DNA of 64,000 bases from Nitrosovibrio sp. Nv6. Its GTDB lineage: Bacteria; Pseudomonadota; Gammaproteobacteria; Burkholderiales; Nitrosomonadaceae. The notes under the pieces were generated by a model, which was given only the letters and a program-made list of their open reading frames with translations, was not told the DNA's origin and searched no databases. The DNA lies in the NCBI RefSeq assembly GCF_900110495.1, contig NZ_FODX01000001.1, positions 372,001 to 436,000 of the forward strand. The letters run 5' to 3'. Below are positions 1-64,000 of the stretch, piece by piece. The translations under genes were made by a program, and so were the position numbers. Numbering within the stretch: the first letter of the stretch is position 1; the number at the start of each line of letters is the position of its first letter.

Positions 1-771
1 GTCGAAAAGCGCAGCTGAACTTAAACCAACCACCCGCATGATCTTTTGTTCGTTCATGCCGCCCATGATGAGCTGACGCCGCGAGGCGTTGGCGCGGTCG
101 GCCGACAGCTCCCAATTGCTGTAATGCTTCTCACCGCTCGCATAGGGCGTGGCGTCGGTGTGGCCCGCAAGGCTCACTTTGTTTGGCATCTCATTCAGCA
201 CGCCGCCGAGCTTTTGCAGGATCTCCCTGGTATGGGGTTCCAATTCGGCGCTGGCCAGCGCAAACATTGGACGGTTCTGATCATCAACGATCTGGATGCG
301 CAGCCCTTCAGTCGTAATGTCCAGCAGTAATTGCTTCTTGAACTGGCGCATGGTTGCGTTGGATTCAATCAACCGTTCCAGCCGTTTCTTCAAATCTTCG
401 AGCCTGAGGGCATCGAGACGCTCCAGCTCGGCATGCGCGACCTTGAGGTTGAAGGATTTTCTGGAAGTTTCCCCCTCATATTTTCTGACGTATCCATCGT
501 GCTCCGTCAGATCTTTCCCACCGCCCTGAATCAGGCTCGATCCATTGTGGGTGCCGTTACCATTCTTTGACAAGGCCTGCGGCGGGGGCTGAAAGTAACC
601 GGAGATACTCTGCAATTCCGCTCTGCTGGAGGAACTGAGCAACCACATGAGCAGGAAGAATGCCATCATTGCGGTAACAAAGTCCGCGTAGGCGATTTTC
701 CACTGGCCGCCATGGGGACGGCCACGCTTCCTGATTCTCTTGATTACAATGGGTCGATGTTGGGCGGCCAT
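1..771 (-). CDS. motB: Flagellar motor stator protein MotB (3' end outside window)
   Basis: MotB is the peptidoglycan-anchored half of the proton-driven MotA/MotB stator in the inner membrane. The first 257 residues are present without a stop; the C-terminus lies beyond the left edge. The N-terminus has the basic stretch and the single membrane helix containing YADF, with the proton-carrying Asp at residue 30 (E. coli Asp32). An OmpA-like peptidoglycan-binding domain follows, with GHTD, TPYASG and NWELSADRA visible. The start is an ATG preceded by CAGGAGCTGAC, 11 nt after the motA stop, so the two genes are very probably cotranscribed. The identification is secure. Confidence 0.96.
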   Translation of the reverse strand, partial: MAAQHRPIVIKRIRKRGRPHGGQWKIAYADFVTAMMAFFLLMWLLSSSSRAELQSISGYFQPPPQALSKNGNGTHNGSSLIQGGGKDLTEHDGYVRKYEGETSRKSFNLKVAHAELERLDALRLEDLKKRLERLIESNATMRQFKKQLLLDITTEGLRIQIVDDQNRPMFALASAELEPHTREILQKLGGVLNEMPNKVSLAGHTDATPYASGEKHYSNWELSADRANASRRQLIMGGMNEQKIMRVVGLSSAALFD

Positions 772-782
772 GTCAGCTCCTG

Positions 783-1646
783 TTATTTATTGCTTCTGGC
801 CTGTCTGACACAATCTTCCAGCTCGCTGAAACTGGGCCGCTCAGTCGAGTACAGTACCTTGCGGCCAAACTCAACCGCCAGCGCTGGTGCGTAACCATTA
901 ATACTCGAGAGCAGGGTAACCCTGATGCACTGCAAGACCTTGGTGGATTCCCCGAGCTTCTGCTCCAGCACGGCGGCAAGCGGCCCCACAAAACCGTAGC
1001 CAAGCAGGATGCCGAGAAAGGTACCCACAAGCGCCTGGGCAATAAGCACGCCCAGCTCGGCCGGTGGAAGGCCCACCGACGCCATGGTATGCACTACTCC
1101 CATCACTGCCGCAACGATGCCGAAGGCCGGCATGCTGTCGGCCAGCTTGGCGATGCAGTGCACCGGTATTTCACCCTCCTGATGATGGGTCTCGATCTCA
1201 TTATCCATCAGGTTCTCAAGCTCGAACGCGTTGAGATTGCCGCCCACCATCAGGCGCAGATAGTCGGTCATGAATTCAACCACCTGATGATCCGACAGTA
1301 TGTTGGGATAATTCGCAAAAATTGCGCTCTCATAAGGATTATCCACATCATGTTCTATCGACATCAACCCTTCCTTGCGCGCTCGTGCCAGAAGGTCGTA
1401 GAGCAGCGCCATGAGATCCATGTACATGGCTTTGGTGTACTTGGGACGAGCCATGATTTTCGGCAGCGCCTTCAGTGTGGCTTTCTGCGCCTTGCCTGTA
1501 TTGCCAAGCACGAAGGCGCCTAATGCGGCGCCGCCGATTATCAGCAGTTCCAGCGGTTGAAACAGCGCCCCCAGATGACCTCCGGCTAGTGCGAAGCCAC
1601 CGAATACCGACCCGAAGACAACAAGCGATCCGATTATGATTAGCAT
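783..1646 (-). CDS. motA: Flagellar motor stator protein MotA
   Basis: MotA is the four-helix inner-membrane stator subunit that couples proton flow through MotB to torque on FliG. The 287-residue protein aligns along its length with enterobacterial MotA: MLIIIGSLVVFGSVFGG at the start, KYTKAMYMDLMALLY in the cytoplasmic loop, the two functional prolines in SMPAFGIVAAVMGV and GFVGPLAAVL, and a C-terminal FGRKVLYSTERPSF. The frame is open 18 codons further upstream, but the ATG at 1646 gives the family's normal N-terminus. It is followed after 11 nt by motB, and a sigma-28-like promoter lies about 160 bp upstream. Confidence 0.97.
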   Translation of the reverse strand: MLIIIGSLVVFGSVFGGFALAGGHLGALFQPLELLIIGGAALGAFVLGNTGKAQKATLKALPKIMARPKYTKAMYMDLMALLYDLLARARKEGLMSIEHDVDNPYESAIFANYPNILSDHQVVEFMTDYLRLMVGGNLNAFELENLMDNEIETHHQEGEIPVHCIAKLADSMPAFGIVAAVMGVVHTMASVGLPPAELGVLIAQALVGTFLGILLGYGFVGPLAAVLEQKLGESTKVLQCIRVTLLSSINGYAPALAVEFGRKVLYSTERPSFSELEDCVRQARSNK

Positions 1647-1807
1647 ATTTTCCGATACTTCCTCATCCGTCCCACACGAACTGTTGCGCCAATTGCACAA
1701 CCCGTACCTTGATCGGCCTTGCCCCGGGGTTTCTACATTTTCAGACGGCGCAACTTGTCAACGATAGGACACGGAGCAAAGGCGATTGCAGTGAAATACT
1801 CATCTGT

Positions 1808-1834
1808 GTAACGGCCGGATTCAGGCAAACTTTA
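1808..1834 (-). promoter_or_regulatory. Sigma-28 (FliA)-type promoter for motAB
   Basis: Reading the minus strand, TAAAGTTT is followed by exactly 11 nt and GCCGTTAC. The enterobacterial FliA consensus is TAAAGTTT-N11-GCCGATAA, so the -35 is perfect and the -10 matches 6 of 8. It points at motA and lies about 160 bp upstream of its ATG, in the gap after flhC. This fits class-III flagellar timing for the stator genes. Confidence 0.7.
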
Positions 1835-1889
1835 AAGAAAGAACTTGGCGGAAAAGACGAGCAAAGATTGGAAAAATGCTAATTGCAGG

Positions 1890-1917
1890 AAGAAAGAAAC
1901 AGGCTCCCAGCCGGGAG
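1890..1917 (-). terminator. Weak intrinsic terminator after flhC
   Basis: On the minus strand, 20 bp past the flhC stop, a 5-bp stem CTCCC/GGGAG with a GGCT loop is followed by a pyrimidine-rich stretch (CCTGTTTCTTTCTT). The stem is short and the T tract is interrupted, so termination is probably partial. Confidence 0.35.
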
Positions 1918-1936
1918 GACCAGAGAGCCTTTGGTG

Positions 1937-2494
1937 TTAGACTGCTACAGCGGTGAACGTGATTGTTCTGGGTTTGTTGGGTTTGTTGGTTTTGCCGGCT
2001 CGTGACGGAGTGTGGCACAACCCGCATACGTAGCCGTTATAAAGATCGTCGACGTGTACCACAAAGTGTCCGCCACACCGGGTGCAAGGTGCGGTCTGCA
2101 GAATCTTTCCCTCGAAGAAGCGCACCAGTGTCCAGGCGCGAGTCAGACTCAACACCGGCTCCATCTGGCACATCTGGCAATGCTCCAGGTAGAGCTTGTA
2201 GGTCTTGACAATGGCTTTCATACCACGGCAATCCGCATGCGTGATCAGATAGCGGTAAATATCCGCAAATACCGACGAATGAACATTGGGCTGCCAGGTC
2301 AAAAACCAGTCGGCGGAAAACGGCAACATCCCTTTGGGAGGGGAAACGCCTCTCAGTTCCTTGTACAGCTTGATAAGGCGCTCACGGCTCAGGCTGGTTT
2401 CACTTTCCAGCAGCTGCATGCGCGCACCCAAGCCAATCATTTCGATTGCCTCCTGAATCTCTCTGGCTTCCGATACTACACTCTTCTTGCGCAT
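1937..2494 (-). CDS. flhC: Flagellar master transcriptional activator subunit FlhC
   Basis: FlhC is the zinc-containing subunit of the FlhD4C2 complex, the class-I activator that turns on class-II flagellar operons. The 185-residue protein keeps the four zinc cysteines at 137, 140, 157 and 160 (CTRC and CGLC), the same numbering as in E. coli, and the typical core around WFLTW and HADCRG. The ATG is preceded by GAGGTG with normal spacing. It lies 47 nt downstream of flhD and upstream of motAB, reproducing the classical flhDC-mot order. Confidence 0.96.
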   Translation of the reverse strand: MRKKSVVSEAREIQEAIEMIGLGARMQLLESETSLSRERLIKLYKELRGVSPPKGMLPFSADWFLTWQPNVHSSVFADIYRYLITHADCRGMKAIVKTYKLYLEHCQMCQMEPVLSLTRAWTLVRFFEGKILQTAPCTRCGGHFVVHVDDLYNGYVCGLCHTPSRAGKTNKPNKPRTITFTAVAV

Positions 2495-2541
2495 GATGAT
2501 TGCACCTCGTTGTCCGGTAATTCAGGAATCCCCAAAATGGG

Positions 2542-2859
2542 TCAGGAAATTTCTTCGGCTGGCTGACCCGCTAACAGGATAGTCGCATGGGACTGGGCCA
2601 TCGTCTTTTCTTTACTGTAATTGGCGAGCATACCGAATATCAGATTGTCATCGAAACGTATGCGGCACAGCATCATATTGGAGTTTGACAGCTTGAGGAT
2701 CTGGGCAGGCGACAGAACCTCGAGTACTTCAGCGATATCCTTGCTAATCCCAAGTCTGAAAATAGCCATGTCCTTGTCAGCTAGAACCATCTGTTGGGCC
2801 AGCATCAGGTAGGTCAGGTTGAGTTCCTTGATTTCGTTAGTCAGCTCGTTCGCTTTCAT
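2542..2859 (-). CDS. flhD: Flagellar master transcriptional activator subunit FlhD
   Basis: FlhD is the DNA-binding partner of FlhC in the flagellar master regulator. The 105-residue protein shows the conserved EIKELNLTYLMLAQ N-terminal helix and AIFRLGI, and it has a single cysteine at residue 65, the position of the inter-subunit disulfide in E. coli FlhD. The ATG has a strong GGGAG site. It is the first gene of the flhDC operon; the upstream gap carries a striking palindrome (2939-2981) likely to be its operator. Confidence 0.96.
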   Translation of the reverse strand: MKANELTNEIKELNLTYLMLAQQMVLADKDMAIFRLGISKDIAEVLEVLSPAQILKLSNSNMMLCRIRFDDNLIFGMLANYSKEKTMAQSHATILLAGQPAEEIS

Positions 2860-2938
2860 CTTGATCTCCCTTTATGGAATGCATGCATTGTGCGCATTCA
2901 CAAAGCGTCAAGAAATTGGAATCCTTCGTATTCCCGCG

Positions 2939-2981
2939 TAGGAAATGATTGAGTTTCCGTGTAGGAAAATTTCCTACACGG
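2939..2981. promoter_or_regulatory. Paired inverted TAGGAAA/TTTCCTA heptads upstream of flhD
   Basis: Positions 2957-2981 are a perfect 12-bp inverted repeat (arm CCGTGTAGGAAA) around one central base. A second, weaker pair (TAGGAAA at 2939-2945, TTTCC at 2954-2958) lies 23 bp to the left. TTTCCTA is the heptad recognised by Bordetella BvgA, a NarL/FixJ-type response regulator, and tandem inverted heptads about two helical turns apart are its usual arrangement. The site is about 100 bp from the flhD start and 400 bp from the divergent GGDEF-EAL gene. The rest of the 2860-3384 gap shows nothing else I can name. Confidence 0.55.
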
Positions 2982-3384
2982 ATTATTCGAAGAGTCGAGG
3001 AGATAGGATCATATCCTGCGGAGGCTGGCCAGAGACAGTCCGGAATCTCTGGGCGGCGATGTTAATGTTTCGCCTCTTGTTAACGGCCGTTGTCCGGGAA
3101 ACTTGAAATGCAGGCCAAAATATTCTGCCTTGCTACCGTATGAAAGGAAACTCACCCTCGGGGCGTCGAAGGTAGTGTAAGACAGACTGCCGGTCGTTCA
3201 TTTATAATCTTTTGTGATCTTTTTTTGAAAAGTAATTCATCGTTAACAAATGTCCTGATTTACTTCTCTTCGGAAGTTTTCCCAGCTGTAGCAATCATTT
3301 GAGCTTTGCGCACAACCTCTACAGAAAATCCATATCACATAAAAGTAGCGTGATTGCTCCCAAACCTCCTTCGCTGGATTAAAG

Positions 3385-6300
3385 ATGGCAGGTCGTCATT
3401 TCACTAATATGCGAATCGCTGATTTCTGGAGGCGGAGGATAAGTATCCACAAACAGAACTCTTTTTTTGAACGTGCTCCCTCGCGACCGACCGTTGCCGC
3501 TATAACATTTGCAGTCTTCATGTCACTCACGCTGGCTAGCTGGTGGGTAGTCAAGGCGCTTCAGGAGCGAAATGCGAATGACAGGTTCAATGAGGTCCTC
3601 ACTGATGCTACAGCCGAAATCAAGCATCACTTTTCTGGATATGAACAGGTGTTGAAGGGCGGTCTGGGGTTGTTGCGTGCCGCCGATCCAGTTTCAAGAG
3701 ATGAATGGCGCACATATGTGGACGCCCTACGGATAGACGACAGTTATCCGGGAATCCATGGCGTGGGTTTCGCAAAATATATTCGTCCATCGGAACTCGC
3801 AGTCCATATTGATGCGGTGCGGACCCAAGGGTTCTCCGATTATAAAGTCTGGCCGGAGTCCCCACGTGAAGAGTACACGGCCATCATTTATCTCGAACCA
3901 TTTGCCGGAAGCAATCTGCGCGCTTTTGGATATGACATGTACTCCGAGTCTGTCCGGCGCGCAGCCATGTCCCGGGCGCGGGATACCGGCGAAGCCGCCC
4001 TCTCGGGCAAGGTAAAGCTTGTTCAGGAAACCAGCGAGGATATTCAGGCGGGTGTTCTGATGTATCTCCCGTACTATAAGCTTGCAAAACTCCCCGAAAC
4101 GATGGAAGAAAAACGTTCATCCCTTGCGGGTTATGTTTATGCGCCCTTCAGGATGAACGATTTCATCCGGACCATTCTTCGTGCCGAGCTTGATATTCTC
4201 GATTTGAAGATTTTTGACGGCAAAGTAATGACGGAGAGCTCTCTTCTTTTCGACAGCAACGAAAATCAATCTGAACAGATGGCGGCCCCTCAATTCAGGC
4301 GGGCAATACCGATAACTGTTTACGGACAGACCTGGACTATAGAGGCCACCTCACGCCCTGCATTCGAAAAAGCCATAAGCAGTTATGAAGCCCTCCTCGT
4401 CTTGTTTGTCGGAATTCTCGCAAGCATTCTGACCGCCATGGTTTCATTTGTCCTTTCCATAAATAAGGAAAAGGCTCTTGCCCTGGGACGAATAAACAAA
4501 AAATTGCTGTCGGCTATAGAGGAACAACAGGCCGCAACACTTGAACTTTCTAACTCGAAGCTCCGAACGGAAAGAATACTGGAAAGCATAACCGATGCTT
4601 TTTGCGCAACCGATCGGGAATGGCGCTTTACCTATGTGAACAAGGAAGCAGAAAATCTGTTACGGCGAGGCCGCACCGATCTTCTGGGCCGGGTATTCTG
4701 GGAAGAATTTGGTGAGACGGTAGGAAGTACATTTGATCGCGAATTTCATCAAGCCCTGGCCGAAAACGTCACGGCAACCTTTGAAGATTTTTACGCACCA
4801 CTCGGTAAATGGTTTGAGGTCCACGCCTACCCTTCGGAAGAAGGTTTGGCTATCTATTTTCGTGACATTACCGCGCGAAAGCAGGCTGAACAGGCGCGCC
4901 AGGAAGCCGATGTCCGCATTCGCGAGCAGGCATCCCTGCTTGACAAGGCAACGGACGCTATTATTGTACGTGGAATCGATCATCGCATCCGGTTTTGGAA
5001 CCAGGGGGCTCAACGGCTTTACGGATGGACGTCAGAAGAGGTAATCGGTGAGTCAATAGCGGTATTGTATGAAGATATCGCAGCCTTCCGTGAAGCGACG
5101 GAACTAGTGTTGAACGTTGGAGAATGGCGGGGAGAAATTGCACAGCGGCGCAAGGATGGTAGCGCTTTGATGACGGAAGCCCATTGGACGCTGGTCAGAA
5201 ATGATGAGGGGCAGCCCCAGTCGATCTTCGCGATCAATACCGACATCACGCAACGCAAGATGGCGGAAAACGAAATTCAGTATCTCGCTTTCTACGATTC
5301 CCTGACCGGCTTACCCAACAGGCAACTCCTGCTGGACCGGCTGCGGCAGGCGCTGTCGGTGAGTGCACGTAACAGGCGCATGGGTGCATTGCTGTTTATC
5401 GACCTGGACAATTTCAAATTGCTCAACGATACCCTTGGCCATGACTTTGGCGACCTGCTATTACAGCAGGTAGCCCCTCGCCTGATCTCTTGTGTCCGGG
5501 AAAGCGATACTGTAGCCCGTCTGGGAGGAGACGAGTTCGTGATTGTACTGGTGGCTGAATTTAGCGAAGATCATGACGATGCCGTTACTCAGATAAAGAC
5601 CATTTGTGAGAGGATCCTTGTTGCCTTCAATCAGCCTTTCAATTTGGGAATTTATAAGCACCACACTACGCCGAGCATCGGCATCGCGCTATTCAGTGAT
5701 CAGTCCCACACAACGGATGAACTGCTGAAACATGCAGATCTGGCGATGTATCAGGCAAAAGCATCGGGGCGCAATGCCATGTGTTTCTTCGACCCGGATA
5801 TGCAGGACGCAATGAATGCGCGCGTTGTTCTGAAATCGGATTTACACGAAAGCTGGGAGAGAAACGAGTTTGTTCTCCACTATCAACCCCAGGTTGATAG
5901 CAATGGCGTAACAGGTGCCGAAGCATTGATAAGATGGGAGCATCCGCGGCGCGGTCTATTGGCTCCAGCTGAATTCATTCCGCAAACGGAGGAAACCGGT
6001 CTGATTCTTCCCTTGGGCAGTTGGGTGCTGGAAGCTGCGTGTATCCAACTGGCGGCTTGGTCGACACGGCCGGAGACAGCTGGACTCAATATGGCCGTAA
6101 ATGTCAGCCCGCGCCAATTTTGTCAGCCGGATTTCGTGGAACTCGTAGTCTCGACGCTCGACCGAACCGGCGCCGATGCGAGTAAGCTCAAGCTTGAGCT
6201 TACGGAGAGCGTACTGGTACACAACATGGATGACACGGTTGCGAAAATGGCGGCGCTGAAAGCTATAGGTGTAGGTTTTGCCCTGGATGACTTTGGCATT

Positions 6301-6591
6301 GGCTATTCCTCACTGTATTATCTCAAACGCCTCCCGCTGGACTGGGTAAAGATCGACCAGTCTTTCGTCAGAGACGTACTGACCGACACCAACAACGCGA
6401 CCATTGTCCGTGCCATTCTGCTTCTCGCGAAAAGTATGGGGCTAGCCGTGATCGCCGAGGGAGTGGAAACCGGAGCACAAAGGGACTTTCTCGCCAAACA
6501 TGGCTGCAGCGCGTATCAAGGCTATCTGTTCAGCCCGCCGCTGCCGCTGGATCAATTCGAGGAATTTATATCTGGGAGAGATGGGCACTAG
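3385..6591 (+). CDS. CHASE-PAS-PAS-GGDEF-EAL cyclic-di-GMP enzyme
   Basis: This is a 1068-residue membrane protein that probably makes and/or degrades cyclic di-GMP in response to an extracytoplasmic signal. A membrane helix (about 36-57), a periplasmic CHASE-type domain (about 75-270) and a second helix (about 335-358) are followed by two PAS domains (about 395-500 and 515-625), GGDEF (about 635-795) and EAL (about 815-1065). The GGDEF motif is intact at 714-718 with an RESD inhibitory site five residues before it. The EAL side keeps EALIRW (846-851), DDFG, KID and EGVET, so both activities look possible. The start lacks a clear ribosome site, and an ATG at 3409 is an alternative. It is divergent from flhDC, which fits a motility/sessility role, but the signal is unknown. 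Confidence 0.93.
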   Translation: MAGRHFTNMRIADFWRRRISIHKQNSFFERAPSRPTVAAITFAVFMSLTLASWWVVKALQERNANDRFNEVLTDATAEIKHHFSGYEQVLKGGLGLLRAADPVSRDEWRTYVDALRIDDSYPGIHGVGFAKYIRPSELAVHIDAVRTQGFSDYKVWPESPREEYTAIIYLEPFAGSNLRAFGYDMYSESVRRAAMSRARDTGEAALSGKVKLVQETSEDIQAGVLMYLPYYKLAKLPETMEEKRSSLAGYVYAPFRMNDFIRTILRAELDILDLKIFDGKVMTESSLLFDSNENQSEQMAAPQFRRAIPITVYGQTWTIEATSRPAFEKAISSYEALLVLFVGILASILTAMVSFVLSINKEKALALGRINKKLLSAIEEQQAATLELSNSKLRTERILESITDAFCATDREWRFTYVNKEAENLLRRGRTDLLGRVFWEEFGETVGSTFDREFHQALAENVTATFEDFYAPLGKWFEVHAYPSEEGLAIYFRDITARKQAEQARQEADVRIREQASLLDKATDAIIVRGIDHRIRFWNQGAQRLYGWTSEEVIGESIAVLYEDIAAFREATELVLNVGEWRGEIAQRRKDGSALMTEAHWTLVRNDEGQPQSIFAINTDITQRKMAENEIQYLAFYDSLTGLPNRQLLLDRLRQALSVSARNRRMGALLFIDLDNFKLLNDTLGHDFGDLLLQQVAPRLISCVRESDTVARLGGDEFVIVLVAEFSEDHDDAVTQIKTICERILVAFNQPFNLGIYKHHTTPSIGIALFSDQSHTTDELLKHADLAMYQAKASGRNAMCFFDPDMQDAMNARVVLKSDLHESWERNEFVLHYQPQVDSNGVTGAEALIRWEHPRRGLLAPAEFIPQTEETGLILPLGSWVLEAACIQLAAWSTRPETAGLNMAVNVSPRQFCQPDFVELVVSTLDRTGADASKLKLELTESVLVHNMDDTVAKMAALKAIGVGFALDDFGIGYSSLYYLKRLPLDWVKIDQSFVRDVLTDTNNATIVRAILLLAKSMGLAVIAEGVETGAQRDFLAKHGCSAYQGYLFSPPLPLDQFEEFISGRDGH

Positions 6592-6765
6592 CAGTAGCGG
6601 GACCGCGAGTACTATGAGCTGGGTTTTGAAGGAAACTTGCAGTAGCCGGAATACAACATGCGGGTCGTTTGGCGAATACTGTCCACTCGGGCTTGCTCAT
6701 CTTTGGTATAACGTCCATTCCCCGTCCATAAGGACGCGCAACATTTCACCCATCCCCATTAGATA

Positions 6766-7401
6766 ATGCTTTCGATTTTGGCTCTAACCATCAAGAAAAC
6801 CATCTCGCTGTTCGTGCTGATGGGACCTGTTTCCATGATCCCGGTTTTTCTCGCTGCTACGGAGGGTTTTGACCTACGCAGCAAGGGCCGGTTTGCCAGG
6901 ACTATCGGCGTGAGCGTTACTGTGGCATTACTGGCGGCAACATTTCTGGGGATGCCTATTTTAAGGTTGCTAGGCGTATCGCTGGGCGCGATGCAGGTCG
7001 GTGGAGGAATTATTGTCTTGTTGCTGGCAATAGCAATGGTTCTGGGGAAGGAATCAACCTTCAAGGGGTCGCCCGGTTCCGCTAATGAAGGCGGCGTTCG
7101 GGAAGCCGCAATCGTTCCTCTGGCTGTGCCACTACTGGCTGGCCCGGCGGCATTCAGCTACGTAATGGCAAACAGCGCATGGCATACCTATTCCGATTTG
7201 ATTCATGTGGTGGCGCCTATCCTTATCGTAGGTATTGTCTGCTGGATAACTTTTTATATGGCTTGCCACGCGGAAAAGAAGATTCGGCAATCCACCTTGG
7301 ATGTCGTACAGCGCGTTGGGGGATTTATTCTTGCGGCGATAGCCGTAGAGATGATGGCCACTGGATTACGCGGACTGTTTCCGATGCTTGCTCCAGTATA
7401 G
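6766..7401 (+). CDS. MarC family integral membrane protein
   Basis: This is a 211-residue polytopic inner-membrane protein with about six hydrophobic segments. The MarC/UPF0056 signature is visible at the N-terminus (LFVLMGPVSMIPVFLA), in the middle (PLAVPLLAGPAAFSYVM) and at the C-terminus (RVGGFILAAIAVEM). The biochemical role of MarC proteins is not settled; early links to multiple antibiotic resistance were not upheld. The gene stands alone between a cyclic-di-GMP enzyme and tRNA-Leu. No good ribosome site precedes the ATG. The following 290 bp up to the tRNA hold no feature I can support. Confidence 0.88.
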   Translation: MLSILALTIKKTISLFVLMGPVSMIPVFLAATEGFDLRSKGRFARTIGVSVTVALLAATFLGMPILRLLGVSLGAMQVGGGIIVLLLAIAMVLGKESTFKGSPGSANEGGVREAAIVPLAVPLLAGPAAFSYVMANSAWHTYSDLIHVVAPILIVGIVCWITFYMACHAEKKIRQSTLDVVQRVGGFILAAIAVEMMATGLRGLFPMLAPV

Positions 7402-7692
7402 TGTCAAAATTCTTATTTGAGTAAGACTGGATAACCAGGGCGGATCGAGAACGGAGGGCACCGCCACCAGTAATTCGTGGCAAAAAGAAATGGTGCTTAT
7501 TAATAGTTCATATGACCCCTAAAGAAGAACAGTGATTCCTGCTGGTTAAGCATTGGCGTCATTGTCTCGGCAACCACCTTTAGTATATTCTTTTTAACGA
7601 ACCGTAATAGTTTTTGGTCAGTGCCCTTGTACCCCACCGCATTAAATCAGAAAACTTTCGCTTGGGGATTCTTGAGTTAACTCTTAATTTGT

Positions 7693-7781
7693 TGGTGCCC
7701 GGAGCCGGAATCGAACCGGCATGGGCGATTAAGCCCGAGGGATTTTAAGTCCCTTGTGTCTACCAATTTCACCATCCGGGC
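7693..7781 (-). tRNA. tRNA-Leu (anticodon UAA)
   Basis: On the minus strand a complete 89-nt class-II tRNA is seen: 7-bp acceptor stem GCCCGGA/TCCGGGC, D-arm with TGGTAGACA, anticodon loop CTTAAAA (anticodon TAA), long variable arm (CGGGCTTAATCGCCC), T-arm GGTTCGATTCC, and an encoded 3' CCA. The long variable arm is expected for leucine tRNAs. No phage or integrase flanks it. Confidence 0.97.
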
Positions 7782-8017
7782 GATTGATCTGAACGCGTCA
7801 ATTGTAACCCGAAGTAAAAAAGCGCGATATATGTTCAGGGATTCGTGATTCGAGCATTTCCGAATGATGTTTGAATAAGTCTTATGCCCGCAAGCACTGA
7901 ATGACTCAGATTTGATTAGCGAAAAGAAGTGAGTATGGTACAGGTTAGCTATGGTGTAACTTGAGAAGAGACCGAGCAACCGCGGACGAGTGCGGAATCA
8001 GCTGTTAAGAACGGCAT

Positions 8018-8042
8018 AAAAAAAAGGGGCCCAAGGGGCCCC
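8018..8042 (-). terminator. Intrinsic terminator of the CHRD/PEP-CTERM gene
   Basis: On the minus strand, a 7-bp all-GC stem (GGGGCCC, loop CTT, GGGCCCC) is followed directly by eight T, about 20 bp past the stop of the gene at 8064-8654. It is a textbook rho-independent terminator. Confidence 0.9.
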
Positions 8043-8063
8043 TAGCCGAATACAGTTCCTGCG

Positions 8064-8654
8064 TCAAACACGACGGCGGCGGGCCATCACACTTATCAAT
8101 GCAAGACCGGCCAGCAGCATTGCATAGGTTTCGGGCTCGGGTATTGGCGCCAGGAAACCGCGGATCTCGCCTCCGGGAAACTCGGAGGAGTGAATATTCG
8201 CGTAAGCGCTGCCGCTATTTATCCCTGCTACAAGTGCATCGAATGCGCCATCGATAGTTCCCCCATTGGCTGTGATGAACGCTGGATTGTAACTTGACGC
8301 CTGTGTCATATCAAACGTGTGATCGTAATCCCCCGCCGTCACGCCGGAGGGAAAACCGGTGAACGTAGGCGTCGTGGTTGCCACACCTGCGAGACCCGCA
8401 TTTGGTGCGGTCGTACAGCAATGAATGTGTGAAGCTGTAACGCCTTCCACGAGACCACTGAAATTCTCCTGAACACGCATTGTACCCAGATCAGGATCGA
8501 TGGTGACCGTTGCCGCACCGGTACCGGGAGACGTATTCGGCGGTTCCTCATTGGGACCGCTGAGCACGGCTGTATAAATTGACTCATCAGCGGCGGCAGG
8601 CATGGCGACGGCTGCAGCAAAAAGGCATCCTGCAATCAAGATATTGAGTTTCAT
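8064..8654 (-). CDS. CHRD domain protein with PEP-CTERM sorting signal
   Basis: This is an exported protein of 196 residues. A Sec signal peptide (about 1-22, ending AMPAAA) leads into a CHRD domain (about 25-165), recognisable by SGPNEEPP near the start, SHIHCC in the middle and NIHSSEFPGGEIRG at the end. The C-terminus is a PEP-CTERM tag: PEPETYAMLLAGLAL followed by ARRRR. Such tags are cleaved by exosortase in exopolysaccharide-producing Gram-negative bacteria, so surface or matrix location is inferred. No exosortase gene lies in the window. The start has a strong AAAGGAGGG site, and the gene is monocistronic with its own terminator. Confidence 0.88.
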   Translation of the reverse strand: MKLNILIAGCLFAAAVAMPAAADESIYTAVLSGPNEEPPNTSPGTGAATVTIDPDLGTMRVQENFSGLVEGVTASHIHCCTTAPNAGLAGVATTTPTFTGFPSGVTAGDYDHTFDMTQASSYNPAFITANGGTIDGAFDALVAGINSGSAYANIHSSEFPGGEIRGFLAPIPEPETYAMLLAGLALISVMARRRRV

Positions 8655-9057
8655 GATAACTACCCTCCTTTAAGTTGAACTTCCGCACTACATATGTAAG
8701 GAACACGGCAAACGTTATCGAGCGGCCTGGATCAGGAATCCAAAGGCGCTAACTAAATATAGTACATATTGACACTGGTCTTTCAATAGGCCATCTGGTT
8801 GCAGCATGGGTGTGATTGGGGAACTGTTAACTACAACCCTGTTCAGCTCGCAAGTGGATTTGGGGGTTAAGGCTATTCTGCTCGCCAGATATTAAATTTT
8901 TCAGCTCTGCCTCCACCTGCTTATTCCAGACAACGGAATCAAGTTTGTAAATTAAATGAAAAGATGTTTTTCACTTGCGGTTCATACAGGTAATATGCAT
9001 AACCTCTGGGTGTACACCGCAAATTAAGGCGCTTTCCTTTTGAATATTCAGGTCAAC
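8655..9057. other. Divergent intergenic region, no gene seen
   Basis: About 400 bp separate the CHRD/PEP-CTERM gene and the sensor kinase. The region must hold both promoters. It is AT-rich around 8750-8790 and 8930-9000, but no promoter pair fits well enough to call, and no open frame looks coding. Confidence 0.5.
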
Positions 9058-10950
9058 ATGCTTAGAAACCTGACCATCAAGTCTCGCTTGATCTTCACCT
9101 TGTCCTTCCTGGTGGCCTTTCTATTGGGAATGGGAATGATCGGTTTGTTCGGAATGAGCAGCGCGATAGAAGGGTTGAAGACGGTTTATCATGATCGAGC
9201 CATCCCGCTCAGTCAGGTCGGGTATATCGAATCGCTCTTGCTACAAAATCGCCTCGCTATCACATCGGCTCTCGTTATGCCGACGCCCGAGATCATCAAG
9301 ACAAAAACAGCGCTGGTCGAGAAGAATACCGCGGAAATTACGAAAACCTGGGAAGGTTACATAACCACCCACCTGACCCCCGTAGAAAGAAAACTGGCGT
9401 CGAAGTTTGCTGGTGACCATAGAAAATACGTGACCGAGGGCCTGGTTCCGGCAGTAAGCGCTTTACGTGCGAATAAAATCGGGGAGGCAAACCGTATTCT
9501 TGTGGAAAAAATTCGGCCACTCTATGCACCGGTCGGCGAAAGCATTGATGCTCTTGTTTTGTTGCAAGTCGATGAGGCCAAGAGAGAATATGATCAGGAA
9601 CAAGAACACTATAATACCGTCCGCAATATTCTCCTTGCTTCGATAATCATTGCCTTGGTCCTGGCGGCGCTATTCAGCCTCGTGTTCATTCGTGTCATTT
9701 TTCGGCCACTCGAGGAGGTAGTGAAGATTGCCCGCAGTGTTGCCGCGGGTAATTTGAGACAGGAAATCGAAGTCCAGTCGAACGATGAGATTGGGCAACT
9801 CATGCAAGCCTTGAAGGAAATGCGGGATAGCCTGGTCGATACCATCGCCCAGGTTCGGGAAAGTGAAGCGCGTACCGGAGCCTTGGTGAGCAATCTTATT
9901 GACGGTGTTGTCTCGGTCAATGAACAGGGCGTGATTGAAACCTTCAATCCTGCTGCCGAGCGGATTTTTGGTTACCCGGAGAACGAGATTATCGGGCAAA
10001 ATATCGGTCTTCTGTTCCCGGAACTGGAGCAAGGAAAAGGCCAGCGCGCCGACTATTTCAAAAATTATCTGGAAACGGAAGGGTCCAAAGCGCTGGGGGT
10101 AGTTACGGAGGTCGTAGGGCTGCGCAAGAGCGGTGCAACGTTTCCGCTGGACGTGGCGGTCGTCGAGATAGGCGACAGGGATGATCGAATGTTCGTCGTC
10201 ATCTTCCGCGACATCAGTCCACGCAAGGCGGCGGAAGAGCAGAAAGCGAACTTGATGGCTGATCTGGAAAGCGCCAATGAGGAACTGAAAAGTTTTGCCT
10301 ACGTAGTATCTCATGATTTAAAAGCGCCGCTGCGAGCCATCGGCGCATTGGCGGATTGGCTTTCCACCGACTATGCGGAAAAATTCGATGACGAAGGCAA
10401 GGAACATATGCGCCTCCTTGTCAGCAGAGTGCACCGCATGGGAAATTTGATCGATGGTATTTTGCAATACTCGCGGGTGGGCCGAGTAAGAGAGGCGCCG
10501 GTGGCAGTGGATGTCGGTGAGGTAGTACAGGATGTGATTGATCTCCTCGCCCCGTCGCCGAATGTTACCATTACTGTTGAGGATCCATTGCCGACCGTGG
10601 TCGTAGAGCCAACCCGTATCCAGCAGATTTTTCAAAACCTGCTTTCCAACGCCATTAAATACATGAATAAACCTGAGAGTGTGATCCGGATTACCTGTAC
10701 GGCAGAGGGCGAGCATTGGAAGTTTGGCGTAACCGATAACGGACCCGGTATTGAATCACGCCATTTCGAAAGGATCTTTCAGCTATTCCAGACACTCGCG
10801 CCCCGCGATCGAATAGAAAGCACAGGTGTCGGTCTGGCTCTGGTGAAAAAAATTGTGGAAATGTATGGCGGCCATATCTGGATCGAGTCCACAATCGGTG
10901 AAGGTAGTACATTTTTCTTCACTCTACCTGCAGCAATCGCTAATAAATAA
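9058..10950 (+). CDS. Sensor histidine kinase (4HB-type sensor, HAMP, PAS)
   Basis: This is a 630-residue transmembrane kinase. A helix near residues 10-32 and another near 192-214 bracket a mostly helical periplasmic domain of the four-helix-bundle (MCP-like) type. Then come HAMP (about 215-265), PAS (about 272-390), HisKA with the phospho-acceptor in VVSHDLKAPLRAIG (His419) and HATPase_c with GPGIE and STGVGLALVKKI. The ATG at 9058 is chosen over a TTG 18 bp upstream because MLRNLTIKSRL is a typical start for this architecture. It is followed after 12 nt by a stand-alone receiver, its likely phosphotransfer partner. The ligand is unknown. Confidence 0.9.
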   Translation: MLRNLTIKSRLIFTLSFLVAFLLGMGMIGLFGMSSAIEGLKTVYHDRAIPLSQVGYIESLLLQNRLAITSALVMPTPEIIKTKTALVEKNTAEITKTWEGYITTHLTPVERKLASKFAGDHRKYVTEGLVPAVSALRANKIGEANRILVEKIRPLYAPVGESIDALVLLQVDEAKREYDQEQEHYNTVRNILLASIIIALVLAALFSLVFIRVIFRPLEEVVKIARSVAAGNLRQEIEVQSNDEIGQLMQALKEMRDSLVDTIAQVRESEARTGALVSNLIDGVVSVNEQGVIETFNPAAERIFGYPENEIIGQNIGLLFPELEQGKGQRADYFKNYLETEGSKALGVVTEVVGLRKSGATFPLDVAVVEIGDRDDRMFVVIFRDISPRKAAEEQKANLMADLESANEELKSFAYVVSHDLKAPLRAIGALADWLSTDYAEKFDDEGKEHMRLLVSRVHRMGNLIDGILQYSRVGRVREAPVAVDVGEVVQDVIDLLAPSPNVTITVEDPLPTVVVEPTRIQQIFQNLLSNAIKYMNKPESVIRITCTAEGEHWKFGVTDNGPGIESRHFERIFQLFQTLAPRDRIESTGVGLALVKKIVEMYGGHIWIESTIGEGSTFFFTLPAAIANK

Positions 10951-10962
10951 AGGAGAAGCAAC

Positions 10963-11376
10963 ATGAAAATTACCAATAAACCCATTCTCCTGGTCGAAGA
11001 CGATCAAGTGGATACCATGACCGTAATACGCGCTCTCAAGGAGATCCACGTAACGAATCCGCTCGTGCATCTGGAAAACGGGGAGGAAGCAATACATTAT
11101 CTTCGGGAACCAAAAAGCGACAAGCCCTGCATAATCCTGCTGGACCTGAACATGCCCATCATGAACGGGATTGAATTTCTGCAGGTGGTAAAGCATGATG
11201 ACCAGTTAAAGCGTATTCCGGTAGTTGTATTGACTACATCGGAGGAGCAGCAGGACAAGGTAAACAGCTTTAATATGGGGGTTGCCGGATACATGGCAAA
11301 ACCGGTCGATTACCGGCAATTTGTCGAGGTCATGCGCTCCATTGACGCTTATTGGACCATTAGTGAAATGCCGTAA
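10963..11376 (+). CDS. Single-domain response regulator, Rcp1-like
   Basis: This is a 137-residue stand-alone receiver without an output domain. The acidic pocket (Glu12, Asp13, Asp14), phospho-acceptor Asp61 in LLDLNMP, Thr91 and Lys113 are all present. The insertion pattern resembles the Rcp1 type that partners bacteriophytochrome-like kinases. The ATG has a good AAGGAGAAG site, 12 nt after the kinase. It probably relays phosphate between the upstream kinase and the downstream REC-kinase or other targets; this is inferred from gene order. Confidence 0.9.
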   Translation: MKITNKPILLVEDDQVDTMTVIRALKEIHVTNPLVHLENGEEAIHYLREPKSDKPCIILLDLNMPIMNGIEFLQVVKHDDQLKRIPVVVLTTSEEQQDKVNSFNMGVAGYMAKPVDYRQFVEVMRSIDAYWTISEMP

Positions 11377-11428
11377 CAAGGACCGAAAAAGGGATACTTC
11401 TGAATTCTTATCGTCAATTAGCTCTGCT

Positions 11429-13138
11429 ATGACCAAACCACTGATTCGCGTACTCCTCGTTGAAGACGACGCCGTGGACCGCATGGCCTGTCGACGCGCC
11501 CTTGCGCGGAATGTGGACTACGAATTCGCGCTTTCCGAAGCAGAATCTGGTCATGAGGGGCTGCAACTCGCCCACGAGCAAAAACCGGATTGTGTTTTGC
11601 TTGATTACCACTTGCCGGACCTGAATGGCTTGGAGTTTCTGGCTGCGTTAACCGATGATACAGGCGATGTGTCCATCCCCGTCATGATGCTGACTGGCAC
11701 TGACAACGCTACTATCGCTGTAGAGGCGATGAAGCGTGGCGCCAGGGATTATCTCATCAAAGATATGGAACACCAGTATCTTGAGTTACTGCCTGCCGTC
11801 ATCCAGCGCGTGCTGAGCGAACGGCGAATGCTGACCGAAAAGAAGCTTGCGGAAGATAAACTGGCCCAGGCCGAGGCCAAATACCGTTCGCTGGTCGAGA
11901 CAATCCCGGCGATCGTTTACATCGCCACGCTGGATGGTACCAATCGCTTCCTCTACGTCAGCACCCGGATCGAAACGCTCGGGTTTCCTCCAGAGGACTG
12001 GCTCAATGATCCCGACATTCTTCTTTCCCGGATTCACCCGGACGATCGGCCGCGCGCACTGGAGGAACGTGCCAAAAGCCGCGCTACCGGCGCCCCCCTG
12101 CGCTGCGAATACCGCCTGATTTCCCATAATGGAACAGTTTTGTGGTTTCGCGATGAAGCGAGCGTGGTACGGGACGAGTCAGGACGTTCCCTCTTCCTGC
12201 AAGGCATTCTGGTCGACATTACCGAAAGCAAACAGGCGGAAGCGGAGTTGCGGGAACACCGGTATCGCCTGGAGGAACTCGTGGCAAAACGCACGGATGA
12301 GCTGGCCAAGGTGAATGCGGAATTGCGGCGTGACATCGCTGAGCGGAAGCTGATTGAGGAAGAGCTGACCAAGGCCAAGACGGATGCTGAAAAAGCGAAT
12401 CTCGCAAAATCGGATTTCCTTTCCAGCATGAGCCACGAGTTGCGTTCGCCACTCAACGTCATGCTTGGTTTTGCCCAGCTATTGGAATCCAGTTCACCAA
12501 CGCCAACGTTCACCCAAAAGACGATGCTCAAGGAGATCAATGTCGCAGGATGGTATCTGCTGGAGCTGATCAATAAAATACTTGATCTCGCCACAATCGA
12601 ATCAGGCAAGCTCGTTGTTTCTCAGGAACCGATGTGCATAGCGGAAGCCATGGCTGAGTCGCGGACCATGATTGAACCGCAGGCCCAGGAGCGCGGCATA
12701 CAGCTGATCTTTCCGCCGCCGGATGTGCATTTTTTTGTGAAAGCGGATCGGACGCGGGTGAAGCAGGTTCTGATTAATCTACTGTCGAATGCGATCAAAT
12801 ACAACCGCGAGGGAGGTACCGTTGAAGTGACTTGCAACGTGACGGCTCCAGAGCGTATTCGCGTCAGTATCAGGGATACGGGAACAGGACTCCCACCGGA
12901 AAAACTGACGCAGCTTTTTCAGCAATTCAACCGGCTCGGCCAGGAGACCGGCTCCGTTGAAGGTACGGGCATCGGCTTGGTAGTGACAAAGCAATTGGTC
13001 GAATTGATGGGAGGTGAAATCGGCGTGGAAAGCACGGTCGGGGAAGGCAGTGTGTTCTGGTTCGAACTGATCGCTGACAATGCCCCCAGACCTGCAACGA
13101 GAGGAAGTAAAAGCGAGGAGCTTGGCGCCGAAGGTTAA
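11429..13138 (+). CDS. REC-PAS-histidine kinase (hybrid with N-terminal receiver)
   Basis: This is a soluble 569-residue kinase. A receiver (about 4-122, phospho-acceptor Asp59 in LLDYHLP) is followed by PAS (about 148-268), a coiled coil (about 268-325), HisKA with SSMSHELRSPLN (His336) and HATPase_c with DTGTGLP and GTGIGLVVTKQL. An open frame continues upstream to 11282 but overlaps the previous gene; the ATG at 11429 gives a normal receiver start. The gap to the preceding regulator is 52 nt, so the three genes look like one relay operon. The receiver at the N-terminus suggests the kinase is itself tuned by phosphorylation. Confidence 0.9.
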   Translation: MTKPLIRVLLVEDDAVDRMACRRALARNVDYEFALSEAESGHEGLQLAHEQKPDCVLLDYHLPDLNGLEFLAALTDDTGDVSIPVMMLTGTDNATIAVEAMKRGARDYLIKDMEHQYLELLPAVIQRVLSERRMLTEKKLAEDKLAQAEAKYRSLVETIPAIVYIATLDGTNRFLYVSTRIETLGFPPEDWLNDPDILLSRIHPDDRPRALEERAKSRATGAPLRCEYRLISHNGTVLWFRDEASVVRDESGRSLFLQGILVDITESKQAEAELREHRYRLEELVAKRTDELAKVNAELRRDIAERKLIEEELTKAKTDAEKANLAKSDFLSSMSHELRSPLNVMLGFAQLLESSSPTPTFTQKTMLKEINVAGWYLLELINKILDLATIESGKLVVSQEPMCIAEAMAESRTMIEPQAQERGIQLIFPPPDVHFFVKADRTRVKQVLINLLSNAIKYNREGGTVEVTCNVTAPERIRVSIRDTGTGLPPEKLTQLFQQFNRLGQETGSVEGTGIGLVVTKQLVELMGGEIGVESTVGEGSVFWFELIADNAPRPATRGSKSEELGAEG

Positions 13139-13157
13139 ATCGGCGCACAATGCCATA

Positions 13158-13195
13158 TAGAACCATCTAATCCACGTAGAACCATCTAATCCACG
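13158..13195. repeat. 19-bp perfect tandem duplication
   Basis: The unit TAGAACCATCTAATCCACG occurs twice back to back (13158-13176 and 13177-13195), about 20 bp after the stop of the REC-PAS-kinase gene. It looks like a recent slippage duplication; no function can be assigned. Confidence 0.85.
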
Positions 13196-13500
13196 GGCGT
13201 CTCGCTTGCTCGAAGGCGGAATCGTGCTTCCCACGCTGGCCAGCGTATCGTATCCAATAAATCGCGCTTAATGCAGTAATCAGCAATACACCGCATACAT
13301 CTGCGGAACTCGCTCATGTTTCGGTGATAGCGGGCATCTATTTGCGTTCCGCCTCGTGCACCTTGCGTAAGTGGGTAGACAATTACATCCCAGTAGAACA
13401 CGGTATCTCTCCAGCGTCCTCCCATTGCTGCACCAGTCAGTCGAGGCGTCGCCAAACTATTGTGTCCGTCGATGGAAAGTATTGTGACAAGAGCCATCAC
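13186..13500 (-). CDS. Hypothetical protein, doubtful
   Basis: This is an open frame of 104 residues in an otherwise empty 600-bp gap between the kinase and the uracil-DNA glycosylase. The translation has plausible composition (aromatic and charged residues mixed) but no motif I recognise, no clear ribosome site, and its 3' end runs into the 19-bp tandem repeat. It could be a remnant of a longer gene. The rest of the 13139-13737 gap shows nothing else. Confidence 0.25.
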   Translation of the reverse strand: MMALVTILSIDGHNSLATPRLTGAAMGGRWRDTVFYWDVIVYPLTQGARGGTQIDARYHRNMSEFRRCMRCIADYCIKRDLLDTIRWPAWEARFRLRASETPVD

Positions 13501-13737
13501 CGATGGATCTGCACTTCTTGGCTCGCGCAGGCGGGTTCGAGCCTGTGTAACGTTATCGTTAGCTGATAAACACGCTATGCAAGTTGCCGCTTTGATGAAA
13601 ACCTGTGATTCCGAATCTTTACCGATAACTGGCGGTCTTCAACTATCGAGACTAAACTAGTTAAACCAGCGCCTTTTCCTTTATGCGTTTTTTTTAACAT
13701 ATTTATCTAGCGTTGATCCTTAAACGCATCAAATTTC

Positions 13738-14388
13738 ATGGCCTGGGCCATTACCGGTATGAAAGATGATACGAAAAATGCCACGCATCCTGCGGAGCAG
13801 GCTGGAAAATCCATAGAAGCCTTGCGTAAAGCGGCTACGAGTTGCCGCGCCTGCCCACTCTGGGAGAATGCGACGCAAACGGTGTTTGGCGAAGGCCCCT
13901 CGCCTGCGCCAGTAATGCTCGTCGGCGAGCAACCCGGCGACCGGGAAGATCTGACAGGCCATCCATTTGTCGGTCCCGCAGGCCAACTTCTGGCACGAGC
14001 GCTAACAGCAGCCGACATCCCACGTGAAGAAGTTTATGTCACCAATGCGGTCAAGCACTTCAAATTCGAAATTCGCGGCAAGCGCCGCATGCACAAAAAA
14101 CCTGTCGATTCGGAGATCGCGGCATGCTACGACTGGCTAAGGCGTGAAATTGAACTGGTTACCCCACGGCTCCTGATTGCACTGGGCGCGACAGCCGCGC
14201 GCTCACTGCTGGGCCGCGCAACGCCGATTACGGTGAACCGGGGGAAATTGCGTGAGTATGCGTCGGGCGTATCGTTACTGATAACAGTCCATCCCTCATT
14301 CCTGCTGCGCGTGCCGGACCGAGACAAGGATGATGAATATGACCGCTTTGTGAACGATCTCAAGCTGGCAAGGGCCTTTCTGGCCTAA
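13738..14388 (+). CDS. UdgX-type uracil-DNA glycosylase
   Basis: This is a 216-residue base-excision enzyme of the iron-sulfur uracil-DNA glycosylase superfamily. Features in order: CRAC (Cys36, Cys39), the active-site block GEQPGDREDLTGHPFVGPAG (63-82), VTNAVKHFKFE (101-111), GKRRMHKKP (114-122), a third cysteine at 130, and TVHPSFLLR. The loop with a histidine after KRR is diagnostic of UdgX, in which that His (KRRIH in mycobacteria) forms a covalent bond with the DNA sugar after removing uracil; here it reads KRRMH with His119. A second ATG at 13759 is an alternative start. It stands alone, upstream of a cupin and a DUF72 gene. Confidence 0.88.
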   Translation: MAWAITGMKDDTKNATHPAEQAGKSIEALRKAATSCRACPLWENATQTVFGEGPSPAPVMLVGEQPGDREDLTGHPFVGPAGQLLARALTAADIPREEVYVTNAVKHFKFEIRGKRRMHKKPVDSEIAACYDWLRREIELVTPRLLIALGATAARSLLGRATPITVNRGKLREYASGVSLLITVHPSFLLRVPDRDKDDEYDRFVNDLKLARAFLA

Positions 14389-14518
14389 TGTTCTCGCCAG
14401 CGTCCCTACTGGCAGATTGGATCCAGACTGCCGATACCGAGATTTTTTCAAGGCCCCTCATCTATCTTGAACCGCCATATTTTTTGCCTTCGAATTTTCC
14501 TTGATACAGGAGACGTAA

Positions 14519-14866
14519 ATGAAACGGAAGAATCTGCGATTCGAAAGTGGATTTCGCGTGGTCCTTGGCAACAACGGCTCGCAGGCAGCGGAAATGGTTT
14601 TACCGCCGGGTAGCGCAGAAGGCGGTCCCGAAAACCGCCATCGCGGCGCCGATCAATGGCTTTATGTGCTTTCGGGAACGGGTATTGCGACGGTAAACGG
14701 TAAGCGCTATCGGCTGGGCGAGGGCTCCCTCATGCTTATCGAACGCGGCGACCAGCATGAAATACGCAACACCGGCGATGACCTGCTCCGCACACTTAAT
14801 TTCTACGTACCCCCGGCATATACCAGCGACGGAGAACAGCTGCCGCGCGGACGGAGCCAGGCGTGA
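14519..14866 (+). CDS. Small cupin-domain protein
   Basis: This is a 115-residue single cupin. The beta-barrel motif shows HRGADQWLYVLSGTG with the metal-ligand type residues, then GEGSLMLIERGDQHEI. The ATG is preceded by CAGGAGACGTAA. The stop overlaps the GTG start of the DUF72 gene (GTGA), so the two are translationally coupled. Cupins of this size bind a metal or small ligand, but substrate and reaction cannot be read from the sequence. Confidence 0.85.
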   Translation: MKRKNLRFESGFRVVLGNNGSQAAEMVLPPGSAEGGPENRHRGADQWLYVLSGTGIATVNGKRYRLGEGSLMLIERGDQHEIRNTGDDLLRTLNFYVPPAYTSDGEQLPRGRSQA

Positions 14867-15726
14867 GCAAAACGTTCATCGGAATTTCAGGCTGGCGCTA
14901 TCCGCCTTGGCGCGGCGTCTTCTACCCTCCCGGCCTGCCGCAGAATCATGAGCTGCAATATGCTTCTCGAGCATTGCCGACAATAGAGATAAACGGCACC
15001 TTTTACTCCCTTCAGAAACCAGAGAGTTTTCAACGCTGGTACGACGATACACCGCCTGGCTTCATTTTCAGCATCAAGGGAACCCGTTTTATAACGCATA
15101 TAAAACGCCTGCGCGACGTTGAAAAACCACTCGCCAATTTTTTCGCCTCAGGCTTATTTAACCTGCGAGAAAAACTTGGCCCCATCCTGTGGCAATTTCC
15201 CCCAAGCTTTCGCTACGACTTTGAAAGGATGAAGTATTTCTTCGAGCTTTTGCCGCGCGATACTCAACAGGCGCTGAGCCTTGCTCGTCGGCGGGAGCAC
15301 CGCATGAATGGCCGGGCACGGCTGGCGATCGATGCCAAGCGGGTGCTCCGTCATGCTGTGGAGATACGGCACGAGAGTTTCATTGACGGATCTTTCGTCG
15401 AACTGCTGCGCGACCACAACATTGCATTGGTTATCGCCGATACCGCCAGAAAATGGCCTTACCGCGAAGATGTTACGGCAGATTTTCTCTATCTCCGCTT
15501 GCATGGCGACCAGGAAATTTATGCAAGCGGTTACACGGATGAGGCGTTGACACGCTGGGGAGCACGAATTCGTGCCTGGCGAAAAGGCTTGCAGCCACAC
15601 GATGCGCATCTTATCTCAGCTCACTCTCCGCTAAAACAATGCCCCCGCGATGTCTATTGCTACTTCGATAACGATGTCAAAGTGAGAGCGCCGTTTGACG
15701 CCCAACATCTGATTGGGAAACTATAG
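14863..15726 (+). CDS. DUF72 (YecE-like) family protein
   Basis: This is a 287-residue protein of the DUF72 TIM-barrel family. It starts GISGWRYPPWRGVFYP and carries TIEINGTFYSLQ, the LGPILWQFPP strand, AVEIRHESF and YLRLHG, all characteristic of the family. The start is GTG, overlapping the cupin stop by 4 nt. No activity has been established for DUF72 that I know of; its coupling to a cupin and nearness to UdgX hint at a stress or repair setting, which is speculation. Confidence 0.9.
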   Translation: MSKTFIGISGWRYPPWRGVFYPPGLPQNHELQYASRALPTIEINGTFYSLQKPESFQRWYDDTPPGFIFSIKGTRFITHIKRLRDVEKPLANFFASGLFNLREKLGPILWQFPPSFRYDFERMKYFFELLPRDTQQALSLARRREHRMNGRARLAIDAKRVLRHAVEIRHESFIDGSFVELLRDHNIALVIADTARKWPYREDVTADFLYLRLHGDQEIYASGYTDEALTRWGARIRAWRKGLQPHDAHLISAHSPLKQCPRDVYCYFDNDVKVRAPFDAQHLIGKL

Positions 15727-15876
15727 TCAGGAAGTTGTCCAGATAAGGCTCATTCCTGTCACTGAATGTTTCTGAGCCGCTTCCGCAGCCGAAATCCTTG
15801 CTCTGCCGATCCTTGTCCAGAAGCTGTTGTTCAAAAAAAGTGAGAATCCCCCCTTTTTCTTGATACGGGACCTCTA

Positions 15877-16038
15877 GCAGCCTGTCGGACTTAAAGGAAA
15901 TCGGCTGCAAAAGCGTCTGGCTGGTCCATATTTCGCCGCTTTTTCGGCCAATAGAATAACTATTGGCCTTCAAAATCCTCAAAATCTGCCCTCACCCAGT
16001 CACTTTTTCGCTTCGATTCTTCAAGCCCGACAGGCTGC
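15877..16038. mobile_element. MITE-like element with TA target duplication
   Basis: This 162-bp stretch has terminal inverted repeats: GCAGCCTGTCGG at 15877-15888 and its exact complement at 16027-16038, extending to 15 of 16 matching bases. Both ends are flanked by TA, as expected from IS630/Tc1-type transposition. Inside is a perfect 9-bp hairpin (GGCCAATAG, loop of 5, CTATTGGCC at 15946-15968). It has no coding capacity. It ends 9 bp from the stop codon of the adjacent KGG gene. It sits between convergent genes and could act as their terminator. The 15727-15876 stretch before it is empty. Confidence 0.7.
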
Positions 16039-16047
16039 TAGCGATTT

Positions 16048-16410
16048 TTATGGTTTTGACTGTCGGGCCTTTGCATGCGACTCCGATGCTCCACGCTGGG
16101 TTGAAGACGACGAATAATCATCACGCGGTCCGATTTTCCCACGAGCCTCCCCTCCTTTTCGGCCAGCTTTGCGAGCCTCTTCAGAATCAAACTCGTGTGC
16201 CGTTCCCTTCTCATGCGCGGCCTTGCCGCCTTTCCTGCCGGCTTCGCGAGCTTCTTCCGAATCAAACTGGTGTGCTGTGCCTTTCGCATGGGCTGCCTTC
16301 CCGCCCTGGCTCGCGATTTCCCGCTGTTTACCTTCATCCATGGAAGCAAACCCCCGTTTGCCCTGTCCACTACTCCGGGCATCGCCATTTTTTTCTCTAT
16401 TTGAAGCCAT
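16048..16410 (-). CDS. KGG-repeat stress protein (copy 1)
   Basis: This is a 120-residue, very hydrophilic, glycine- and alanine-rich protein of the KGG / GsiB / Con-10-like stress family. RGFASMD near residue 20 is followed by tandem units of the form GGKAAHEKGTAHEFDSEEAR. It has no signal peptide or membrane segment, so it is cytoplasmic and probably disordered. Relatives are induced by general or desiccation stress; the function here is inferred. AGGAG precedes the ATG. A paralog lies at 17456-17863, and the two share a conserved upstream block, so they are probably co-regulated. The stop abuts a MITE-like element. Confidence 0.85.
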   Translation of the reverse strand: MASNREKNGDARSSGQGKRGFASMDEGKQREIASQGGKAAHAKGTAHQFDSEEAREAGRKGGKAAHEKGTAHEFDSEEARKAGRKGGEARGKIGPRDDYSSSSTQRGASESHAKARQSKP

Positions 16411-16490
16411 GTTAAATCTCCTGTCATGGATAATTCAGTTTTTCCCGGCGACACGCAATCTTGGAAGCATCATTTGATGTCTTCAGGATT

Positions 16491-16575
16491 CTTATCTCCA
16501 CTTATTAGAGTTAAAACCAGAGAATGAGGGCATCCTAAATGCCAAAATCACTTTGCTCTGTTCGAAAGCATACAT
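16491..16575 (-). promoter_or_regulatory. Conserved upstream block of KGG copy 1
   Basis: About 85 bp that align almost without gaps to 17937-18022 upstream of the paralog, while the flanking sequence has diverged. Shared words (plus strand) include AACCAGAGAATGA, GCATCCTAA and AAGCATACATA. A TAATAA on the coding strand, about 90 bp before the ATG, is a candidate -10. The remainder of the 16411-16824 gap, including the start of the divergent hemerythrin gene, shows nothing else. Confidence 0.5.
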
Positions 16576-16824
16576 AGCCATAGATAGCTTATAGGCTCCT
16601 GTAGTAGCCCCCATTCGCACAACCGGAAAATTAACAAGGCAATATAGTCATGTCTAAAAGCTGATGCAAAGCTCACGGGAGGAATGTGGGTTGGCGAACA
16701 GAACTCCAACAGCTTTCAGGGTTATTTTCCTGCTAACGCATACATATTCGTTATGCATTTGTAAGGAAGCGATTTGCTGCTGACTGCAAATCATTCAACC
16801 CATCCCCCACTATTGGAGATAACC

Positions 16825-17334
16825 ATGCCAACCACCCAAAGCACCACAACACGAAAAACCACAGCACATAGAACTACGACTAGCAAATCCAAAAACGACG
16901 CCATTAAATTGTTGACGGCCGACCATGCCAAGGTAAAAAAGATGTTCAAGGAATTCGAGAAGCTATGCAAAAAGAACGATGAAGAAGGTAAAGAAGAGCT
17001 CGCGGTACAGATTTGCAAGGAACTTACCGTACACGCACAACTTGAGGAGGAAATATTCTACCCTGCCGCACGTGAAGCTATCGATGACGACGATCTGATG
17101 AATGAGGCAGCGGTCGAGCACACGGCAGCCAAGGATTTGATTGCACAAATCCAGTCGATGGACGTATCAGATCCCATGTATAACGCAACGGTAACTGTTC
17201 TGGGCGAATATGTTAATCATCATGTAGAAGAAGAGCAGAATGTAATATTTCCCAAGGTGCAGAAAGCAAAAATGGACCTTGAAGAAATTGGCTCTCAAAT
17301 AGTGGAACGTAAAGAGGTTTTGATGGAAGAATGA
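16825..17334 (+). CDS. Hemerythrin HHE-domain protein
   Basis: This is a 169-residue protein with a Thr/Ser/Lys-rich N-terminal tail (about 1-30) and a four-helix hemerythrin domain. The iron ligand positions are visible: TADHAKVKKMF, HAQLEEEIFYP, EHTAAKDL and HHVEEEQNVIFP. Such domains bind a di-iron centre that reacts with oxygen, peroxide or nitric oxide. The ATG at 16825 is preceded by TTGGAGATAACC; a longer upstream frame lacks such support. It lies between two KGG stress genes and is transcribed away from the first, which suggests a shared stress role. Confidence 0.88.
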   Translation: MPTTQSTTTRKTTAHRTTTSKSKNDAIKLLTADHAKVKKMFKEFEKLCKKNDEEGKEELAVQICKELTVHAQLEEEIFYPAAREAIDDDDLMNEAAVEHTAAKDLIAQIQSMDVSDPMYNATVTVLGEYVNHHVEEEQNVIFPKVQKAKMDLEEIGSQIVERKEVLMEE

Positions 17335-17343
17335 TAATCTGAA

Positions 17344-17368
17344 CAGGGCCCGAAAACTTTGGGCCCTG
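17344..17368 (+). terminator. Hairpin after the hemerythrin gene
   Basis: A perfect 8-bp inverted repeat (CAGGGCCC / GGGCCCTG) around a 9-nt loop begins 10 bp after the hemerythrin stop. There is no T tract on either side, so it may stabilise the mRNA or terminate only weakly. It lies between convergent genes. Confidence 0.5.
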
Positions 17369-17455
17369 CAGATCAGGCCGTGCGGACTGATATCGATGAG
17401 GTAATCAAGGATGGCGAGCCAGGAAAACTCGCTCGCCACCACTCATACTGAACCA

Positions 17456-17863
17456 CTAGCTGTTTTTATGGCTTTGGCTGCCAGCTTTGCCCCGGGTTGA
17501 AGAGGATGATTTATCATCGTACGAACCGCCTCCACGGGATTCTCCGCCTTTCCGGCCGGCTTCCCGAGCCTCTTTCGAATTGAACTCGTGCGCAGTACCT
17601 TTTTCATGAGCCGCCTTGCCACCTTTGCGGCCGGCTCGGCGAGCCTCCTCGGCACTGAACTCATGGGCTGTGCCTTTTTCATGAGCGGCTTTGCCGCCTT
17701 TACTCCCGGCTTCGCGAGCCTCCTGCGAATTAAACTCATGCGCGGTACCCTTCTCATGAGCCGCCTTGCCGCCTTTACTGGCTATCTCGCGTTGCTTATG
17801 TTCATCCATTGAAGCAAAGCCGCGTTTGTCGCCCCTGCTGCGGTCATCTCTATCTAAATCCAT
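17456..17863 (-). CDS. KGG-repeat stress protein (copy 2)
   Basis: This is a 135-residue paralog of the protein at 16048-16410. DKRGFASMDEHKQREIASKGG is followed by three near-identical KAAHEKGTAHEF units, each ending EAREAG or EEARRAG, one unit more than in copy 1. It is highly charged and glycine-rich, with no membrane segment. The ATG at 17863 has CAGGAG seven bases upstream; an upstream TTG in frame is less likely. The repeat count difference suggests unit gain or loss by recombination. The upstream block is shared with copy 1. Confidence 0.86.
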   Translation of the reverse strand: MDLDRDDRSRGDKRGFASMDEHKQREIASKGGKAAHEKGTAHEFNSQEAREAGSKGGKAAHEKGTAHEFSAEEARRAGRKGGKAAHEKGTAHEFNSKEAREAGRKGGESRGGGSYDDKSSSSTRGKAGSQSHKNS

Positions 17864-17936
17864 ATCGAGTCTCCTGATATCCAAAATTTCGAAAATTTCC
17901 CTGCGACTTGCATCAATTATGATGCGCTTGGGGTTT

Positions 17937-18022
17937 TTATCTCTATTTATTAGGATTGAAAACCAGAGAATGACCGCATCCTAATTGGCAAAATTACTTT
18001 ACTCCGTTCGGAAGCATACATA
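17937..18022 (-). promoter_or_regulatory. Conserved upstream block of KGG copy 2
   Basis: This is the counterpart of 16491-16575. The matching block ends near the 3' end of the cytochrome gene at 18056. The candidate -10 TAATAA on the coding strand is about 85 bp before the ATG, almost the same distance as in copy 1, which supports a functional promoter rather than chance carry-over. Confidence 0.5.
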
Positions 18023-18055
18023 AGAAAATGATGGAGCTTAACGGCTATGCTGATT

Positions 18056-19366
18056 TCATTGCACGCCCTTTCGACTCCGGTCAACCTGAACTGCTGAAAC
18101 AAGACTGCCTCGGTTACCCCATGCATTGCGGACATACGACAGGACCAGCGCGACCTCTTCGTCACGCAAGACCTGTGCAAATGGAGGCATACCGTAAGGG
18201 CGTGGATTCGCTGCGGTGACAGGCGCATAGCCTCCATGGAGAATGCTGCGTATCGCATTGATCGGAGAAGCCAGCGTCACACCCCGATTGCCCGCGAGCG
18301 GAGGATAAGCACCTGGTGCGCCCTGCCCCAGACTCCCGTGGCAATCCTCACAATATGTCTCGTAGATTTCGCTGCCTTGCCGCAGTTGTCTATCGACCTC
18401 GGCGCTAAGCTCAGGCGCTATTCCACGAGAATATGGCGCGCTTTCGGGCAAGGATTGCAGATAGGTAGCCATAGCGCGGGCATCATCCCCTGTCAGATGC
18501 TGCAGGCTTTGACTGACAACATCCGCCATTGGCCCGGTTGTCACTGCACGGGACGCAAAGCCGGTCCTGAGTAGTTGTGTAATATCCTGGATTGGCCAAT
18601 CGGCGGTGCTGGCTTCCTGGAGGGAAGTCAGAGAGGGCGCATACCAGTTCGAACCCATGATCTGGCCTCCTCCCAGTCTATCGCCCTGGCTTGCGCCAAG
18701 GGGATTGCGGCTGGTATGGCAGGCGTTGCAATGCCCAAGTCCCTGCACGAGGTAGGCGCCGCGATTCCATTCATCGCTCCTGCTGGCATCTGCCTGGTAA
18801 ACACCCTCGGTGAAGAAAAGGGCGCGCCAGAGATACAGGAGGGGACGAAAGTTGAAGGGAAAACTGATCAGGTGTGGCGCAGTGCGTTGCTTGACCGCTG
18901 GCAATGAACGCAGATAGGCGAAGATGGCATCGGAATCCTCCCGCGTGACTTTCGTGTAATCGGTGTACGGAAATGCAGGATATAAAAGGCTTCCATCTCG
19001 TGACTGGCCATGGTGCATTGCGCGCCAGAAGTCCTGTTCATTCCAGAGCCCGATACCGGTTTCATGATCCGGCGTAATGTTCGGGGTAATGAAGGTGCCG
19101 ATGGAGGTGGCCAGGATGTGCCCGCCAGCGTACGGTTGCCCATTCTGTGCAGTATGGCAGCCCATGCAGTTACCGGCTTGTGCGAGATAGGCGCCCATCT
19201 GCTGGGCCTGCCGTGCTTGCAATGCCACAACATTGCCGGTCTTCGCGGCCGGCGGTTCGGCATCTGGCGGTTGCAGACCCACCAATGACAACCCCAGCGG
19301 TGTAAGAACCAATCCGAGACTGATGAGTCCGGCCAGCACGACGGCGATGACGACAACAAGTTTCAC
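18056..19366 (-). CDS. Membrane-anchored triheme cytochrome c
   Basis: This is a 436-residue protein with an N-terminal membrane helix (about 3-30) and three CXXCH heme sites: CMGCH (67-71), CNACH (213-217) and CEDCH (339-343). The order and spacing resemble the cytochrome subunits of membrane alcohol or gluconate dehydrogenases, which pass electrons to ubiquinol oxidases. The longest frame starts at 19402, but a GTG at 19366 has GGAGAG upstream and overlaps the stop of the preceding cytochrome gene by 4 nt (GTGA), which decides the start. No dehydrogenase subunit lies beside it; instead it ends a copper-homeostasis gene string. Its partner is unknown. Confidence 0.88.
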   Translation of the reverse strand: MKLVVVIAVVLAGLISLGLVLTPLGLSLVGLQPPDAEPPAAKTGNVVALQARQAQQMGAYLAQAGNCMGCHTAQNGQPYAGGHILATSIGTFITPNITPDHETGIGLWNEQDFWRAMHHGQSRDGSLLYPAFPYTDYTKVTREDSDAIFAYLRSLPAVKQRTAPHLISFPFNFRPLLYLWRALFFTEGVYQADASRSDEWNRGAYLVQGLGHCNACHTSRNPLGASQGDRLGGGQIMGSNWYAPSLTSLQEASTADWPIQDITQLLRTGFASRAVTTGPMADVVSQSLQHLTGDDARAMATYLQSLPESAPYSRGIAPELSAEVDRQLRQGSEIYETYCEDCHGSLGQGAPGAYPPLAGNRGVTLASPINAIRSILHGGYAPVTAANPRPYGMPPFAQVLRDEEVALVLSYVRNAWGNRGSLVSAVQVDRSRKGVQ

Positions 19367-20091
19367 TGCGACTCTCCAGGTTGCAGGACGACACTGCTGC
19401 AACGCCTCGCCAGTTCTGGCGGCAGGGTTGCTCCCGAATCCGCTTTTTTTAGGGATTCGTCAACCGGCTGCGCGGCCAGCCATGCAGCGATGGCGCTGAT
19501 TTCGCCGGTTGTGAGCTGTTTGGCAATTTCAGACATGCAGTCGGGCGTCTGCCCGCGCATCAACGCGCCGTGTTGCCAGTTGCCGAATTGGGCGATGATA
19601 TAGACTCGTGGCAGACCCAATAATCCAGGAATAAAAGGCGCTGTTCCCATCAGGTCTTTACCATGGCATTCAACACACGCGGGGATTTTTCGTACGGAAT
19701 CGCCCTTGGTGATAAGTTTCCGCGCCAGCGCGACTTCGGCGGGAGAAGCGGTCATGGGTTCAGGCGGAGGAAAGGCCTGTTGCAGCGAGGCAAAATAGAG
19801 GGCCATTTCCCGCAGGTATTGATCCGGCAGGCCTTCCAGCAGCAAGGCCATGGGCCGGTAGTGGCGCCGGCCGTCCCGAAAGTTGCGCAGCTGATTGAAA
19901 AGATAACCTTCCGGCTTGCCTGCGATACGTGGGTAGTAGGCATCTCTTCCTGCTTTATCCTCCGGGCCGTGGCAGATAACACAGGCTTTTACCCGCTCTG
20001 CCATCGTATCGGGAGCGTAGACCGGGGGAATATCTGCGGCCATGACGGATGCAGTGAAAAGCAGGCAGGCAGTCAGCGCAAATTGTCTCAT
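19363..20091 (-). CDS. Periplasmic diheme cytochrome c (c4-like)
   Basis: This is a 242-residue secreted protein: signal peptide (1-19, ending SVMAA) and two class-I cytochrome c domains with CVICH (37-41) and CVECH (138-142). The intervening YPRIAGKPEGYLFNQLRNF is typical of cytochrome c4 / c-553-type diheme proteins that shuttle electrons to terminal oxidases. Its stop overlaps the GTG start of the triheme cytochrome, indicating coupled translation and probably one electron-transfer unit. It follows csoR by 57 nt, so copper-responsive expression is possible. Confidence 0.88.
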   Translation of the reverse strand: MRQFALTACLLFTASVMAADIPPVYAPDTMAERVKACVICHGPEDKAGRDAYYPRIAGKPEGYLFNQLRNFRDGRRHYRPMALLLEGLPDQYLREMALYFASLQQAFPPPEPMTASPAEVALARKLITKGDSVRKIPACVECHGKDLMGTAPFIPGLLGLPRVYIIAQFGNWQHGALMRGQTPDCMSEIAKQLTTGEISAIAAWLAAQPVDESLKKADSGATLPPELARRCSSVVLQPGESQ

Positions 20092-20148
20092 AGGACAGTC
20101 TTTATATTTACAAAATGGGGCGACGCCTATTGAAATACTGGGCTCCCG

Positions 20149-20469
20149 CTACCGTGCAAATTTCCGCACGACGGTCATCAACTCATCAATAACCTCATCA
20201 CCCTTACCGGACTGGATAGCACTCTGCATACAGCCATGTGTATGGTTCTCCAATAACAGCATGGCGACTGCATCCAGCGCCGATTGCAGCGCGGAGACCT
20301 GGTTCAGGATATCAACGCAATAACGATCCTCCGATATCATTTTGTTGACCCCGCGTACCTGACCCTCGATGCGGTTAAGACGCTTTATCAGGGCTTCCTT
20401 GTCCGGTTGCACTACCGTCTGCGGTGCATGACATGACTTCGTGCTACTTGGCGGCTTCAAAATCGACAC
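20149..20469 (-). CDS. csoR: CsoR-family copper-sensing repressor
   Basis: This is a 106-residue all-helical repressor of the CsoR/RcnR family. [18 protein letters not shown] is the family's first helix. The Cu(I) ligand set Cys51, His76, Cys80 (YCVDIL and ENHTHGC) is complete, which points to copper rather than nickel or formaldehyde sensing. Known CsoR proteins leave DNA when Cu(I) binds. It lies downstream of copA and copZ, and a fitting operator sits in the promoter of the first gene of the string, so autoregulation of the whole unit is inferred. Confidence 0.9.
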
Positions 20470-20539
20470 CTTTAAAGTTATTCTTCAATTAATTGTTCCT
20501 ATCCTTTGAATTAATAGAATTTATCTAGCGATAGAGCGA

Positions 20540-20749
20540 TCAACTTATGGATTCAAAACCCGCGTTCCTGATAGCAAGCCTGAACTGCTGCGGGTCGGTT
20601 TCGCTTTCGTCGTACTGCAGGATGACTTGCTTCTGTTCCAGCGAAACATCGGCCCGCTTCACTCCCGCAATACTTTCCAGCCCGGTTTTCACCTTATTGA
20701 CGCAACCCATGCAATTCATTCCACCAATTCTGATAACTTCTGTTTGCAT
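20540..20749 (-). CDS. copZ: CopZ-like copper chaperone (HMA domain)
   Basis: This is a 69-residue single heavy-metal-associated domain with the metal-binding GMNCMGC (Cys13, Cys16) and the ferredoxin-like beta-alpha-beta pattern. Such proteins hand Cu(I) to the N-terminal domains of CopA. The frame is open upstream to 20800, but the ATG at 20749 has AAGGA at the right distance and gives the family's normal length. It lies 37 nt downstream of copA and 70 nt upstream of csoR. Confidence 0.92.
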   Translation of the reverse strand: MQTEVIRIGGMNCMGCVNKVKTGLESIAGVKRADVSLEQKQVILQYDESETDPQQFRLAIRNAGFESIS

Positions 20750-20786
20750 TTCATGGTTCCTTTTCTCAAGTTGAGTAACGGACAAA

Positions 20787-23180
20787 TCAAACACCAGCAC
20801 GCCACCGTTTCAACAATAATGAGTTACTTACTACGGAGACCGAACTCATCGCCATCGCAGCTCCCGCAATCACAGGATTAAGCAGCCCTATCGCTGCCAG
20901 CGGTATCCCCAATATGTTATAAATGAACGCGAAGAAAAGATTCTGGCGGATTTTTCCCAGCGTCGCCCGCGAGAGCGAGATGGCGTCAGCCACGCTCATC
21001 AGGTCGTCGCGCATGAGGGTGATGTCTGCTGCTTCGATCGCCACATCGGAACCTGCGCCGATTGCGAAGCTCACATCTGCGGCGGCCAGCGCCGGAGCAT
21101 CATTGATGCCATCCCCCACCATCCCCGTAAATTGACCATCAGCCTTCATTTTGCCCACTTCGGCGGCTTTGTCTTGTGGCAGCACCTCGGCGCGATAAGC
21201 GGTAATACCCACTTGCCTTGCAATTGCCGCAGCGGTGGCGGCGTTATCGCCGGTCAGCATCATCACTTCAATACCCATCGATTGCAGTCTTTCCACCGCT
21301 CGCACCGACGTGCTCCGCAACCGATCGGCAATGGCGAGATAGCCAAGTACTTCGGGAGGGTCGCTGGATACAATGGCGACGCCTATGACGGTTTTGCCTT
21401 CTGCCTGGAGATCAGCTATCGGGTTGTCATCAGTCACCGCGCCGCGCTCGCGCAAAAATTTGGGTGAACCCACGATATATTCAGCGCCACCTATCCGGGC
21501 GGTAATCCCGCTACCGGTAACGGCCGCAAAATCGCTTATGGCTTGCGGCTGGATATTCATACTCTCCGCACGCTCCATTACTGCTCTTGCGAGCGGATGT
21601 TCCGAGCCCTGCTCAAGTGTTGAGGCGACCTGCATCAGAGCATGCTCTGTAATTGGTCCTGCTGGAACAATATTCGTGACTGCCGGTTTGCCCTCTGTAA
21701 GGGTGCCGGTTTTATCCAGGATCAGAACCTGAATTTTTTCCGCCTGCTCCAGCGCGGCGGCATTTTTTACCAGCACCCCGGCTTGCGCACCGCGTCCTGC
21801 TCCCACCATGATCGCGGTTGGCGTAGCCAGCCCCAACGCGCAAGGGCAGGCAATGACCAGTACAGCCACAGCGTTGATGAGAGCAGGAACGAAATCAGCT
21901 GCCAGCCACCAGGTAATGATCAGCGTCAACATGCTGATGATCACCACAACCGGCACAAATATGCCCGAAATGACGTCGGCCAATCGCTGGATCGGCGCCT
22001 TGGAGCCCTGCGCTTCTTCTACCAGATGAATGATTGCCGCAAGCTGGGTATGCATCCCGACGCTGGTGGCGCGGCATTTGAGCAAGCCCTGCTGATTCGT
22101 GGTTGCCGCATAGACTTTCGCCCCTACCCGTTTTGCGGCAGGCAGGCTCTCGCCAGTCAGCATCGACTCATTCACGTTGGAGGCGCCTTCAATGACAACA
22201 CCGTCTACCGGCAGATTCTCCCCTGGGCGCACAATAAAAATATCGCCCACCTTGAGGGTACTTGCATCCACCTCGACTATTTCTCCGCCGCGCTCTACCC
22301 GGGCGGTTTTAGGTTGCAGTTTGATGAGTTCTTCGATGGCCGCGGAAGTCTTGCCCTTGGCGCGCGCTTCCATCAGCTTGCCCAGCAGTACCAGCGTGAT
22401 AATAGCCGCGCTTGCCTCGAAATAGACATGCTGATCCAGTGCCAGCAACGTGACGACTGCACTGAAAAAGTACGCCATGCTGGTACCCAGCGCGATCAGC
22501 ACGTCCATGTTGGCGCCACCGCCGCGCAGCGCATTCCATGCCGCGATATAGAAGCGTTTGCCCACCCAGAACTGTACCGGGGTGGCCAGCAGCCATTGCA
22601 GCCACCGCGGCAGAAACTCCGCATGCTCGCCCCAGAACATGGGACCCATCTGCAGCACCAGCGGCAGGGTAAGCGCAGCTGAAACCCAGAACATGCGAAG
22701 CTCGGCATGGTACGCCGCAAGCTTCCGGGCTTTCTCTTCGGCGCGACTGGCTTCACTGATTTCACTGGCGCCGTAACCTGCTCTGGACACGGCAGCGATC
22801 AGGTCATCCACTGACGCCGTACCAGGGCTGAAGGTGACGTGAGCTACCTCTGTGGCCAGGTTGACAGAAGCAGTGACTCCGGGAAGCCTGTCCAATGCCT
22901 TTTCTATACGCCCGCTGCATGCGGCGCAGGTCATTCCACTGATTTGTAGTTGTACCGATTGCGGAATGACATGAAACCCGGCTTTCTCAATCGAACGAAC
23001 CAACTCTTCAGGTGGAGTGGTAGATTCATTAAATTCCACGCGTGCCTTTTCGTTGGCAAAATTGACCACCGCACGAACGCCGGGCAGCTTATTCAGATTT
23101 TTTTCGATGCGTGCCGCACAGGCCGAACAGGTCATGCCTTCGATGGGCAGTTCGATTTGTTTAAGCGCAACCGAGTTCAT
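20787..23180 (-). CDS. copA: Cu(I)-exporting P1B-type ATPase CopA
   Basis: This is a 797-residue inner-membrane copper pump. Two N-terminal HMA domains carry GMTCSAC (Cys18, Cys21) and GMTCAAC (Cys85, Cys88). The core has TGES (342-345), the transmembrane copper site CPC (445-447), the phosphorylated Asp489 in DKTGT, and the [15 protein letters not shown] hinge. The set is that of P1B-1 ATPases exporting Cu(I) to the periplasm for detoxification or cuproenzyme assembly. Its ATG overlaps the stop of the upstream HMA-SafE gene by 4 nt, so the two are translationally coupled. Confidence 0.95.
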
Positions 23181-24325
23181 GAATTTTCATTAATAATATT
23201 TAGCTCAATTTCGTCCGCAATGCAGTTCATCCGACACTGCGCTAGCGCTGACGGGTAGTGTGATTGATTCAAGATATTATCTGCTGGCGTTATCTGCTGC
23301 CACCGGGAGGATAGTGAGTTAAAGTCGTAGCCGGACCCGGTCAGCTTGAGTCCGCGATCCGCCATCATCAGCCCCATCGCAATTACTAAAATAGCGGATG
23401 CACGAACAAGCAGGTTGATCATGTCTCTTGATACAGAGCTTGCGATCAGTCCAAAACTCAGGAGCGGTACCAGGGTGCCCAGACCAAAGAAGAACAGCAT
23501 CGTAGCGCCTTCCTGCGCACTACCGGTGCCGGCAGCCATGATGTACATGGCCTGCAAAGGACCGCAACCCAGCATCAAACCATTTAAAAACCCGATGATC
23601 AAGGGGCTTCGTCGCTGCCGCAGTTCGTTTGATACGCCTCGCACGAGAAATCGGGGTAAGCGCAAGGTGAAGTTGCGTAAGACGGGAAGCACGTCCAGCA
23701 TTTTGAGACCATAAACGATGACAAAAATACTGGCCGCAAGCGTGACAACGCCCCGCATGTGCGGTGTAAAGGTCATAATGGAACCCAGCAAACCCAAACT
23801 GCCGCCAATAAGCGTATAAGAAGCTGTTTTACCGGTGGCGTACATCAGATGGGCCGCAGCCGTGGCGCCTGCGGAGCGTGGCTCAATGGCTGTCGCATAG
23901 CCCACTACAAAGCCTCCGCACATGCCGATACAGTGAAATCCGGTAAAAAATCCGATCGAAAACAGCATGGCATAACCGAGTTGAGTGTTCATTTCTCCCA
24001 CTAAACCCGGGATCATGCTTTTGCCCCAGACCGTCACACCACCCACCAGCAACAAGAAACACAGGAAAATCAGTCCGTTTCGTAGATGCTGACTTGAAGA
24101 TTTGGCGGATGCGTTTTCTGACCGATAGCCTTTTTCTTCAACTGCCCGGCGAATGCCACTTTCTGCTATGGACTTGCTATCGAATTCGACATCGACAATT
24201 TGTTTGATATAGTCCGCTCGGACTTTTCGCACGCCGGGCAAGCAGCCTACGGCGTTCTCGATGGTTTCCTCGCAGCCTGTGCAGTGCATGCCGCTGATTT
24301 TCAGATGAACCGATCTGGCAGCCAC
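23177..24325 (-). CDS. HMA domain fused to a SafE/UreH-like membrane domain
   Basis: This 382-residue protein joins an N-terminal copper-binding HMA domain (GMHCTGC, Cys15 and Cys18) to a polytopic domain of about six to seven helices related to the sulfite-exporter/UreH-2 and DsbD-like families ([37 protein letters not shown]). The paired FHCIGMCGG and LGCGPLQA motifs offer further cysteines for a metal path. Relatives often sit with copA or with cbb3-oxidase assembly genes and are thought to move copper; that is family knowledge plus inference. It is the first gene of the string, directly behind the CsoR-like promoter, and overlaps copA by 4 nt. The C-terminal tail of about 40 residues is not recognised. 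Confidence 0.85.
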
Positions 24326-24406
24326 ATATCACCCAATGTCTGTGGTAACAATATGAAGTTAGGGAAGTATTTAAGATACCCTTTGATACCCTTTGATCCC
24401 AAAGCC

Positions 24407-24435
24407 ATCGTATACCTGTATAGGGTATAAGTCAA
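24407..24435 (-). promoter_or_regulatory. Copper operon promoter with CsoR-like operator in the spacer
   Basis: On the minus strand, TTGACT (24435-24430) and TACGAT (24412-24407) are 17 nt apart. The spacer is nearly all of an inverted repeat, TATACC / GGTATA, at 24411-24429, resembling the TACCC-N-GGGTA operators of CsoR. A second imperfect pair, CATAC/GTATG, lies at 24437-24455. Between the -10 and the start codon GATACCCTTT is repeated in tandem (24375-24394). Repression by promoter occlusion is inferred. Confidence 0.7.
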
Positions 24436-24485
24436 GCATACCCCCGGGTTGTATGTGGAATTGCGGGTCGACAGCTGGACTGGCC

Positions 24486-24840
24486 TCACCAGCACTTCAA
24501 GCATCTCAAGAGCGATGAGGCGGTCGAAGTTTTGGCCGATGCATCAATCCAGGGCTGAGCAAAATGGCTGAGTCCTGCCCTGGCATGATCTACGGCAACT
24601 TGGAATTTCAAGGCGGGCGGCAGTTCGCGCGCTGCCGGCGCCACCGTAGCTGATTGAAGCCATCGCCAACCAAGGACAGGTAGTCGAAGTCTTCCGGTTG
24701 GGCGTCCAGCAGAGCACGGCGGATATGCGAGTACAGGCGTACCCTGTTTATCCCATTTCACATGTAGCTGCACACGCCAGCTTTTGGCTCGCCCGGAAAG
24801 CAGGGCGAGGGTGTCGAACGCCTGAGCCCGAATAAATCGA
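24486..24840 (-). pseudogene. Possible frameshifted Tn3-family transposase remnant
   Basis: No intact gene occurs here, but pieces in two minus-strand frames resemble an N-proximal part of Tn3-type transposases: RRALLDAQPEDFDYLSLVGD in one frame, then an ALKFQVAVD-like piece in the next. Stops and a frame change separate them. The assignment is from memory of the family and is weak. If right, it is a relic of a past insertion between the copper operon and the next gene. Nothing else is visible in 24456-24876. Confidence 0.25.
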
Positions 24841-24876
24841 AGTGAATTGCCGGGTATACTTCGCTACACGGCCGAT

Positions 24877-25281
24877 TCAATACGCCTGACCAGGGACCGG
24901 CGCGGGCGAGGGAGTTAGAGAAGGAGACGAAGAAGAGCTTTGCTCTGCCTTTTGTTTTCCAGCGGCAACTTCTTTATTCATCTTTTCCACCGCCTCATTT
25001 ATTCGCGCCTGCTCGGCGGTTGCATCCTGATTAATAGCTGAGCTGTCGGCATTCGCTTCTTTGACCATACAATCGTGATAAGCCTGTATTTTTTCCTGCC
25101 AGGCATTCAGGGTACCAATGCTTTGGTTGAAAGCCTCGGCGCTGCTTGAGTCGATAACTGGTGCTTCAGGCATGCCGCCGCATCCGCTTGGCGACCATTT
25201 GCCGTTTTCCAAAATACCGGCATTTGCCGTGAATGTGGTAATGACTGCAATAGAAGCGGCAAGGTGAACAATCGATTTCAT
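24877..25281 (-). CDS. Small exported protein of unknown function
   Basis: This is a 134-residue protein with a Sec signal peptide (about 1-21, ending TANA), two cysteines (Cys34 and Cys71), a central helical segment (NAWQEKIQAYHDCMVKEAN) and a low-complexity C-terminus rich in Ser and Pro. Periplasmic location is likely. The pattern of a short helical core with two Cys recalls small secreted proteins found singly in many beta- and gammaproteobacteria, but I cannot name a family. It is monocistronic. Confidence 0.65.
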   Translation of the reverse strand: MKSIVHLAASIAVITTFTANAGILENGKWSPSGCGGMPEAPVIDSSSAEAFNQSIGTLNAWQEKIQAYHDCMVKEANADSSAINQDATAEQARINEAVEKMNKEVAAGKQKAEQSSSSSPSLTPSPAPVPGQAY

Positions 25282-25944
25282 AAGCTTTTGCCTGTATGGT
25301 TTGCGGAATTATCGCCTGATAGCGTTTAATCTATCTGATCCGGCCTGAATATCGTTTACAAAGCTCTGGCTATACCCGAACAGCCTTGGCGTTATCTTTT
25401 GCTGTGACCGTACTAAACGTAGAGTAAACGCGCCGTGCGCCGTGAATAGCTAAGCCTAACCGAACTACGGTTCAACGTAAAGCAGGAGTCAAGTTTTGCG
25501 TGGTCGTGGTCATGACGGCGATAGGTTATGCATTTTTTGGAAAGTGAACGCGAAAGGCAAAAGCATGTTGTCCGCTAAATTGTCGAATACGCCGCGCTAA
25601 TCCACGTTGAATAGGGGAAGCATCTGTAAGGGGAAGCAAACTCGTACCGAACTCCCGTCTTTTTCGCGGAACGTATCATATATAATTTAACAATTGCGCC
25701 ATTTTAGAGACTGTAATCTAAGCATAGCAGTGTTCAGTGCCTCTCCAGCCTTTCCTGACGTCTACCAGTGCCCAAACCGCTGAACGCTCGGCATGCTGCA
25801 CCAGAAGCCGAGAGTCGATAACGTGTGGGGAAGCAGATGACGTTGAACTCTATCAGCTCTTCTGCCGGTTTCCCTCGCACTGCGCGTCAGCGAGTAATGT
25901 ATACGCTAATATAACTGTATTTGTACCTACCCTCTTTCCTAAGC
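25282..25944. other. 660-bp intergenic region, no gene seen
   Basis: It separates the divergent small exported protein and the O-antigen-ligase-like gene. It is AT-rich near 25675-25695 (TATATAAT), which could be part of a promoter for the plus-strand genes, but no matching -35 is convincing. No repeat or RNA gene is recognised. Confidence 0.45.
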
Positions 25945-27198
25945 ATGTCAACATCCGTTAGCTCACCCAGTCTCTTGCAAAGCGCTTCTACATGGCGCGA
26001 TGTGCTGGCAAGAGTTGCGCTGCTCTTTTTTGGCATCGCCTTGTGGCATAAGGGGCTGAGTTTTTATGGCTACTACCTGCTGCCGGTAGCCTGGGTCCTG
26101 GATGGAGGTTTACGCCGATTCAGGCAGGTGCTTAACGAGCCATTGGTTGTCGGCATGCTTGTTTTGTGTTTTGTCCTCGCTCTGGGAATTCTATGGAGCG
26201 ATGATCCTAAATTTGGCTTCAAGGTTTGGCGGAGATACTTCGCATTCCTGATTTTTATCCCCTATTTATCCCTGTTAAATAAAGAGCGGTTGTCGTGGGC
26301 GATTGCTGGTTTGCTCGCCGGTTATTTTGGAACCGTGATAATGGGTGTCTATCAATGGGTATTTGCTGGAGCACAAGGTATTGCGCCTTTGGGTATGCCT
26401 TATCTACATTTTTCCTCAATGCTCGGGATTGGAGTCATACTGGCCCTTTATCTTGCCGGCACATGCAGAAATAAAAAGACCAAATCGATTTCATGGTTAT
26501 TAGTCGTTTCTTTACTGTTCATCCAGTTTAATCAGAATGCACGTGGAATTCTTCTAGCCACTCTTATTTCATCCGCGCTTTTGCTTTTGCTGCTTCATAA
26601 AAAAGAAATCAGAAGACTTCTTGCCGTTATGGCATCGCTAACCATTATGATTGGAGTGTTTGCGTATAACAGCACCAGCCTTCATGAACGGCTGGCGCAA
26701 GCCAAGCGCGACATTGAATCGTCTGAACAAGGACAGTACGGCACCAGCCTGGGCTATCGCCTGGCCCTGTGGGATGTCGGCTTACATGGGATTATTGAGC
26801 GGCCATTTTTAGGCCATGGCACGGGTATGGCGGTGAGTTATTTTGAAAAAAATATTGAGACATACAAAGGCGGCGTCTACAAGGATCTGCCGAAATTCTC
26901 GGCGATTTATCATTACCACAACGACTGGATCGAAATTGGAATGCATATCGGCGCGCTCGGCCTCCTGGCTTACGGTTTCTTCTTATGGAGCTGGTTTTTA
27001 ACCTTCAGAACACATCAGCTAGCGATACTGGGAGCAGCTCTTGTTTATTTTATTTTTCTCTCGGGCCTGACAGATAACCTTGTTTTCTTTCGGCAAACCT
27101 TTTATCTGCTTCTTATCGTTACCGCCATTGGTATAGGCTGGCATAAAGCGTATGGAACAGTAATTCAGCAAACAGAAAACCACCGCACAAGTACGTAA
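25945..27198 (+). CDS. O-antigen ligase/polymerase-like membrane protein (Wzy_C)
   Basis: This is a 417-residue polytopic inner-membrane protein with about ten hydrophobic segments. The large periplasmic loop and the HNDWIEIGMHIGALGLLAYG segment, preceded by GHGTGM, are the signature of the Wzy_C / WaaL superfamily, which polymerises or ligates surface polysaccharide. The ATG at 25945 is preferred to an in-frame TTG eight codons earlier. Its stop overlaps the start of the next glycosyltransferase (TAATG), so it belongs to a surface-polysaccharide operon; whether it acts on LPS or exopolysaccharide is not clear. Confidence 0.85.
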   Translation: MSTSVSSPSLLQSASTWRDVLARVALLFFGIALWHKGLSFYGYYLLPVAWVLDGGLRRFRQVLNEPLVVGMLVLCFVLALGILWSDDPKFGFKVWRRYFAFLIFIPYLSLLNKERLSWAIAGLLAGYFGTVIMGVYQWVFAGAQGIAPLGMPYLHFSSMLGIGVILALYLAGTCRNKKTKSISWLLVVSLLFIQFNQNARGILLATLISSALLLLLLHKKEIRRLLAVMASLTIMIGVFAYNSTSLHERLAQAKRDIESSEQGQYGTSLGYRLALWDVGLHGIIERPFLGHGTGMAVSYFEKNIETYKGGVYKDLPKFSAIYHYHNDWIEIGMHIGALGLLAYGFFLWSWFLTFRTHQLAILGAALVYFIFLSGLTDNLVFFRQTFYLLLIVTAIGIGWHKAYGTVIQQTENHRTST

Positions 27199-28355
27199 TG
27201 CGCGTGTGCTTTATATCTCATTCGGCAGGGAGAGGTGGAGCGGAACTGGCTCTGCTTGAGCTGTTGCAGGGGCTGATTGCCGAAGGCGTCGATTGCAAGG
27301 TTCTTGTTCCAAAGAAAGGACCCTTGCTAGCAGCGCTTGATCGGCTGCATGTCGAGTGGAGAATAATTGGTTACCCTCGCTGGATGGTTGGTTCCCGTAA
27401 TCGATGGATGCCAGGCCGCGTTATACGTACCGTAAAAGCAGTGTTACTGGCAATTCCGATGGCGCGCACTATTGGAAGATGGCAATGTGATATCGTGCTT
27501 TCTAATACTATCGCCATTGGCGCGGGAGCGCTGGCGGCGCGATTAGCACGTCGCCCGCATGTCTGGCACTTGCACGAATTTGGATTCCGGGATCCTAATT
27601 TACGGTTCGATTTGGGTAACCATCGAACAACTTACTTGATGGATCGCTTTTCTGCGGTTTTTATAGCTAACTCCGATGCTGTATTTAAGGATTACACTCA
27701 ATATATCAGTCAGCATAGGATACGTAAGATTTATCAGGCAGTGACATTACATGACGAGCTTGAGAGTACCCAATGGCAACTCGATACCAAGCTTCTTTTC
27801 AAGTGTGTGATAGTCGGTTCGCTACATATTGCCAAAGGTCAGGATGAGGCCATCCGTGCATTGGCTGAATTAGTGCATCGCGGTGTGGAGGCTGAACTCC
27901 TTTTCATAGGAGATGGCGGCAGGCGATTCCGCAAAACGCTGCGTGAACAAATAAAAAGTCTTGATTTGGAGCAGCGCGTAAGATTTATCGGATACGTGGA
28001 AAACCCCGCGCAATTTATTCGGATGGCAGATGTTATGCTGGTTTGTTCCCGGTGGGAAGCATTTGGACGGGCAACGGTGGAAGCAATGCTTGCAGAAAAG
28101 CCAGTTATCGGCACTGCAAATAGCGGAGGTACGGCCGAATTGATCCAGGATGGAAAAACAGGTCTACTGTACGAAGCTGGTAATCATATTGAACTTGCCG
28201 ATAAAATACAGTATCTATATGAGAATCTAGAGGAAAGATCAAGGCTGGGTACCGCTGCTCGTATCTGGGCAGCGGGCCGCTTTACTCAAGAACGTTATGC
28301 TAAGGAAGTGCTTAGCCTTTTGAGAGAAGTATTGACGAACGAAGAAAAAATATGA
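27198..28355 (+). CDS. GT4-family glycosyltransferase (copy 1)
   Basis: This is a 385-residue cytoplasmic GT-B glycosyltransferase. The N-terminal domain begins MRVCFISHSAGRGGAE, the nucleotide-sugar domain has VGSLHIAKGQDEAI, and the C-terminal motif SRWEAFGRATVEAMLAEKPV with a following GGTAELI is typical of family 4, where the EX7E glutamates contact the donor. The start overlaps the preceding Wzy_C gene by one base. Acceptor and sugar are unknown. A closely similar paralog follows at 28656-29831. Confidence 0.9.
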   Translation: MRVCFISHSAGRGGAELALLELLQGLIAEGVDCKVLVPKKGPLLAALDRLHVEWRIIGYPRWMVGSRNRWMPGRVIRTVKAVLLAIPMARTIGRWQCDIVLSNTIAIGAGALAARLARRPHVWHLHEFGFRDPNLRFDLGNHRTTYLMDRFSAVFIANSDAVFKDYTQYISQHRIRKIYQAVTLHDELESTQWQLDTKLLFKCVIVGSLHIAKGQDEAIRALAELVHRGVEAELLFIGDGGRRFRKTLREQIKSLDLEQRVRFIGYVENPAQFIRMADVMLVCSRWEAFGRATVEAMLAEKPVIGTANSGGTAELIQDGKTGLLYEAGNHIELADKIQYLYENLEERSRLGTAARIWAAGRFTQERYAKEVLSLLREVLTNEEKI

Positions 28356-28655
28356 GCTCGTCAACGTCTTTAAGCAGTTATTAGTATTAAATATTCTTAG
28401 GAATGCGTGAGTAACTTCACACCTTCGGGAGAGACTTAAAACCCTGTGAGAAGATGGATCTAGAACGATTTTTTAATAACAACTGAATAGCAAATAAGCA
28501 TGTTATGACATGCAGAATACCGGTTAGTTTAATAAGAGGCATAAGAAGTGAAAGAGAAGAAAACGCTGACAGCTTTTGCGTCAGTACCGGACTTACGAAT
28601 AGGTGTGCCCGTCAAAACTTGCGCTCCGCCACTTGCTACAGAAAAGAATTGGTTA

Positions 28656-29831
28656 ATGCGGGTATGCTTTATATCGCATTCCGCTGGTCGATATGGTGCA
28701 GAGCTAGCACTGTTGGAACTGCTACAGGGCCTGGTCAAATTAAATGTTCGTTGCCTCGTTCTCGTGCCGGAAAAAGGCCCGCTTCTTGCCCAGCTTAACC
28801 TTCTGAATATCGAATGGCAGATAATTAAATATCCACCTTGGATATCACAACGAAAATGGATGCTAACGCCATATCGTATCGTACGAACTCTAAAAGCGCT
28901 TGTAGTAGCGGTTCAGATGGCCCAAGTGATCAAGCGATGGAATTGTGATTTGGTATACACAAATACCGCGGTAGTTGGTGCGGGCGCGTTTGCCGCATGG
29001 TTGGCATGCAGACCCCACATATGGCACTCGCACGAGTCTGGATATCATAATCCCAGTCTAAAATTCGACTTAGGGAGTCGTTGGGTTGCGCGTTTGATGG
29101 ATCATTTTTCAGCGCTTATTATCGTTAATTCATACTCTGTCAAAGAGGATTACGCTCGCTACATTGAACCGGGCAGAATGCACTTAGTTTACCAATCCGT
29201 GACATTGCGCGAGGAAATTGAGATTTCACAACGGAGAATAGATGCTACCGAACCGCTTTTTAGATGTGCCATAGTTGGATCTCTACATGCTTGGAAGGGG
29301 CAAGACGAAGCGATCAATGCGCTATCAGAGGTCGTACGGCGAGGTATTAATGCTCATCTATTGCTCGTCGGCGATGGTGGAAAGCGCTTCGCGGCCGCAC
29401 TGCTTCAACAAATAAAAGACCTCGGTTTGGAGGAACGGGTAAAACTTATTGGATACGCGGAAAATCCCCTCCAATTTATTTGTATGGCGGATGTTGTGCT
29501 CGTATGTTCACGTTGGGAAGCATTCGGACGAGTAACGGTAGAAGCGATGCTCGCAGGGAAAGCCGTGATAGGCAGTTCCAACGGAGGAACGACAGAACTG
29601 ATTCAGGATGGAAAAACCGGACTTCTATACGAGCGAGGTAATCATACTCAACTTGCGGATAGAATACAGTATCTTTATGAAAATCCGGAGGTTAAATCAA
29701 AGCTAGGTGAGGCTGCCCGTATTTGGGCAGCAAGTCGCTTTACTCAAGAACGTTATGCTAAGGAAGTGCTTGATCTACTGAAGGGAGTGTTGGCGAGGGA
29801 AAAAATTTCGCCGCAAATTCCTTCAAATTGA
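28656..29831 (+). CDS. GT4-family glycosyltransferase (copy 2), 3' end at phage junction
   Basis: This 391-residue paralog of the preceding gene is similar along its whole length (same MRVCFISHSAGR start, SRWEAFGRVTVEAMLAGKAV donor motif). A GTG-initiated extension to 28548 exists but has no counterpart in copy 1, so the ATG at 28656 is used. The last residues differ: copy 1 ends NEEKI while this one runs on to SPQIPSN, and its last 74 bp overlap the opposing phage gene at 29758-30534. The phage module may therefore have supplied the present stop codon. The 28356-28655 gap has no gene. Confidence 0.88.
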   Translation: MRVCFISHSAGRYGAELALLELLQGLVKLNVRCLVLVPEKGPLLAQLNLLNIEWQIIKYPPWISQRKWMLTPYRIVRTLKALVVAVQMAQVIKRWNCDLVYTNTAVVGAGAFAAWLACRPHIWHSHESGYHNPSLKFDLGSRWVARLMDHFSALIIVNSYSVKEDYARYIEPGRMHLVYQSVTLREEIEISQRRIDATEPLFRCAIVGSLHAWKGQDEAINALSEVVRRGINAHLLLVGDGGKRFAAALLQQIKDLGLEERVKLIGYAENPLQFICMADVVLVCSRWEAFGRVTVEAMLAGKAVIGSSNGGTTELIQDGKTGLLYERGNHTQLADRIQYLYENPEVKSKLGEAARIWAASRFTQERYAKEVLDLLKGVLAREKISPQIPSN

Positions 29832-30534
29832 TATCTTCTTCCCTTCCATCCTCAAATCTAAATTTCCATATATTCTGTTGCTGATCATTAGGTTTTATTT
29901 GCAGCGGATCATCCACCAGGCTCATGCCTCCTTCCCTCAGAATTTCTCTCGCTCCTTTCGCATTCCCCGTTAGCAGGAAATGCAGGGCGTCAGGGATTCG
30001 CTTTTTCTTTGCTGCATAGACCTGGTTCATCCATGGCGCCATCTCTTCCAGGAGGCCATATTTCTTGTAGATGGTTGCCATCCGCGTAAGCTCGTCGGGT
30101 TTTTCAAGGAGATTGCCGGTCAACATACGTTTGCCGATCATCTCATCGGATGAGGTTGTTGGCTGCGCTGGGGGCTGGCCCAGGCTGGAAAGGCCCGCAA
30201 CTCTGGTGTCCACAACTGGTCGGCTCTCCGCCGAGATGCCCATTAGCCCAAGCACCGGCTGAGCAGACTGTACTTGCCGGCCACCCTGTCCGGTTTGCTG
30301 CCCGATATCGCGCCAACTCGCAACTATTTCATCATTGGCTGCCCGTAATCGGTCACGCTTCCCCTTGTTGAAATTAATCTCCTCCATTTTCGCCTGGTGA
30401 GATTCCGCGTCTCGTTCGTCGGCTTTTGCCTTCCGGTTAACATATTGCTGCCGCAAGCTCATTTCCTGACCGGCACGCAGTCCTTGCGCAAGCCCTCCCG
30501 CAAACGCGCCGAGTCCACCAAGTCCGTTAGCCAT
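29758..30534 (-). CDS. Phage internal/virion protein, unrecognised
   Basis: This is a 258-residue protein and the last gene of the late operon. The N-terminus is glycine-rich and hydrophobic (GLGGLGAFAGGLAQGLRAG), followed by a long charged helix, a pattern seen in ejection or internal virion proteins of short-tailed phages; no family is recognised. The ATG at 30534 has AAGGAG upstream and lies 2 nt after the previous stop. Its 3' end overlaps the opposing host glycosyltransferase gene by 74 bp, and no terminator follows. Confidence 0.7.
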   Translation of the reverse strand: MANGLGGLGAFAGGLAQGLRAGQEMSLRQQYVNRKAKADERDAESHQAKMEEINFNKGKRDRLRAANDEIVASWRDIGQQTGQGGRQVQSAQPVLGLMGISAESRPVVDTRVAGLSSLGQPPAQPTTSSDEMIGKRMLTGNLLEKPDELTRMATIYKKYGLLEEMAPWMNQVYAAKKKRIPDALHFLLTGNAKGAREILREGGMSLVDDPLQIKPNDQQQNIWKFRFEDGREEDINLKEFAAKFFPSPTLPSVDQALP

Positions 30535-30536
30535 GC

Positions 30537-31670
30537 TCAATTCTCCTTGTTTTCTGTATCTTTACGCTTCGACATGGCCAGGCCCCCGCTGTTGATTCGA
30601 TGGATAAAGTCTTCTCCCACCAGCGCCACAGCTTCCTGGTTCAGCACCGCTTCGCCATTGGATAAGCGGATCGGCTCCACCCCTTCAATGGTTGCGGAGA
30701 TCGAGTCGCTTGTACCGGTGCCAGGGCCTTCTATCACACCGCCTTCCGCATAGCCCTTGCGCTTCAGGATTGTTAAGCCGCCGTTATAGCCGCCGGATTT
30801 GAATCCATGAACGCTGTAGTTTTTGATAACCCCGCCTTTCCTGAGTCCAGGTCCTTTCATATATGCCCCACCTAGTGTTCCAACGAGACTTCCCAGTCCG
30901 CTTAGTGCCGCCGCCTTGTTTTGCTGCTGTTGCTGCCAGGCGCCGAGCTGGCCCTGGTATTGATTCAGCATCATGTTGCCCGCCGCGGTATTTGCCCCGA
31001 CCGCCCCGCCAAACCAGTTCTGCGCCGCATTCATCCCGGCATTGTGCAATCCCGCTTTGGTGGCGAGATTATCCGTGGCGGCGTTACCCGCGCCTAGCGC
31101 CGCCGCATCCGTCGCTATCCCCGTGGAGGGCATATTGCGGCCAAATTGCGCGGCGCTTTGCCGCATTGCCATGCCCTGTAGCTCAGTATCCCGCCGGGCC
31201 TTGTTCATGGCCCCTGCTGTATCTTTGGCAAGCCCCAGGTTAATCTCGTGGGTCAATGCCTGAAATCTGCCCGAATTAGGGTTGACGCCCATGCGCGCCA
31301 TCGCGCGCTGGTTCGAAGCCAACGCCCCTTGATATCCGCGGGCAACATCGCCTACCGCTTCCGCCGCCATCCTTTCTTTACGCTCCGTTGAGTCGAAGTC
31401 GTTTGCGTTCTTCACTATGCGCTCTTCAATCGGCGCAAACAGCTTGCGATAAACCTGCCACTGCGATTCCGCCCTGGCGGCGTTGGCGTCGCCGGATGCA
31501 ATTTGCTGATCCACGACCCGTTGAATCAGCGGGTCCTGCACCCTGGCTCGATCCTTCTCCCATTCGAGCTGCTGTTTTGCTACATCAAGCTGCTGCTGTC
31601 CGATGTCAGCTTGCTGCTTCGCTGCCTGACCTATCAGCGGATCCGGTCTGGGCGGTTTCGAGCTACACAT
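30537..31670 (-). CDS. Phage internal/ejection-type protein
   Basis: This is a 377-residue protein: a Gln-rich helical N-terminal half (repeated QQL and AKQQ), an Ala/Gly-rich middle (AAALSGLGSLVGTLGGAY) and a C-terminus with RKGGVIKNYSVHGF and EGGVIEGPGTGTSDSI, a motif frequently found in internal core proteins of podoviruses. The role in DNA ejection is inferred. The ATG at 31670 has GGAG and overlaps the GNAT gene stop by 8 nt. Confidence 0.72.
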   Translation of the reverse strand: MCSSKPPRPDPLIGQAAKQQADIGQQQLDVAKQQLEWEKDRARVQDPLIQRVVDQQIASGDANAARAESQWQVYRKLFAPIEERIVKNANDFDSTERKERMAAEAVGDVARGYQGALASNQRAMARMGVNPNSGRFQALTHEINLGLAKDTAGAMNKARRDTELQGMAMRQSAAQFGRNMPSTGIATDAAALGAGNAATDNLATKAGLHNAGMNAAQNWFGGAVGANTAAGNMMLNQYQGQLGAWQQQQQNKAAALSGLGSLVGTLGGAYMKGPGLRKGGVIKNYSVHGFKSGGYNGGLTILKRKGYAEGGVIEGPGTGTSDSISATIEGVEPIRLSNGEAVLNQEAVALVGEDFIHRINSGGLAMSKRKDTENKEN

Positions 31671-32274
31671 TTTCAATCTCCAATATTTTGGTTAAGCCGT
31701 TTTCAATGTGCTGGTATCCGAGCATTCGGAAGAATCGCCCTGCCTTGTTGACCGTCTTCACGGTGATATTGATTTCCCTTGCCCCAAGTTGTCGTAGGGC
31801 ACGTTCGACATAGGCCACAAAGCTGCCTGCCACCCTTCCCTTTCGTGCTTGCGGCAATAGATAAAGCGTATCCTCCGTGGCAATGATGGTTTGCGTATGT
31901 GCGCTTTTATCCAGATACATAGCGCAGTTTCCTAATAAATTACCTTCACTCCTGAGGGTCAGGAGAACGTACCTTCCCGCCCGCTCATAGCGGATGAATG
32001 TATCGTAATCGGGGCTGAACGGCAGTTCATGCCGGTGCGACTCAGTCTCATTCCAATGCGCCCGGTGCAGCGGTTTTATTTCCTCGGCAATATCCTCGAT
32101 ACGTTCATGGGAGAATATGAAGGATTCATAGTGTTCCGGCCCGATCTGTTCAATGGTGCTTATCGGTACCAGCGGCTCGATTTGCGACGCCGCGATGCAC
32201 ACATCCGCAGCCAGTTCGGGCGATAAAGGCAATCCCATGTGTCTCTTGAGTAACGTAATCAGTTCGATATTCAT
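31663..32274 (-). CDS. Phage-encoded GNAT-like acetyltransferase
   Basis: This 203-residue protein has a C-terminal half resembling a GNAT fold: LGNCAMYLDKSAHTQTIIA, an acetyl-CoA loop region LLPQARKGRVAGSFVAYVER, and FFRMLGYQHIENGL at the end. Related proteins occur among structural genes of N4-like and other podoviruses, with unknown targets. It overlaps its upstream neighbour by 1 nt and its downstream neighbour by 8 nt, so it is translated with virion genes and may modify a virion protein; that is inference. Confidence 0.7.
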   Translation of the reverse strand: MNIELITLLKRHMGLPLSPELAADVCIAASQIEPLVPISTIEQIGPEHYESFIFSHERIEDIAEEIKPLHRAHWNETESHRHELPFSPDYDTFIRYERAGRYVLLTLRSEGNLLGNCAMYLDKSAHTQTIIATEDTLYLLPQARKGRVAGSFVAYVERALRQLGAREINITVKTVNKAGRFFRMLGYQHIENGLTKILEIENV

Positions 32275-33797
32275 CAGCTATCCAGCCTCGTAATGATGGT
32301 TTCAACCGCGCTGCGCACTTCATTTGTATATGCGTAAAGTGCTTCGCACTCCGCTCGGGTGGGATTGGGAGAGAAGGTCAATGTCTGGAACCTGGGTACC
32401 GCTATTCTGTTTCCGCGCCGTCCAGTCAGTATCTCAACCATCGTTTTGAGCCATTCTGGTGTTCCCGCGGGTATGCCCGGCTTCTTGATGCGAGGTGCTG
32501 CCGCCCCGCCTGTTACAAGAACGGTCTCAACCACAATGCCGTCGCTGATAGAGCCGGTGATGGCTCTATTCCCTTGGCCGGATGAAGCAACGACAAGGAT
32601 GTGCGTCTGGCTGATTGCCTCTACCCCGGCAGTATTAGCCTGCATCGGCAATCCCGGCATCAGGCGGTCGCTGCCAATGGATATTGCGCCGGTGCTGCTC
32701 ATGTTGTCTTGCGTAGCGCTCGTCGCCACCAAAACGTGTGTTTCCGTGATTCCTGCTGCCGAAGATGTATTCGCCTGAGCTGCGGCAGCAACCGGCAGCA
32801 CATGAGTTTGCGCTATTGCCGAGGCACTGAAGGTATTGGCTTGTACACCTGTGGCGCCGGCAAGAGAACGACCAATCGTGATGGACGCAGCACTGGATGC
32901 GTTGGCTTGAGCGCTCGACTGCGCGACAACAAGATGTTTCTGTTCGATCTTTCCGGCTCTGCCCGTGCCAGCCTGGGCCAATTGCGACCCCACCAAAATG
33001 TGGCCCTGAGTGATTACAGCCGCGCTGCCGTTATTTGCCTGGGTTGAAGCCGCACTGGTCAAATCGTGCTTTGCACCGGCTACGGTCCACCACTTTTCAG
33101 CTCGGGTTTTGAACAACTGCCACGGATTTTCACGAAATGCTCTTGCTTCAGCCTCGCCCCAGATGGCGTCGGTGTATCCAGCTACCAGGATCGTCCCGTT
33201 AAAATCCCGGAAAGCTCCCCCAATATACCGCCCAAGATTGAAATTCTTGTTTCCCGGTCCCCATGCCACTGGCGCCGCTGTCCAGGTCAACCCGGTCTCT
33301 TTTCCATCAAGAAAAACTCTGCAAGTCTGCGCGGTACCACCGGACGCGAAAACGATACTGCGGTTTTTAGTGTTGAACCAGGAAGAAAGACCTGCGGAAC
33401 TTGGGTTATTGGAGCCAACGGAAACCCTTAGATCAGGATAAATCTCATAAGCGGAAACATTTGGAGACGATGTGCCAAAGAGGACGTGGCCATTGACATC
33501 ACCAGCACCTACCATCGGACACCACGCAAAGAAGGTGCCGATATTGCCGGTCAGCTCCGGGTAGCCGTCACAGGCATAAAAATCGTCTTCGCCGTCGAAC
33601 GAGAATACCTTGCCATTCTGCCCTGTTGCAATTGCAGCGTTGCCACCGGGCGTCCAACTACGGCCGGTTACCAGATCAAATGGCCCCACGCCGGGGTTGA
33701 ACAGTATTCGTACACCTTTGGCCAGTCCTGCATAATCTATCTGCGCCGCGTGTTGAGGCTGCGTTACGAGCGGGCCTGGACGTATGACTAGGGACAT
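32274..33797 (-). CDS. Tail/decoration protein with LamG-like domain and degenerate repeats
   Basis: This is a 507-residue protein. Residues about 25-230 look like a concanavalin/LamG-type beta-sandwich (VFSFDGEDDFY, VFLDGKETG, LGRYIGGAFRDFNG, GYTDAIWGEAEARAF, ENPWQLF). Residues about 248-428 hold roughly eight degenerate repeats of 21-22 residues built on QANxSSAxxIxxTHxLV. A C-terminal helical stretch follows. This recalls receptor-binding or capsid-decoration proteins with a carbohydrate-binding head. Repeat-number variation would be an easy route to change host contact. It is tightly packed between structural genes. Confidence 0.7.
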   Translation of the reverse strand: MSLVIRPGPLVTQPQHAAQIDYAGLAKGVRILFNPGVGPFDLVTGRSWTPGGNAAIATGQNGKVFSFDGEDDFYACDGYPELTGNIGTFFAWCPMVGAGDVNGHVLFGTSSPNVSAYEIYPDLRVSVGSNNPSSAGLSSWFNTKNRSIVFASGGTAQTCRVFLDGKETGLTWTAAPVAWGPGNKNFNLGRYIGGAFRDFNGTILVAGYTDAIWGEAEARAFRENPWQLFKTRAEKWWTVAGAKHDLTSAASTQANNGSAAVITQGHILVGSQLAQAGTGRAGKIEQKHLVVAQSSAQANASSAASITIGRSLAGATGVQANTFSASAIAQTHVLPVAAAAQANTSSAAGITETHVLVATSATQDNMSSTGAISIGSDRLMPGLPMQANTAGVEAISQTHILVVASSGQGNRAITGSISDGIVVETVLVTGGAAAPRIKKPGIPAGTPEWLKTMVEILTGRRGNRIAVPRFQTLTFSPNPTRAECEALYAYTNEVRSAVETIITRLDS

Positions 33798-33803
33798 TGG
33801 ATG

Positions 33804-34241
33804 TTAGCTGGAAAGGCCGCTGATGCCTGCCATATAGACGTTTCCACTGGCAAGCGGCACACCCGCGTCATTCTTGACAACCAGCTTGAGATAACGCGCT
33901 ACGGCCAAGCCTTGCAAACTGAAGAATTTTCTGTGAATGTTCGTATCGTTGCATGGCAATGTACCGATCCAATGCAGATCAGCCTCGTTGACGCCATCTG
34001 TGCCACTTTCCGGGCCACTGCTGAAATTGACGTTATCGAGCGACAGCTTCGCGAAGAGGACAACCTGTTTGTTGCCAGCAGGGGTGCCATTGGGATCACA
34101 TTCCACTTCGATAGTCACGTCCAGGGGGATAGCGGAGCCCAGGTCAATTACGGATGAGGCGGCGTAGGCAGCGTTTGCCAGAGTACCCATATTGAGTACC
34201 GATTGGCTACGGGCATTCTGCGTTTGTGTAAAGGTTGCCAT
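33804..34241 (-). CDS. Phage structural protein, unrecognised
   Basis: This is a 145-residue, beta-rich protein without cysteine clusters, membrane segment or known motif. It contains FAKLSLDNVNFSSGPES and HRKFFSLQGLAVARYLKLVV, reminiscent of small jelly-roll virion proteins. It stops 6 nt before the LamG-like gene and is probably a virion component, judged only by context. Confidence 0.65.
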   Translation of the reverse strand: MATFTQTQNARSQSVLNMGTLANAAYAASSVIDLGSAIPLDVTIEVECDPNGTPAGNKQVVLFAKLSLDNVNFSSGPESGTDGVNEADLHWIGTLPCNDTNIHRKFFSLQGLAVARYLKLVVKNDAGVPLASGNVYMAGISGLSS

Positions 34242-34277
34242 GATTCTTTCCTCTGAGTTTCGTTAGTAAAACCCAGC

Positions 34278-34661
34278 TCAAGCTGGCTGCGAGCTTGTAT
34301 AAGTCAGGGCCGGGAAGCTGACCGTGTTGCCGCTTGTAACCACCTGATCGCTGGTCTCGTCCGTAACCAGAAGAACTTTGGAGATGTTGTCCGTGAAGGC
34401 AATGTGCAGATCTGGCGTGGCGCCGGAGTTTGCTGAAGCTGTGCCGCTTTTGGCGGCAACCGACAAAACCCGGGCAGCGCCGTCCGCGCCGGATAGGGTG
34501 TAATCGCCTGAGGTGATGGCCACGGCGCAGATTGCATTGCCTACGACTGTCGTATAGCTGTCCGCTGCCGTATAAGCCTTGAGCAGCAACATGCGGATTC
34601 CATTGTTCTTGATCACGTTCAGGCCGCCGTCCAGAACATCCGCGTGGGCATATTTCGCCAA
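34278..34661 (-). CDS. Phage structural protein, unrecognised
   Basis: This 127-residue, Ala/Ser/Thr-rich beta protein (DVLDGGLNVIKNNG at the start, LTYTSSQPA at the end) resembles small virion proteins in composition only. It is the first gene after the hairpin terminator at 34687-34711, so its expression may be lower than that of upstream genes unless termination is suppressed. Confidence 0.65.
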   Translation of the reverse strand: MAKYAHADVLDGGLNVIKNNGIRMLLLKAYTAADSYTTVVGNAICAVAITSGDYTLSGADGAARVLSVAAKSGTASANSGATPDLHIAFTDNISKVLLVTDETSDQVVTSGNTVSFPALTYTSSQPA

Positions 34662-34686
34662 TTCAACTCTCCTTTTCTGTAGTCAT

Positions 34687-34711
34687 AAAAAAAGCCGCAT
34701 AACAGCGGCTT
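34687..34711 (-). terminator. Intrinsic terminator inside the late operon
   Basis: On the minus strand, a 7-bp stem AAGCCGC/GCGGCTT with a 6-nt loop is followed by a T-rich tail, between the 678-residue protein gene and the 127-residue gene. It lies on the coding strand, so it would cut the operon unless read through. Confidence 0.85.
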
Positions 34712-34730
34712 GTTTGCAAATCAATACTCT

Positions 34731-36767
34731 TTATGCCTGCTTCAATCCATCCATTGTTTCGGCCAGTACAACCCCCGTTACTTTCACATTGCCGGACAGC
34801 ACAACTTCCACGTTATCGGATTTGTAACCGCCCGGAAGCCGGAAAGCCCGGCTATTCTCAACCTGTTTGGTAAATTTCAGCACGCCATCGGCCCATAGCT
34901 GAAATTGCAGCGAGTCAATAGCGAGCGGCGGAATTGCTCGCATGTCGTCACCGCCGATCTCATACTCTCCCAGAACTGGATCAGCCAGTCCATCATTCAT
35001 TCCGCCTGAATCGACAAGTGCCTGATTAGCCGCGAGGGCCGCGGCATGGGAGGCTTGTGCCGAAGCTATCTCGGCTTCGGACATATCGAAATCAGCATCG
35101 ATCTTTGCCGCGCCATAGTTAACCGGCGGTGCCGTCACGAACTTCTTGCTCTTCCATTCGTAGGTGAGCTTGGTTCCCGCATTCCCTTCCCACTCGTATA
35201 TCTTCTTTTCCAGCGCTACGTAGAGCTTGCCGGTAGCCGGATCTGCCCACATGCAGGTAATGTTCTGGTTCACCTTGATAAAGGACGCGCTCTCGGCCTT
35301 GTCGATGACGAACATCAGTGAACTGCCCTCAACGGTATAGCCGCAGTAATAGCGGTTATCGGCAGAGGCTGCAATGAACGTGGCAGGGTTCAACTCTGCC
35401 CATTCCTTTTGCGTGAACAGGTCTTTCGTTACGATGTCGCTGCTAGCGCCAATGATTACCATGCCCTGTGGGGCGGGATAACCGACGCCGAACGCAAAAC
35501 TCGCCACGCCACGCTTTGACATGCAAGGCCACGCCACACCCAGCTTCTCCATACCCCCACCCATGGTTACCGGCTCAACGCCCGTTATGGTGAAGGGGTT
35601 GCCTTTCGTCATCCCGACCAGTGTCGTGCCGCTAAGGCCAATTGCTACGATTTCCTGGTCGTAGGTTTGCCGGTAAGAAGTTGGCCAGGCATAGGGCTTG
35701 AACGGTTCCGAGAACAATACTTCGTTGCCAATGAAACCAGCCGCAATTCCATTAGCCAAGATCTTAATGCCTTTCATGTCCGCGGGCGGCATATCCCAGG
35801 TGGCGGAAGGCAGCACTTCTCCAAGCGCAACCGCAGAGTCAGTCGCGGTATCGTCATAGCTGGAGGTCACCGCCGGGATGGTAACCACGTAGCGGTACTC
35901 GGTTCCGGATGGAGTGGTCAACGTGCGGTAAATCCGCTTGGTCATGCCAGTCGTGTTATGCGGCGCAACACGCTTCCATGTTCCGCCCCCGGAATAGATC
36001 TGTGTCGTTGCGAGCGATACAATGACTTTTTTTGTTGCTGAATCTACGTTCACCAAGGTGAATTGGCCGTTGAGATCATCCATTCCTGTAATTGAGGCGA
36101 ACGTGATCTTTTCCAAAGCTCGCAGACCAAACACCGTGTCAAGCGTGACTTCCACCTGTCCTGAAGCTGGTGTTTCCCTGACCGCGCCTGATACTGTTCC
36201 CGAATTCGGCGGCGCGGTATCCAGATTTGACAGCGCCCAGGTGTCATCCGTCTTTCCGGTAGTGACCTTCGAGGCAGGAGACGGCCTGGACTCCTCCCCC
36301 CATTGCGTGACGAAGGTATAAACATAAGCGCGAGTGGCGGATGGTCCGGTTCCGCCAGACGATGCAACTACAGGCCGGGCAACGGGTGGAGTAACGCCCA
36401 GAACATAACAACCCGAAGGATAGGGCCCGGCGCCCGCAGTCGCGAGATCAAAATCCGATGTACGCGGCTCCCCATCACCTGTGTAATAGAAGCGCCGCAA
36501 TGTATTGCCAGCGACAGGGGATTGTGCCACATCCACATCCACGTCCCATGTCAGCCACTTTTCGTTGCCGTCCTTCTCCAGGCGAAACATTGATCGGATG
36601 TCACTATCTATAACCGGGGAGAAGACCGCCCTCGGCCCGTTTCTCGGGCGTAAATCGCCGGAAGTAAGATTGCAATTGGTCGCAACCTGAGCCTGATTGG
36701 AGCTTAGCAGCTGCTTTGCCAGTCTTGGCACAAGGCCGGAAAACCCGGCAATTCTAAAAGCATTCAC
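34731..36767 (-). CDS. Large phage structural protein, probable tail/connector component
   Basis: This is a 678-residue protein. It starts IAGFSGLVPRLAKQLLSSNQA, has fibronectin-like segments (SATRAYVYTFVTQWGEESRPS, split by Pro-rich loops) and propeller-like repeats with short beta strands in the middle (LSGTTLVGMTKGNPFTITG, GIKILANGIAAGFIGNEVLF). The N-terminal block is recurrent in podovirus genomes, usually labelled only as phage protein. I infer a tail-tube or stopper-type role from size and position. The C-terminal 150 residues are Ala-rich and then beta. Confidence 0.7.
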   Translation of the reverse strand: MNAFRIAGFSGLVPRLAKQLLSSNQAQVATNCNLTSGDLRPRNGPRAVFSPVIDSDIRSMFRLEKDGNEKWLTWDVDVDVAQSPVAGNTLRRFYYTGDGEPRTSDFDLATAGAGPYPSGCYVLGVTPPVARPVVASSGGTGPSATRAYVYTFVTQWGEESRPSPASKVTTGKTDDTWALSNLDTAPPNSGTVSGAVRETPASGQVEVTLDTVFGLRALEKITFASITGMDDLNGQFTLVNVDSATKKVIVSLATTQIYSGGGTWKRVAPHNTTGMTKRIYRTLTTPSGTEYRYVVTIPAVTSSYDDTATDSAVALGEVLPSATWDMPPADMKGIKILANGIAAGFIGNEVLFSEPFKPYAWPTSYRQTYDQEIVAIGLSGTTLVGMTKGNPFTITGVEPVTMGGGMEKLGVAWPCMSKRGVASFAFGVGYPAPQGMVIIGASSDIVTKDLFTQKEWAELNPATFIAASADNRYYCGYTVEGSSLMFVIDKAESASFIKVNQNITCMWADPATGKLYVALEKKIYEWEGNAGTKLTYEWKSKKFVTAPPVNYGAAKIDADFDMSEAEIASAQASHAAALAANQALVDSGGMNDGLADPVLGEYEIGGDDMRAIPPLAIDSLQFQLWADGVLKFTKQVENSRAFRLPGGYKSDNVEVVLSGNVKVTGVVLAETMDGLKQA

Positions 36768-36779
36768 TCTGGCAAAACC

Positions 36780-37319
36780 TCAGTCTTGGGATTGTGTGGT
36801 ACGTGACAGGCCCAGCTTCTTCCCCTCGCAAATGGCGCGCTCCTCTGCCCTTCTCTTTACCAGCCCTGGCAATACTTTTCTGCCCGGACCGTACTTGAAC
36901 GCTTCTATGCGCGCGCACGCTTCAGCATATTTTTTGGAATTAATCAAATCGATCAGGTTGGGCGGTTTCCCCGGCTGGGCCTTCCGGCAAAATGTCGGGA
37001 CACCCACGTTATAAGCCAGTCTCACAAATGCCTCGTATTCATGCTGATACAATGGCACGGTCACGCAGCGTTTCACCCCAGCCGCATAGATTCCCTCCAC
37101 CTCGTCAAGCAGCCGCACCAGTGAGCGTTCCGGGGTGGTCTTGTCCCCCATCCTGACCCCGCCTGTCGTGCCGAATCCGATAGTCGGCACGTCGCCGGGG
37201 ACAGGGATATAGGCTTCATCCTTGTAGCCTTCATGCACGGCAAGCCCGACAAGGGTTGAAGCCGCCAGTACCAGTACAGCCACTGCGGAGCGGACTTGCG
37301 TCGGGGATGATTTGATCAT
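36780..37319 (-). CDS. Phage endolysin, GH24 lysozyme with SAR-type anchor
   Basis: This is a 179-residue muramidase. A weakly hydrophobic Ala/Gly/Val-rich N-terminal helix (about 9-29) without a clear cleavage site suggests a signal-arrest-release anchor. The catalytic region HEGYKDEAYIPVPGDVPTIG gives Glu30 and Thr46 of the lysozyme triad with Asp43 as the likely third residue, then FGTTGG and, later, EAFVRLAYNVG and ALK-type C-terminal helices (LPGLVKRRAEERAICEGK). It would hydrolyse peptidoglycan on release. It follows a lipoprotein and two small membrane proteins that complete a lysis cassette. Confidence 0.88.
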   Translation of the reverse strand: MIKSSPTQVRSAVAVLVLAASTLVGLAVHEGYKDEAYIPVPGDVPTIGFGTTGGVRMGDKTTPERSLVRLLDEVEGIYAAGVKRCVTVPLYQHEYEAFVRLAYNVGVPTFCRKAQPGKPPNLIDLINSKKYAEACARIEAFKYGPGRKVLPGLVKRRAEERAICEGKKLGLSRTTQSQD

Positions 37320-37371
37320 TTCTCGATTCCTTCAGATTTTTCATCGCACTCCTGCGAATTTTTCCTCAATG

Positions 37372-37632
37372 TCATTTGGCGTTTTCCTCAATGCAGTCAA
37401 GCTTCGCCTTTATTGTCTCTTTCAAATTCCCCGCATCCAGATTTGCGCAGGACGATATTCTGGTTGTTGGTGTGGGCAATGGCTTCGGTTTCAGCTTGGA
37501 CGCTTCTGCCCCACTTTCGGGCGGCTCCGAGTCCACAACGGGCGCAGCTTCGTCGGTTGCCCCATCCTGGGTGGGCGAAGGTGCAAGCATTGTGCATGAC
37601 GCAAGAAACAGCGCTCCCACCAGATATCTCAT
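37372..37632 (-). CDS. Small lipoprotein, o-spanin-like
   Basis: This is an 86-residue lipoprotein: signal peptide MRYLVGALFLASC with the lipobox Cys at residue 13, then a Pro-, Glu- and Ser-rich stretch and a short C-terminal helix (LKETIKAKLDCIEEN). The ATG overlaps the stop of the upstream membrane coiled-coil gene by 4 nt (ATGA), the arrangement of Rz/Rz1-type outer-membrane spanin partners. It lies beside the lysozyme. A second spanin-like pair occurs at 50100-50929. Confidence 0.65.
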   Translation of the reverse strand: MRYLVGALFLASCTMLAPSPTQDGATDEAAPVVDSEPPESGAEASKLKPKPLPTPTTRISSCANLDAGNLKETIKAKLDCIEENAK

Positions 37633-37928
37633 CGCTTCCTCCCGTGTGCCCACTGATCAATAATCCGGTCGAGTTTCTCATTGAATTCCCGCATTGTTTC
37701 CCGCTGCTCGCCTCTTGCGGATTTAAGCTCTTCGCTCAGACGCTCATTGGTTCTTTCCTGGTACAGCTCGCCCCGTTTAAGGCTGGCGATGTCGTTCTGC
37801 ACATCGCTGTAAGTGGCTACGCCGGATGCGAGAAGACCGGCTACGGCAATAATTCCGCTAAAGGATAATGTGTAGGTGGATGGTCCACGCCGCCGGTCTT
37901 TCTTTTGATCGCTATCATCGTCCGTCAT
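37629..37928 (-). CDS. Membrane protein with coiled coil, i-spanin or holin-accessory like
   Basis: This is a 99-residue protein: a charged N-terminus (DDDSDQKKDRRR), one membrane helix (LSFSGIIAVAGLLASGVATY) and a strongly charged C-terminal coiled coil (ELYQERTNERLSEELKSARG). The topology suits an inner-membrane spanin subunit. The ATG at 37928 is 2 nt beyond the stop of the preceding small gene; a longer frame to 37997 would overlap that gene. Lysis function is inferred from neighbours. Confidence 0.62.
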   Translation of the reverse strand: MTDDDSDQKKDRRRGPSTYTLSFSGIIAVAGLLASGVATYSDVQNDIASLKRGELYQERTNERLSEELKSARGEQRETMREFNEKLDRIIDQWAHGRKR

Positions 37929-37930
37929 GG

Positions 37931-38110
37931 TCACACGAGAATCCACAGAAATACGACCGCAAGCACGACAGCGCCTAGTAATATCGCCGCCGTCCATTTC
38001 GACGCCTTCAGCTTATCGAGCAACCTATCAGCGCCTGAATCAGCTACTTCATGTCGTCTTTCCATCTCTTCCTTGAGGTCTCTAATACGCTTGCGCTGGA
38101 ACATGGTCAT
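37931..38110 (-). CDS. Very small membrane protein (59 aa), holin candidate
   Basis: This is a short gene of 59 codons plus stop, easily missed. It starts MTMFQRKRIRDLKEEMERRH, a basic amphipathic helix, and ends with one membrane segment (AAILLGAVVLAVVFLWILV). Its stop is 2 nt before the next start. Single-helix C-tail topology and position just before the spanin-like pair and lysozyme suggest a pinholin or other lysis-timing protein, but no family motif proves it. Confidence 0.6.
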   Translation of the reverse strand: MTMFQRKRIRDLKEEMERRHEVADSGADRLLDKLKASKWTAAILLGAVVLAVVFLWILV

Positions 38111-38230
38111 GCTTAATTCTCCGAAAAAATAACGTTTTAAGTAGGATAGGGTGGAGGAAACGGACCCATCATTTGGTTATCGCCGCATCTCGCCAATTGC
38201 AATTAGCCGATATCTGGTTGGGAACATAAT

Positions 38231-38252
38231 AAAAAACGCGGTAAAGCCGCGT
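38231..38252 (-). terminator. Intrinsic terminator inside the late operon
   Basis: On the minus strand, a 6-bp stem ACGCGG/CCGCGT with a 5-nt loop runs directly into a T tract, 45 bp after the stop of the gene at 38299. It separates tail genes from the lysis cassette. Confidence 0.85.
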
Positions 38253-38298
38253 CTTAGCTGGGATACCTGATAAATTACATAAAGTATTCATCCCGGAT

Positions 38299-38895
38299 TT
38301 ACCATTGGATCGCATCCAGCTGCTGCTGAGCTGGGGTATTGCCGAGGGCGGCAATCTCATCGCACAGTTTCTGCCGCTTGCCCGTGAGCTGCCCATGCAT
38401 TGGTGCAAACAGAGCGGCATTAGCGATAATTCTGTCAACCAGCTCAGCCTTGCTCATGCCGCGTTCTGCGGCTGCACCATCAATCCATGGGGTATGGGCA
38501 TTCGAATCCTGTAGCCAGGCACGGGCTTCCGTTTCCTGTTTCGGCCAGCTGTTGATCTCGTCCTCGGGGTAGCCTGCCGTCATGGCCTTCACCGCGGCCC
38601 GATAGGAAGCATTGATGCGCGCTATCGCGGCTGCTTTCATCTGCCCGGCTGCTGATTGGCCGACTGGGATAGGGGCAATCGCCTGCGGCTCGGCGGCAGT
38701 CCACAGGTGTATGAATTCCTGAAAATCCGCTATGCTATCCAGTACAGTGTTCGCCGCTTCGTCATACTCGATGTGCCCGCTGACGCCATTCCATTGGACA
38801 GCGCGGATGCCTGCAGGCAGCGCCGACAGGTCAACCGGCCTGAATATTCCACCAACGCCGACAACGCCATCGTCTCTGATAATCGTTACTCGCAT
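38299..38895 (-). CDS. Phage tail-associated protein, tail-fibre-assembly/DUF4376-like
   Basis: This is a 198-residue protein. The N-terminus looks like the small beta domain of phage proteins that starts MRVTIIRDDGVVGVGGIF, and the C-terminal half is helical with AAAIARINASYRAAV and MSKAELVDRIIANAALF, resembling the DUF4376 region of tail-fibre assembly proteins. It overlaps the upstream gene by 10 nt. A chaperone role for the preceding tail protein is inferred. Confidence 0.65.
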   Translation of the reverse strand: MRVTIIRDDGVVGVGGIFRPVDLSALPAGIRAVQWNGVSGHIEYDEAANTVLDSIADFQEFIHLWTAAEPQAIAPIPVGQSAAGQMKAAAIARINASYRAAVKAMTAGYPEDEINSWPKQETEARAWLQDSNAHTPWIDGAAAERGMSKAELVDRIIANAALFAPMHGQLTGKRQKLCDEIAALGNTPAQQQLDAIQW

Positions 38896-39215
38896 GCCCG
38901 ATTCCCCCGTTGCAGCAGCGTCCGTTGCGCAGCGACGATCAGCGCTTGTTGCGTCTGCGCTCCCTGCTTCACCATCTCATTGCGGAACGACTCGGTAGCT
39001 GCAGCACCTTTGCGCGACTCATTGGCGGTGTTGATCATGAGGGTTGGCATCCAGGCGATGGCGCAGCCCCAGGTGCCGGTTTCTTGGCCGGTATTGGAGT
39101 CAACGCCATGGACCTGCACGTACCACGGACACCGGTAAAGCGCGGGTTGTCCCTCCTCCACCTTGAGCTCTTCGCATTTTGCGCCAAGCGGACATTCTGC
39201 TATGCGTGTTTTCAT
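38886..39215 (-). CDS. Small phage protein with cysteine cluster
   Basis: This is a 109-residue protein. The first half has four spaced cysteines (ECPLGAKCEE, YRCPWYVQVHG, WGCAIAWMP) that could bind a metal, and the second half is a helix (ALIVAAQRTLLQRG). Similar short proteins accompany tail genes in other podoviruses but carry no named function. The start overlaps the tail-collar gene stop by 1 nt. Confidence 0.62.
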   Translation of the reverse strand: MKTRIAECPLGAKCEELKVEEGQPALYRCPWYVQVHGVDSNTGQETGTWGCAIAWMPTLMINTANESRKGAAATESFRNEMVKQGAQTQQALIVAAQRTLLQRGNRACE

Positions 39216-40123
39216 CAGTCTTTGCTCGCTATAATCATGTCTATGTACTGCACCGCCAGGTTAATAGGAGTGCCGGTGAACATATGATTGTGCGCGGCAC
39301 CACCGCCCTGATATTCCGTGGCTGCCAAGGCCGTGGCATTATTTCCATCTAAATTAGTGTAATCTGGTCGTGGAGGCGTACCCGGTGTCCCATTCCCGAT
39401 ATAAATTTGATGGTTGTGCGACGGCAATTGTGCGGTCGTTAGCGTCGTCGCACTGTTCGATCCCGTAACAGCTTGCGATGCAAACGCGGTCGTAAATGCG
39501 ACCGAGCCACCGGAACCTCCGCCCGCGCCCCCCACAACCCGAATCGCCTTGTTGTTATGGTTGGTTACCTGAGTCCAGCCAACCGGCGCGGCAGCCTGAA
39601 AAAATGACATGACCGTACCCGGCGGAATGAGAGCTGCAATTGCAGCGGGAATGCCCAGCGTTGCTCGCGCTGCCGCTGCATCCGCATCGTCCAGCAATGT
39701 TCGGCTAAACGAACTCAGATCCGATAGCGCCGCTGCGCCTGCACCGGTGAAATACGGCAACTTATCGGCGGATGGCGAGAGCCTGCCCAGCGCCATGAGG
39801 TTCGCATTCGAAAGCGACTCCTGCAAGGCAACACTGGTCACGCCGGCTACGAAATGATCTCCAGCCGCCCAGGTGCGCGGTGTTGTCCCGTCCAGTCCGC
39901 GTCCCCCTGCTGCAATGGTGAGACTATCGGCGCTGCGCGCCTCGACCTTTACAATTTCACGGTTACCGGAAGCATCCTTGAAGATTCCGTAGAAATAATC
40001 GCCGGCGCCAAGCACCGGGAAGAGAATTCCTTTCCCGGCTTCAACCGTGAAGCTCAATCCGCTTGTCCCGCTTGGGGCGGAACTGACGATGGCTTTGCCG
40101 AAATTGGAGAACTTGAGTCCCAT
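39215..40123 (-). CDS. Phage tail fibre/collar-type protein
   Basis: This is a 302-residue protein. The N-terminal half (VEAGKGILFPVLGAGDYFYG) resembles virion-attachment domains. After a helical linker (LLDDADAAAARATLGIP, a common tail-fibre motif) comes a collar domain of the microcystin-dependent-protein type: PPGTVMSFFQAAAPVGWTQV, LPSHNHQ and AAHNHMF with a final NLAVQYIDMIIASKD. The paired His motifs can bind metal. It is probably the host-binding fibre tip. Confidence 0.8.
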   Translation of the reverse strand: MGLKFSNFGKAIVSSAPSGTSGLSFTVEAGKGILFPVLGAGDYFYGIFKDASGNREIVKVEARSADSLTIAAGGRGLDGTTPRTWAAGDHFVAGVTSVALQESLSNANLMALGRLSPSADKLPYFTGAGAAALSDLSSFSRTLLDDADAAAARATLGIPAAIAALIPPGTVMSFFQAAAPVGWTQVTNHNNKAIRVVGGAGGGSGGSVAFTTAFASQAVTGSNSATTLTTAQLPSHNHQIYIGNGTPGTPPRPDYTNLDGNNATALAATEYQGGGAAHNHMFTGTPINLAVQYIDMIIASKD

Positions 40124-40137
40124 GTTTTACCTCTTGC

Positions 40138-40761
40138 CTATCTTCGGCTCATGATGGATGTTCTTAATGGTGCTCTGGTGTGGCTTCTCGCCGCCCGCAA
40201 ACCCGCGGCCGCTGTTTTGATCGAGAACTGCTGCTGGTGATAGGCCGCAAGCTGCGCACTGGTGTAAGGCTTTTTAGGTGACAGCATCAGCCGCGCCAGG
40301 GCGCCGTGAACGATCGCCTCGCGGTATTCGTTGAACAATGCCTCATCTATACCGATGCTGGCAGGCGACGGTTTCAGCGCCACCGTCATGATTAATATTG
40401 CAGCAGCGCCGGGTCGCGGTACCAGTGTGATGGATGCTGCGTCATCCACAATATATTGCGGGGCGCTAATCCAGTCGCGCCGGTTTTGGGCGGAGACGCC
40501 GATCCCACCCATATATGGCGCTATTTCTTCGCCATCCAGTGCCGCAAAAGTGACCGCATGCACGACCGTTCCCTCTGGCGGCGCAAAGGCGTATCCGGCG
40601 ATACCAGCCACAACCGGAACGTCGGGGTGCGCGACCCGCCACGCCAGTGACTGTTCACAAAATGCGATTGCAGATTGGCGCAGCGCGCTATCGGCAGCGC
40701 TGAACGTGCAACCAGGCAAGTCGGGTATAACCAAATCATAGAAATCGCTCCAGATCGTCAT
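40138..40761 (-). CDS. Phage head-tail adaptor-like protein
   Basis: This is a 207-residue protein. It begins WSDFYDLVIPDLPGCTFSA and carries ALRQSAIAFCEQSLAWRV, EALFNEYREAIVHGALARL and a basic C-terminal tail, a layout shared with small adaptor/connector proteins lying after capsid genes in podoviruses. It overlaps the upstream adaptor gene by 4 nt. Function is inferred from position and size. Confidence 0.65.
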   Translation of the reverse strand: MTIWSDFYDLVIPDLPGCTFSAADSALRQSAIAFCEQSLAWRVAHPDVPVVAGIAGYAFAPPEGTVVHAVTFAALDGEEIAPYMGGIGVSAQNRRDWISAPQYIVDDAASITLVPRPGAAAILIMTVALKPSPASIGIDEALFNEYREAIVHGALARLMLSPKKPYTSAQLAAYHQQQFSIKTAAAGLRAARSHTRAPLRTSIMSRR

Positions 40762-41090
40762 GGTTGCGCCTCCGAGCTGAACAATTGCATGAATGCTGCC
40801 GCGCGTCCGGAATTGACATGCTCATCATCGGTCATTTCGGCTCTGGCCGTGACGTAATCCGCAACGGTCTGCACATGACAGGCGGGTAGCGGGAAAGTAT
40901 CGGCGAGTAACTTTTCCCCATTCGGCATACTGCCAAACTGCCCGATAAACAAATCAGGGCGATGCTTGAGAAGGCGCAATACTCCCTGGTTGGCAAACGA
41001 CAGCAACATTTCGTTGGAATACCGCGCCTCGTCTTCATCGTTAAGCGGAATGCGCGCCAGATCGATGATCGACTGATAAGTGAAAGGCAT
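40758..41090 (-). CDS. Phage adaptor protein (DUF6682-like)
   Basis: This is a 110-residue protein: TYQSIIDLARIPLNDEDEAR, then RYSNEMLLSFANQGVLRLL and HRPDLFIG. This pattern is that of phage adaptor proteins located beside connector genes. Its ATG overlaps the upstream stop by one base (TAATG) and its stop overlaps the next gene by 4 nt, so the three genes are translated as a unit. Confidence 0.7.
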   Translation of the reverse strand: MPFTYQSIIDLARIPLNDEDEARYSNEMLLSFANQGVLRLLKHRPDLFIGQFGSMPNGEKLLADTFPLPACHVQTVADYVTARAEMTDDEHVNSGRAAAFMQLFSSEAQP

Positions 41091-41476
41091 TAGTCGGCCA
41101 TCTCGTGTCTGGAAAACAGGTCGATCACTTTGTGCCGCAATGTTTCTTCGTTCTGGCGCTTGTCCAGCCGTTCGTTATAGTGACGCTCGGCATACTTGAC
41201 CAACGTATCTTTGTCCATTGCATGGAAGTCGATTACCGGCAAAGGTTCTTCAGCCGGCTTTTCTGCTTCTGCCAGACCGATGGGTTCAGCATTAAGGGGT
41301 TCCTCGCCCTTCCCCTCCTGCCACTCCTGTCCGCTTATCCAGGTATCGGAATAGACCAGCAGCCGTTCAGCGACTTCGGCACTGACGTTTCGTACCTGCC
41401 CAGGCTCCCAGCGGAGTCCTATGCCGTTTATGCTGTCAGTCTTGATACCGGCGGCAACGTATTTAACTTGTGGCAT
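41090..41476 (-). CDS. Phage protein of unknown function near capsid
   Basis: This is a 128-residue acidic protein with a small beta N-terminal domain (MPQVKYVAAGIKTDSINGIG, WEPGQVRNVSAEVAERLL) and a helical C-terminus (TLVKYAERHYNERLDKRQNE). It may be a head-completion protein. The ATG at 41476 lies 6 nt after a GGGA site that sits immediately behind the T tract of the 41487-41516 terminator, so terminator and ribosome site overlap in a way that could couple the two. Confidence 0.6.
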   Translation of the reverse strand: MPQVKYVAAGIKTDSINGIGLRWEPGQVRNVSAEVAERLLVYSDTWISGQEWQEGKGEEPLNAEPIGLAEAEKPAEEPLPVIDFHAMDKDTLVKYAERHYNERLDKRQNEETLRHKVIDLFSRHEMAD

Positions 41477-41486
41477 ATCAAATCCC

Positions 41487-41516
41487 AAAAAAAAGGGCGA
41501 CTCCGGAGAATCGCCC
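41487..41516 (-). terminator. Strong intrinsic terminator inside the late operon
   Basis: On the minus strand, GGGCGATTCTCCGGAGTCGCCC forms a hairpin with an outer 6-bp stem and inner CTCCGGAG pairing, followed by eight T. It comes 20 bp after the decoration-protein gene and separates highly expressed capsid genes from adaptor and tail genes. Confidence 0.9.
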
Positions 41517-41536
41517 AGTGGTCTCTTGCTTACTCC

Positions 41537-41977
41537 TTATTTGACGCCTGTTGCTTCCCCAGTAACGATGGCGGTGATCTTGCCAGTGGCAAATACTGTG
41601 GCCGCTACGGTTACCGTCAGATCCACATACACATCTTTCTCGAACTTGATGGGATCGAATCGGTAATCGTTGAGCCCGGCGACGGATAGATGGGTGACAG
41701 GAGCCGAAAAATAATCGTCATCCCCAGCCGGACCGTCCTCCGGATTGACTGGCGTGTAACCGATCTTGACGGCAAAGGACGTCCCACCGGTATCCAGGTC
41801 TGCGTTGTGAACCCGAAGACCCGTAACAGTCATACCTGCTGGTATTCTGACAGGGCGATAAACGCTTGCCAGGGCGCCGGAAGACGGCATCACCGTTCCG
41901 TAAACCATGGCGGCATTGCCATAGCCGCCCATCGGCATGGCTTTGCTATTCAAATCTGCTGCGTTAAAAGTAGCCAT
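41537..41977 (-). CDS. Putative capsid decoration protein
   Basis: This is a 146-residue beta-rich protein beginning MATFNAADLNSKAMPMGGYG. It directly follows the major capsid gene and precedes a strong terminator, the usual place of head-decoration or cement proteins. The second half has AATVFATGKITAIVTGEATG-type strands. No catalytic motif is seen; the role is inferred from position. Confidence 0.65.
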   Translation of the reverse strand: MATFNAADLNSKAMPMGGYGNAAMVYGTVMPSSGALASVYRPVRIPAGMTVTGLRVHNADLDTGGTSFAVKIGYTPVNPEDGPAGDDDYFSAPVTHLSVAGLNDYRFDPIKFEKDVYVDLTVTVAATVFATGKITAIVTGEATGVK

Positions 41978-42051
41978 TGATAAACTCCCTAAAGATTAAC
42001 GGACTGAAGCGGGACTCGAAAGCCCCGCTCTGCTGGATTGATTAAAGCGGA

Positions 42052-43323
42052 TTAAAGTGGTACGGCCGAATCCACCGCGATAACACCAAAGTCCGTAGGC
42101 ACCTTGGAGCCGGTTCCGTCATCGATCGAGAAACGGGTTTTCGCCTTGCCGCAAACCTTTTCACCCATCACTTCCAGGTTGCTCTCGAAGTTGTACCAAT
42201 GTTCCTTCCAGCCGAACTGCATGCCGCTGACATTGGTTTTGCCATAGGCTACGCCCAGAGCCTGCGCGCCAAGCAAAAGGCCGCGCTCCACGGCATAACC
42301 GGCAGTCAAAGCCGAATTCACGGCTTGATCTGTCTCGGCCGCGGTTGCGGCATTCGCTGCGGTAACAATCTTCGTGCTTTCGCTGGGCGTGAATCGAATG
42401 GCCCGCTCGTTCTTGATCACCAGAATGCCGTTCCACATTCCGACCTCACCGGCAAACAGCGGGTGACGGCTATCGAAATACGCTGCGCGATTGATCGCAT
42501 TCTGTTGGAATGCGCGGAGCGAACCCTCCGTCAACAGTATTGAATACTGATTGGGAGTTGCGAGGAACACCCACATCTTCGATGTCTGTGCCGCCCTGTC
42601 TCCCGCAAGCTTCACGGATTGCAGGGGCTGATCCATATCGTCCAGCCTCTTGCGCAGGAGATCCAGGTGCGACAGACGCAGGGCGTCTGTGGAGACAATG
42701 GACCCCAGCTGCTGGCCTCCGGGCGTAAGACTTGCACCATTCACCACAAAATGGCGGTTATAGGTCGGCGCCTTGACCGGATTGACCATGATCGAAGCGA
42801 AGCTCGAAGCAGCCTGCGTTGGTATCGTCCAGTCCGATCCCATCTGGGAGCCCCGCGCACCGGCAAGGTGTACCAGCGTTTCCTGCGCATCCAGGCGAGG
42901 AAAATAGCCCGACAATTGCGCCAGTGCGATTTCCCGCAATTGATGCTTGGTGCGCTGCTGAGACATGCTTCCACCCGCGTCAATGACCTTGCTGGATAGA
43001 TCGATCTTGATTTCCATCGAAGAAAACGAGAGAGCGCTGCCACGGCCTTCACGGTTTACGTCACCCATCAGCGGTTCGCCACCGACAGTATCGACCAGGT
43101 CGAGCGACACAACATCGCCGGCGCTCTTCATCAGGTTGTCGATGCGGACGACGGGCATGCCGGGATTTGTCTGCCCTGCCATTTTCTGCATCGCGGCGGA
43201 AGGTTCAACCGGTCCGACAAGACTGTCGATGGCAGTTGATCCTTTGAGCGTATTGGCAAAGAGCGCTGCGCTATAATGCTTGACGGCCAGTGAACTGCCG
43301 GTTGCTACATTTGTTTCAGCCAT
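42052..43323 (-). CDS. Major capsid protein, N4-gp56 family
   Basis: This is a 423-residue capsid protein. It starts AETNVATGSSLAVKHYSAAL and has GDVVSLDLVDTVGGEPLMGD, SSKVIDAGGSMSQQRT and GWKEHWYNFESNLEVMGEKV, all typical of the N4 gp56 (DUF4043) capsid family rather than HK97-type proteins of lambdoid phages. It lies 11 nt downstream of the scaffold-like gene. It would form the icosahedral shell. Confidence 0.87.
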   Translation of the reverse strand: MAETNVATGSSLAVKHYSAALFANTLKGSTAIDSLVGPVEPSAAMQKMAGQTNPGMPVVRIDNLMKSAGDVVSLDLVDTVGGEPLMGDVNREGRGSALSFSSMEIKIDLSSKVIDAGGSMSQQRTKHQLREIALAQLSGYFPRLDAQETLVHLAGARGSQMGSDWTIPTQAASSFASIMVNPVKAPTYNRHFVVNGASLTPGGQQLGSIVSTDALRLSHLDLLRKRLDDMDQPLQSVKLAGDRAAQTSKMWVFLATPNQYSILLTEGSLRAFQQNAINRAAYFDSRHPLFAGEVGMWNGILVIKNERAIRFTPSESTKIVTAANAATAAETDQAVNSALTAGYAVERGLLLGAQALGVAYGKTNVSGMQFGWKEHWYNFESNLEVMGEKVCGKAKTRFSIDDGTGSKVPTDFGVIAVDSAVPL

Positions 43324-43334
43324 TTAAAAAATCC

Positions 43335-44297
43335 TTAATCAAGTTCGGCTCTCAAGGCTGCCGCCTGGTGCGTGGGCATCTTCATCAACTTCTGAGCCAG
43401 TTCAAAGGGGCTCAAGTTCTCAAGTTGCTCACGTTCAGAGGCTGGGTTTGCTCCACCTTGAATATCCGATAGGGTTACGGGCTTCCTCACCGGGGCAGTC
43501 TCGAGCTTAGCTTTCGCATCGGCTTTTATCTTTTCCGGATCGGTGGTTTTTTTTGGAGTAGAGGCTTCCGGCATAATCGCCCTGACGCGGCGGACAACTT
43601 CTTCAAACCTGTCCGGATAAGGCTTTCCAGACCATTTAGTACTGGTTCTCAGAATCTCGTCCTGCTTCAGTGCTTCATCCCAGGCTTCCGGGTCGTTGCT
43701 TTCCCACTGCACCAGATCGGGGTTATTGTCTTTCGCCTCGGCAATTTGCTCGGCAACGCTCAGCTGACCCGCGCGATCTGATTCCTCCTTTTCGCGTTTC
43801 AGTTCCTGCAGCGTTTGTTCCAGCTTCTCGCCCTGCTTCCGGCTTCCCTCAAGAACGGCACTGATTACCTGATGAAGATCAGGCATATCTTCCTTCAGAA
43901 CCTCCAGGTGTGCTTTGATAGCATCGTCGGCCACGGTAATATCCGCGCCCTTCGCATCCTCCTTCTGTTTCAGAAGTTCTTCGAGTTTGCTGTGCGCGGA
44001 CTGTAGTTGCTCGCGCAGCGCCGAGTTCTCCACCCGCAGTTCCTTGTGTTTCTTGTAGGGAATAGTCCCCTTGCCGCTCTTGTTCAGAACGACCGGCTCA
44101 TCTTCTCCCGCCCCGCTACTCGCTTCACTGAGCGCGCTGTCTTCCACTTCTTGTCCGGGTTCTTCATGAGCCCCTTGCTCCGGTGCTTCCCGTGTGCCTA
44201 GAATTTCAGCAAGCTTGCCCGGATCGCTTTCCAGTATCTCGATTTGTTCTGGTGTAAGATTTGCAATTTGTTCATCCGTAAGCTGATCTACTTCCAT
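43335..44297 (-). CDS. Capsid scaffolding-like protein
   Basis: This is a 320-residue, highly acidic and helical protein with long coiled-coil stretches (NSALREQLQSAHSKLEELLK, EQTLQELKREKEESDRAG) and a short C-terminal helix (ELAQKLMKMPTHQAAAL). Size, charge and the place just before the capsid gene suit an internal scaffold. The start is uncertain: ATG at 44297 (GGAG 9 nt upstream) is used; ATG at 44306 and GTG at 44312 are also in frame. Confidence 0.78.
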   Translation of the reverse strand: MEVDQLTDEQIANLTPEQIEILESDPGKLAEILGTREAPEQGAHEEPGQEVEDSALSEASSGAGEDEPVVLNKSGKGTIPYKKHKELRVENSALREQLQSAHSKLEELLKQKEDAKGADITVADDAIKAHLEVLKEDMPDLHQVISAVLEGSRKQGEKLEQTLQELKREKEESDRAGQLSVAEQIAEAKDNNPDLVQWESNDPEAWDEALKQDEILRTSTKWSGKPYPDRFEEVVRRVRAIMPEASTPKKTTDPEKIKADAKAKLETAPVRKPVTLSDIQGGANPASEREQLENLSPFELAQKLMKMPTHQAAALRAELD

Positions 44298-44394
44298 TGC
44301 CTTCATCTCCACTTCTTAACGCAGTGAGCGCGCCGCTTTCGCGGGTTAATGAAAACTGCGGTATCGCCGTTAGCGCGTGTTACATGAAATCATT

Positions 44395-44425
44395 AAAAAA
44401 GCCGCCAATGTTACAGGGGCGGCTT
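44395..44425 (-). terminator. Intrinsic terminator inside the late operon
   Basis: On the minus strand, an 8-bp stem AAGCCGCC/GGCGGCTT with an 11-nt loop is followed by TTTT. It lies between the TIM-barrel gene and the scaffold-like gene, upstream of the capsid genes on the coding strand. Confidence 0.85.
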
Positions 44426-44448
44426 AGTGCGTTGATTTTTAAGTGCTC

Positions 44449-45417
44449 TTATCCGATAATAGCCATTGCATTTTTGGCTGCTGCCCAATAATTGCTGGTT
44501 GCTCCGCCCCGCGCATACCATACTGTTATATCTGCGCCGCGTAGCGCGGTCGTACGCGCATTCTCCAGATACCGCTCCGTCAAACCTGAATCATCGTCGC
44601 CGGTACTCATGAAATCCACACACATCACGGTTTTGGCGGGCACAGGGAAGGCGGAAGATACCGGCTGAATACCTCTGATCATACCGGGGAGTCGGTGTGT
44701 ATCCGTAATCCCGGCGCACATGCCTTGAGATATTGACCATTTCAATTCCGCTATTACATCTGCGTCTGGGCTTCCGTCACAATAACTGTAAAAGGGATAA
44801 ATTTCCTTGCCCGGAAAGCAGATCTGAATATGCAAGCATATTTCTCTGTGCGCGTTCCGAACTTGCGCCGCTGTCAAACCTTCTGTTGCCGATGTTCCCC
44901 ACAGCGCACCAAAACCCCATGCGGACTCATCCGGCGCAATTCCTTGCAATGCAGGATGGCCGCCAAATTCGTCGGCCATTGCTGTGATTAGCGCCTTGAA
45001 ACGCGCCATTACTGCAGGGTTATTGAATCTAGGTGAATAACCCCCGAACGAGTTAACCCACAGCCCGCCGCTTGTCGCCGAGCCGCCATACGTCACATGG
45101 TCATCCAGGATGTAACTCGGCAGCGGCTTTGCGTGTGCGCTCGAGAAGCTCTTATAGAAAGTCCTGACGATGAGTTTTTTGCCTCTTCCTGCCACATAAT
45201 CCAGGGCATTCGTGATCGTGCTAAAGTCATAAACTCCCTGCGCGGTTTCGAGCGTTTTCCAGTACGTCATATACAAAACCCCGTCGGTATCATCCAGACA
45301 CCGAGCGTAATATGGTATGTGTAAAAGTGCGTCATGCCCATCCGGCATCATCCAGTTTTCATGAGTAGCGGGAAACGGTGCTATGGGAGTAAGATTGATG
45401 CCAAGTAAAAAACTCAT
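44449..45417 (-). CDS. Glycoside-hydrolase-like TIM-barrel phage protein
   Basis: This is a 322-residue protein. The sequence has the feel of a glycosidase beta/alpha barrel: YMTYWKTLETAQGVYDFSTI, LDYVAGRGKKLIVRTF, IAPDESAWGFGALW with a carboxylate in the position of an acid/base, and CVDFMSTGDDDSGL and ITVWYARGG near the end. No exact GH family can be named. Phages use such enzymes as depolymerases or keep inactive barrels as binding domains. It is odd to find it between the portal block and the scaffold rather than among tail genes. It overlaps the previous gene by 4 nt. Confidence 0.6.
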   Translation of the reverse strand: MSFLLGINLTPIAPFPATHENWMMPDGHDALLHIPYYARCLDDTDGVLYMTYWKTLETAQGVYDFSTITNALDYVAGRGKKLIVRTFYKSFSSAHAKPLPSYILDDHVTYGGSATSGGLWVNSFGGYSPRFNNPAVMARFKALITAMADEFGGHPALQGIAPDESAWGFGALWGTSATEGLTAAQVRNAHREICLHIQICFPGKEIYPFYSYCDGSPDADVIAELKWSISQGMCAGITDTHRLPGMIRGIQPVSSAFPVPAKTVMCVDFMSTGDDDSGLTERYLENARTTALRGADITVWYARGGATSNYWAAAKNAMAIIG

Positions 45418-46241
45418 AGCGATTCCAGTACGACTGAATAACCAATTAAATCAAACGAGTCCAACGTATTCGCCGAGATGATGCTGAACGATATCGTCAT
45501 GGCCGCCTCGGTGTTGATATTTGTGGATACTGCCCGAATCACGCCAGGGGAACCGTTGTTGCCTGGTGTCAGCCAATCAGTAGAAGTCATTGAACTGGAA
45601 GTGATGGCGGCAAGCTCTATATCAGGCCGAGTTTGCAGCGTATCTGTAGCAGCAAGTGATATAGAAAATATCATCCCGTCGGATGATGTCCCGGCCGTGC
45701 CAAGATAGATTCTCACGATAGCCGTCGCGTTAGCGCCTCGCCGGTGAATCAGGGCTCTTACCCGCAGAATGCTACGCCCGGGTATCAGCATTGTAGCCGG
45801 AACAACCAGCGATCCAGCACCGCCGTTTATTACGAATAACCCTCCCGTTGAACCCATAATGCTCGCAACAGGAGAGGCGACAGAACCCCATTTGGAGGCA
45901 AGTTTAACTGTGCCATTAAGCGGTACCCATCCCGCCGCAGTCGCCTTCCAAAGCGACCCTGCTTCTCCACCTACGTCCCGTATATTAATTATTGTCCCGG
46001 CAGCGGTGGTATACGCATTCGGACGAGTATTCCATGTGTACGAAAGCGCAAGCGGAATAGTGCCTTCGTCTGCTTCCAGCCCGACGATATTGCCTTTTGA
46101 GTCTCTTGAAAATACTCCTGTTCCCCGATCGGCGTTGCCTTTTGCCAACAAATCAAGCTCGAGTGCCCGATCGAGATTTATGACGCTGCCCTTGCCATGG
46201 CGGATACCACCAATAGTGGTATCATATAAAAGACGAATCAT
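45414..46241 (-). CDS. Phage virion protein, unrecognised
   Basis: This is a 275-residue protein. An N-terminal module (MIRLLYDTTIGGIRHGKGSV) is followed by a region that looks like a short beta domain with GTIINIRDVGGEAGSLWKAT, then a long Ser/Thr/Ala-rich beta section resembling a jelly-roll tail or fibre domain. The ATG at 46241 has AGGGG seven bases upstream, and an upstream extension to 46316 lacks this. It is coupled to the TIM-barrel gene by a 4-nt overlap, so the two products may act together as a fibre and enzyme head. Confidence 0.65.
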   Translation of the reverse strand: MIRLLYDTTIGGIRHGKGSVINLDRALELDLLAKGNADRGTGVFSRDSKGNIVGLEADEGTIPLALSYTWNTRPNAYTTAAGTIINIRDVGGEAGSLWKATAAGWVPLNGTVKLASKWGSVASPVASIMGSTGGLFVINGGAGSLVVPATMLIPGRSILRVRALIHRRGANATAIVRIYLGTAGTSSDGMIFSISLAATDTLQTRPDIELAAITSSSMTSTDWLTPGNNGSPGVIRAVSTNINTEAAMTISFSIISANTLDSFDLIGYSVVLESL

Positions 46242-46263
46242 TTTAATACCCCTTAATAAATGT

Positions 46264-46281
46264 AAAACCGCTCGCAGGCGG
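46264..46281 (-). terminator. Weak terminator-like hairpin before the 275-residue gene
   Basis: On the minus strand, CCGC/GCGG with a 6-nt loop is followed by TTTTA. The stem is only 4 bp, so efficiency is doubtful. It lies in the 250-bp gap after the portal gene. Confidence 0.4.
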
Positions 46282-46495
46282 CTCATTTTGACTATACATG
46301 AGGGCGCAATAAGCAAAGCGTATTGCGCCGGGCATGAGAGTGAGCGGATTCTGGTTTGAACCCCCTGAACTCAGGTATTACTTGCATTCCCGGTAACCCT
46401 GTTGCGCTTTCGCCGGCTCTAATTTCAACACGACTATTGCTTGAGCCCATGGCTATATCGCACCCTGGAATTGTTGCCGCATTTGCTGAACCCTG

Positions 46496-48265
46496 CTAAT
46501 CCGACTCCCCTCCGCCGCCCAGCTTACGCAACTGCTCCGCCAGCTCATGCCGGTTCGGCACGTCGGATAATTCCAGCATGGCTGGATATAGAACTGCCTG
46601 ATAAGCCGGCGGCGCCGCCTGTACGATCTGCGTGAACGCATGCAACTGCTGTGCCCGGAAGCTGGGTGTGGCAGGAATGTCCTCCAGCACAACCTTGACC
46701 TGCGCGGTTGCCAGGTCGTTCTCCACCGCCGGTCCGGCATCCGTCATTACGGAGCGGTTGAAGTACACGATCTTCTGCCCCGCGCCGTGCTTGACAGCCA
46801 CGGCTGTCGGCGTGCCCAGCATGTCTTGCTTGATTAATGCCAGAAGCTGCTGCCCGACCATTCGCCTCGCATAACGGAAATTATCGTTAGGCTCCGCCAG
46901 AACGGTAGAACCCTGCTCTACCAGGCTATTGATGGCTATGCCGCTGGTTGCCGTGGTATCGGCCCCGAGCATGGCCCTGTATATGCCGCCCACTTCTTCG
47001 ATTCTCCGCTTTCGCTCCTGCACCAACTGGAACACTTGCGCGGCGAGTTGATGCTCGCGCGTCACTTTGAATCCGCCGGCATTCCTGCGCTGGGCATTGA
47101 GGACAGTCATCGATCGAAGGCTGCTGATATTCTGCGCGACCTCCTGATACGAGTTTTGGCTAAGATCGAGCGCATCATTATCCACCTCGACTTTTACCGA
47201 GTTCAGGACTTCGTACAACAGAATATCCAGGTCGATAATCTGATCCTGGGGTCCCCTCATGTCGCGAACCAATCCATAAGGCGCTCTACTCCGGTCCTTG
47301 CGAAAACACCAGAATGGAACATAAGGAAAATCCGCGTGCGGCAGCGGACTTGGCACATCCATCAATTTATGCGGGCCCAGCCAGATCGAAACGCGCATTC
47401 GCGTGAGCAGCGATTTCTGCACCTGCACGAGCCCTTGCGCTACCGCCGCCTGATGGTATGGATTGTCCTCGCGGTATTCGATCGCTTTGCCATTCGGCAG
47501 CTCCAGCACATACCCACCCTCGAGATGCCGATACCATAATTCCGACAGCCGGACCATGCCCGAATTCCGGTTCAAATAATCCTCGTGGCTGCGGCCCCAC
47601 GCCTGCTCAATTTCGTAGGCTCTGGCCATGCCGGTGTCGGTCCCATCGTATACGTCCAGATTGCTCCATCCTGACCAGCTGTTCTGGATGAGCTCGGCCT
47701 TATCCGGCAACATAAGCGACGCCTGTACGCGATCCACCCACTTATCGCGCCTCAGATAGCGCGCATCCGACAAATCCGGCTCTCTTGCTGTCCAGTCCCA
47801 GAAAATCTCGTTACGGTGTACTTGTCGCACGCGATACGGATATTTCAGCGTATCGAATTCGCGCGAGACCTCAACCCATCCAATGCCCGCGCGGATCATG
47901 CTGGAGTAGGCATCCGACATCGCCCGATCCGCCCTGGATTCGGTCTCGGCCTCTTTAATGCGGGCCGACAGGCCCTCGGCTATCTCGGCCTGGCTTTCGT
48001 CGTCCGAGGTAACTTTATAATCTGTTCGGGTGCGCGCCTCCAGCCCCAGCACAGCGTTGATCGTCGACTTGATCAGGTTCGATTCCTGCGGGGGAATACC
48101 CGCGTCCTTCAGCCGCTGGATTACCTCGGTGCTCGTCTGAGCGCCATCGTAGTAATCGCAATCGGTATCCGAATCAATGCGCCACTTGGGTTGATCGCGT
48201 ATATCGCGGCAGATTCTGTCGTAGGCTTCAACCGATATATCCGCGGTGATCGCGGCCCCGATCAT
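46496..48265 (-). CDS. Phage portal protein, P22-type
   Basis: This is a 589-residue portal. IKSTINAVLGLEARTRTDYK, SDDESQAEIAEGL, DAYSSMIRAGIGWVEVSREF and FPYVPFWCFRKDRSRAPYGL mark it as a P22-like portal, the dodecameric gate at one head vertex through which DNA is packaged and ejected. Its ATG overlaps the large terminase stop by 4 nt, the classic packaging order. The C-terminal region is helical (HAFTQIVQAAPPAYQAVLYP). Confidence 0.88.
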   Translation of the reverse strand: MIGAAITADISVEAYDRICRDIRDQPKWRIDSDTDCDYYDGAQTSTEVIQRLKDAGIPPQESNLIKSTINAVLGLEARTRTDYKVTSDDESQAEIAEGLSARIKEAETESRADRAMSDAYSSMIRAGIGWVEVSREFDTLKYPYRVRQVHRNEIFWDWTAREPDLSDARYLRRDKWVDRVQASLMLPDKAELIQNSWSGWSNLDVYDGTDTGMARAYEIEQAWGRSHEDYLNRNSGMVRLSELWYRHLEGGYVLELPNGKAIEYREDNPYHQAAVAQGLVQVQKSLLTRMRVSIWLGPHKLMDVPSPLPHADFPYVPFWCFRKDRSRAPYGLVRDMRGPQDQIIDLDILLYEVLNSVKVEVDNDALDLSQNSYQEVAQNISSLRSMTVLNAQRRNAGGFKVTREHQLAAQVFQLVQERKRRIEEVGGIYRAMLGADTTATSGIAINSLVEQGSTVLAEPNDNFRYARRMVGQQLLALIKQDMLGTPTAVAVKHGAGQKIVYFNRSVMTDAGPAVENDLATAQVKVVLEDIPATPSFRAQQLHAFTQIVQAAPPAYQAVLYPAMLELSDVPNRHELAEQLRKLGGGGESD

Positions 48266-49515
48266 GCCCGCCAGCCCTTTATACTGATACCGCGCGCACT
48301 GGCAGCCGGTTTGTCATCCTCCACAGACACAGCAAAATACCTGAAGGCATCCGCGGCGTGGCTGTGGTAATCGTGCAGTGGCCTGCCACTGAATTGCCTG
48401 GATTCAGGGTCAACATCGAATCGATAATGCCTCAGGCTCTGCAACCCCTCGGCACATTTCTGTTCATCGAAATAGCAGCGATTGAAGATCGTTCGCGCCG
48501 CATTGATTCCGTCAGCAATGGAAAGATTCGGCACGACCCTCACCTTCCGCCCGGCCGCGAGCATGATTTCTTCAACACTGCGGCCGGTTGCCAGCGTTTT
48601 CGCTTTTGCATCATGAGGTAACCAGTCTGTACCATATATGTATCCCTTGTTTTGGAGCACGGTGATGTAATGTTGGATGGGCATCTGGTTATTGCTGTAA
48701 TAATCGATCAATCTGAGTTCGTTTCCCACCGTTTGGGCAAACCATATGCTGGTGTTATCAGCCCAACCCAGATCAAAAAAGGTATGCACCTGCTTTGTCG
48801 CATCATATGGCGCACTTGCAATTCGCCCTTCTTCCTGGGCGAGCCTGAGTTCTTTGGCGTAGACCGCTCCATCCAGTGTTACCCTGCAGTTTCCTTCCCA
48901 GACGTTCTGATATGCATCCGGGTCACGGATTTTCAATTCATCCTTTTCCCGTTGCAACGTATAGGGAAACCACGGGTTGTCATTCCAGTTGATCTTTACC
49001 ACTACGGCGTCGGCCGGAGGGTTGACAACAAATCGCTGATGCGTCTCGTCGGTTTCCAGCTCGGGGTTGTAGGTAACCCATATTTCCGATCCCTCTTTTC
49101 GGATAGTCGGAACAAGCGTATCCCAACTGGATTTGCTCACAGTCTGGGCTTCTTCCACCCAGACCCGATCGACGCCTTCGAACGACTTGATCTTCGTAAC
49201 GTTATTGCGCAGCCCGGCAAATATGAATTCGGAGCCATTGGCTCCGCGGATCATGCTGCTCTGTACTTCATAAAAAGAGCTCAGACCGATCGCGTCGATC
49301 TGTGCCTGCAACAGGTGATGCACGGATTCAACGATAGAATTCTGAAACTCTCTCGCGCACAGGATGCGCAATGGCGTTGCAGCTGCCTGGATCAATAACG
49401 CCCTTGCCACACCCCAGGATTTTGCTCCCCCTCTCCCGCCGTACAAGACCTTGTATCGCGCGGGTTCGAACAGGAACCGGAGTTTCGCAGGAAATTCCGC
49501 CCTATGCGCAGCCAT
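48262..49515 (-). CDS. terL: Large terminase subunit (PBSX-like)
   Basis: This is a 417-residue packaging motor. The ATPase half has Walker A GGRGGAKS (26-33) and Walker B VWVEEAQ, plus YNPELETDETHQRF as coupling region. The nuclease half carries DLGWADNTSIWFAQ and, near the end, HDYHSHAADAFRYFA, the acidic and His residues of the RNase-H-like site. It cuts concatemeric DNA and pumps it into the head. It is followed by the portal with 4-nt overlap and preceded by the small subunit. Confidence 0.92.
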   Translation of the reverse strand: MAAHRAEFPAKLRFLFEPARYKVLYGGRGGAKSWGVARALLIQAAATPLRILCAREFQNSIVESVHHLLQAQIDAIGLSSFYEVQSSMIRGANGSEFIFAGLRNNVTKIKSFEGVDRVWVEEAQTVSKSSWDTLVPTIRKEGSEIWVTYNPELETDETHQRFVVNPPADAVVVKINWNDNPWFPYTLQREKDELKIRDPDAYQNVWEGNCRVTLDGAVYAKELRLAQEEGRIASAPYDATKQVHTFFDLGWADNTSIWFAQTVGNELRLIDYYSNNQMPIQHYITVLQNKGYIYGTDWLPHDAKAKTLATGRSVEEIMLAAGRKVRVVPNLSIADGINAARTIFNRCYFDEQKCAEGLQSLRHYRFDVDPESRQFSGRPLHDYHSHAADAFRYFAVSVEDDKPAASARGISIKGWRA

Positions 49516-49539
49516 GACGCTCCACCGAACTTACGAGAA

Positions 49540-50103
49540 TCATGACAGGCCCTCCCCCGCAATAGCCGCATCGACCGCATGGGCGGTGTCGGCTGAAGAG
49601 ACAAAAGTCACCTCGACACAGTGAACAACCGGCTTCCTGGTATCGACCGCTTCATGCGTGACGGGCAATTTATCTCCGTATTTTCGTGGAGCAAGCCTTG
49701 CCGCATACCATTTGCGCGCATCGATCCGCAATTGCGCGCGCGCAATAACCTCCCGATCGACCACTTGCCGCCCCTTCTCATCGATATAGGTATCTTTTGA
49801 TCCGTCGTCGGAAATTTCGATGATTTCTTCAGCATAAGCGTCAACGCAAAGCTCCTTGGCGCGCAGATACTGCCGCATGAGATCTTCATCACTCGTCAAC
49901 CAGTACCATAAAATCCTTTGGCTGATGCCGACCTCGACGCACATTGCCCGAGCCGATCTGCCGAGCGATATGCCGGCGAATATTGCGTCCAGCAATTCCG
50001 GCGTTTTAATCGTCGGAGCCCCTCTTCTCCTGCCTGATGATGCTGCGCCTTCCTGATTCTTCTCCGTTTTATTCGGGAGCACTTCAGGTTCAAATTCACT
50101 CAT
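49540..50103 (-). CDS. terS: Small terminase subunit
   Basis: This is a 187-residue DNA-recognition subunit. After a charged N-terminus comes a helix-turn-helix region (ELLDAIFAGISLGRSARAMC, VGISQRILWYWLTSDEDL) and a basic, Ala/Arg-rich middle (RAQLRIDARKWYAARLAPRK) with YGDK, a typical small-terminase feature. It chooses the packaging start and hands DNA to TerL. It overlaps the o-spanin gene by 4 nt and lies 24 nt before terL. Confidence 0.87.
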   Translation of the reverse strand: MSEFEPEVLPNKTEKNQEGAASSGRRRGAPTIKTPELLDAIFAGISLGRSARAMCVEVGISQRILWYWLTSDEDLMRQYLRAKELCVDAYAEEIIEISDDGSKDTYIDEKGRQVVDREVIARAQLRIDARKWYAARLAPRKYGDKLPVTHEAVDTRKPVVHCVEVTFVSSADTAHAVDAAIAGEGLS

Positions 50104-50423
50104 GATCCGGCTTTTTCAGTATCTATCGTGCTCCCTTTATGCAACCCCTTGTTGCATCCCTTTAATGCCGCACGCAGTTTGACCTCGCATGCCCATCGTT
50201 CCTCTATCTCGGCGCGCAGCGCCCTATTGATGGTCAAGGTATCGTCCTTTATTGATACGCGGTCTACCGCATAGGCGGACTTGCACTCGGGTGGAGTCTC
50301 CACCAGGCAAGGGACAGCAATTGTTTTTTCGATCACCTGCGTCTGAATCACCGGTTTGCCAGCACAACCTGTTAATAAAATTACAAATACCAAAACCAGA
50401 ACTGAGTTAATAAGGTACATCAT
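50100..50423 (-). CDS. Rz1-like o-spanin lipoprotein
   Basis: This is a 107-residue lipoprotein. The signal peptide MMYLINSVLVLVFVILLTGC gives a lipid-modified Cys20, followed by short Pro-containing segments (ETPPECKSAYA) and a helix with two Cys (WACEVKLRAALKGC). It would bridge from the outer membrane to the preceding i-spanin to fuse the envelopes at lysis. A TTG-started extension to 50531 is less likely than the ATG at 50423. The gene is unusual in lying at the very head of the late operon, before the terminase. Confidence 0.7.
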   Translation of the reverse strand: MMYLINSVLVLVFVILLTGCAGKPVIQTQVIEKTIAVPCLVETPPECKSAYAVDRVSIKDDTLTINRALRAEIEERWACEVKLRAALKGCNKGLHKGSTIDTEKAGS

Positions 50424-50542
50424 GGGTTTATTGAGTAACAAGCTGAAATGAATAAGTAAAGATAATTCGATTGGGTCAATCAAGATGCGGGATGGTGCGC
50501 TGTTATTCCTGTCGAGCAGGAGCAAATACAACGTGATGGAAT

Positions 50543-50929
50543 TTACTCATTGTGATCCCGGCTTTTTACATATTCGATCTGCTCCCGATCTATCACCTCA
50601 CATTGATGCGCAGCCGCTACTGGCGGAAGAGCGCGCATTTTCTTTGCACGCTTTGTGTGCTTTGCTGCAACTGCTGTCGCACTCCGCATTGCCATTGCAG
50701 CATTTTTTTCCCTCCTGGCCGAGGTTGACGTCAGCGCATCCATTGCCTTGCGCACGGACTGAATATCTACCGCGCACTTGTCGTTTGCCGCCGACAGCAC
50801 TGCATTACTGGAATTCAACCGCTCGATCTCCGCTGCTGACCGCCAGTCACTAACGGCGAAGCCGCCACTGAAGGCAAGAGCAGCAAGAATGGCAATTATT
50901 GCCGCTGTAATCGCTGGGCTGCTGAACAT
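50543..50929 (-). CDS. Rz-like i-spanin
   Basis: This is a 128-residue inner-membrane protein: N-terminal signal-anchor (ITAAIIAILAALAFSGGFAV) and a periplasmic helical region (AAEIERLNSSNAVLSAANDK) with basic C-terminal parts. Topology and charge suit the inner-membrane spanin. The ATG has an AGGTG site and is the first gene behind the promoter and terminator array. Its likely partner is the lipoprotein 120 bp downstream. Confidence 0.7.
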   Translation of the reverse strand: MFSSPAITAAIIAILAALAFSGGFAVSDWRSAAEIERLNSSNAVLSAANDKCAVDIQSVRKAMDALTSTSARREKNAAMAMRSATAVAAKHTKRAKKMRALPPVAAAHQCEVIDREQIEYVKSRDHNE

Positions 50930-50965
50930 CCGGGTTCACCTGTAAAAAATCGCTGAGAGCGGGCA

Positions 50966-51095
50966 CAAAAAAACCCGCACGAGGCGGGTTTGGATAAAAA
51001 ACTGCAAAAACAGCGGGCAATAAAAAACCCGCCAGAAGCGGGTAAGAAAAAACCCGCGCGGGGCGGGTGGATGTAACCCGCTACAGCGGGGTTTT
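50966..51095 (-). terminator. Array of tandem intrinsic terminators in the late-operon leader
   Basis: Read on the minus strand from 51095 to 50966: CCCGC/GCGGG hairpin without T tract (51077-51090), CCCGC/GCGGG + T6 (51052-51068), ACCCGC/GCGGGT + T6 (51027-51043), and AAACCCGC/GCGGGTTT + T7 (50971-50991). Weaker CTG/CAG and CGCT/AGCG hairpins with T6 lie between and after them. The first hairpin has TTTT on its plus-strand side, so it may also stop opposing transcripts. The array lies between the promoter at 51138-51165 and the first late gene, so it should block that transcript by default. Confidence 0.85.
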
Positions 51096-51137
51096 AGTTT
51101 TTGTGTCCGTGCACGAAAATCCACAATATGGATGCGG

Positions 51138-51165
51138 ATTATACAGCGTTACCGGCTGTTGTCAA
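51138..51165 (-). promoter_or_regulatory. Consensus sigma-70 promoter of the phage late operon
   Basis: On the minus strand a perfect -35 hexamer TTGACA (51165-51160) and a perfect -10 hexamer TATAAT (51143-51138) are 16 nt apart, with TG directly before the -10. Transcription would start near 51131 and run into the terminator array and then the spanin gene. It is the best promoter in the window by eye. The stretch to the next gene at 51468 holds nothing else I can name. Confidence 0.85.
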
Positions 51166-51467
51166 GCTATTTGTTCCTGCAGCTCGCTACAGCTATTTGT
51201 TACTATCCACTTTCGATATTGCTTTGCTAATAATGTAGCAACCAAAAAGCTGTCCGAATTTATCGCGTCCCGGATTTTTCCGTTAGATCTCGATTGAAAA
51301 CGTAACGTGAGTGGTGGCGACAATGAGCGAAGCGCACTACGTCTTATGAGGATTTATCATTCCTATTTAAATTGATTTTTTACCTGACGATGCTATAAAT
51401 AAGGCTGCTGAACAGCCGTAGATAAACTCATACCCCAGTGGACTTCAATATCTCCCCAATCCTTTAT

Positions 51468-52052
51468 ATGCAACATTTCGCGATCAAAAGTTCCGCATTG
51501 CTCATCGTGTTTAATTTGGCATGTTCAAGCCGAGCGCCAGCGCAGGATTTGACCGCCCCAGATATGAACATTCGGTCCGGCTTCGAAACGGAGATGACTC
51601 AGGACACTCCGTTCGTTTATCCCCCGGCAACTCATGATCAGTTTGCGCGGCAAGGAGGCGCTCATAACAACCATAACGGGCATCAAAATGCGAACACATT
51701 TGGCAGGCCGCTCATCGTCGTGCCTGTGCCGCTGCAGGGTAATGGTATGTCTGGATTCAACAGCATGTATGGGTTCCAGTATCCCGGCAGTTACATGCCA
51801 CGAGATACACCTCTCCACAGATTCAACGGTTATGTGGTTTGTGACCCGCCCGAACTCCCCACCGAAGCAACAACTGAACCAGGCGCAGGCGCAGTGGCGC
51901 GGCGTTCGATCAAAATTACGTCAACGCGATCCCTGGCGGCCCCGGCTCATTCACAGCCATGCCCTGTGTACACCATAAATGGCGAGATTCCGAAACAAAA
52001 AAGCTACACGACGACCACGACGACGAAGCCTTCAAGGCGCAATGCACCGTAA
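51468..52052 (+). CDS. Exported protein of unknown function
   Basis: This is a 194-residue protein with a signal sequence (MQHFAIKSSALLIVFNLACS), possibly a lipoprotein (Cys at 19), and a His/Asn-rich then Pro/Thr-rich body (GGAHNNHNGHQNANTFG, FNSMYGFQYPGSYMPRDTP). Low-complexity composition suggests a disordered surface or periplasmic protein. The ATG at 51468 is chosen over an in-frame GTG at 51438. The next gene, a Bor-like lipoprotein, follows after 25 nt, so they may be co-expressed. Confidence 0.65.
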   Translation: MQHFAIKSSALLIVFNLACSSRAPAQDLTAPDMNIRSGFETEMTQDTPFVYPPATHDQFARQGGAHNNHNGHQNANTFGRPLIVVPVPLQGNGMSGFNSMYGFQYPGSYMPRDTPLHRFNGYVVCDPPELPTEATTEPGAGAVARRSIKITSTRSLAAPAHSQPCPVYTINGEIPKQKSYTTTTTTKPSRRNAP

Positions 52053-52077
52053 ATGACACGATGAGGAGAGAGCGGCA

Positions 52078-52488
52078 ATGATAACCGCAGGTATGACTGC
52101 TTCCGATTTAGTGAAGAAAAATGCTCGTGTCTGGTGTATTGCTGCTTGTATGACCGCCATTCTTGTACTGCCAGGTTGTGCCAGTTTTCAGGTCACCGTG
52201 CCGGATTCCGATCCTATCCAGCCCGAAGGACAAGCTGCTGAATATCAGAAAAAGACCATGCATGCATTCTTTTGGGGACTGGTGCTTGATCCCCAGGTTT
52301 TTGCCGCCGAATGCCACGGCCAGGGCATCAATGACGTCGTTGTCTATCGTACCCTTGCACATGATCTTGCCGGCGTCGTCACTCTGGGTCTATGGATGCC
52401 GACAGAGGTACGTTTTCGCTGCAAGGCGCCTCCCACACGACCGGGGGTGCTTCCTGTGCCGCGTAAACGGTCGCGCGCCGTGTCTTGA
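52078..52488 (+). CDS. Bor-like outer-membrane lipoprotein
   Basis: This is a 136-residue lipoprotein. The signal peptide ends in VLPGC (Cys34). The mature part has HAFFWGLVLDP, AECHGQGINDV and VVTLGLWMPTEVRFRC, matching the pattern of lambda Bor and its chromosomal Iss relatives, which sit in the outer membrane and are linked to serum survival in enterics. The role in an environmental bacterium is unknown. GAGGAGAG precedes the ATG. It lies 0.9 kb outside the phage promoter, on the opposite strand, so it may be a phage-borne moron gene or a host gene. Confidence 0.7.
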   Translation: MITAGMTASDLVKKNARVWCIAACMTAILVLPGCASFQVTVPDSDPIQPEGQAAEYQKKTMHAFFWGLVLDPQVFAAECHGQGINDVVVYRTLAHDLAGVVTLGLWMPTEVRFRCKAPPTRPGVLPVPRKRSRAVS

Positions 52489-52526
52489 AACAAGGTCAGT
52501 CAAAACAAATCAAGAGAGCCTCCATT

Positions 52527-54107
52527 ATGCCAAACGGGACTGAAAGCAACTCAAACGGACGAAGCTTCTTCAGGCTTCAAGCCGTGGAAACGGGACGACA
52601 TGAGTCTTTCAAGCAGACCCTTGAGGGCGAATACGCCTTTCGCATCGACCGCGGCGCCAATCCGCCCTTGGACACCTACAATGCCGCGACCAGGGAATTG
52701 CAGGGTATCATCCAGGCTTGCCTTGACGATGACAAGTCGCTGCGGGCGCACGGCAGTTTGTGGTCATTGAGTACGGTAGCTGTCACGGATGGCCGCCTCA
52801 TCGACAACACAGCACTACGACTGGCATTCGAAGTGCCGCAGGCACTGGCTGACCCCTCTTATTCCGGCGATTCCGCAAAGCTGCGCTTCGTCGAATGCGG
52901 CAACTCGGTTGCGGCGCTCAACGACTATCTCTTTGCCGCCGGCCTATCGATCAAGGGCTGCGGTTCCAACAACGGCCAGACCATTGCCGGTGCGCTTTCG
53001 ACGGGAACCCATGGAGGCGCCTACCTGTTCGGCGCCATGCAGGAAATGGTTGTCGGATTGCACCTCATCACCGGACCGGACAAGCACGTCTATCTGGAAC
53101 GGAAGTCCGCTCCTGTCATGCAATCTGCCTTTGCAGAGAGCATAGGCGCCGAATTCATCCGGGACGACACATTGTTCAACGCGGCACTGGTGAATTTCGG
53201 CTCCTTCGGGATCATACACGGCATCATGATCGAGACGCGGACCCTGTTCGCCCTTAATGCTGTCCGGTTCAGATTCCCTTATGGTGACACGCTCAAGGCG
53301 GCGATCACTGCATGCGATCCCATGCTGATTCCTCTGCCGCCGAAGGCCAGTGGCATATCCCGCGACAATCCCTACCACTTCGAAATTTTCTTCAATCCCA
53401 ACGAAGGTACGCCGCCTGCCGAAGCTATTGTTCTTCTCATGTACGAGACTCGTTATGATCCCGACACTTATGTTGCTCCGGAATGGAATGCCGGCGAACC
53501 GGGCCTCGGCGCATCGGGGCTGGATATCATGGGGGCGCTGGTGGGCAGGATTCCCAGTCCCTTGAACTGGCTGGCCGTGCCATTGCTGAACAGTCAGGTG
53601 AATCAGGAGTTCGCGCCCTATTTCAGGACGGCGATCATCCGCGACCTCTTCCGCGGCGAGAAGACCCTGGGCAAGACGCTGGCCTGCGGGGTGGGCATGC
53701 CCGTCTCGCGGGCGGTAGAAGCAATGGAAATCGCCTTCGGGATTTATAAGGAGGCAAACAGCGTTCTGCCGCTTATACTCTCGCACCGTTTCGTCAAGGG
53801 CACAAAAGCGCTGCTCGGATTCACCCGCTTCGATACCACGGCGGTTATGGAGATGGATGCGGTAAATACCCCTGAAACTCGCGCATTCTTCAACAGGGTC
53901 TGGGAAGCGCTCGATGCAGTCGGCATTCCTTTTACCCTGCACTGGGGTAAATACAACTCTTTTCTTACGCCGGAACGCGTGCGAGACCGCTACGGCGATG
54001 CCGCCGTGGATCAATGGCTCACCAGTCGCGAGACGCTGCTGGAAAGCGCGGCAGTACGCCGGATCTTCAACAACGACTTCACCGTGAGCGTAGGGTTGGC
54101 AAACTGA
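52527..54107 (+). CDS. FAD-binding oxidoreductase (aldonolactone-oxidase-like)
   Basis: This is a 526-residue flavoprotein of the VAO/PCMH fold family. The FAD-binding domain begins YNAATRELQGIIQACLDDD, with RAHGSLWSL and the phosphate-binding segment NGQTIAGALSTGTHGG. The C-terminal cap carries FTLHWGKYNSFLTPERVRDR, as in D-arabinono-1,4-lactone/L-gulonolactone oxidases. The substrate is probably a sugar lactone or related alcohol, but it cannot be fixed. The ATG at 52527 is preferred; a longer frame overlaps the Bor-like gene by 4 nt. Confidence 0.82.
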   Translation: MPNGTESNSNGRSFFRLQAVETGRHESFKQTLEGEYAFRIDRGANPPLDTYNAATRELQGIIQACLDDDKSLRAHGSLWSLSTVAVTDGRLIDNTALRLAFEVPQALADPSYSGDSAKLRFVECGNSVAALNDYLFAAGLSIKGCGSNNGQTIAGALSTGTHGGAYLFGAMQEMVVGLHLITGPDKHVYLERKSAPVMQSAFAESIGAEFIRDDTLFNAALVNFGSFGIIHGIMIETRTLFALNAVRFRFPYGDTLKAAITACDPMLIPLPPKASGISRDNPYHFEIFFNPNEGTPPAEAIVLLMYETRYDPDTYVAPEWNAGEPGLGASGLDIMGALVGRIPSPLNWLAVPLLNSQVNQEFAPYFRTAIIRDLFRGEKTLGKTLACGVGMPVSRAVEAMEIAFGIYKEANSVLPLILSHRFVKGTKALLGFTRFDTTAVMEMDAVNTPETRAFFNRVWEALDAVGIPFTLHWGKYNSFLTPERVRDRYGDAAVDQWLTSRETLLESAAVRRIFNNDFTVSVGLAN

Positions 54108-54216
54108 ATAACAGGAACCATAGCGTTCGGGCGAGATGTAGAGCCAATGGGAAGGTCATTGCAAGATATGGAACCCGAGCGTCATTAGCAGTAGAGCGTG
54201 ACCGGCAGAACTCCGG

Positions 54217-54248
54217 TTCCCTGATTCCCTGATTCCCTGATTCCCTGA
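54217..54248. repeat. Tandem 8-bp repeat, four copies
   Basis: TTCCCTGA occurs four times without a break between two convergent genes (FAD oxidoreductase and ThDP enzyme). It is a simple-sequence tract prone to slippage. It is not in a coding region and has no evident function. Confidence 0.9.
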
Positions 54249-54261
54249 GACAACTGCCCCA

Positions 54262-56028
54262 TCAGGCAAAAATCTGCTTGACCGTGGCTCTTATAATACC
54301 GGCCGAATCGGAATCGCCCTTCATGACCGCCAATGCATACGCCCTTGCTTGTTCCAGGGTGACATGCGGTGGCAGCGGGGGTACATCCGGATCGGTGCAG
54401 GCCTCGAGCACCACCGGTCGGTCCGCGCTCAACGCAAAATCCCAGGCGCTGCCAAGATCTTCGGGACGGTCGACCCGTATACCGTGCAAGCCGATCAGCT
54501 TTGCATAATCCGCGTAAGGAAAGTCGGGCACGTCTTGTGCCTCGTTGAATTTCGGGTCTCCCTCTGTTGCCCGCTGTTCCCACGTCACCATATTCAAATC
54601 GCGGTTATTCAGAACCATTACGATAAGCCGCGGATCGCCCCAATCATGCCAATATTTTCCGATGGTGATGAGTTCATTCATGCCATTCATCTGCATCGCG
54701 CCATCCCCTACCATGGCTATTACCACCCGGTCCGGGTAGGCAAATTTGGCTGCGATTGCATAGGGCACTCCCGATCCCATAGTGGCCAGCCCGCCCGAAA
54801 GCGACGCCATCATACCCTGACGGATCTTCAGATCCCGCGCATACCAGAAAGCCGAAGAACCCGAATCGCCAGTCAGGATGCAATTATCCGGAAGCCGCGG
54901 CGACAGTTCCCAGAATACTCTCTGCGGATTGATAGGGTTGGCCGGTTTCATGGCGCGCGCTTCAATGGTTTTCCACCATTCCGCAACATTGCTTTCTATC
55001 TGGTTGCGCCAGGTACGGTCTTCCTTCTTTTTCAATAGCGGAATCAGTAGCTTCAAAGTTTCCGCGCTGTCCCCGACAAGATTCACTTCCATGGGATAGC
55101 GGATGCTGATCATTCGGCCGTCAATGTCAATTTGTACGCCGCGCGCCTTCCCTTCCTCCGGCAGAAACTCTGAATAGGGGAAACTGGATCCAACCATCAA
55201 AAGCGTATCGCATGACGTCATCATCTCGTAGCTCGGCCTGGTACCCAGCATTCCAATGGCGCCGGTTACATATGGCAGGTCGTCGGGGACAACGGCTTTG
55301 CCCAGCAAAGCCTTCGCGATGCCGGCACCGAGCAGATTGGCTACCTGAATGACCTCGTTTGTGGCGTCCAATGCTCCGGCGCCAGCCAGGATAGCGACTT
55401 TCGAGCCGGCGTTAAGCACGTCCGCTGCCCGTTGCAAATCCTCTGCCCGAGGTACGATCCGCGGCGCCGTATATCCGGTTCCCGAATGTACGGTGCCGTG
55501 CTCATGAGGCGGCTTTTCGAAATCCATTTCCTGAATGTCGTTGGGTACAATTACGCAGCAGACATTCCGCTCAACCTGCGCGATTCGAATGGCGCGGTCC
55601 AGGACATGGCGAACCTGCGCTGGCGTAGTCACGACATGCACGTATTCGTGCGCCACATCCTTGAATAGTGAGACGAGATCGACTTCCTGCTGGTAGCTCC
55701 CTCCCAGTGCGGAACGTTTCTGTTGTCCGACAATGGCAACCACGGGCTGGTGGTCTAGCTTCGCATCATAGAGACCATTGAGCAGATGAATTGCACCTGG
55801 CCCCGAAGTCGCCAGACAAACGCCTACTTCGCCGGTGAATTTCGCATGTGCGCAAGCCATGAATGCCGACATCTCTTCGTGCCTTACCTGCACGAAATCG
55901 AGCTTATCCGAAGCACGATTTATCGCCCCCATAATGCCATTGATGCCGTCACCCGGAAGGCCGAAGATGCGCTTGATTCCCCATTCGGATAAACGGCGGA
56001 CCAGAAAATCACTGACGTTTTCTTTCAT
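54262..56028 (-). CDS. Thiamine-diphosphate enzyme, pyruvate oxidase/acetolactate synthase-like
   Basis: This is a 588-residue ThDP-dependent enzyme. The N-terminal domain has IFGLPGDGINGIMGA and the catalytic Glu region QVRHEEMSAFMACAHAKFTG; the middle domain is typical of POX-like enzymes; the C-terminal domain has the ThDP/Mg site VGDGAMQMNGMNELITIG followed by NN. Likely a 2-keto-acid oxidase or decarboxylase such as pyruvate oxidase. The C-terminal membrane-binding helix of E. coli PoxB is not obvious, so it is probably soluble. AGGAG precedes the ATG. A 240-bp gap separates it from the next gene. Confidence 0.87.
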   Translation of the reverse strand: MKENVSDFLVRRLSEWGIKRIFGLPGDGINGIMGAINRASDKLDFVQVRHEEMSAFMACAHAKFTGEVGVCLATSGPGAIHLLNGLYDAKLDHQPVVAIVGQQKRSALGGSYQQEVDLVSLFKDVAHEYVHVVTTPAQVRHVLDRAIRIAQVERNVCCVIVPNDIQEMDFEKPPHEHGTVHSGTGYTAPRIVPRAEDLQRAADVLNAGSKVAILAGAGALDATNEVIQVANLLGAGIAKALLGKAVVPDDLPYVTGAIGMLGTRPSYEMMTSCDTLLMVGSSFPYSEFLPEEGKARGVQIDIDGRMISIRYPMEVNLVGDSAETLKLLIPLLKKKEDRTWRNQIESNVAEWWKTIEARAMKPANPINPQRVFWELSPRLPDNCILTGDSGSSAFWYARDLKIRQGMMASLSGGLATMGSGVPYAIAAKFAYPDRVVIAMVGDGAMQMNGMNELITIGKYWHDWGDPRLIVMVLNNRDLNMVTWEQRATEGDPKFNEAQDVPDFPYADYAKLIGLHGIRVDRPEDLGSAWDFALSADRPVVLEACTDPDVPPLPPHVTLEQARAYALAVMKGDSDSAGIIRATVKQIFA

Positions 56029-56268
56029 GACCGGGCTCCTGGCTAATGGGACGCTACCCCAAAAACCAAAGTATTACTCGCCCAGTCCTGAACTACCGTG
56101 CGGTAAGGTACGTAAACAGACTTTTATAGCCGACCCAACCTGTAGCCGGAGATTCTGTGGAAGTGCCTTCATTTTTTGGACAACCGAATCACGCGGCAGC
56201 GGTTTGGTTGCCATGCAGGCATCATGCGAAAGGAAATATTTTTGAAGGCATATGCTTCGCTTCAACTA

Positions 56269-56880
56269 TTAGATATGAGCAACACTTACCACGCGCGGAT
56301 CGTCGGCAAACTCCAGCAGTAGCCGCCGCACACGATCCTGCCAGGCATCGGCAAACGCACTGCGCTGCGTATCGTCCGCGCGATCCTGCAGGATAGCCAT
56401 CAAACGTAGTCCCTGTGCAGGATCGCCCGGCACGGAGGAAACATCGAGTTTCACTGCCACGCTCGCGCCGCTATCAAGGCGCTTGAAAGTGATAGCGTCT
56501 CCTTCGCGGCGCTCCGCAAAGCTGAGCAACCCCTTGCGCCGGAAACGCCCCTGGATGCCATGAAAGCCGTTTTCAGCGGCGGCGCCCGTCAGCAGCGTCA
56601 GCACCTGGGCCATGACGCCCGTCGTACCCTCGTCTTCGGGCGCAGGCATATGTACGGCGATGGCGCCGCGCTCAGCGGGTTCATCCGGATAAAGCGCTGC
56701 CAGCGCGGCACGTCCCACCAGAAAGGCGCCTGCGACAGTGGGACAGGAATGCCCCGCAAGCCGCACCGCATCAAGATAGCGGTATTCGAAAACGCCTCCG
56801 TGCGCTGCGCCAAGCATAGCCGCAAACGGGTCATGAGTACGTACCACCGGAGCCTGATCATAAAAATCGGGAAAATTCAC
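56269..56880 (-). CDS. FmdE-like domain protein
   Basis: This is a 203-residue protein related to subunit E of formylmethanofuran dehydrogenase: HDPFAAMLGAAHGGVFEYRY then LAGHSCPTVAGAFLVGRAAL, the metal-binding segment of the family. It lacks the C-terminal zinc-ribbon cysteines of archaeal FmdE. In bacteria such proteins occur outside methanofuran pathways and may bind metal or pterin; the function is open. A GTG at 56880 has AAGGAG at ideal distance, whereas the upstream ATG codons do not. It lies 39 bp after a hemerythrin-domain gene, so the two look like an operon. Confidence 0.72.
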   Translation of the reverse strand: MNFPDFYDQAPVVRTHDPFAAMLGAAHGGVFEYRYLDAVRLAGHSCPTVAGAFLVGRAALAALYPDEPAERGAIAVHMPAPEDEGTTGVMAQVLTLLTGAAAENGFHGIQGRFRRKGLLSFAERREGDAITFKRLDSGASVAVKLDVSSVPGDPAQGLRLMAILQDRADDTQRSAFADAWQDRVRRLLLEFADDPRVVSVAHI

Positions 56881-56919
56881 AAGCATCTCCTTTAAAAGTT
56901 GGATCAAGCTGGACCACCG

Positions 56920-57354
56920 TCACGTATTGGCGTCGGCGGCATCGGTGTGGGTATGAGTATCGGTATTCGCAACACAGGGGTGCGACTGCAGCTGCGGAAA
57001 AAATGCGCGTTCCTCGTACCGTACGTGTGCGCGGAGAAGATCGGCGAATCTGCGCAGGCGCTCTGCCGGTTCAAGCTGGCAGGGACCTGCCCCCAGCATC
57101 CGCAACTCGGCGTGCTCGGTGAGAATACGTTCCACCGATACCGAATCGAGAGTGCCCTTCGCGACCTGTATCAGCCGTTCCTCCTGTTCGAAGTGCACGG
57201 CCAACAGCATATGCCAATGCCTCTCAACGCGCTCAACCGCAGCAGACAAGACGGCCGCGTCATTACTACTGGCAGCGCGTCGTGCGTCCCGCGCCATTAC
57301 CAGCGAGGTGTGATGTTCGCGCGACAACGAGAGCAATGCACCTATCCGGGGCAT
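56920..57354 (-). CDS. Hemerythrin-domain protein
   Basis: This is a 144-residue helical protein with the hemerythrin ligand pattern: SLSREHHTSLVMARDAR, RHWHMLLAVHFEQEERL, ILTEHAELRML and HVRYEERAFFPQL. The His/Thr/Asp-rich tail (NTDTHTHTDAADANT) could bind extra metal. It resembles the hemerythrin family linked to redox or nitrosative stress (DUF/Hr type) more than the one at 16825-17334. It precedes the FmdE-like gene on the same strand. Confidence 0.82.
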   Translation of the reverse strand: MPRIGALLSLSREHHTSLVMARDARRAASSNDAAVLSAAVERVERHWHMLLAVHFEQEERLIQVAKGTLDSVSVERILTEHAELRMLGAGPCQLEPAERLRRFADLLRAHVRYEERAFFPQLQSHPCVANTDTHTHTDAADANT

Positions 57355-57405
57355 TTCACCTCGTGATGATAAAAATTGACCATCAGAGTGTCAGGCCGGG
57401 GTTGT

Positions 57406-57972
57406 TCATTGCCTCATCGTTTTCAACGCCTCCGCCCACTTGTATAGCTCGTTCAGCAACGATACGGCCGAATTTTGGTGATGATCGTCCGGCATGAAGT
57501 TTTGGCTATCATCGAAGAGGCCAGAAACATTCTGCACCGAGACAGCTTCCATCATTGGCATCATTTTCAGCGTGGTCAACGTGAGTTTTTGTACGAAGGC
57601 TGAACGCATGCCGCCCGAGACTCCGCCATAACTCACGATCCCTGCGGGCTTGTAGTTCCATTCCTTGTAAACATAGTTGAGTGCATTCAAAAGGGAAGGC
57701 GGAGGCCCGAAATTGTATTCAGGCGTCACGAACACGTAGGCGTCCGCCGCGTTCACGCTGGCGGCCCACTTCTTCGTATGTGCGTGCTGGTAGTTCTGCC
57801 GGATGGGATGCTCCGGTTCATCGTATACCGGAAGATGGAAGTCAGCGAGGTCGACCAGCACCGCGTCAAACTTTTCATGCTGCACTGCGAGCTCATGAAA
57901 CCACTTGGCCACAGGAGGCCCCACGCGGCCCGGCCGCGTACTGCAGATGATAATATGAAGTTTAAGAGTCAT
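57406..57972 (-). CDS. NADPH-dependent FMN reductase / flavodoxin-like
   Basis: This is a 188-residue flavoprotein. The phosphate loop CSTRPGRVG and the segment PEYNFGPPPSLLNALNYVYK define the NADPH-dependent FMN reductase family. It supplies reduced flavin or reduces quinones/azo compounds. It lies 53 nt downstream of the zinc alcohol dehydrogenase on the same strand and could be part of the aromatic-oxidation cluster, though this is inferred only from position. Confidence 0.88.
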   Translation of the reverse strand: MTLKLHIIICSTRPGRVGPPVAKWFHELAVQHEKFDAVLVDLADFHLPVYDEPEHPIRQNYQHAHTKKWAASVNAADAYVFVTPEYNFGPPPSLLNALNYVYKEWNYKPAGIVSYGGVSGGMRSAFVQKLTLTTLKMMPMMEAVSVQNVSGLFDDSQNFMPDDHHQNSAVSLLNELYKWAEALKTMRQ

Positions 57973-58025
57973 ATTTTTCCTTTATTTGAATACTCTGCTT
58001 TCAAATCGAATAAAACTGCAAAAAC

Positions 58026-59135
58026 TCAGGATGCGAGTTGAATGATCGGTTTAATGGTAATGCCCTTCTCGCTGTCTTCAGCCGCCTGGTTGATCTGTTC
58101 CAGGCTGTAGAATTTCACCAGCTTGTCGAACGGAAAACGCCCCTGTCTATAAAGCTCGACAAGAGCGGGGATGAAGATATCCGGCATGCTGTCGCCTTCG
58201 ATAATTCCGATGATGCGCTTGCCCGTCGTCATCACCCCATTCACGTCGAAACCTGCCTCGGTGCCGAGAGCGGGCGCGCCGACAATGCCGCAGGTCCCGC
58301 GGATTGCCAGCGCATCAATGGCCTGCCGTAGCACCGCTGGCCGTCCGCTGGATTCAAGCGTGAAATCGGCCCCGCCACCGGTAATCTGGCGAACCGCTTC
58401 GACAGGGTCAGTCTCTTTGCTGTTCACAGTATGGGTCGCCCCAAGTTCTTTAGCCAGCTCGAGCCGGGACGGCACCACGTCCGCGGCAATAATAATGGCG
58501 GCCCCCGCCACGCGCGCCGCCATCACGGCGCTCAGTCCCACCGCACCTCCGCCGAACGCGGCGAAACTGCTGCCGGGCTTGACCTTCAGCGCGTTCATCA
58601 CGGCCCCCGCACCGGTTTGAATGCCGCAGCCGAGTGGGCCCAGCAGTTCCAGCGGCACATCCTTGGGCACCTTGATCACGTTGCGCTCGTGAGCAAGCGC
58701 ATAGGTGCCGAATGAGGATTGCCCAAAGAAATGATCATGAATTGGCCCACTCGTGTCCCGGGTGGCCGTACTCCCGTCTTCACGGGCGCCCCCGAAATTA
58801 AGCGGATAGAAATTTTCGCAATAGGTCAGATCGCCGCGCAGGCAGGGTTTGCAGTGGCCGCACCACATATAGGTCAGCACGACGTGGTCGCCTACCGCCA
58901 CTTTCTTCACGCTGCCGCCAGTTTGCTCCACCACGCCAGAACCTTCATGCCCGAGTACAACAGGCAAAGGCACGTCGTAGAGTTGGTCGCGCGCCACCAT
59001 GTCGGTGTGGCACATCCCAGTCGCAACTACCCGCACCAGCACCTCATCGGGAAGCGGTTCATTCAGATTGAGTATTTCAATCTGGAATGGGCCGCCCTTC
59101 TGTCGAATTGTCGCCGCTTTGATTTCTCTCATCAT
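58026..59135 (-). CDS. Zinc-dependent aryl-alcohol dehydrogenase-like
   Basis: This is a 369-residue medium-chain alcohol dehydrogenase. Catalytic zinc ligands Cys42, His63-Glu64 and Cys170 are in MCHTD, GHEGSG and [10 protein letters not shown]; structural zinc has Cys92, 95, 98, 106. The Rossmann motif [13 protein letters not shown] follows. It is close to benzyl/aryl-alcohol dehydrogenases of XylB type, using NAD. Downstream of a p-cresol-methylhydroxylase-type flavoprotein it would oxidise the resulting hydroxybenzyl or vanillyl alcohol to an aldehyde; this is an inference. A second ATG one codon later is also possible. Confidence 0.88.
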
Positions 59136-59354
59136 CAGGTTCCAATATTTATTGGACTACTCATCGAAAAATGGTCTTCGTCGATAATGGGCTCGTTGTG
59201 GCAGGTATTGAGGTGTTGCCAGGGTCCGCGGCGCAGCATTCAGCGTACAATCCACGACCGATAACGGAATCAGGTATTATATCCGCATAACAGAAGCACG
59301 ACGGGGATGCCCTTATTCGCAAATCCCGCCGTCGACCTCCTTCAACCCCTTCTG

Positions 59355-60899
59355 TTACCGGATGCCCGATTTTCCCGGTGCAAGGATTCCATTGGGATCC
59401 AGGGCGTCTTTGAGAGTCTTGTTGACTTTGCGCTGCACCGGGCCGTACGTATCGGCCACTTTGTCCATAAAGGCGGTGTTCACGCGATAGATTCCGTATC
59501 CCTGAGCTGAAAACGTGGTTACCAGTTCATCGAAGCATCTGTGTGCCGCCTTCATCTGCTCCGGGTCTGTCTTATCGTACAACACATCGACGACATGATG
59601 CATATCGCGCATACCGACAATAAATTCGCCAGAATAATCCAGTCCATGCTTGCCCAGGATCTGCTTGGTCAAGGCCATTTGTTTGAGCGTTTCGCTCCCG
59701 CGCGCCTGAGAGACCGGTGCAAACCACATCGAGCCGCCACCACCGCGCCAGTTGTACAAGGAAAATTCCTTGAGCGTCATATCTCCACGCATGAGGGCGG
59801 CGCGATAGGCAAAAGCGGGATCGCCGGCTGACTCCTTCTCGGTCAGAATCTTCCCCTTGCCGGACTTGCCAAACGCCTGCGTCACGATGTTCCAGTTCAC
59901 ATCGACCTGTTCCTGCGTGCCGTAGAGGGCCGCGTATACGTTCCAGATTCCCAGGTTATGATCTTTTGTGATTTTACGCACGGCCGCATCGGGGATCGAG
60001 CCAGGCCCGGTTACATAGTCGCTGCGCCGGGCCTTGGTCGGCGCTTCATACAAGGCATGAGCGATAACGACGGCGTTGGGGATAATACCGTTGATGCGCA
60101 ACGGCCGGATCGTTTCCACGATCTCCACGATGTCTCCCTCATCCTGGTATTGTATGACAAACGGCTTGAACACCGGCGGCGCGGGCATGAGCCAGAAACC
60201 GAATTTAGTAACAATGCCATAATTGGATTGGGTAAAAATTCCATCCAGATAGGGGCCGTATCCCCATTTGAAAACCTGCCACGTGTTGGAATTCGGCATC
60301 GAGCCCATCGCGGTACGCAGCACTTCGCCGTTCGCGAGCACGACCTCCATGCCGCAGGCGAACAGGAAATGCTCCCCATAAGGTGTGTAGCCAACCCCGC
60401 GATCCAGCGTATTGCCGACCGGTCCGGCAATCGCTGACGGGGCTGGCATCGACAGCCACAAGCCCAGCTTATGTTCGGCAATGTAGTCGTAGAGCTGTTT
60501 GTAAGTAACACCTGGCTCGACGAGCGCATACGCGAGGTCCTTATCAACTTCCAGAATGCGATTCATGCGCTTTAGATCGAGCACGATCTGGCCGTGCTCA
60601 GCCGGTGCAGCGGAGCCGTAGCCCAGGTTTTTTCCCGTTGAGATGGGCCAGATCGGCACTTTATACTGGTTGCAGATACCCACAATCTTCTGGATCTGTT
60701 CCACTGTTGTGGCCATCAGTGCCGCAGAGGGAGTATGGTCAGAGTCCGGCACCGGCATCATTGTCTTGATATAAGGTGCAAGCTGTTCCGCACTCGTAAG
60801 CACGGCTGCCTCGCCGAGAGCAGCGCGAAACTCTTTTATCGCGGCGTCAAAAGTCCGCTCGGATACGCCCTTGGGCAGTGCAATATATTTACTGGCCAT
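59355..60899 (-). CDS. VAO/4-cresol-dehydrogenase-type flavoprotein subunit
   Basis: This is a 514-residue flavoprotein. FAD domain: IWPISTGKNLGYGSA, then VEPGVTYKQLYDYI and SMPAPSAIAGPVGNTLDRGV; cap domain: KEFSLYNWRGGGGSMWFAPV and a C-terminal LKDALDPNGILAPGKSGI. This layout is that of vanillyl-alcohol oxidase, eugenol hydroxylase and the PchF subunit of p-cresol methylhydroxylase, which oxidise 4-alkylphenols, often with covalent FAD. The covalent residue cannot be fixed by eye. With a c-type cytochrome gene 1 kb upstream it most likely transfers electrons to cytochrome c rather than to oxygen. 18 nt separate it from the Tat protein gene. Confidence 0.9.
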   Translation of the reverse strand: MASKYIALPKGVSERTFDAAIKEFRAALGEAAVLTSAEQLAPYIKTMMPVPDSDHTPSAALMATTVEQIQKIVGICNQYKVPIWPISTGKNLGYGSAAPAEHGQIVLDLKRMNRILEVDKDLAYALVEPGVTYKQLYDYIAEHKLGLWLSMPAPSAIAGPVGNTLDRGVGYTPYGEHFLFACGMEVVLANGEVLRTAMGSMPNSNTWQVFKWGYGPYLDGIFTQSNYGIVTKFGFWLMPAPPVFKPFVIQYQDEGDIVEIVETIRPLRINGIIPNAVVIAHALYEAPTKARRSDYVTGPGSIPDAAVRKITKDHNLGIWNVYAALYGTQEQVDVNWNIVTQAFGKSGKGKILTEKESAGDPAFAYRAALMRGDMTLKEFSLYNWRGGGGSMWFAPVSQARGSETLKQMALTKQILGKHGLDYSGEFIVGMRDMHHVVDVLYDKTDPEQMKAAHRCFDELVTTFSAQGYGIYRVNTAFMDKVADTYGPVQRKVNKTLKDALDPNGILAPGKSGIR

Positions 60900-60917
60900 C
60901 GTTTGTTCTCCTGGGCA

Positions 60918-61898
60918 CTACGCTAAATCAATTACGAATGAGGTGAGCCGCTCCGCCGGGACGACCGGCTCCCTCCGTCTCCCGATAGCCGGCCGATGCA
61001 CGAAAGCGCGGGCGGAGCAGGGTTCCCCAAGCGCACCCGCGCCAAGCGCCGCGGCCATGACAGCGTATCCTACCGATTCCACCCAGCCCGCGGATTGCGA
61101 TGACCCATCTCCCCTCCGTGCGGATGCGGTTGCTTTACGCGCAGGTGTCTCCTGTGAAACAGGCACCCATGCTCCTGCCGGGTTCCAGCCAAGCGATTTA
61201 CACCCGTCCGAGGGTGAAAGGCCGGAACAGTGGAGATGGATTGCATCCAATCCGTCGAGCCGATAGGTCAGGTAGTCCGGCGCAAACTTGCCTGCCGTTG
61301 TGCTGTCAGCCTGTGCCTGCTCGGCGGCATGCTCTCCGGAAAAAAAGTTTTCCACGATAGAAAAATCGCTCTGATTGGTGATGAGTTGCAATGCAAGAAT
61401 ACCCGCCGCGCTATGCAGCGGCGACGCCGCTGCCCATACGTGTCGAAGCTCGGGAATATCCTGCGTCCAGTCGCTGCCCGAAGAAACATGTGAGCCCAGC
61501 AAGAGGAGCTTGGCACAGGCGTTGCGCGCCAACTCCGTGAAAACCGCAGCGCTGCCATCATCCATAACGGCGATCCACCGTGTATCGCGGGATTTCTCCA
61601 GCAATCGTGCGACTTCCTCATAATCAGTGAGCAGACCGCCTTTCAACTTTACCACCTCCGGGGCGCTGTACCCTGCTGCCCCACCCTCCTTGACCATGTG
61701 TTTGACATGGGCGGCATAGGCTGTGCGAATACCGGCAGCAAACGCCGCATCCACGCGCGTGTTCCCAAGCAGCAATCCCAACCTCCCGGCTCCGCCGCCG
61801 GTTGCGTTGTTCGCATATACCCCCGGAGGGATACCCAGCGCCAGCAGCGTGCCGCTCGTCAGTACGCCTTTCATGAGATTACGTCGGTTAACGTCCAT
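60918..61898 (-). CDS. Tat-exported protein of unknown function in the alkylphenol-oxidation operon
   Basis: This is a 326-residue protein. A twin-arginine signal (RRNLMKG at residues 5-11, then LLALGIPPGVYA) exports it folded. The mature part looks like an alpha/beta fold with Rossmann-like stretches (GRLGLLLGNTRVDAAFAAGI, DTRWIAVMDDGSAAVF, KLLLLGSHVSSG). No cofactor motif is seen. It sits between the cytochrome gene (42 nt) and the flavoprotein gene (18 nt), so it very likely helps assembly, heme or flavin insertion, or periplasmic maturation of that enzyme. The C-terminal third (about 250-326) is basic and low in motifs. Confidence 0.75.
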   Translation of the reverse strand: MDVNRRNLMKGVLTSGTLLALGIPPGVYANNATGGGAGRLGLLLGNTRVDAAFAAGIRTAYAAHVKHMVKEGGAAGYSAPEVVKLKGGLLTDYEEVARLLEKSRDTRWIAVMDDGSAAVFTELARNACAKLLLLGSHVSSGSDWTQDIPELRHVWAAASPLHSAAGILALQLITNQSDFSIVENFFSGEHAAEQAQADSTTAGKFAPDYLTYRLDGLDAIHLHCSGLSPSDGCKSLGWNPAGAWVPVSQETPARKATASARRGDGSSQSAGWVESVGYAVMAAALGAGALGEPCSARAFVHRPAIGRRREPVVPAERLTSFVIDLA

Positions 61899-61940
61899 TG
61901 ATCAGCCTCCCCTCGCGCTTGCCGGTCCCTACCGGCTGAT

Positions 61941-62267
61941 TCAGTTCTTCGAGATATATTCAGCCAGTTTTGTCAGTGACTCATCGTCGATTTCCGACGC
62001 GCGAAACGCCGGCATTGCCCGGTTTCCGTTTCGCACCACAGCACGGATATATGCGAGAGGAAGCTGACGGTTACGAATCGGTGGCCCGACCTGAGTGTCA
62101 TGGCAGTAGCCGCAAACCTTGGCATAAACCTCGGCGCCATCCTTCCATTCAAACCCACGGGCGTGGGAGTCCTCAGGCGCCGCCCGCGCAATGCCAGCCA
62201 CCATCCCGGCCGCAAGGATCATTGCAAGCGCGAAACCCGATGCAGCAACTCGTGATTTTGCTTCCAT
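61941..62267 (-). CDS. c-type cytochrome subunit of a cresol/eugenol hydroxylase-like enzyme
   Basis: This is a 108-residue monoheme cytochrome c: signal peptide (about 1-30, ending IARAA), heme site CGYCH (52-56), distal Met85 in RAMPAF, and C-terminal helix SLTKLAEYISK. Size and motifs match the PchC-type subunit that accepts electrons from the flavoprotein of 4-alkylphenol hydroxylases. The ATG at 62267 has GGAGGAG; the longer frame to 62324 does not. It is the first gene of the set cytochrome, Tat protein, flavoprotein, alcohol dehydrogenase. Confidence 0.88.
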   Translation of the reverse strand: MEAKSRVAASGFALAMILAAGMVAGIARAAPEDSHARGFEWKDGAEVYAKVCGYCHDTQVGPPIRNRQLPLAYIRAVVRNGNRAMPAFRASEIDDESLTKLAEYISKN

Positions 62268-62824
62268 AATGCTCCTCCGGAGAGATACATACTGAAAACA
62301 GAGCCATGCGCTCGCACGCCTCATCTCTTGAATAGCATGCGCCGTTACGCACGAGATTCTTGATGAGCTTTGTACTTTATATAGCGGCGCAACTGAAAAA
62401 GCAACAGATCGACATCAAGGCGTCCAGCCATACAGGCTGGTCAGACCATCGTACCAGTGGATTTACGCAGCCATCCCGGTGAATGCCTGAAGGACGTCGC
62501 ACCATCACCGCGGGCCCTATGAACCGAAGCCGGATCATATGGACGATAGCTGGCGATTATGACAAGGGTAAGGGACTGCCACATAATACCTGAACAAAAT
62601 AGGATGTCCTCTTCTGTGGCGTCGAACCTCCGAAGAGCATCTGCCTGCTGGCAGGACCAGCATCAGCAGCAGGCAGAATTATGGCGTAGCGCGAACAGTA
62701 CTCACCAGGATTTGTTCATGGCGAGGCGAAGAACGGATGCAGGTCAGACCAACTGGGAATAGCATCAACGAATGCTTGGCAATTTCCAGGCTGTTGCGTG
62801 GAGGGCCACGCATCCACAACCGTT
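62268..62824. other. Intergenic region, one hairpin, no gene seen
   Basis: About 560 bp lie between the BON gene and the cytochrome operon; both are on the minus strand, so the operon's promoter should be here. One perfect 10-bp inverted repeat (CTGCCTGCTG / CAGCAGGCAG, 62641-62676, 16-nt loop) has no T tract. Other sequence is unremarkable. Confidence 0.45.
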
Positions 62825-63151
62825 TTAATCATCTTTTTTGATCTTGATGCGGTTATGGACTTTGGTAACACCTTCGACAGCTTTGGCAATGGACACGGCA
62901 TTTTCCGCTTCGGCTCGGTTATCGGCGGTACCGCTCAGGACGACCACGCCATCCTTGTCCGTATCGACCTTCACATCCATTGCGCTGACGCGCTTGTCCT
63001 GGGCGAATTTTGCCTTTATTTTCGTGGTTATTATTGAATCGCTGACAAACTCTCCGACGCTGAAGGGTTCTTCGTCTGCGGAATAGCTTGCGACAGGCGC
63101 GAACAACAGGCCACTCACAAGAATAGCTGCTGCGAATTTGGTAATTTTCAT
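62825..63151 (-). CDS. BON-domain periplasmic protein (OsmY-like)
   Basis: This is a 108-residue protein: signal peptide (about 1-25, ending SYSA) and one BON domain with DSIITTKIKAKFAQDKRVSA, DGVVVLSGTADNRAEAENAV and VEGVTKVHNRI. BON proteins bind phospholipid or act as osmotic-stress periplasmic proteins; the single-domain form here is shorter than OsmY (two domains). AAAGGAG precedes the ATG. It probably belongs to an envelope stress response. Confidence 0.88.
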   Translation of the reverse strand: MKITKFAAAILVSGLLFAPVASYSADEEPFSVGEFVSDSIITTKIKAKFAQDKRVSAMDVKVDTDKDGVVVLSGTADNRAEAENAVSIAKAVEGVTKVHNRIKIKKDD

Positions 63152-63366
63152 GACTTCTCCTTTAAAGGTTCGAAGTCGTATATTCGCTCAACAGCTCTTT
63201 CTCGTCTGTTCGCTCCCCCACATACCGAGATGCACGTGCCGTTTTTTATCTTGATAACCGGTTGCCGATCATCCATGGTCTGAAACTATTCTGGGTCTTG
63301 TGTAGCGTGGGGAGCGGAGAGCGGCTCGCGGAACCAGAACACTCTTGAATTGATATCGGTAATTAC

Positions 63367-64000
63367 TTAGAACTTCCAGCTTAAATTTGCACGTACACCG
63401 TTATCGACAATGTTGTGCAGAACCTGGCCATTGTAATAAATGCCGAGCGTGGCAGTCTTGATGATATGCATATCGAGACCCGCGGACATCACTACCGCAT
63501 CGCCAGCAATTGGCACGCCAGCAGTGGCGAAAGATGAGCCACCGGTGAAGGCGAAAGTCGAGAGCGGAGTCCTGTTGCCGAATGCATGGCGCCAGCCGAG
63601 CATACCGCGCAATGTTGTGGTCATCCTGCCGATGCTTGAGAATGTTTTCGCCGCATTAAGGCCCACTGTCGTATAAGCGGTGCCCTGATTATCCTTTGAA
63701 CTGCGTAAGGCTGCAGGTCCTCCACGTTCCTGGTAGCTGTTTGCGTCAAGGTTGACATAAGCAATCCGTGCAAACGGTTCGAGCGATATGACATTAAAGG
63801 GAAGACCGTAACCCACCTCCCCGAATACTTGGGTGGTATGGGCGGTATAGTTCGCTTTGGCATGATCCGAAAAACCGGCAAAGGTAATGTCCCGGTTGGT
63901 GTCGAGATCGTGCCACGCATACGCTGAGCCAAGGCGCAGGCCGAGCGGACCCCACTGCGTGGCTCCATAAAGCGAAACATGGTAGTTATCGCTCGAACTC
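63367..64000 (-). CDS. Autotransporter beta-barrel C-terminus (5' end outside window)
   Basis: The last 210 residues of an outer-membrane barrel are present; the frame stays open to the right edge. Alternating strands such as GLRLGSAYAWHDLD, FGEVGYGLPF, LEPFARIAYVNLDA, RGMLGWRHAFG, VMSAGLDMHIIKTATLGIYY and the terminal VRANLSWKF, ending in Phe as required for the BAM complex, are typical of type Va autotransporter translocators. The passenger domain is not in the window. No terminator is obvious after the stop. Confidence 0.86.
   Translation of the reverse strand, partial: SSSDNYHVSLYGATQWGPLGLRLGSAYAWHDLDTNRDITFAGFSDHAKANYTAHTTQVFGEVGYGLPFNVISLEPFARIAYVNLDANSYQERGGPAALRSSKDNQGTAYTTVGLNAAKTFSSIGRMTTTLRGMLGWRHAFGNRTPLSTFAFTGGSSFATAGVPIAGDAVVMSAGLDMHIIKTATLGIYYNGQVLHNIVDNGVRANLSWKF

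Follow-up and report, generated by a model that had tools for sequence, protein, structure and literature searches.

A promoter leader in the genome of Nitrosovibrio sp. Nv6 very probably acts as a Q/AlpA-type antitermination checkpoint over the operon of structural and lysis genes in a domesticated Nitrosospira prophage. The leader lies in a 64 kb stretch of this genome (G000:C6:372001-436000), referred to here as the window, and the source genome (G000) is part of a set of 23 genomes from Nitrosospira-type ammonia oxidisers, whose records carry the names Nitrosospira and Nitrosovibrio. A lambda-Q-like checkpoint was the core of the original prediction, which had been made from the letters of the window. 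It is now supported by a co-conserved gene for an AlpA-like protein, by the profile and fold match of that protein, by phage homologs encoded upstream of similar leaders, and by a promoter spacing like that of the AlpA system.

A consensus promoter and tandem terminators precede the late genes

On the minus strand, TTGACA (51165-51160) and TATAAT (51143-51138) are separated by a 16-nt spacer. This promoter, whose perfect hexamers had been predicted to face the late genes, matches the sigma-70 consensus at 12/12 positions and is the only 12/12 promoter within 46000-56000. Judging from the position of the -10 hexamer, transcription would start at about 51131. The leader contains the following elements, the terminators coming from a hairpin/T-tract scan:

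51160..51165, minus strand: -35 hexamer TTGACA, the same in 21/21 readable leaders
51147..51152, minus strand: GTAACG spacer element, proposed binding element of the AlpA-like factor, identical in 19/21 leaders
51138..51143, minus strand: -10 hexamer TATAAT, found in 19/21 leaders, with TACAAT in the other two
51121..51131, minus strand: conserved element CCATATTGTGG, presumed initially transcribed region, recognised by leader conservation
51123..51128, minus strand: -10-like TATTGT, proposed sigma-dependent pause element, beginning 24 nt after the GTAACG start
51052..51068, minus strand: intrinsic terminator 1, followed by a T tract
51027..51043, minus strand: intrinsic terminator 2, followed by a T tract
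51011..51034 and 51016..51033, minus strand: weaker overlapping hairpin/T units
50971..50991, minus strand: intrinsic terminator 3, followed by a T tract

Three strong and additional weaker hairpin/T-tract units lie on the transcribed strand, as had been predicted, and the number of units exceeds chance expectation: the interval from the -10 hexamer to Rz holds three units where 0.19 are expected, a number that none of 100 dinucleotide shuffles reached. The leader is the single site in the window with three strong units in 150 nt on the same strand. Its RNA fold has a z-score of -5.6, with none of 200 shuffles being equally stable, and in the minimum-energy fold adjacent units pair with each other instead of forming separate hairpins alone. 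An inverted repeat at 51077-51090 was rejected as a terminator of the late transcript because its T tract lies on the plus strand. We also discarded the idea that the promoter belongs to an interrupted tRNA gene, as the single tRNA found by ARAGORN is far from the leader; an Rfam scan of the window at the gathering threshold returned a tRNA only, and the leader matched no Rfam family.

The promoter had been predicted to serve a phage late operon, and the genes downstream of it agree with this. The late cluster spans about 21 kb of the minus strand, from Rz at 50929 down to approximately 29758:

50543..50929, minus strand: Rz-like spanin, the first late gene (phrog_739)
50100..50531, minus strand: Rz1-like spanin lipoprotein (phrog_456, weak match, E 7e-4)
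49540..50103, minus strand: terminase small subunit (TerS), Sf6-like, by profile matches
48262..49515, minus strand: terminase large subunit (TerL), by PHROG match
46496..48265, minus strand: portal protein, by PHROG match
43335..44312, minus strand: conserved phage protein phrog_479 at the scaffold position, the scaffold role being a presumption
42052..43323, minus strand: major capsid protein, by profile matches
36780..37319, minus strand: endolysin, by PHROG match
29758..42051, minus strand: the remaining late cluster, with adaptor, tail fibre, internal virion, other structural and unknown-role genes, by profile matches

In PHROG searches, the 26 listed cluster genes of the window gave no match to an integrase, replication or repressor family. 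A gene between the portal and the scaffold-position gene (44449-45417, minus strand) is present in 3 of the 23 main loci, although the genes on either side of it occur in nearly all. A gene divergent from the late promoter, at 51438-52052 (plus strand), encodes a protein with an apparent signal peptide and no known family. Its dN/dS is 0.43-0.61 in five of seven close genome pairs, and a link to particle or surface biology is possible. Next to it, at 52078-52488 (plus strand), a Bor-like lipoprotein gene (PF06291) adjoins the domesticated prophage; Bor of lambda is a phage-borne serum-resistance lipoprotein.

The promoter block and the terminators are conserved across the genus

Leaders were readable in 21 of the 23 genomes, the contigs of the other two (G014 and G016) starting 1299 and 790 nt before TerL. 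Conservation is confined to roughly -36 to +30, and below this block the sequence turns over and the terminators remain. Across the 21 leaders, the information content per column is 2.00 bits in the -35 hexamer, 1.62 on the GTAACG side of the spacer, 1.92 in the -10 hexamer and 1.77 from +1 to +11, with 0.39 bits upstream and 0.40 bits beyond +31. Two patterns derived from the block each have one match per genome, at the leader, in 21/23 and 20/23 genomes; the reversed patterns, used as a control, gave 1 and 0 matches. One leader locus (L043, in G010) carries about 1.7 kb of additional DNA between Rz and the following late genes, perhaps an insertion.

The -10-like hexamer reads TATNGT (TACAGT in G019), with T1, A2, G5 and T6 constant in all 21 leaders, and it agrees with TATAAT at 4/6 positions in 19 leaders and at 5/6 in two. 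In 21/21 leaders its start lies 24 nt from the start of the GTAACG element. For comparison, a -10-like hexamer stands at the exact offset in 6 of 458 other promoter-like sites, and within three bases of it in 41. The 11-nt element CCATATTGTGG was first considered as an operator palindrome, and this idea was set aside: its dyad is broken in G017, G011 and G007, and is retained in G022 despite changes in both arms. The -10-like reading of this region is preferred as it is the better fit to phage relatives, and the two readings are compatible.

Terminators are present in every readable leader, numbering two to seven depending on the species. In total, 69 were found where 2.6 are expected, against 17 on the opposite strand. 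Stems have altered on both arms between species (e.g., CCCG/CGGG versus CTCG/CGAG in G003). As these two-sided changes accompany terminators that persist, selection seems to keep the terminators as such rather than one sequence, judging from this comparison. This weakens the simple idea that the stacked units are duplicates of one terminator, a part of the original prediction that could not be established: the unit count varies between species and short sequence matches reveal similar units at other places in these genomes. Those other units would also suit a passive insulator or simple attenuator, in which leak suffices and no factor takes part. Such an arrangement, which we hold to be highly improbable, leaves unexplained the spacer and +1 to +11 elements at 1.6-1.8 bits, as well as the co-conserved AlpA-like gene described below.

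The late operon belongs to an old domesticated prophage

TerL was found in 23/23 genomes of the genus, with the best copies 77-100% identical; outside the genus, 1 of the 97 family genomes searched contains TerL, as a distant match only. Gene order and most cluster genes are kept in the main loci, with few genes variable; as the main loci of G009 and G016 end at contig ends shortly past TerL, the gene-order comparison rests on the others. The divergent neighbour at 51438-52052 adjoins the cluster in 20/23 genomes, the misses being two contig ends and G019. In seven close genome pairs, dN/dS is 0-0.19 where computable for TerL, TerS, portal, capsid and endolysin, 0.05-0.13 for the AlpA-like regulator, with Rz reaching 0.44. 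As the cluster occurs in all 23 genomes, mostly at one site, and is under purifying selection, it is on sequence grounds an old domesticated prophage with mainly vertical inheritance.

Comparisons with rpoB are consistent with this descent. The dS values of TerL, portal and capsid are mostly on the order of that of rpoB, and for nine genes the protein distances are correlated with those of rpoB (Mantel r 0.47-0.86, and 0.70 for the repressor described below). Built for 21 genomes, a tree of four structural genes has 12 of 18 splits in common with the rpoB tree, where shuffled labels give 0.2 (maximum 2), and there are two well-supported conflicts. In the dN/dS and tree analyses, the G005 tail gene (34731), which spans two frames, was entered as a 6-residue stub. 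In the pair G000-G021, dS is 0.10-0.13 for TerL, portal and capsid and 0.11-0.12 for flanking genes, well under the 0.31 of rpoB, and some regional exchange at the locus is therefore possible.

Second TerL copies in G021 (83%) and G020 (82%) lack this promoter and are part of more complete prophages that include early genes. The G011 copy (77%), the third one, lies 1957 nt from the contig start, which puts its leader beyond reach. The source genome has another TerL, 43% identical, at G000:C6:1084044-1085243 in a different phage element. Six IMG/VR loci that closely match the cluster (L157-L159, L161, L163 and L168) are listed as viral contigs of 20-26 kb, so the domesticated cluster, minus its distant regulator, probably passes for a virus in such catalogues.

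These catalogue entries, the fuller prophages of the family and a gene set that is plainly phage-derived (packaging, capsid, tail and lysis) would all be expected if the locus were an ordinary prophage, active or decaying, whose late promoter is merely lambda-like. We judge this to be very improbable. An undomesticated prophage does not account for the shared divergent neighbour, for the dS values and tree splits that follow rpoB, for the lack of integrase and replication PHROGs among the listed cluster genes, or for the distance to the regulator. Domestication is thus the preferred reading.

An orphan gene for an AlpA-like factor is co-conserved with the leader

The original prediction had proposed a genome search for an antiterminator gene that is co-conserved with the leader. 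PF06530 (Phage_antitermQ), the one Q family searched, was found in 0/23 genomes; AlpA, too, has been reported to have no sequence homology to Q. Candidates were sought among relatives of the cluster. Eight relatives were viewed upstream of TerL, and five of them reach far enough: the second copies in G021 and G020 and the viral contigs L164, L165 and L169. In the position of a Q gene, upstream of Rz, all five have an ORF of 165-224 aa that codes for an unnamed protein. Among 13 loci with this phage regulator, 12 have a hairpin/T unit at most 4.5 kb downstream of it, and in six a promoter matching at 9/12 positions or more lies no further than 250 nt ahead of such a unit.

A profile search identified an orphan homolog of the phage regulator in 22/23 genomes of the genus, the miss being an 80%-complete MAG, and the gene is intact in 22/22. 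The profile of a larger alignment matched 22 of the 120 genomes of the family, all of them from this genus, leaving 0/97 among the others. Where both lie on one contig (15/15 genomes), the orphan and the late promoter are on the same strand, with the orphan 49-133 kb further upstream. The source genome has a further copy of the AlpA-like gene at G000:C6:211849-212346, interrupted by two stops and apparently left over from another prophage.

Searched against the PDB, a profile of 30 sequences had Pseudomonas aeruginosa AlpA as its sole match below E 0.01 (E 9.7e-6), over the full length (profile 1-164 on chain 1-173). The AlphaFold2 model of the factor has a mean pLDDT of 82.8, its low-confidence stretch at 24-41 taking in the ring loop, and it has the N-terminal ring part and C-terminal HTH of the AlpA/Q fold. 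With this model, Foldseek returned AlpA as the only matches below E 0.001 (E 5.5e-4, identity about 20%). The top seven rows of a structural comparison (VIA) were AlpA with Z 15.1 (PDB 7xya) and 14.4, lambda Q with 9.7 and Q21 with 6.7, 6.0, 5.8 and 5.7, the next row having 5.2. Since helical proteins can score up to a Z of about 13 by chance, it is the AlpA rows that carry the weight, those of lambda Q and Q21 being weak when taken by themselves. By its profile match and predicted fold, the orphan is an AlpA/Q-type processive antiterminator.

Other database searches added little. Three regulator members returned nothing useful from Pfam and PHROGs, a weak Pfam match to a sperm protein being discarded as it fell below the cut-off of that family. 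Thirty members compared with NCBIfam gave stray single matches only, and one member had no match by tblastn against 50,697 phage records. Of the five AlpA residues that contact DNA in the published account (excerpted from PMC9371919), our reading of the profile alignment shows R128 kept within an REI motif and the other four different.

A repressor and operator-like repeats accompany the factor gene

The orphan is part of a small regulatory module. A Cro/CI-type repressor gene lies beside it on the other strand in 22/22 loci, and genes for a DUF1376 primosomal-like protein and a DUF6475 protein adjoin it in 17/22. The five genomes without the DUF1376 and DUF6475 genes (G004, G005, G006, G008 and G009), the named ones of which are N. 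multiformis, have kept both repressor and factor. Between the repressor and the operon, three ACAAG-N5-CTTG repeats occur with regular spacing in 22/22 loci, joined by a fourth, weaker match in three; they are operator-like in sequence, and the third overlaps a promoter. A pattern made of the third repeat and the -10 hexamer matches the module in 21/23 genomes, with an extra site about 2 kb away in three. A LexA-type site (CTG-N10-CAG) ahead of the module is absent in 21/22 loci, the exception being G019. As the repressor shows HTH domains alone in Pfam, self-cleavage like that of AlpR is not expected.

The leader geometry resembles known antitermination systems

The closest likeness is to AlpA at PalpB/tB of P. 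aeruginosa. In the excerpts available of the published descriptions, the AlpA element GGGACG of PalpB lies at -25 to -20, between the -35 and -10 hexamers (PMC7969949), and a required -10-like CACGAT lies at -1 to +5 (PMC9371919). Starts at -25 and -1 are 24 nt apart, as in the Nitrosospira leaders. The two systems further have in common a factor related by profile and fold, a leader with one or more intrinsic terminators and a repressor gene in the regulatory unit (PMC7969949, PMC9371919). The conserved promoter element, the -10-like sequence and a terminator ahead of the first gene, which characterise AlpA/Q systems, can all be read from the Nitrosospira sequence. Unlike AlpA, the Nitrosospira factor is unlinked from its presumed target, and its sole pattern match heads a whole phage structural operon, whereas the AlpA targets, as excerpted, are alpBCDE and the PA0807 operon. 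The leader also has two to seven terminators, and the repressor only HTH domains in Pfam.

Phage relatives offer similar arrangements. In the viral contigs L272-L275, GAACCG, GAAGCA, GTAACA and GTAACA stand 24 nt before TAGAGT, TATAGT, TAGTAT and TATATT, respectively. These promoters were picked by filters that include the expected geometry, so they illustrate rather than test it; 4 of 13 contigs are clear, L274 and L275 have the same regulator, and the row for L281 looks spurious. In the prophage copy L283, the distance is 24 nt counted from GGTACA and 23 nt from GTACA. Lambda Q at PR'/tR' and 21Q resemble the Nitrosospira system in the position of the gene upstream of the late promoter (as seen in the phage relatives), in cis logic and in predicted fold, and differ in the PF06530 family, the one Q family for which the Nitrosospira genomes were searched.

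The gene transfer agent of Caulobacter (CcGTA; GafYZ, ZBE, terGTA) is a third comparison, in which the factor genes are likewise located apart from the cluster. According to excerpts of its description, CcGTA also combines a domesticated phage cluster with an antiterminator whose binding site lies between the -10 and -35 hexamers; a terminator of tandem repeats and an upstream repressor, there RogA, are further common features (PMC11150451). The binding element is different, the terminator follows the first gene in CcGTA whereas it precedes the first gene in Nitrosospira, and particles and transfer are known for CcGTA where the Nitrosospira system is known from genes alone. The same excerpts report that removal of GafZ cut a gtaT promoter reporter about fourfold without added terGTA (PMC11150451). 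By this precedent, the AlpA-like protein might mainly activate initiation at the promoter, with the terminators limiting background. We consider this improbable: perfect hexamers should need no activation, and the nearest structural relatives of the factor are antiterminators.

Discussion

Our preferred reading remains that the leader is an antitermination checkpoint. From the sequence and by analogy with AlpA, Q and GafZ, we infer DNA binding, pausing and antitermination by the factor, and an order in which the repressor acts before the factor. In the off state, polymerase would initiate at the strong promoter, pause briefly at the -10-like element and stop by default in the tandem terminators. 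On relief of the repressor, the AlpA-like factor would be made from its small phage-derived module, headed by the Cro/CI-type repressor and located tens of kilobases upstream. The factor would bind GTAACG between the -35 and -10 hexamers and load onto the paused polymerase, which could then read through the array into the lysis, packaging, capsid and tail genes, leading to particles and lysis. The best reading, by analogy, is that repressor, AlpA-like antiterminator and late operon form one cascade split over two loci, similar to the antitermination control of CcGTA.

The cluster has several features expected of a gene transfer agent: phage-like structural genes, vertical inheritance and purifying selection, with two tree conflicts and one low-dS pair as exceptions. 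As to self-propagation, integration and replication PHROGs are missing among the 26 listed genes of the window's cluster, and the primosomal-like DUF1376 gene persists in the regulatory module of 17/22 genomes. We tentatively propose, as a reading that falls somewhat short of probable, that it is a genus-wide gene transfer agent of these betaproteobacterial ammonia oxidisers, spread over two vertically inherited loci and descended from a tailed phage whose packaging genes were P22/Sf6-like. A CI-type switch would control an AlpA-like antiterminator, which would act on the particle-operon leader as its only genomic target pattern, amounting to an independent evolution of the Caulobacter-type antitermination lock. 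Particles and gene transfer are suggested here by analogy, and the transfer of host DNA is the main uncertainty.

Instead of DNA transfer, the purpose of the particles might be killing or programmed lysis, with which antitermination is compatible too. AlpA drives a lysis programme in Pseudomonas (excerpt of PMC7969949), and here the spanins come first in an operon that includes the endolysin. We nevertheless see this purpose as rather unlikely, since the capsid, the portal and both terminase subunits, all held under purifying selection in the seven pairs, would be needless for lysis alone.

A part of this design is already known from each of AlpA (lysis genes), the Q proteins (phage late genes) and GafZ (the Caulobacter gene transfer agent, PMC11150451). 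New, as far as we have seen, are the pairing of an AlpA-type factor with a whole domesticated phage operon, the tens of kb that separate factor and target in all linked genomes examined, and, for ammonia oxidisers, a gene transfer agent candidate. Nitrifier proviruses have been catalogued in bulk (PMC11849493, in excerpt), and we found no description of a gene transfer agent or of this locus in Nitrosospira in the open-access literature.

These findings would extend AlpA-type antitermination from the lysis programme of Pseudomonas to an entire domesticated particle operon, and one factor with one target makes a directly testable pair. They also point to a candidate gene transfer agent in soil nitrifiers, a group of global importance. 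Stress-triggered prophage induction in N. multiformis 25196, attributed to Choi 2010 in the excerpts of PMC9502458 and PMC6728921, may have a possible physical explanation in this system. If antitermination does stand ahead of the particle operon both here and in Caulobacter, a strong promoter behind a lock would seem to be a favoured way of silencing lethal domesticated phage genes. These bacteria may thus hold a tame virus under tight control.
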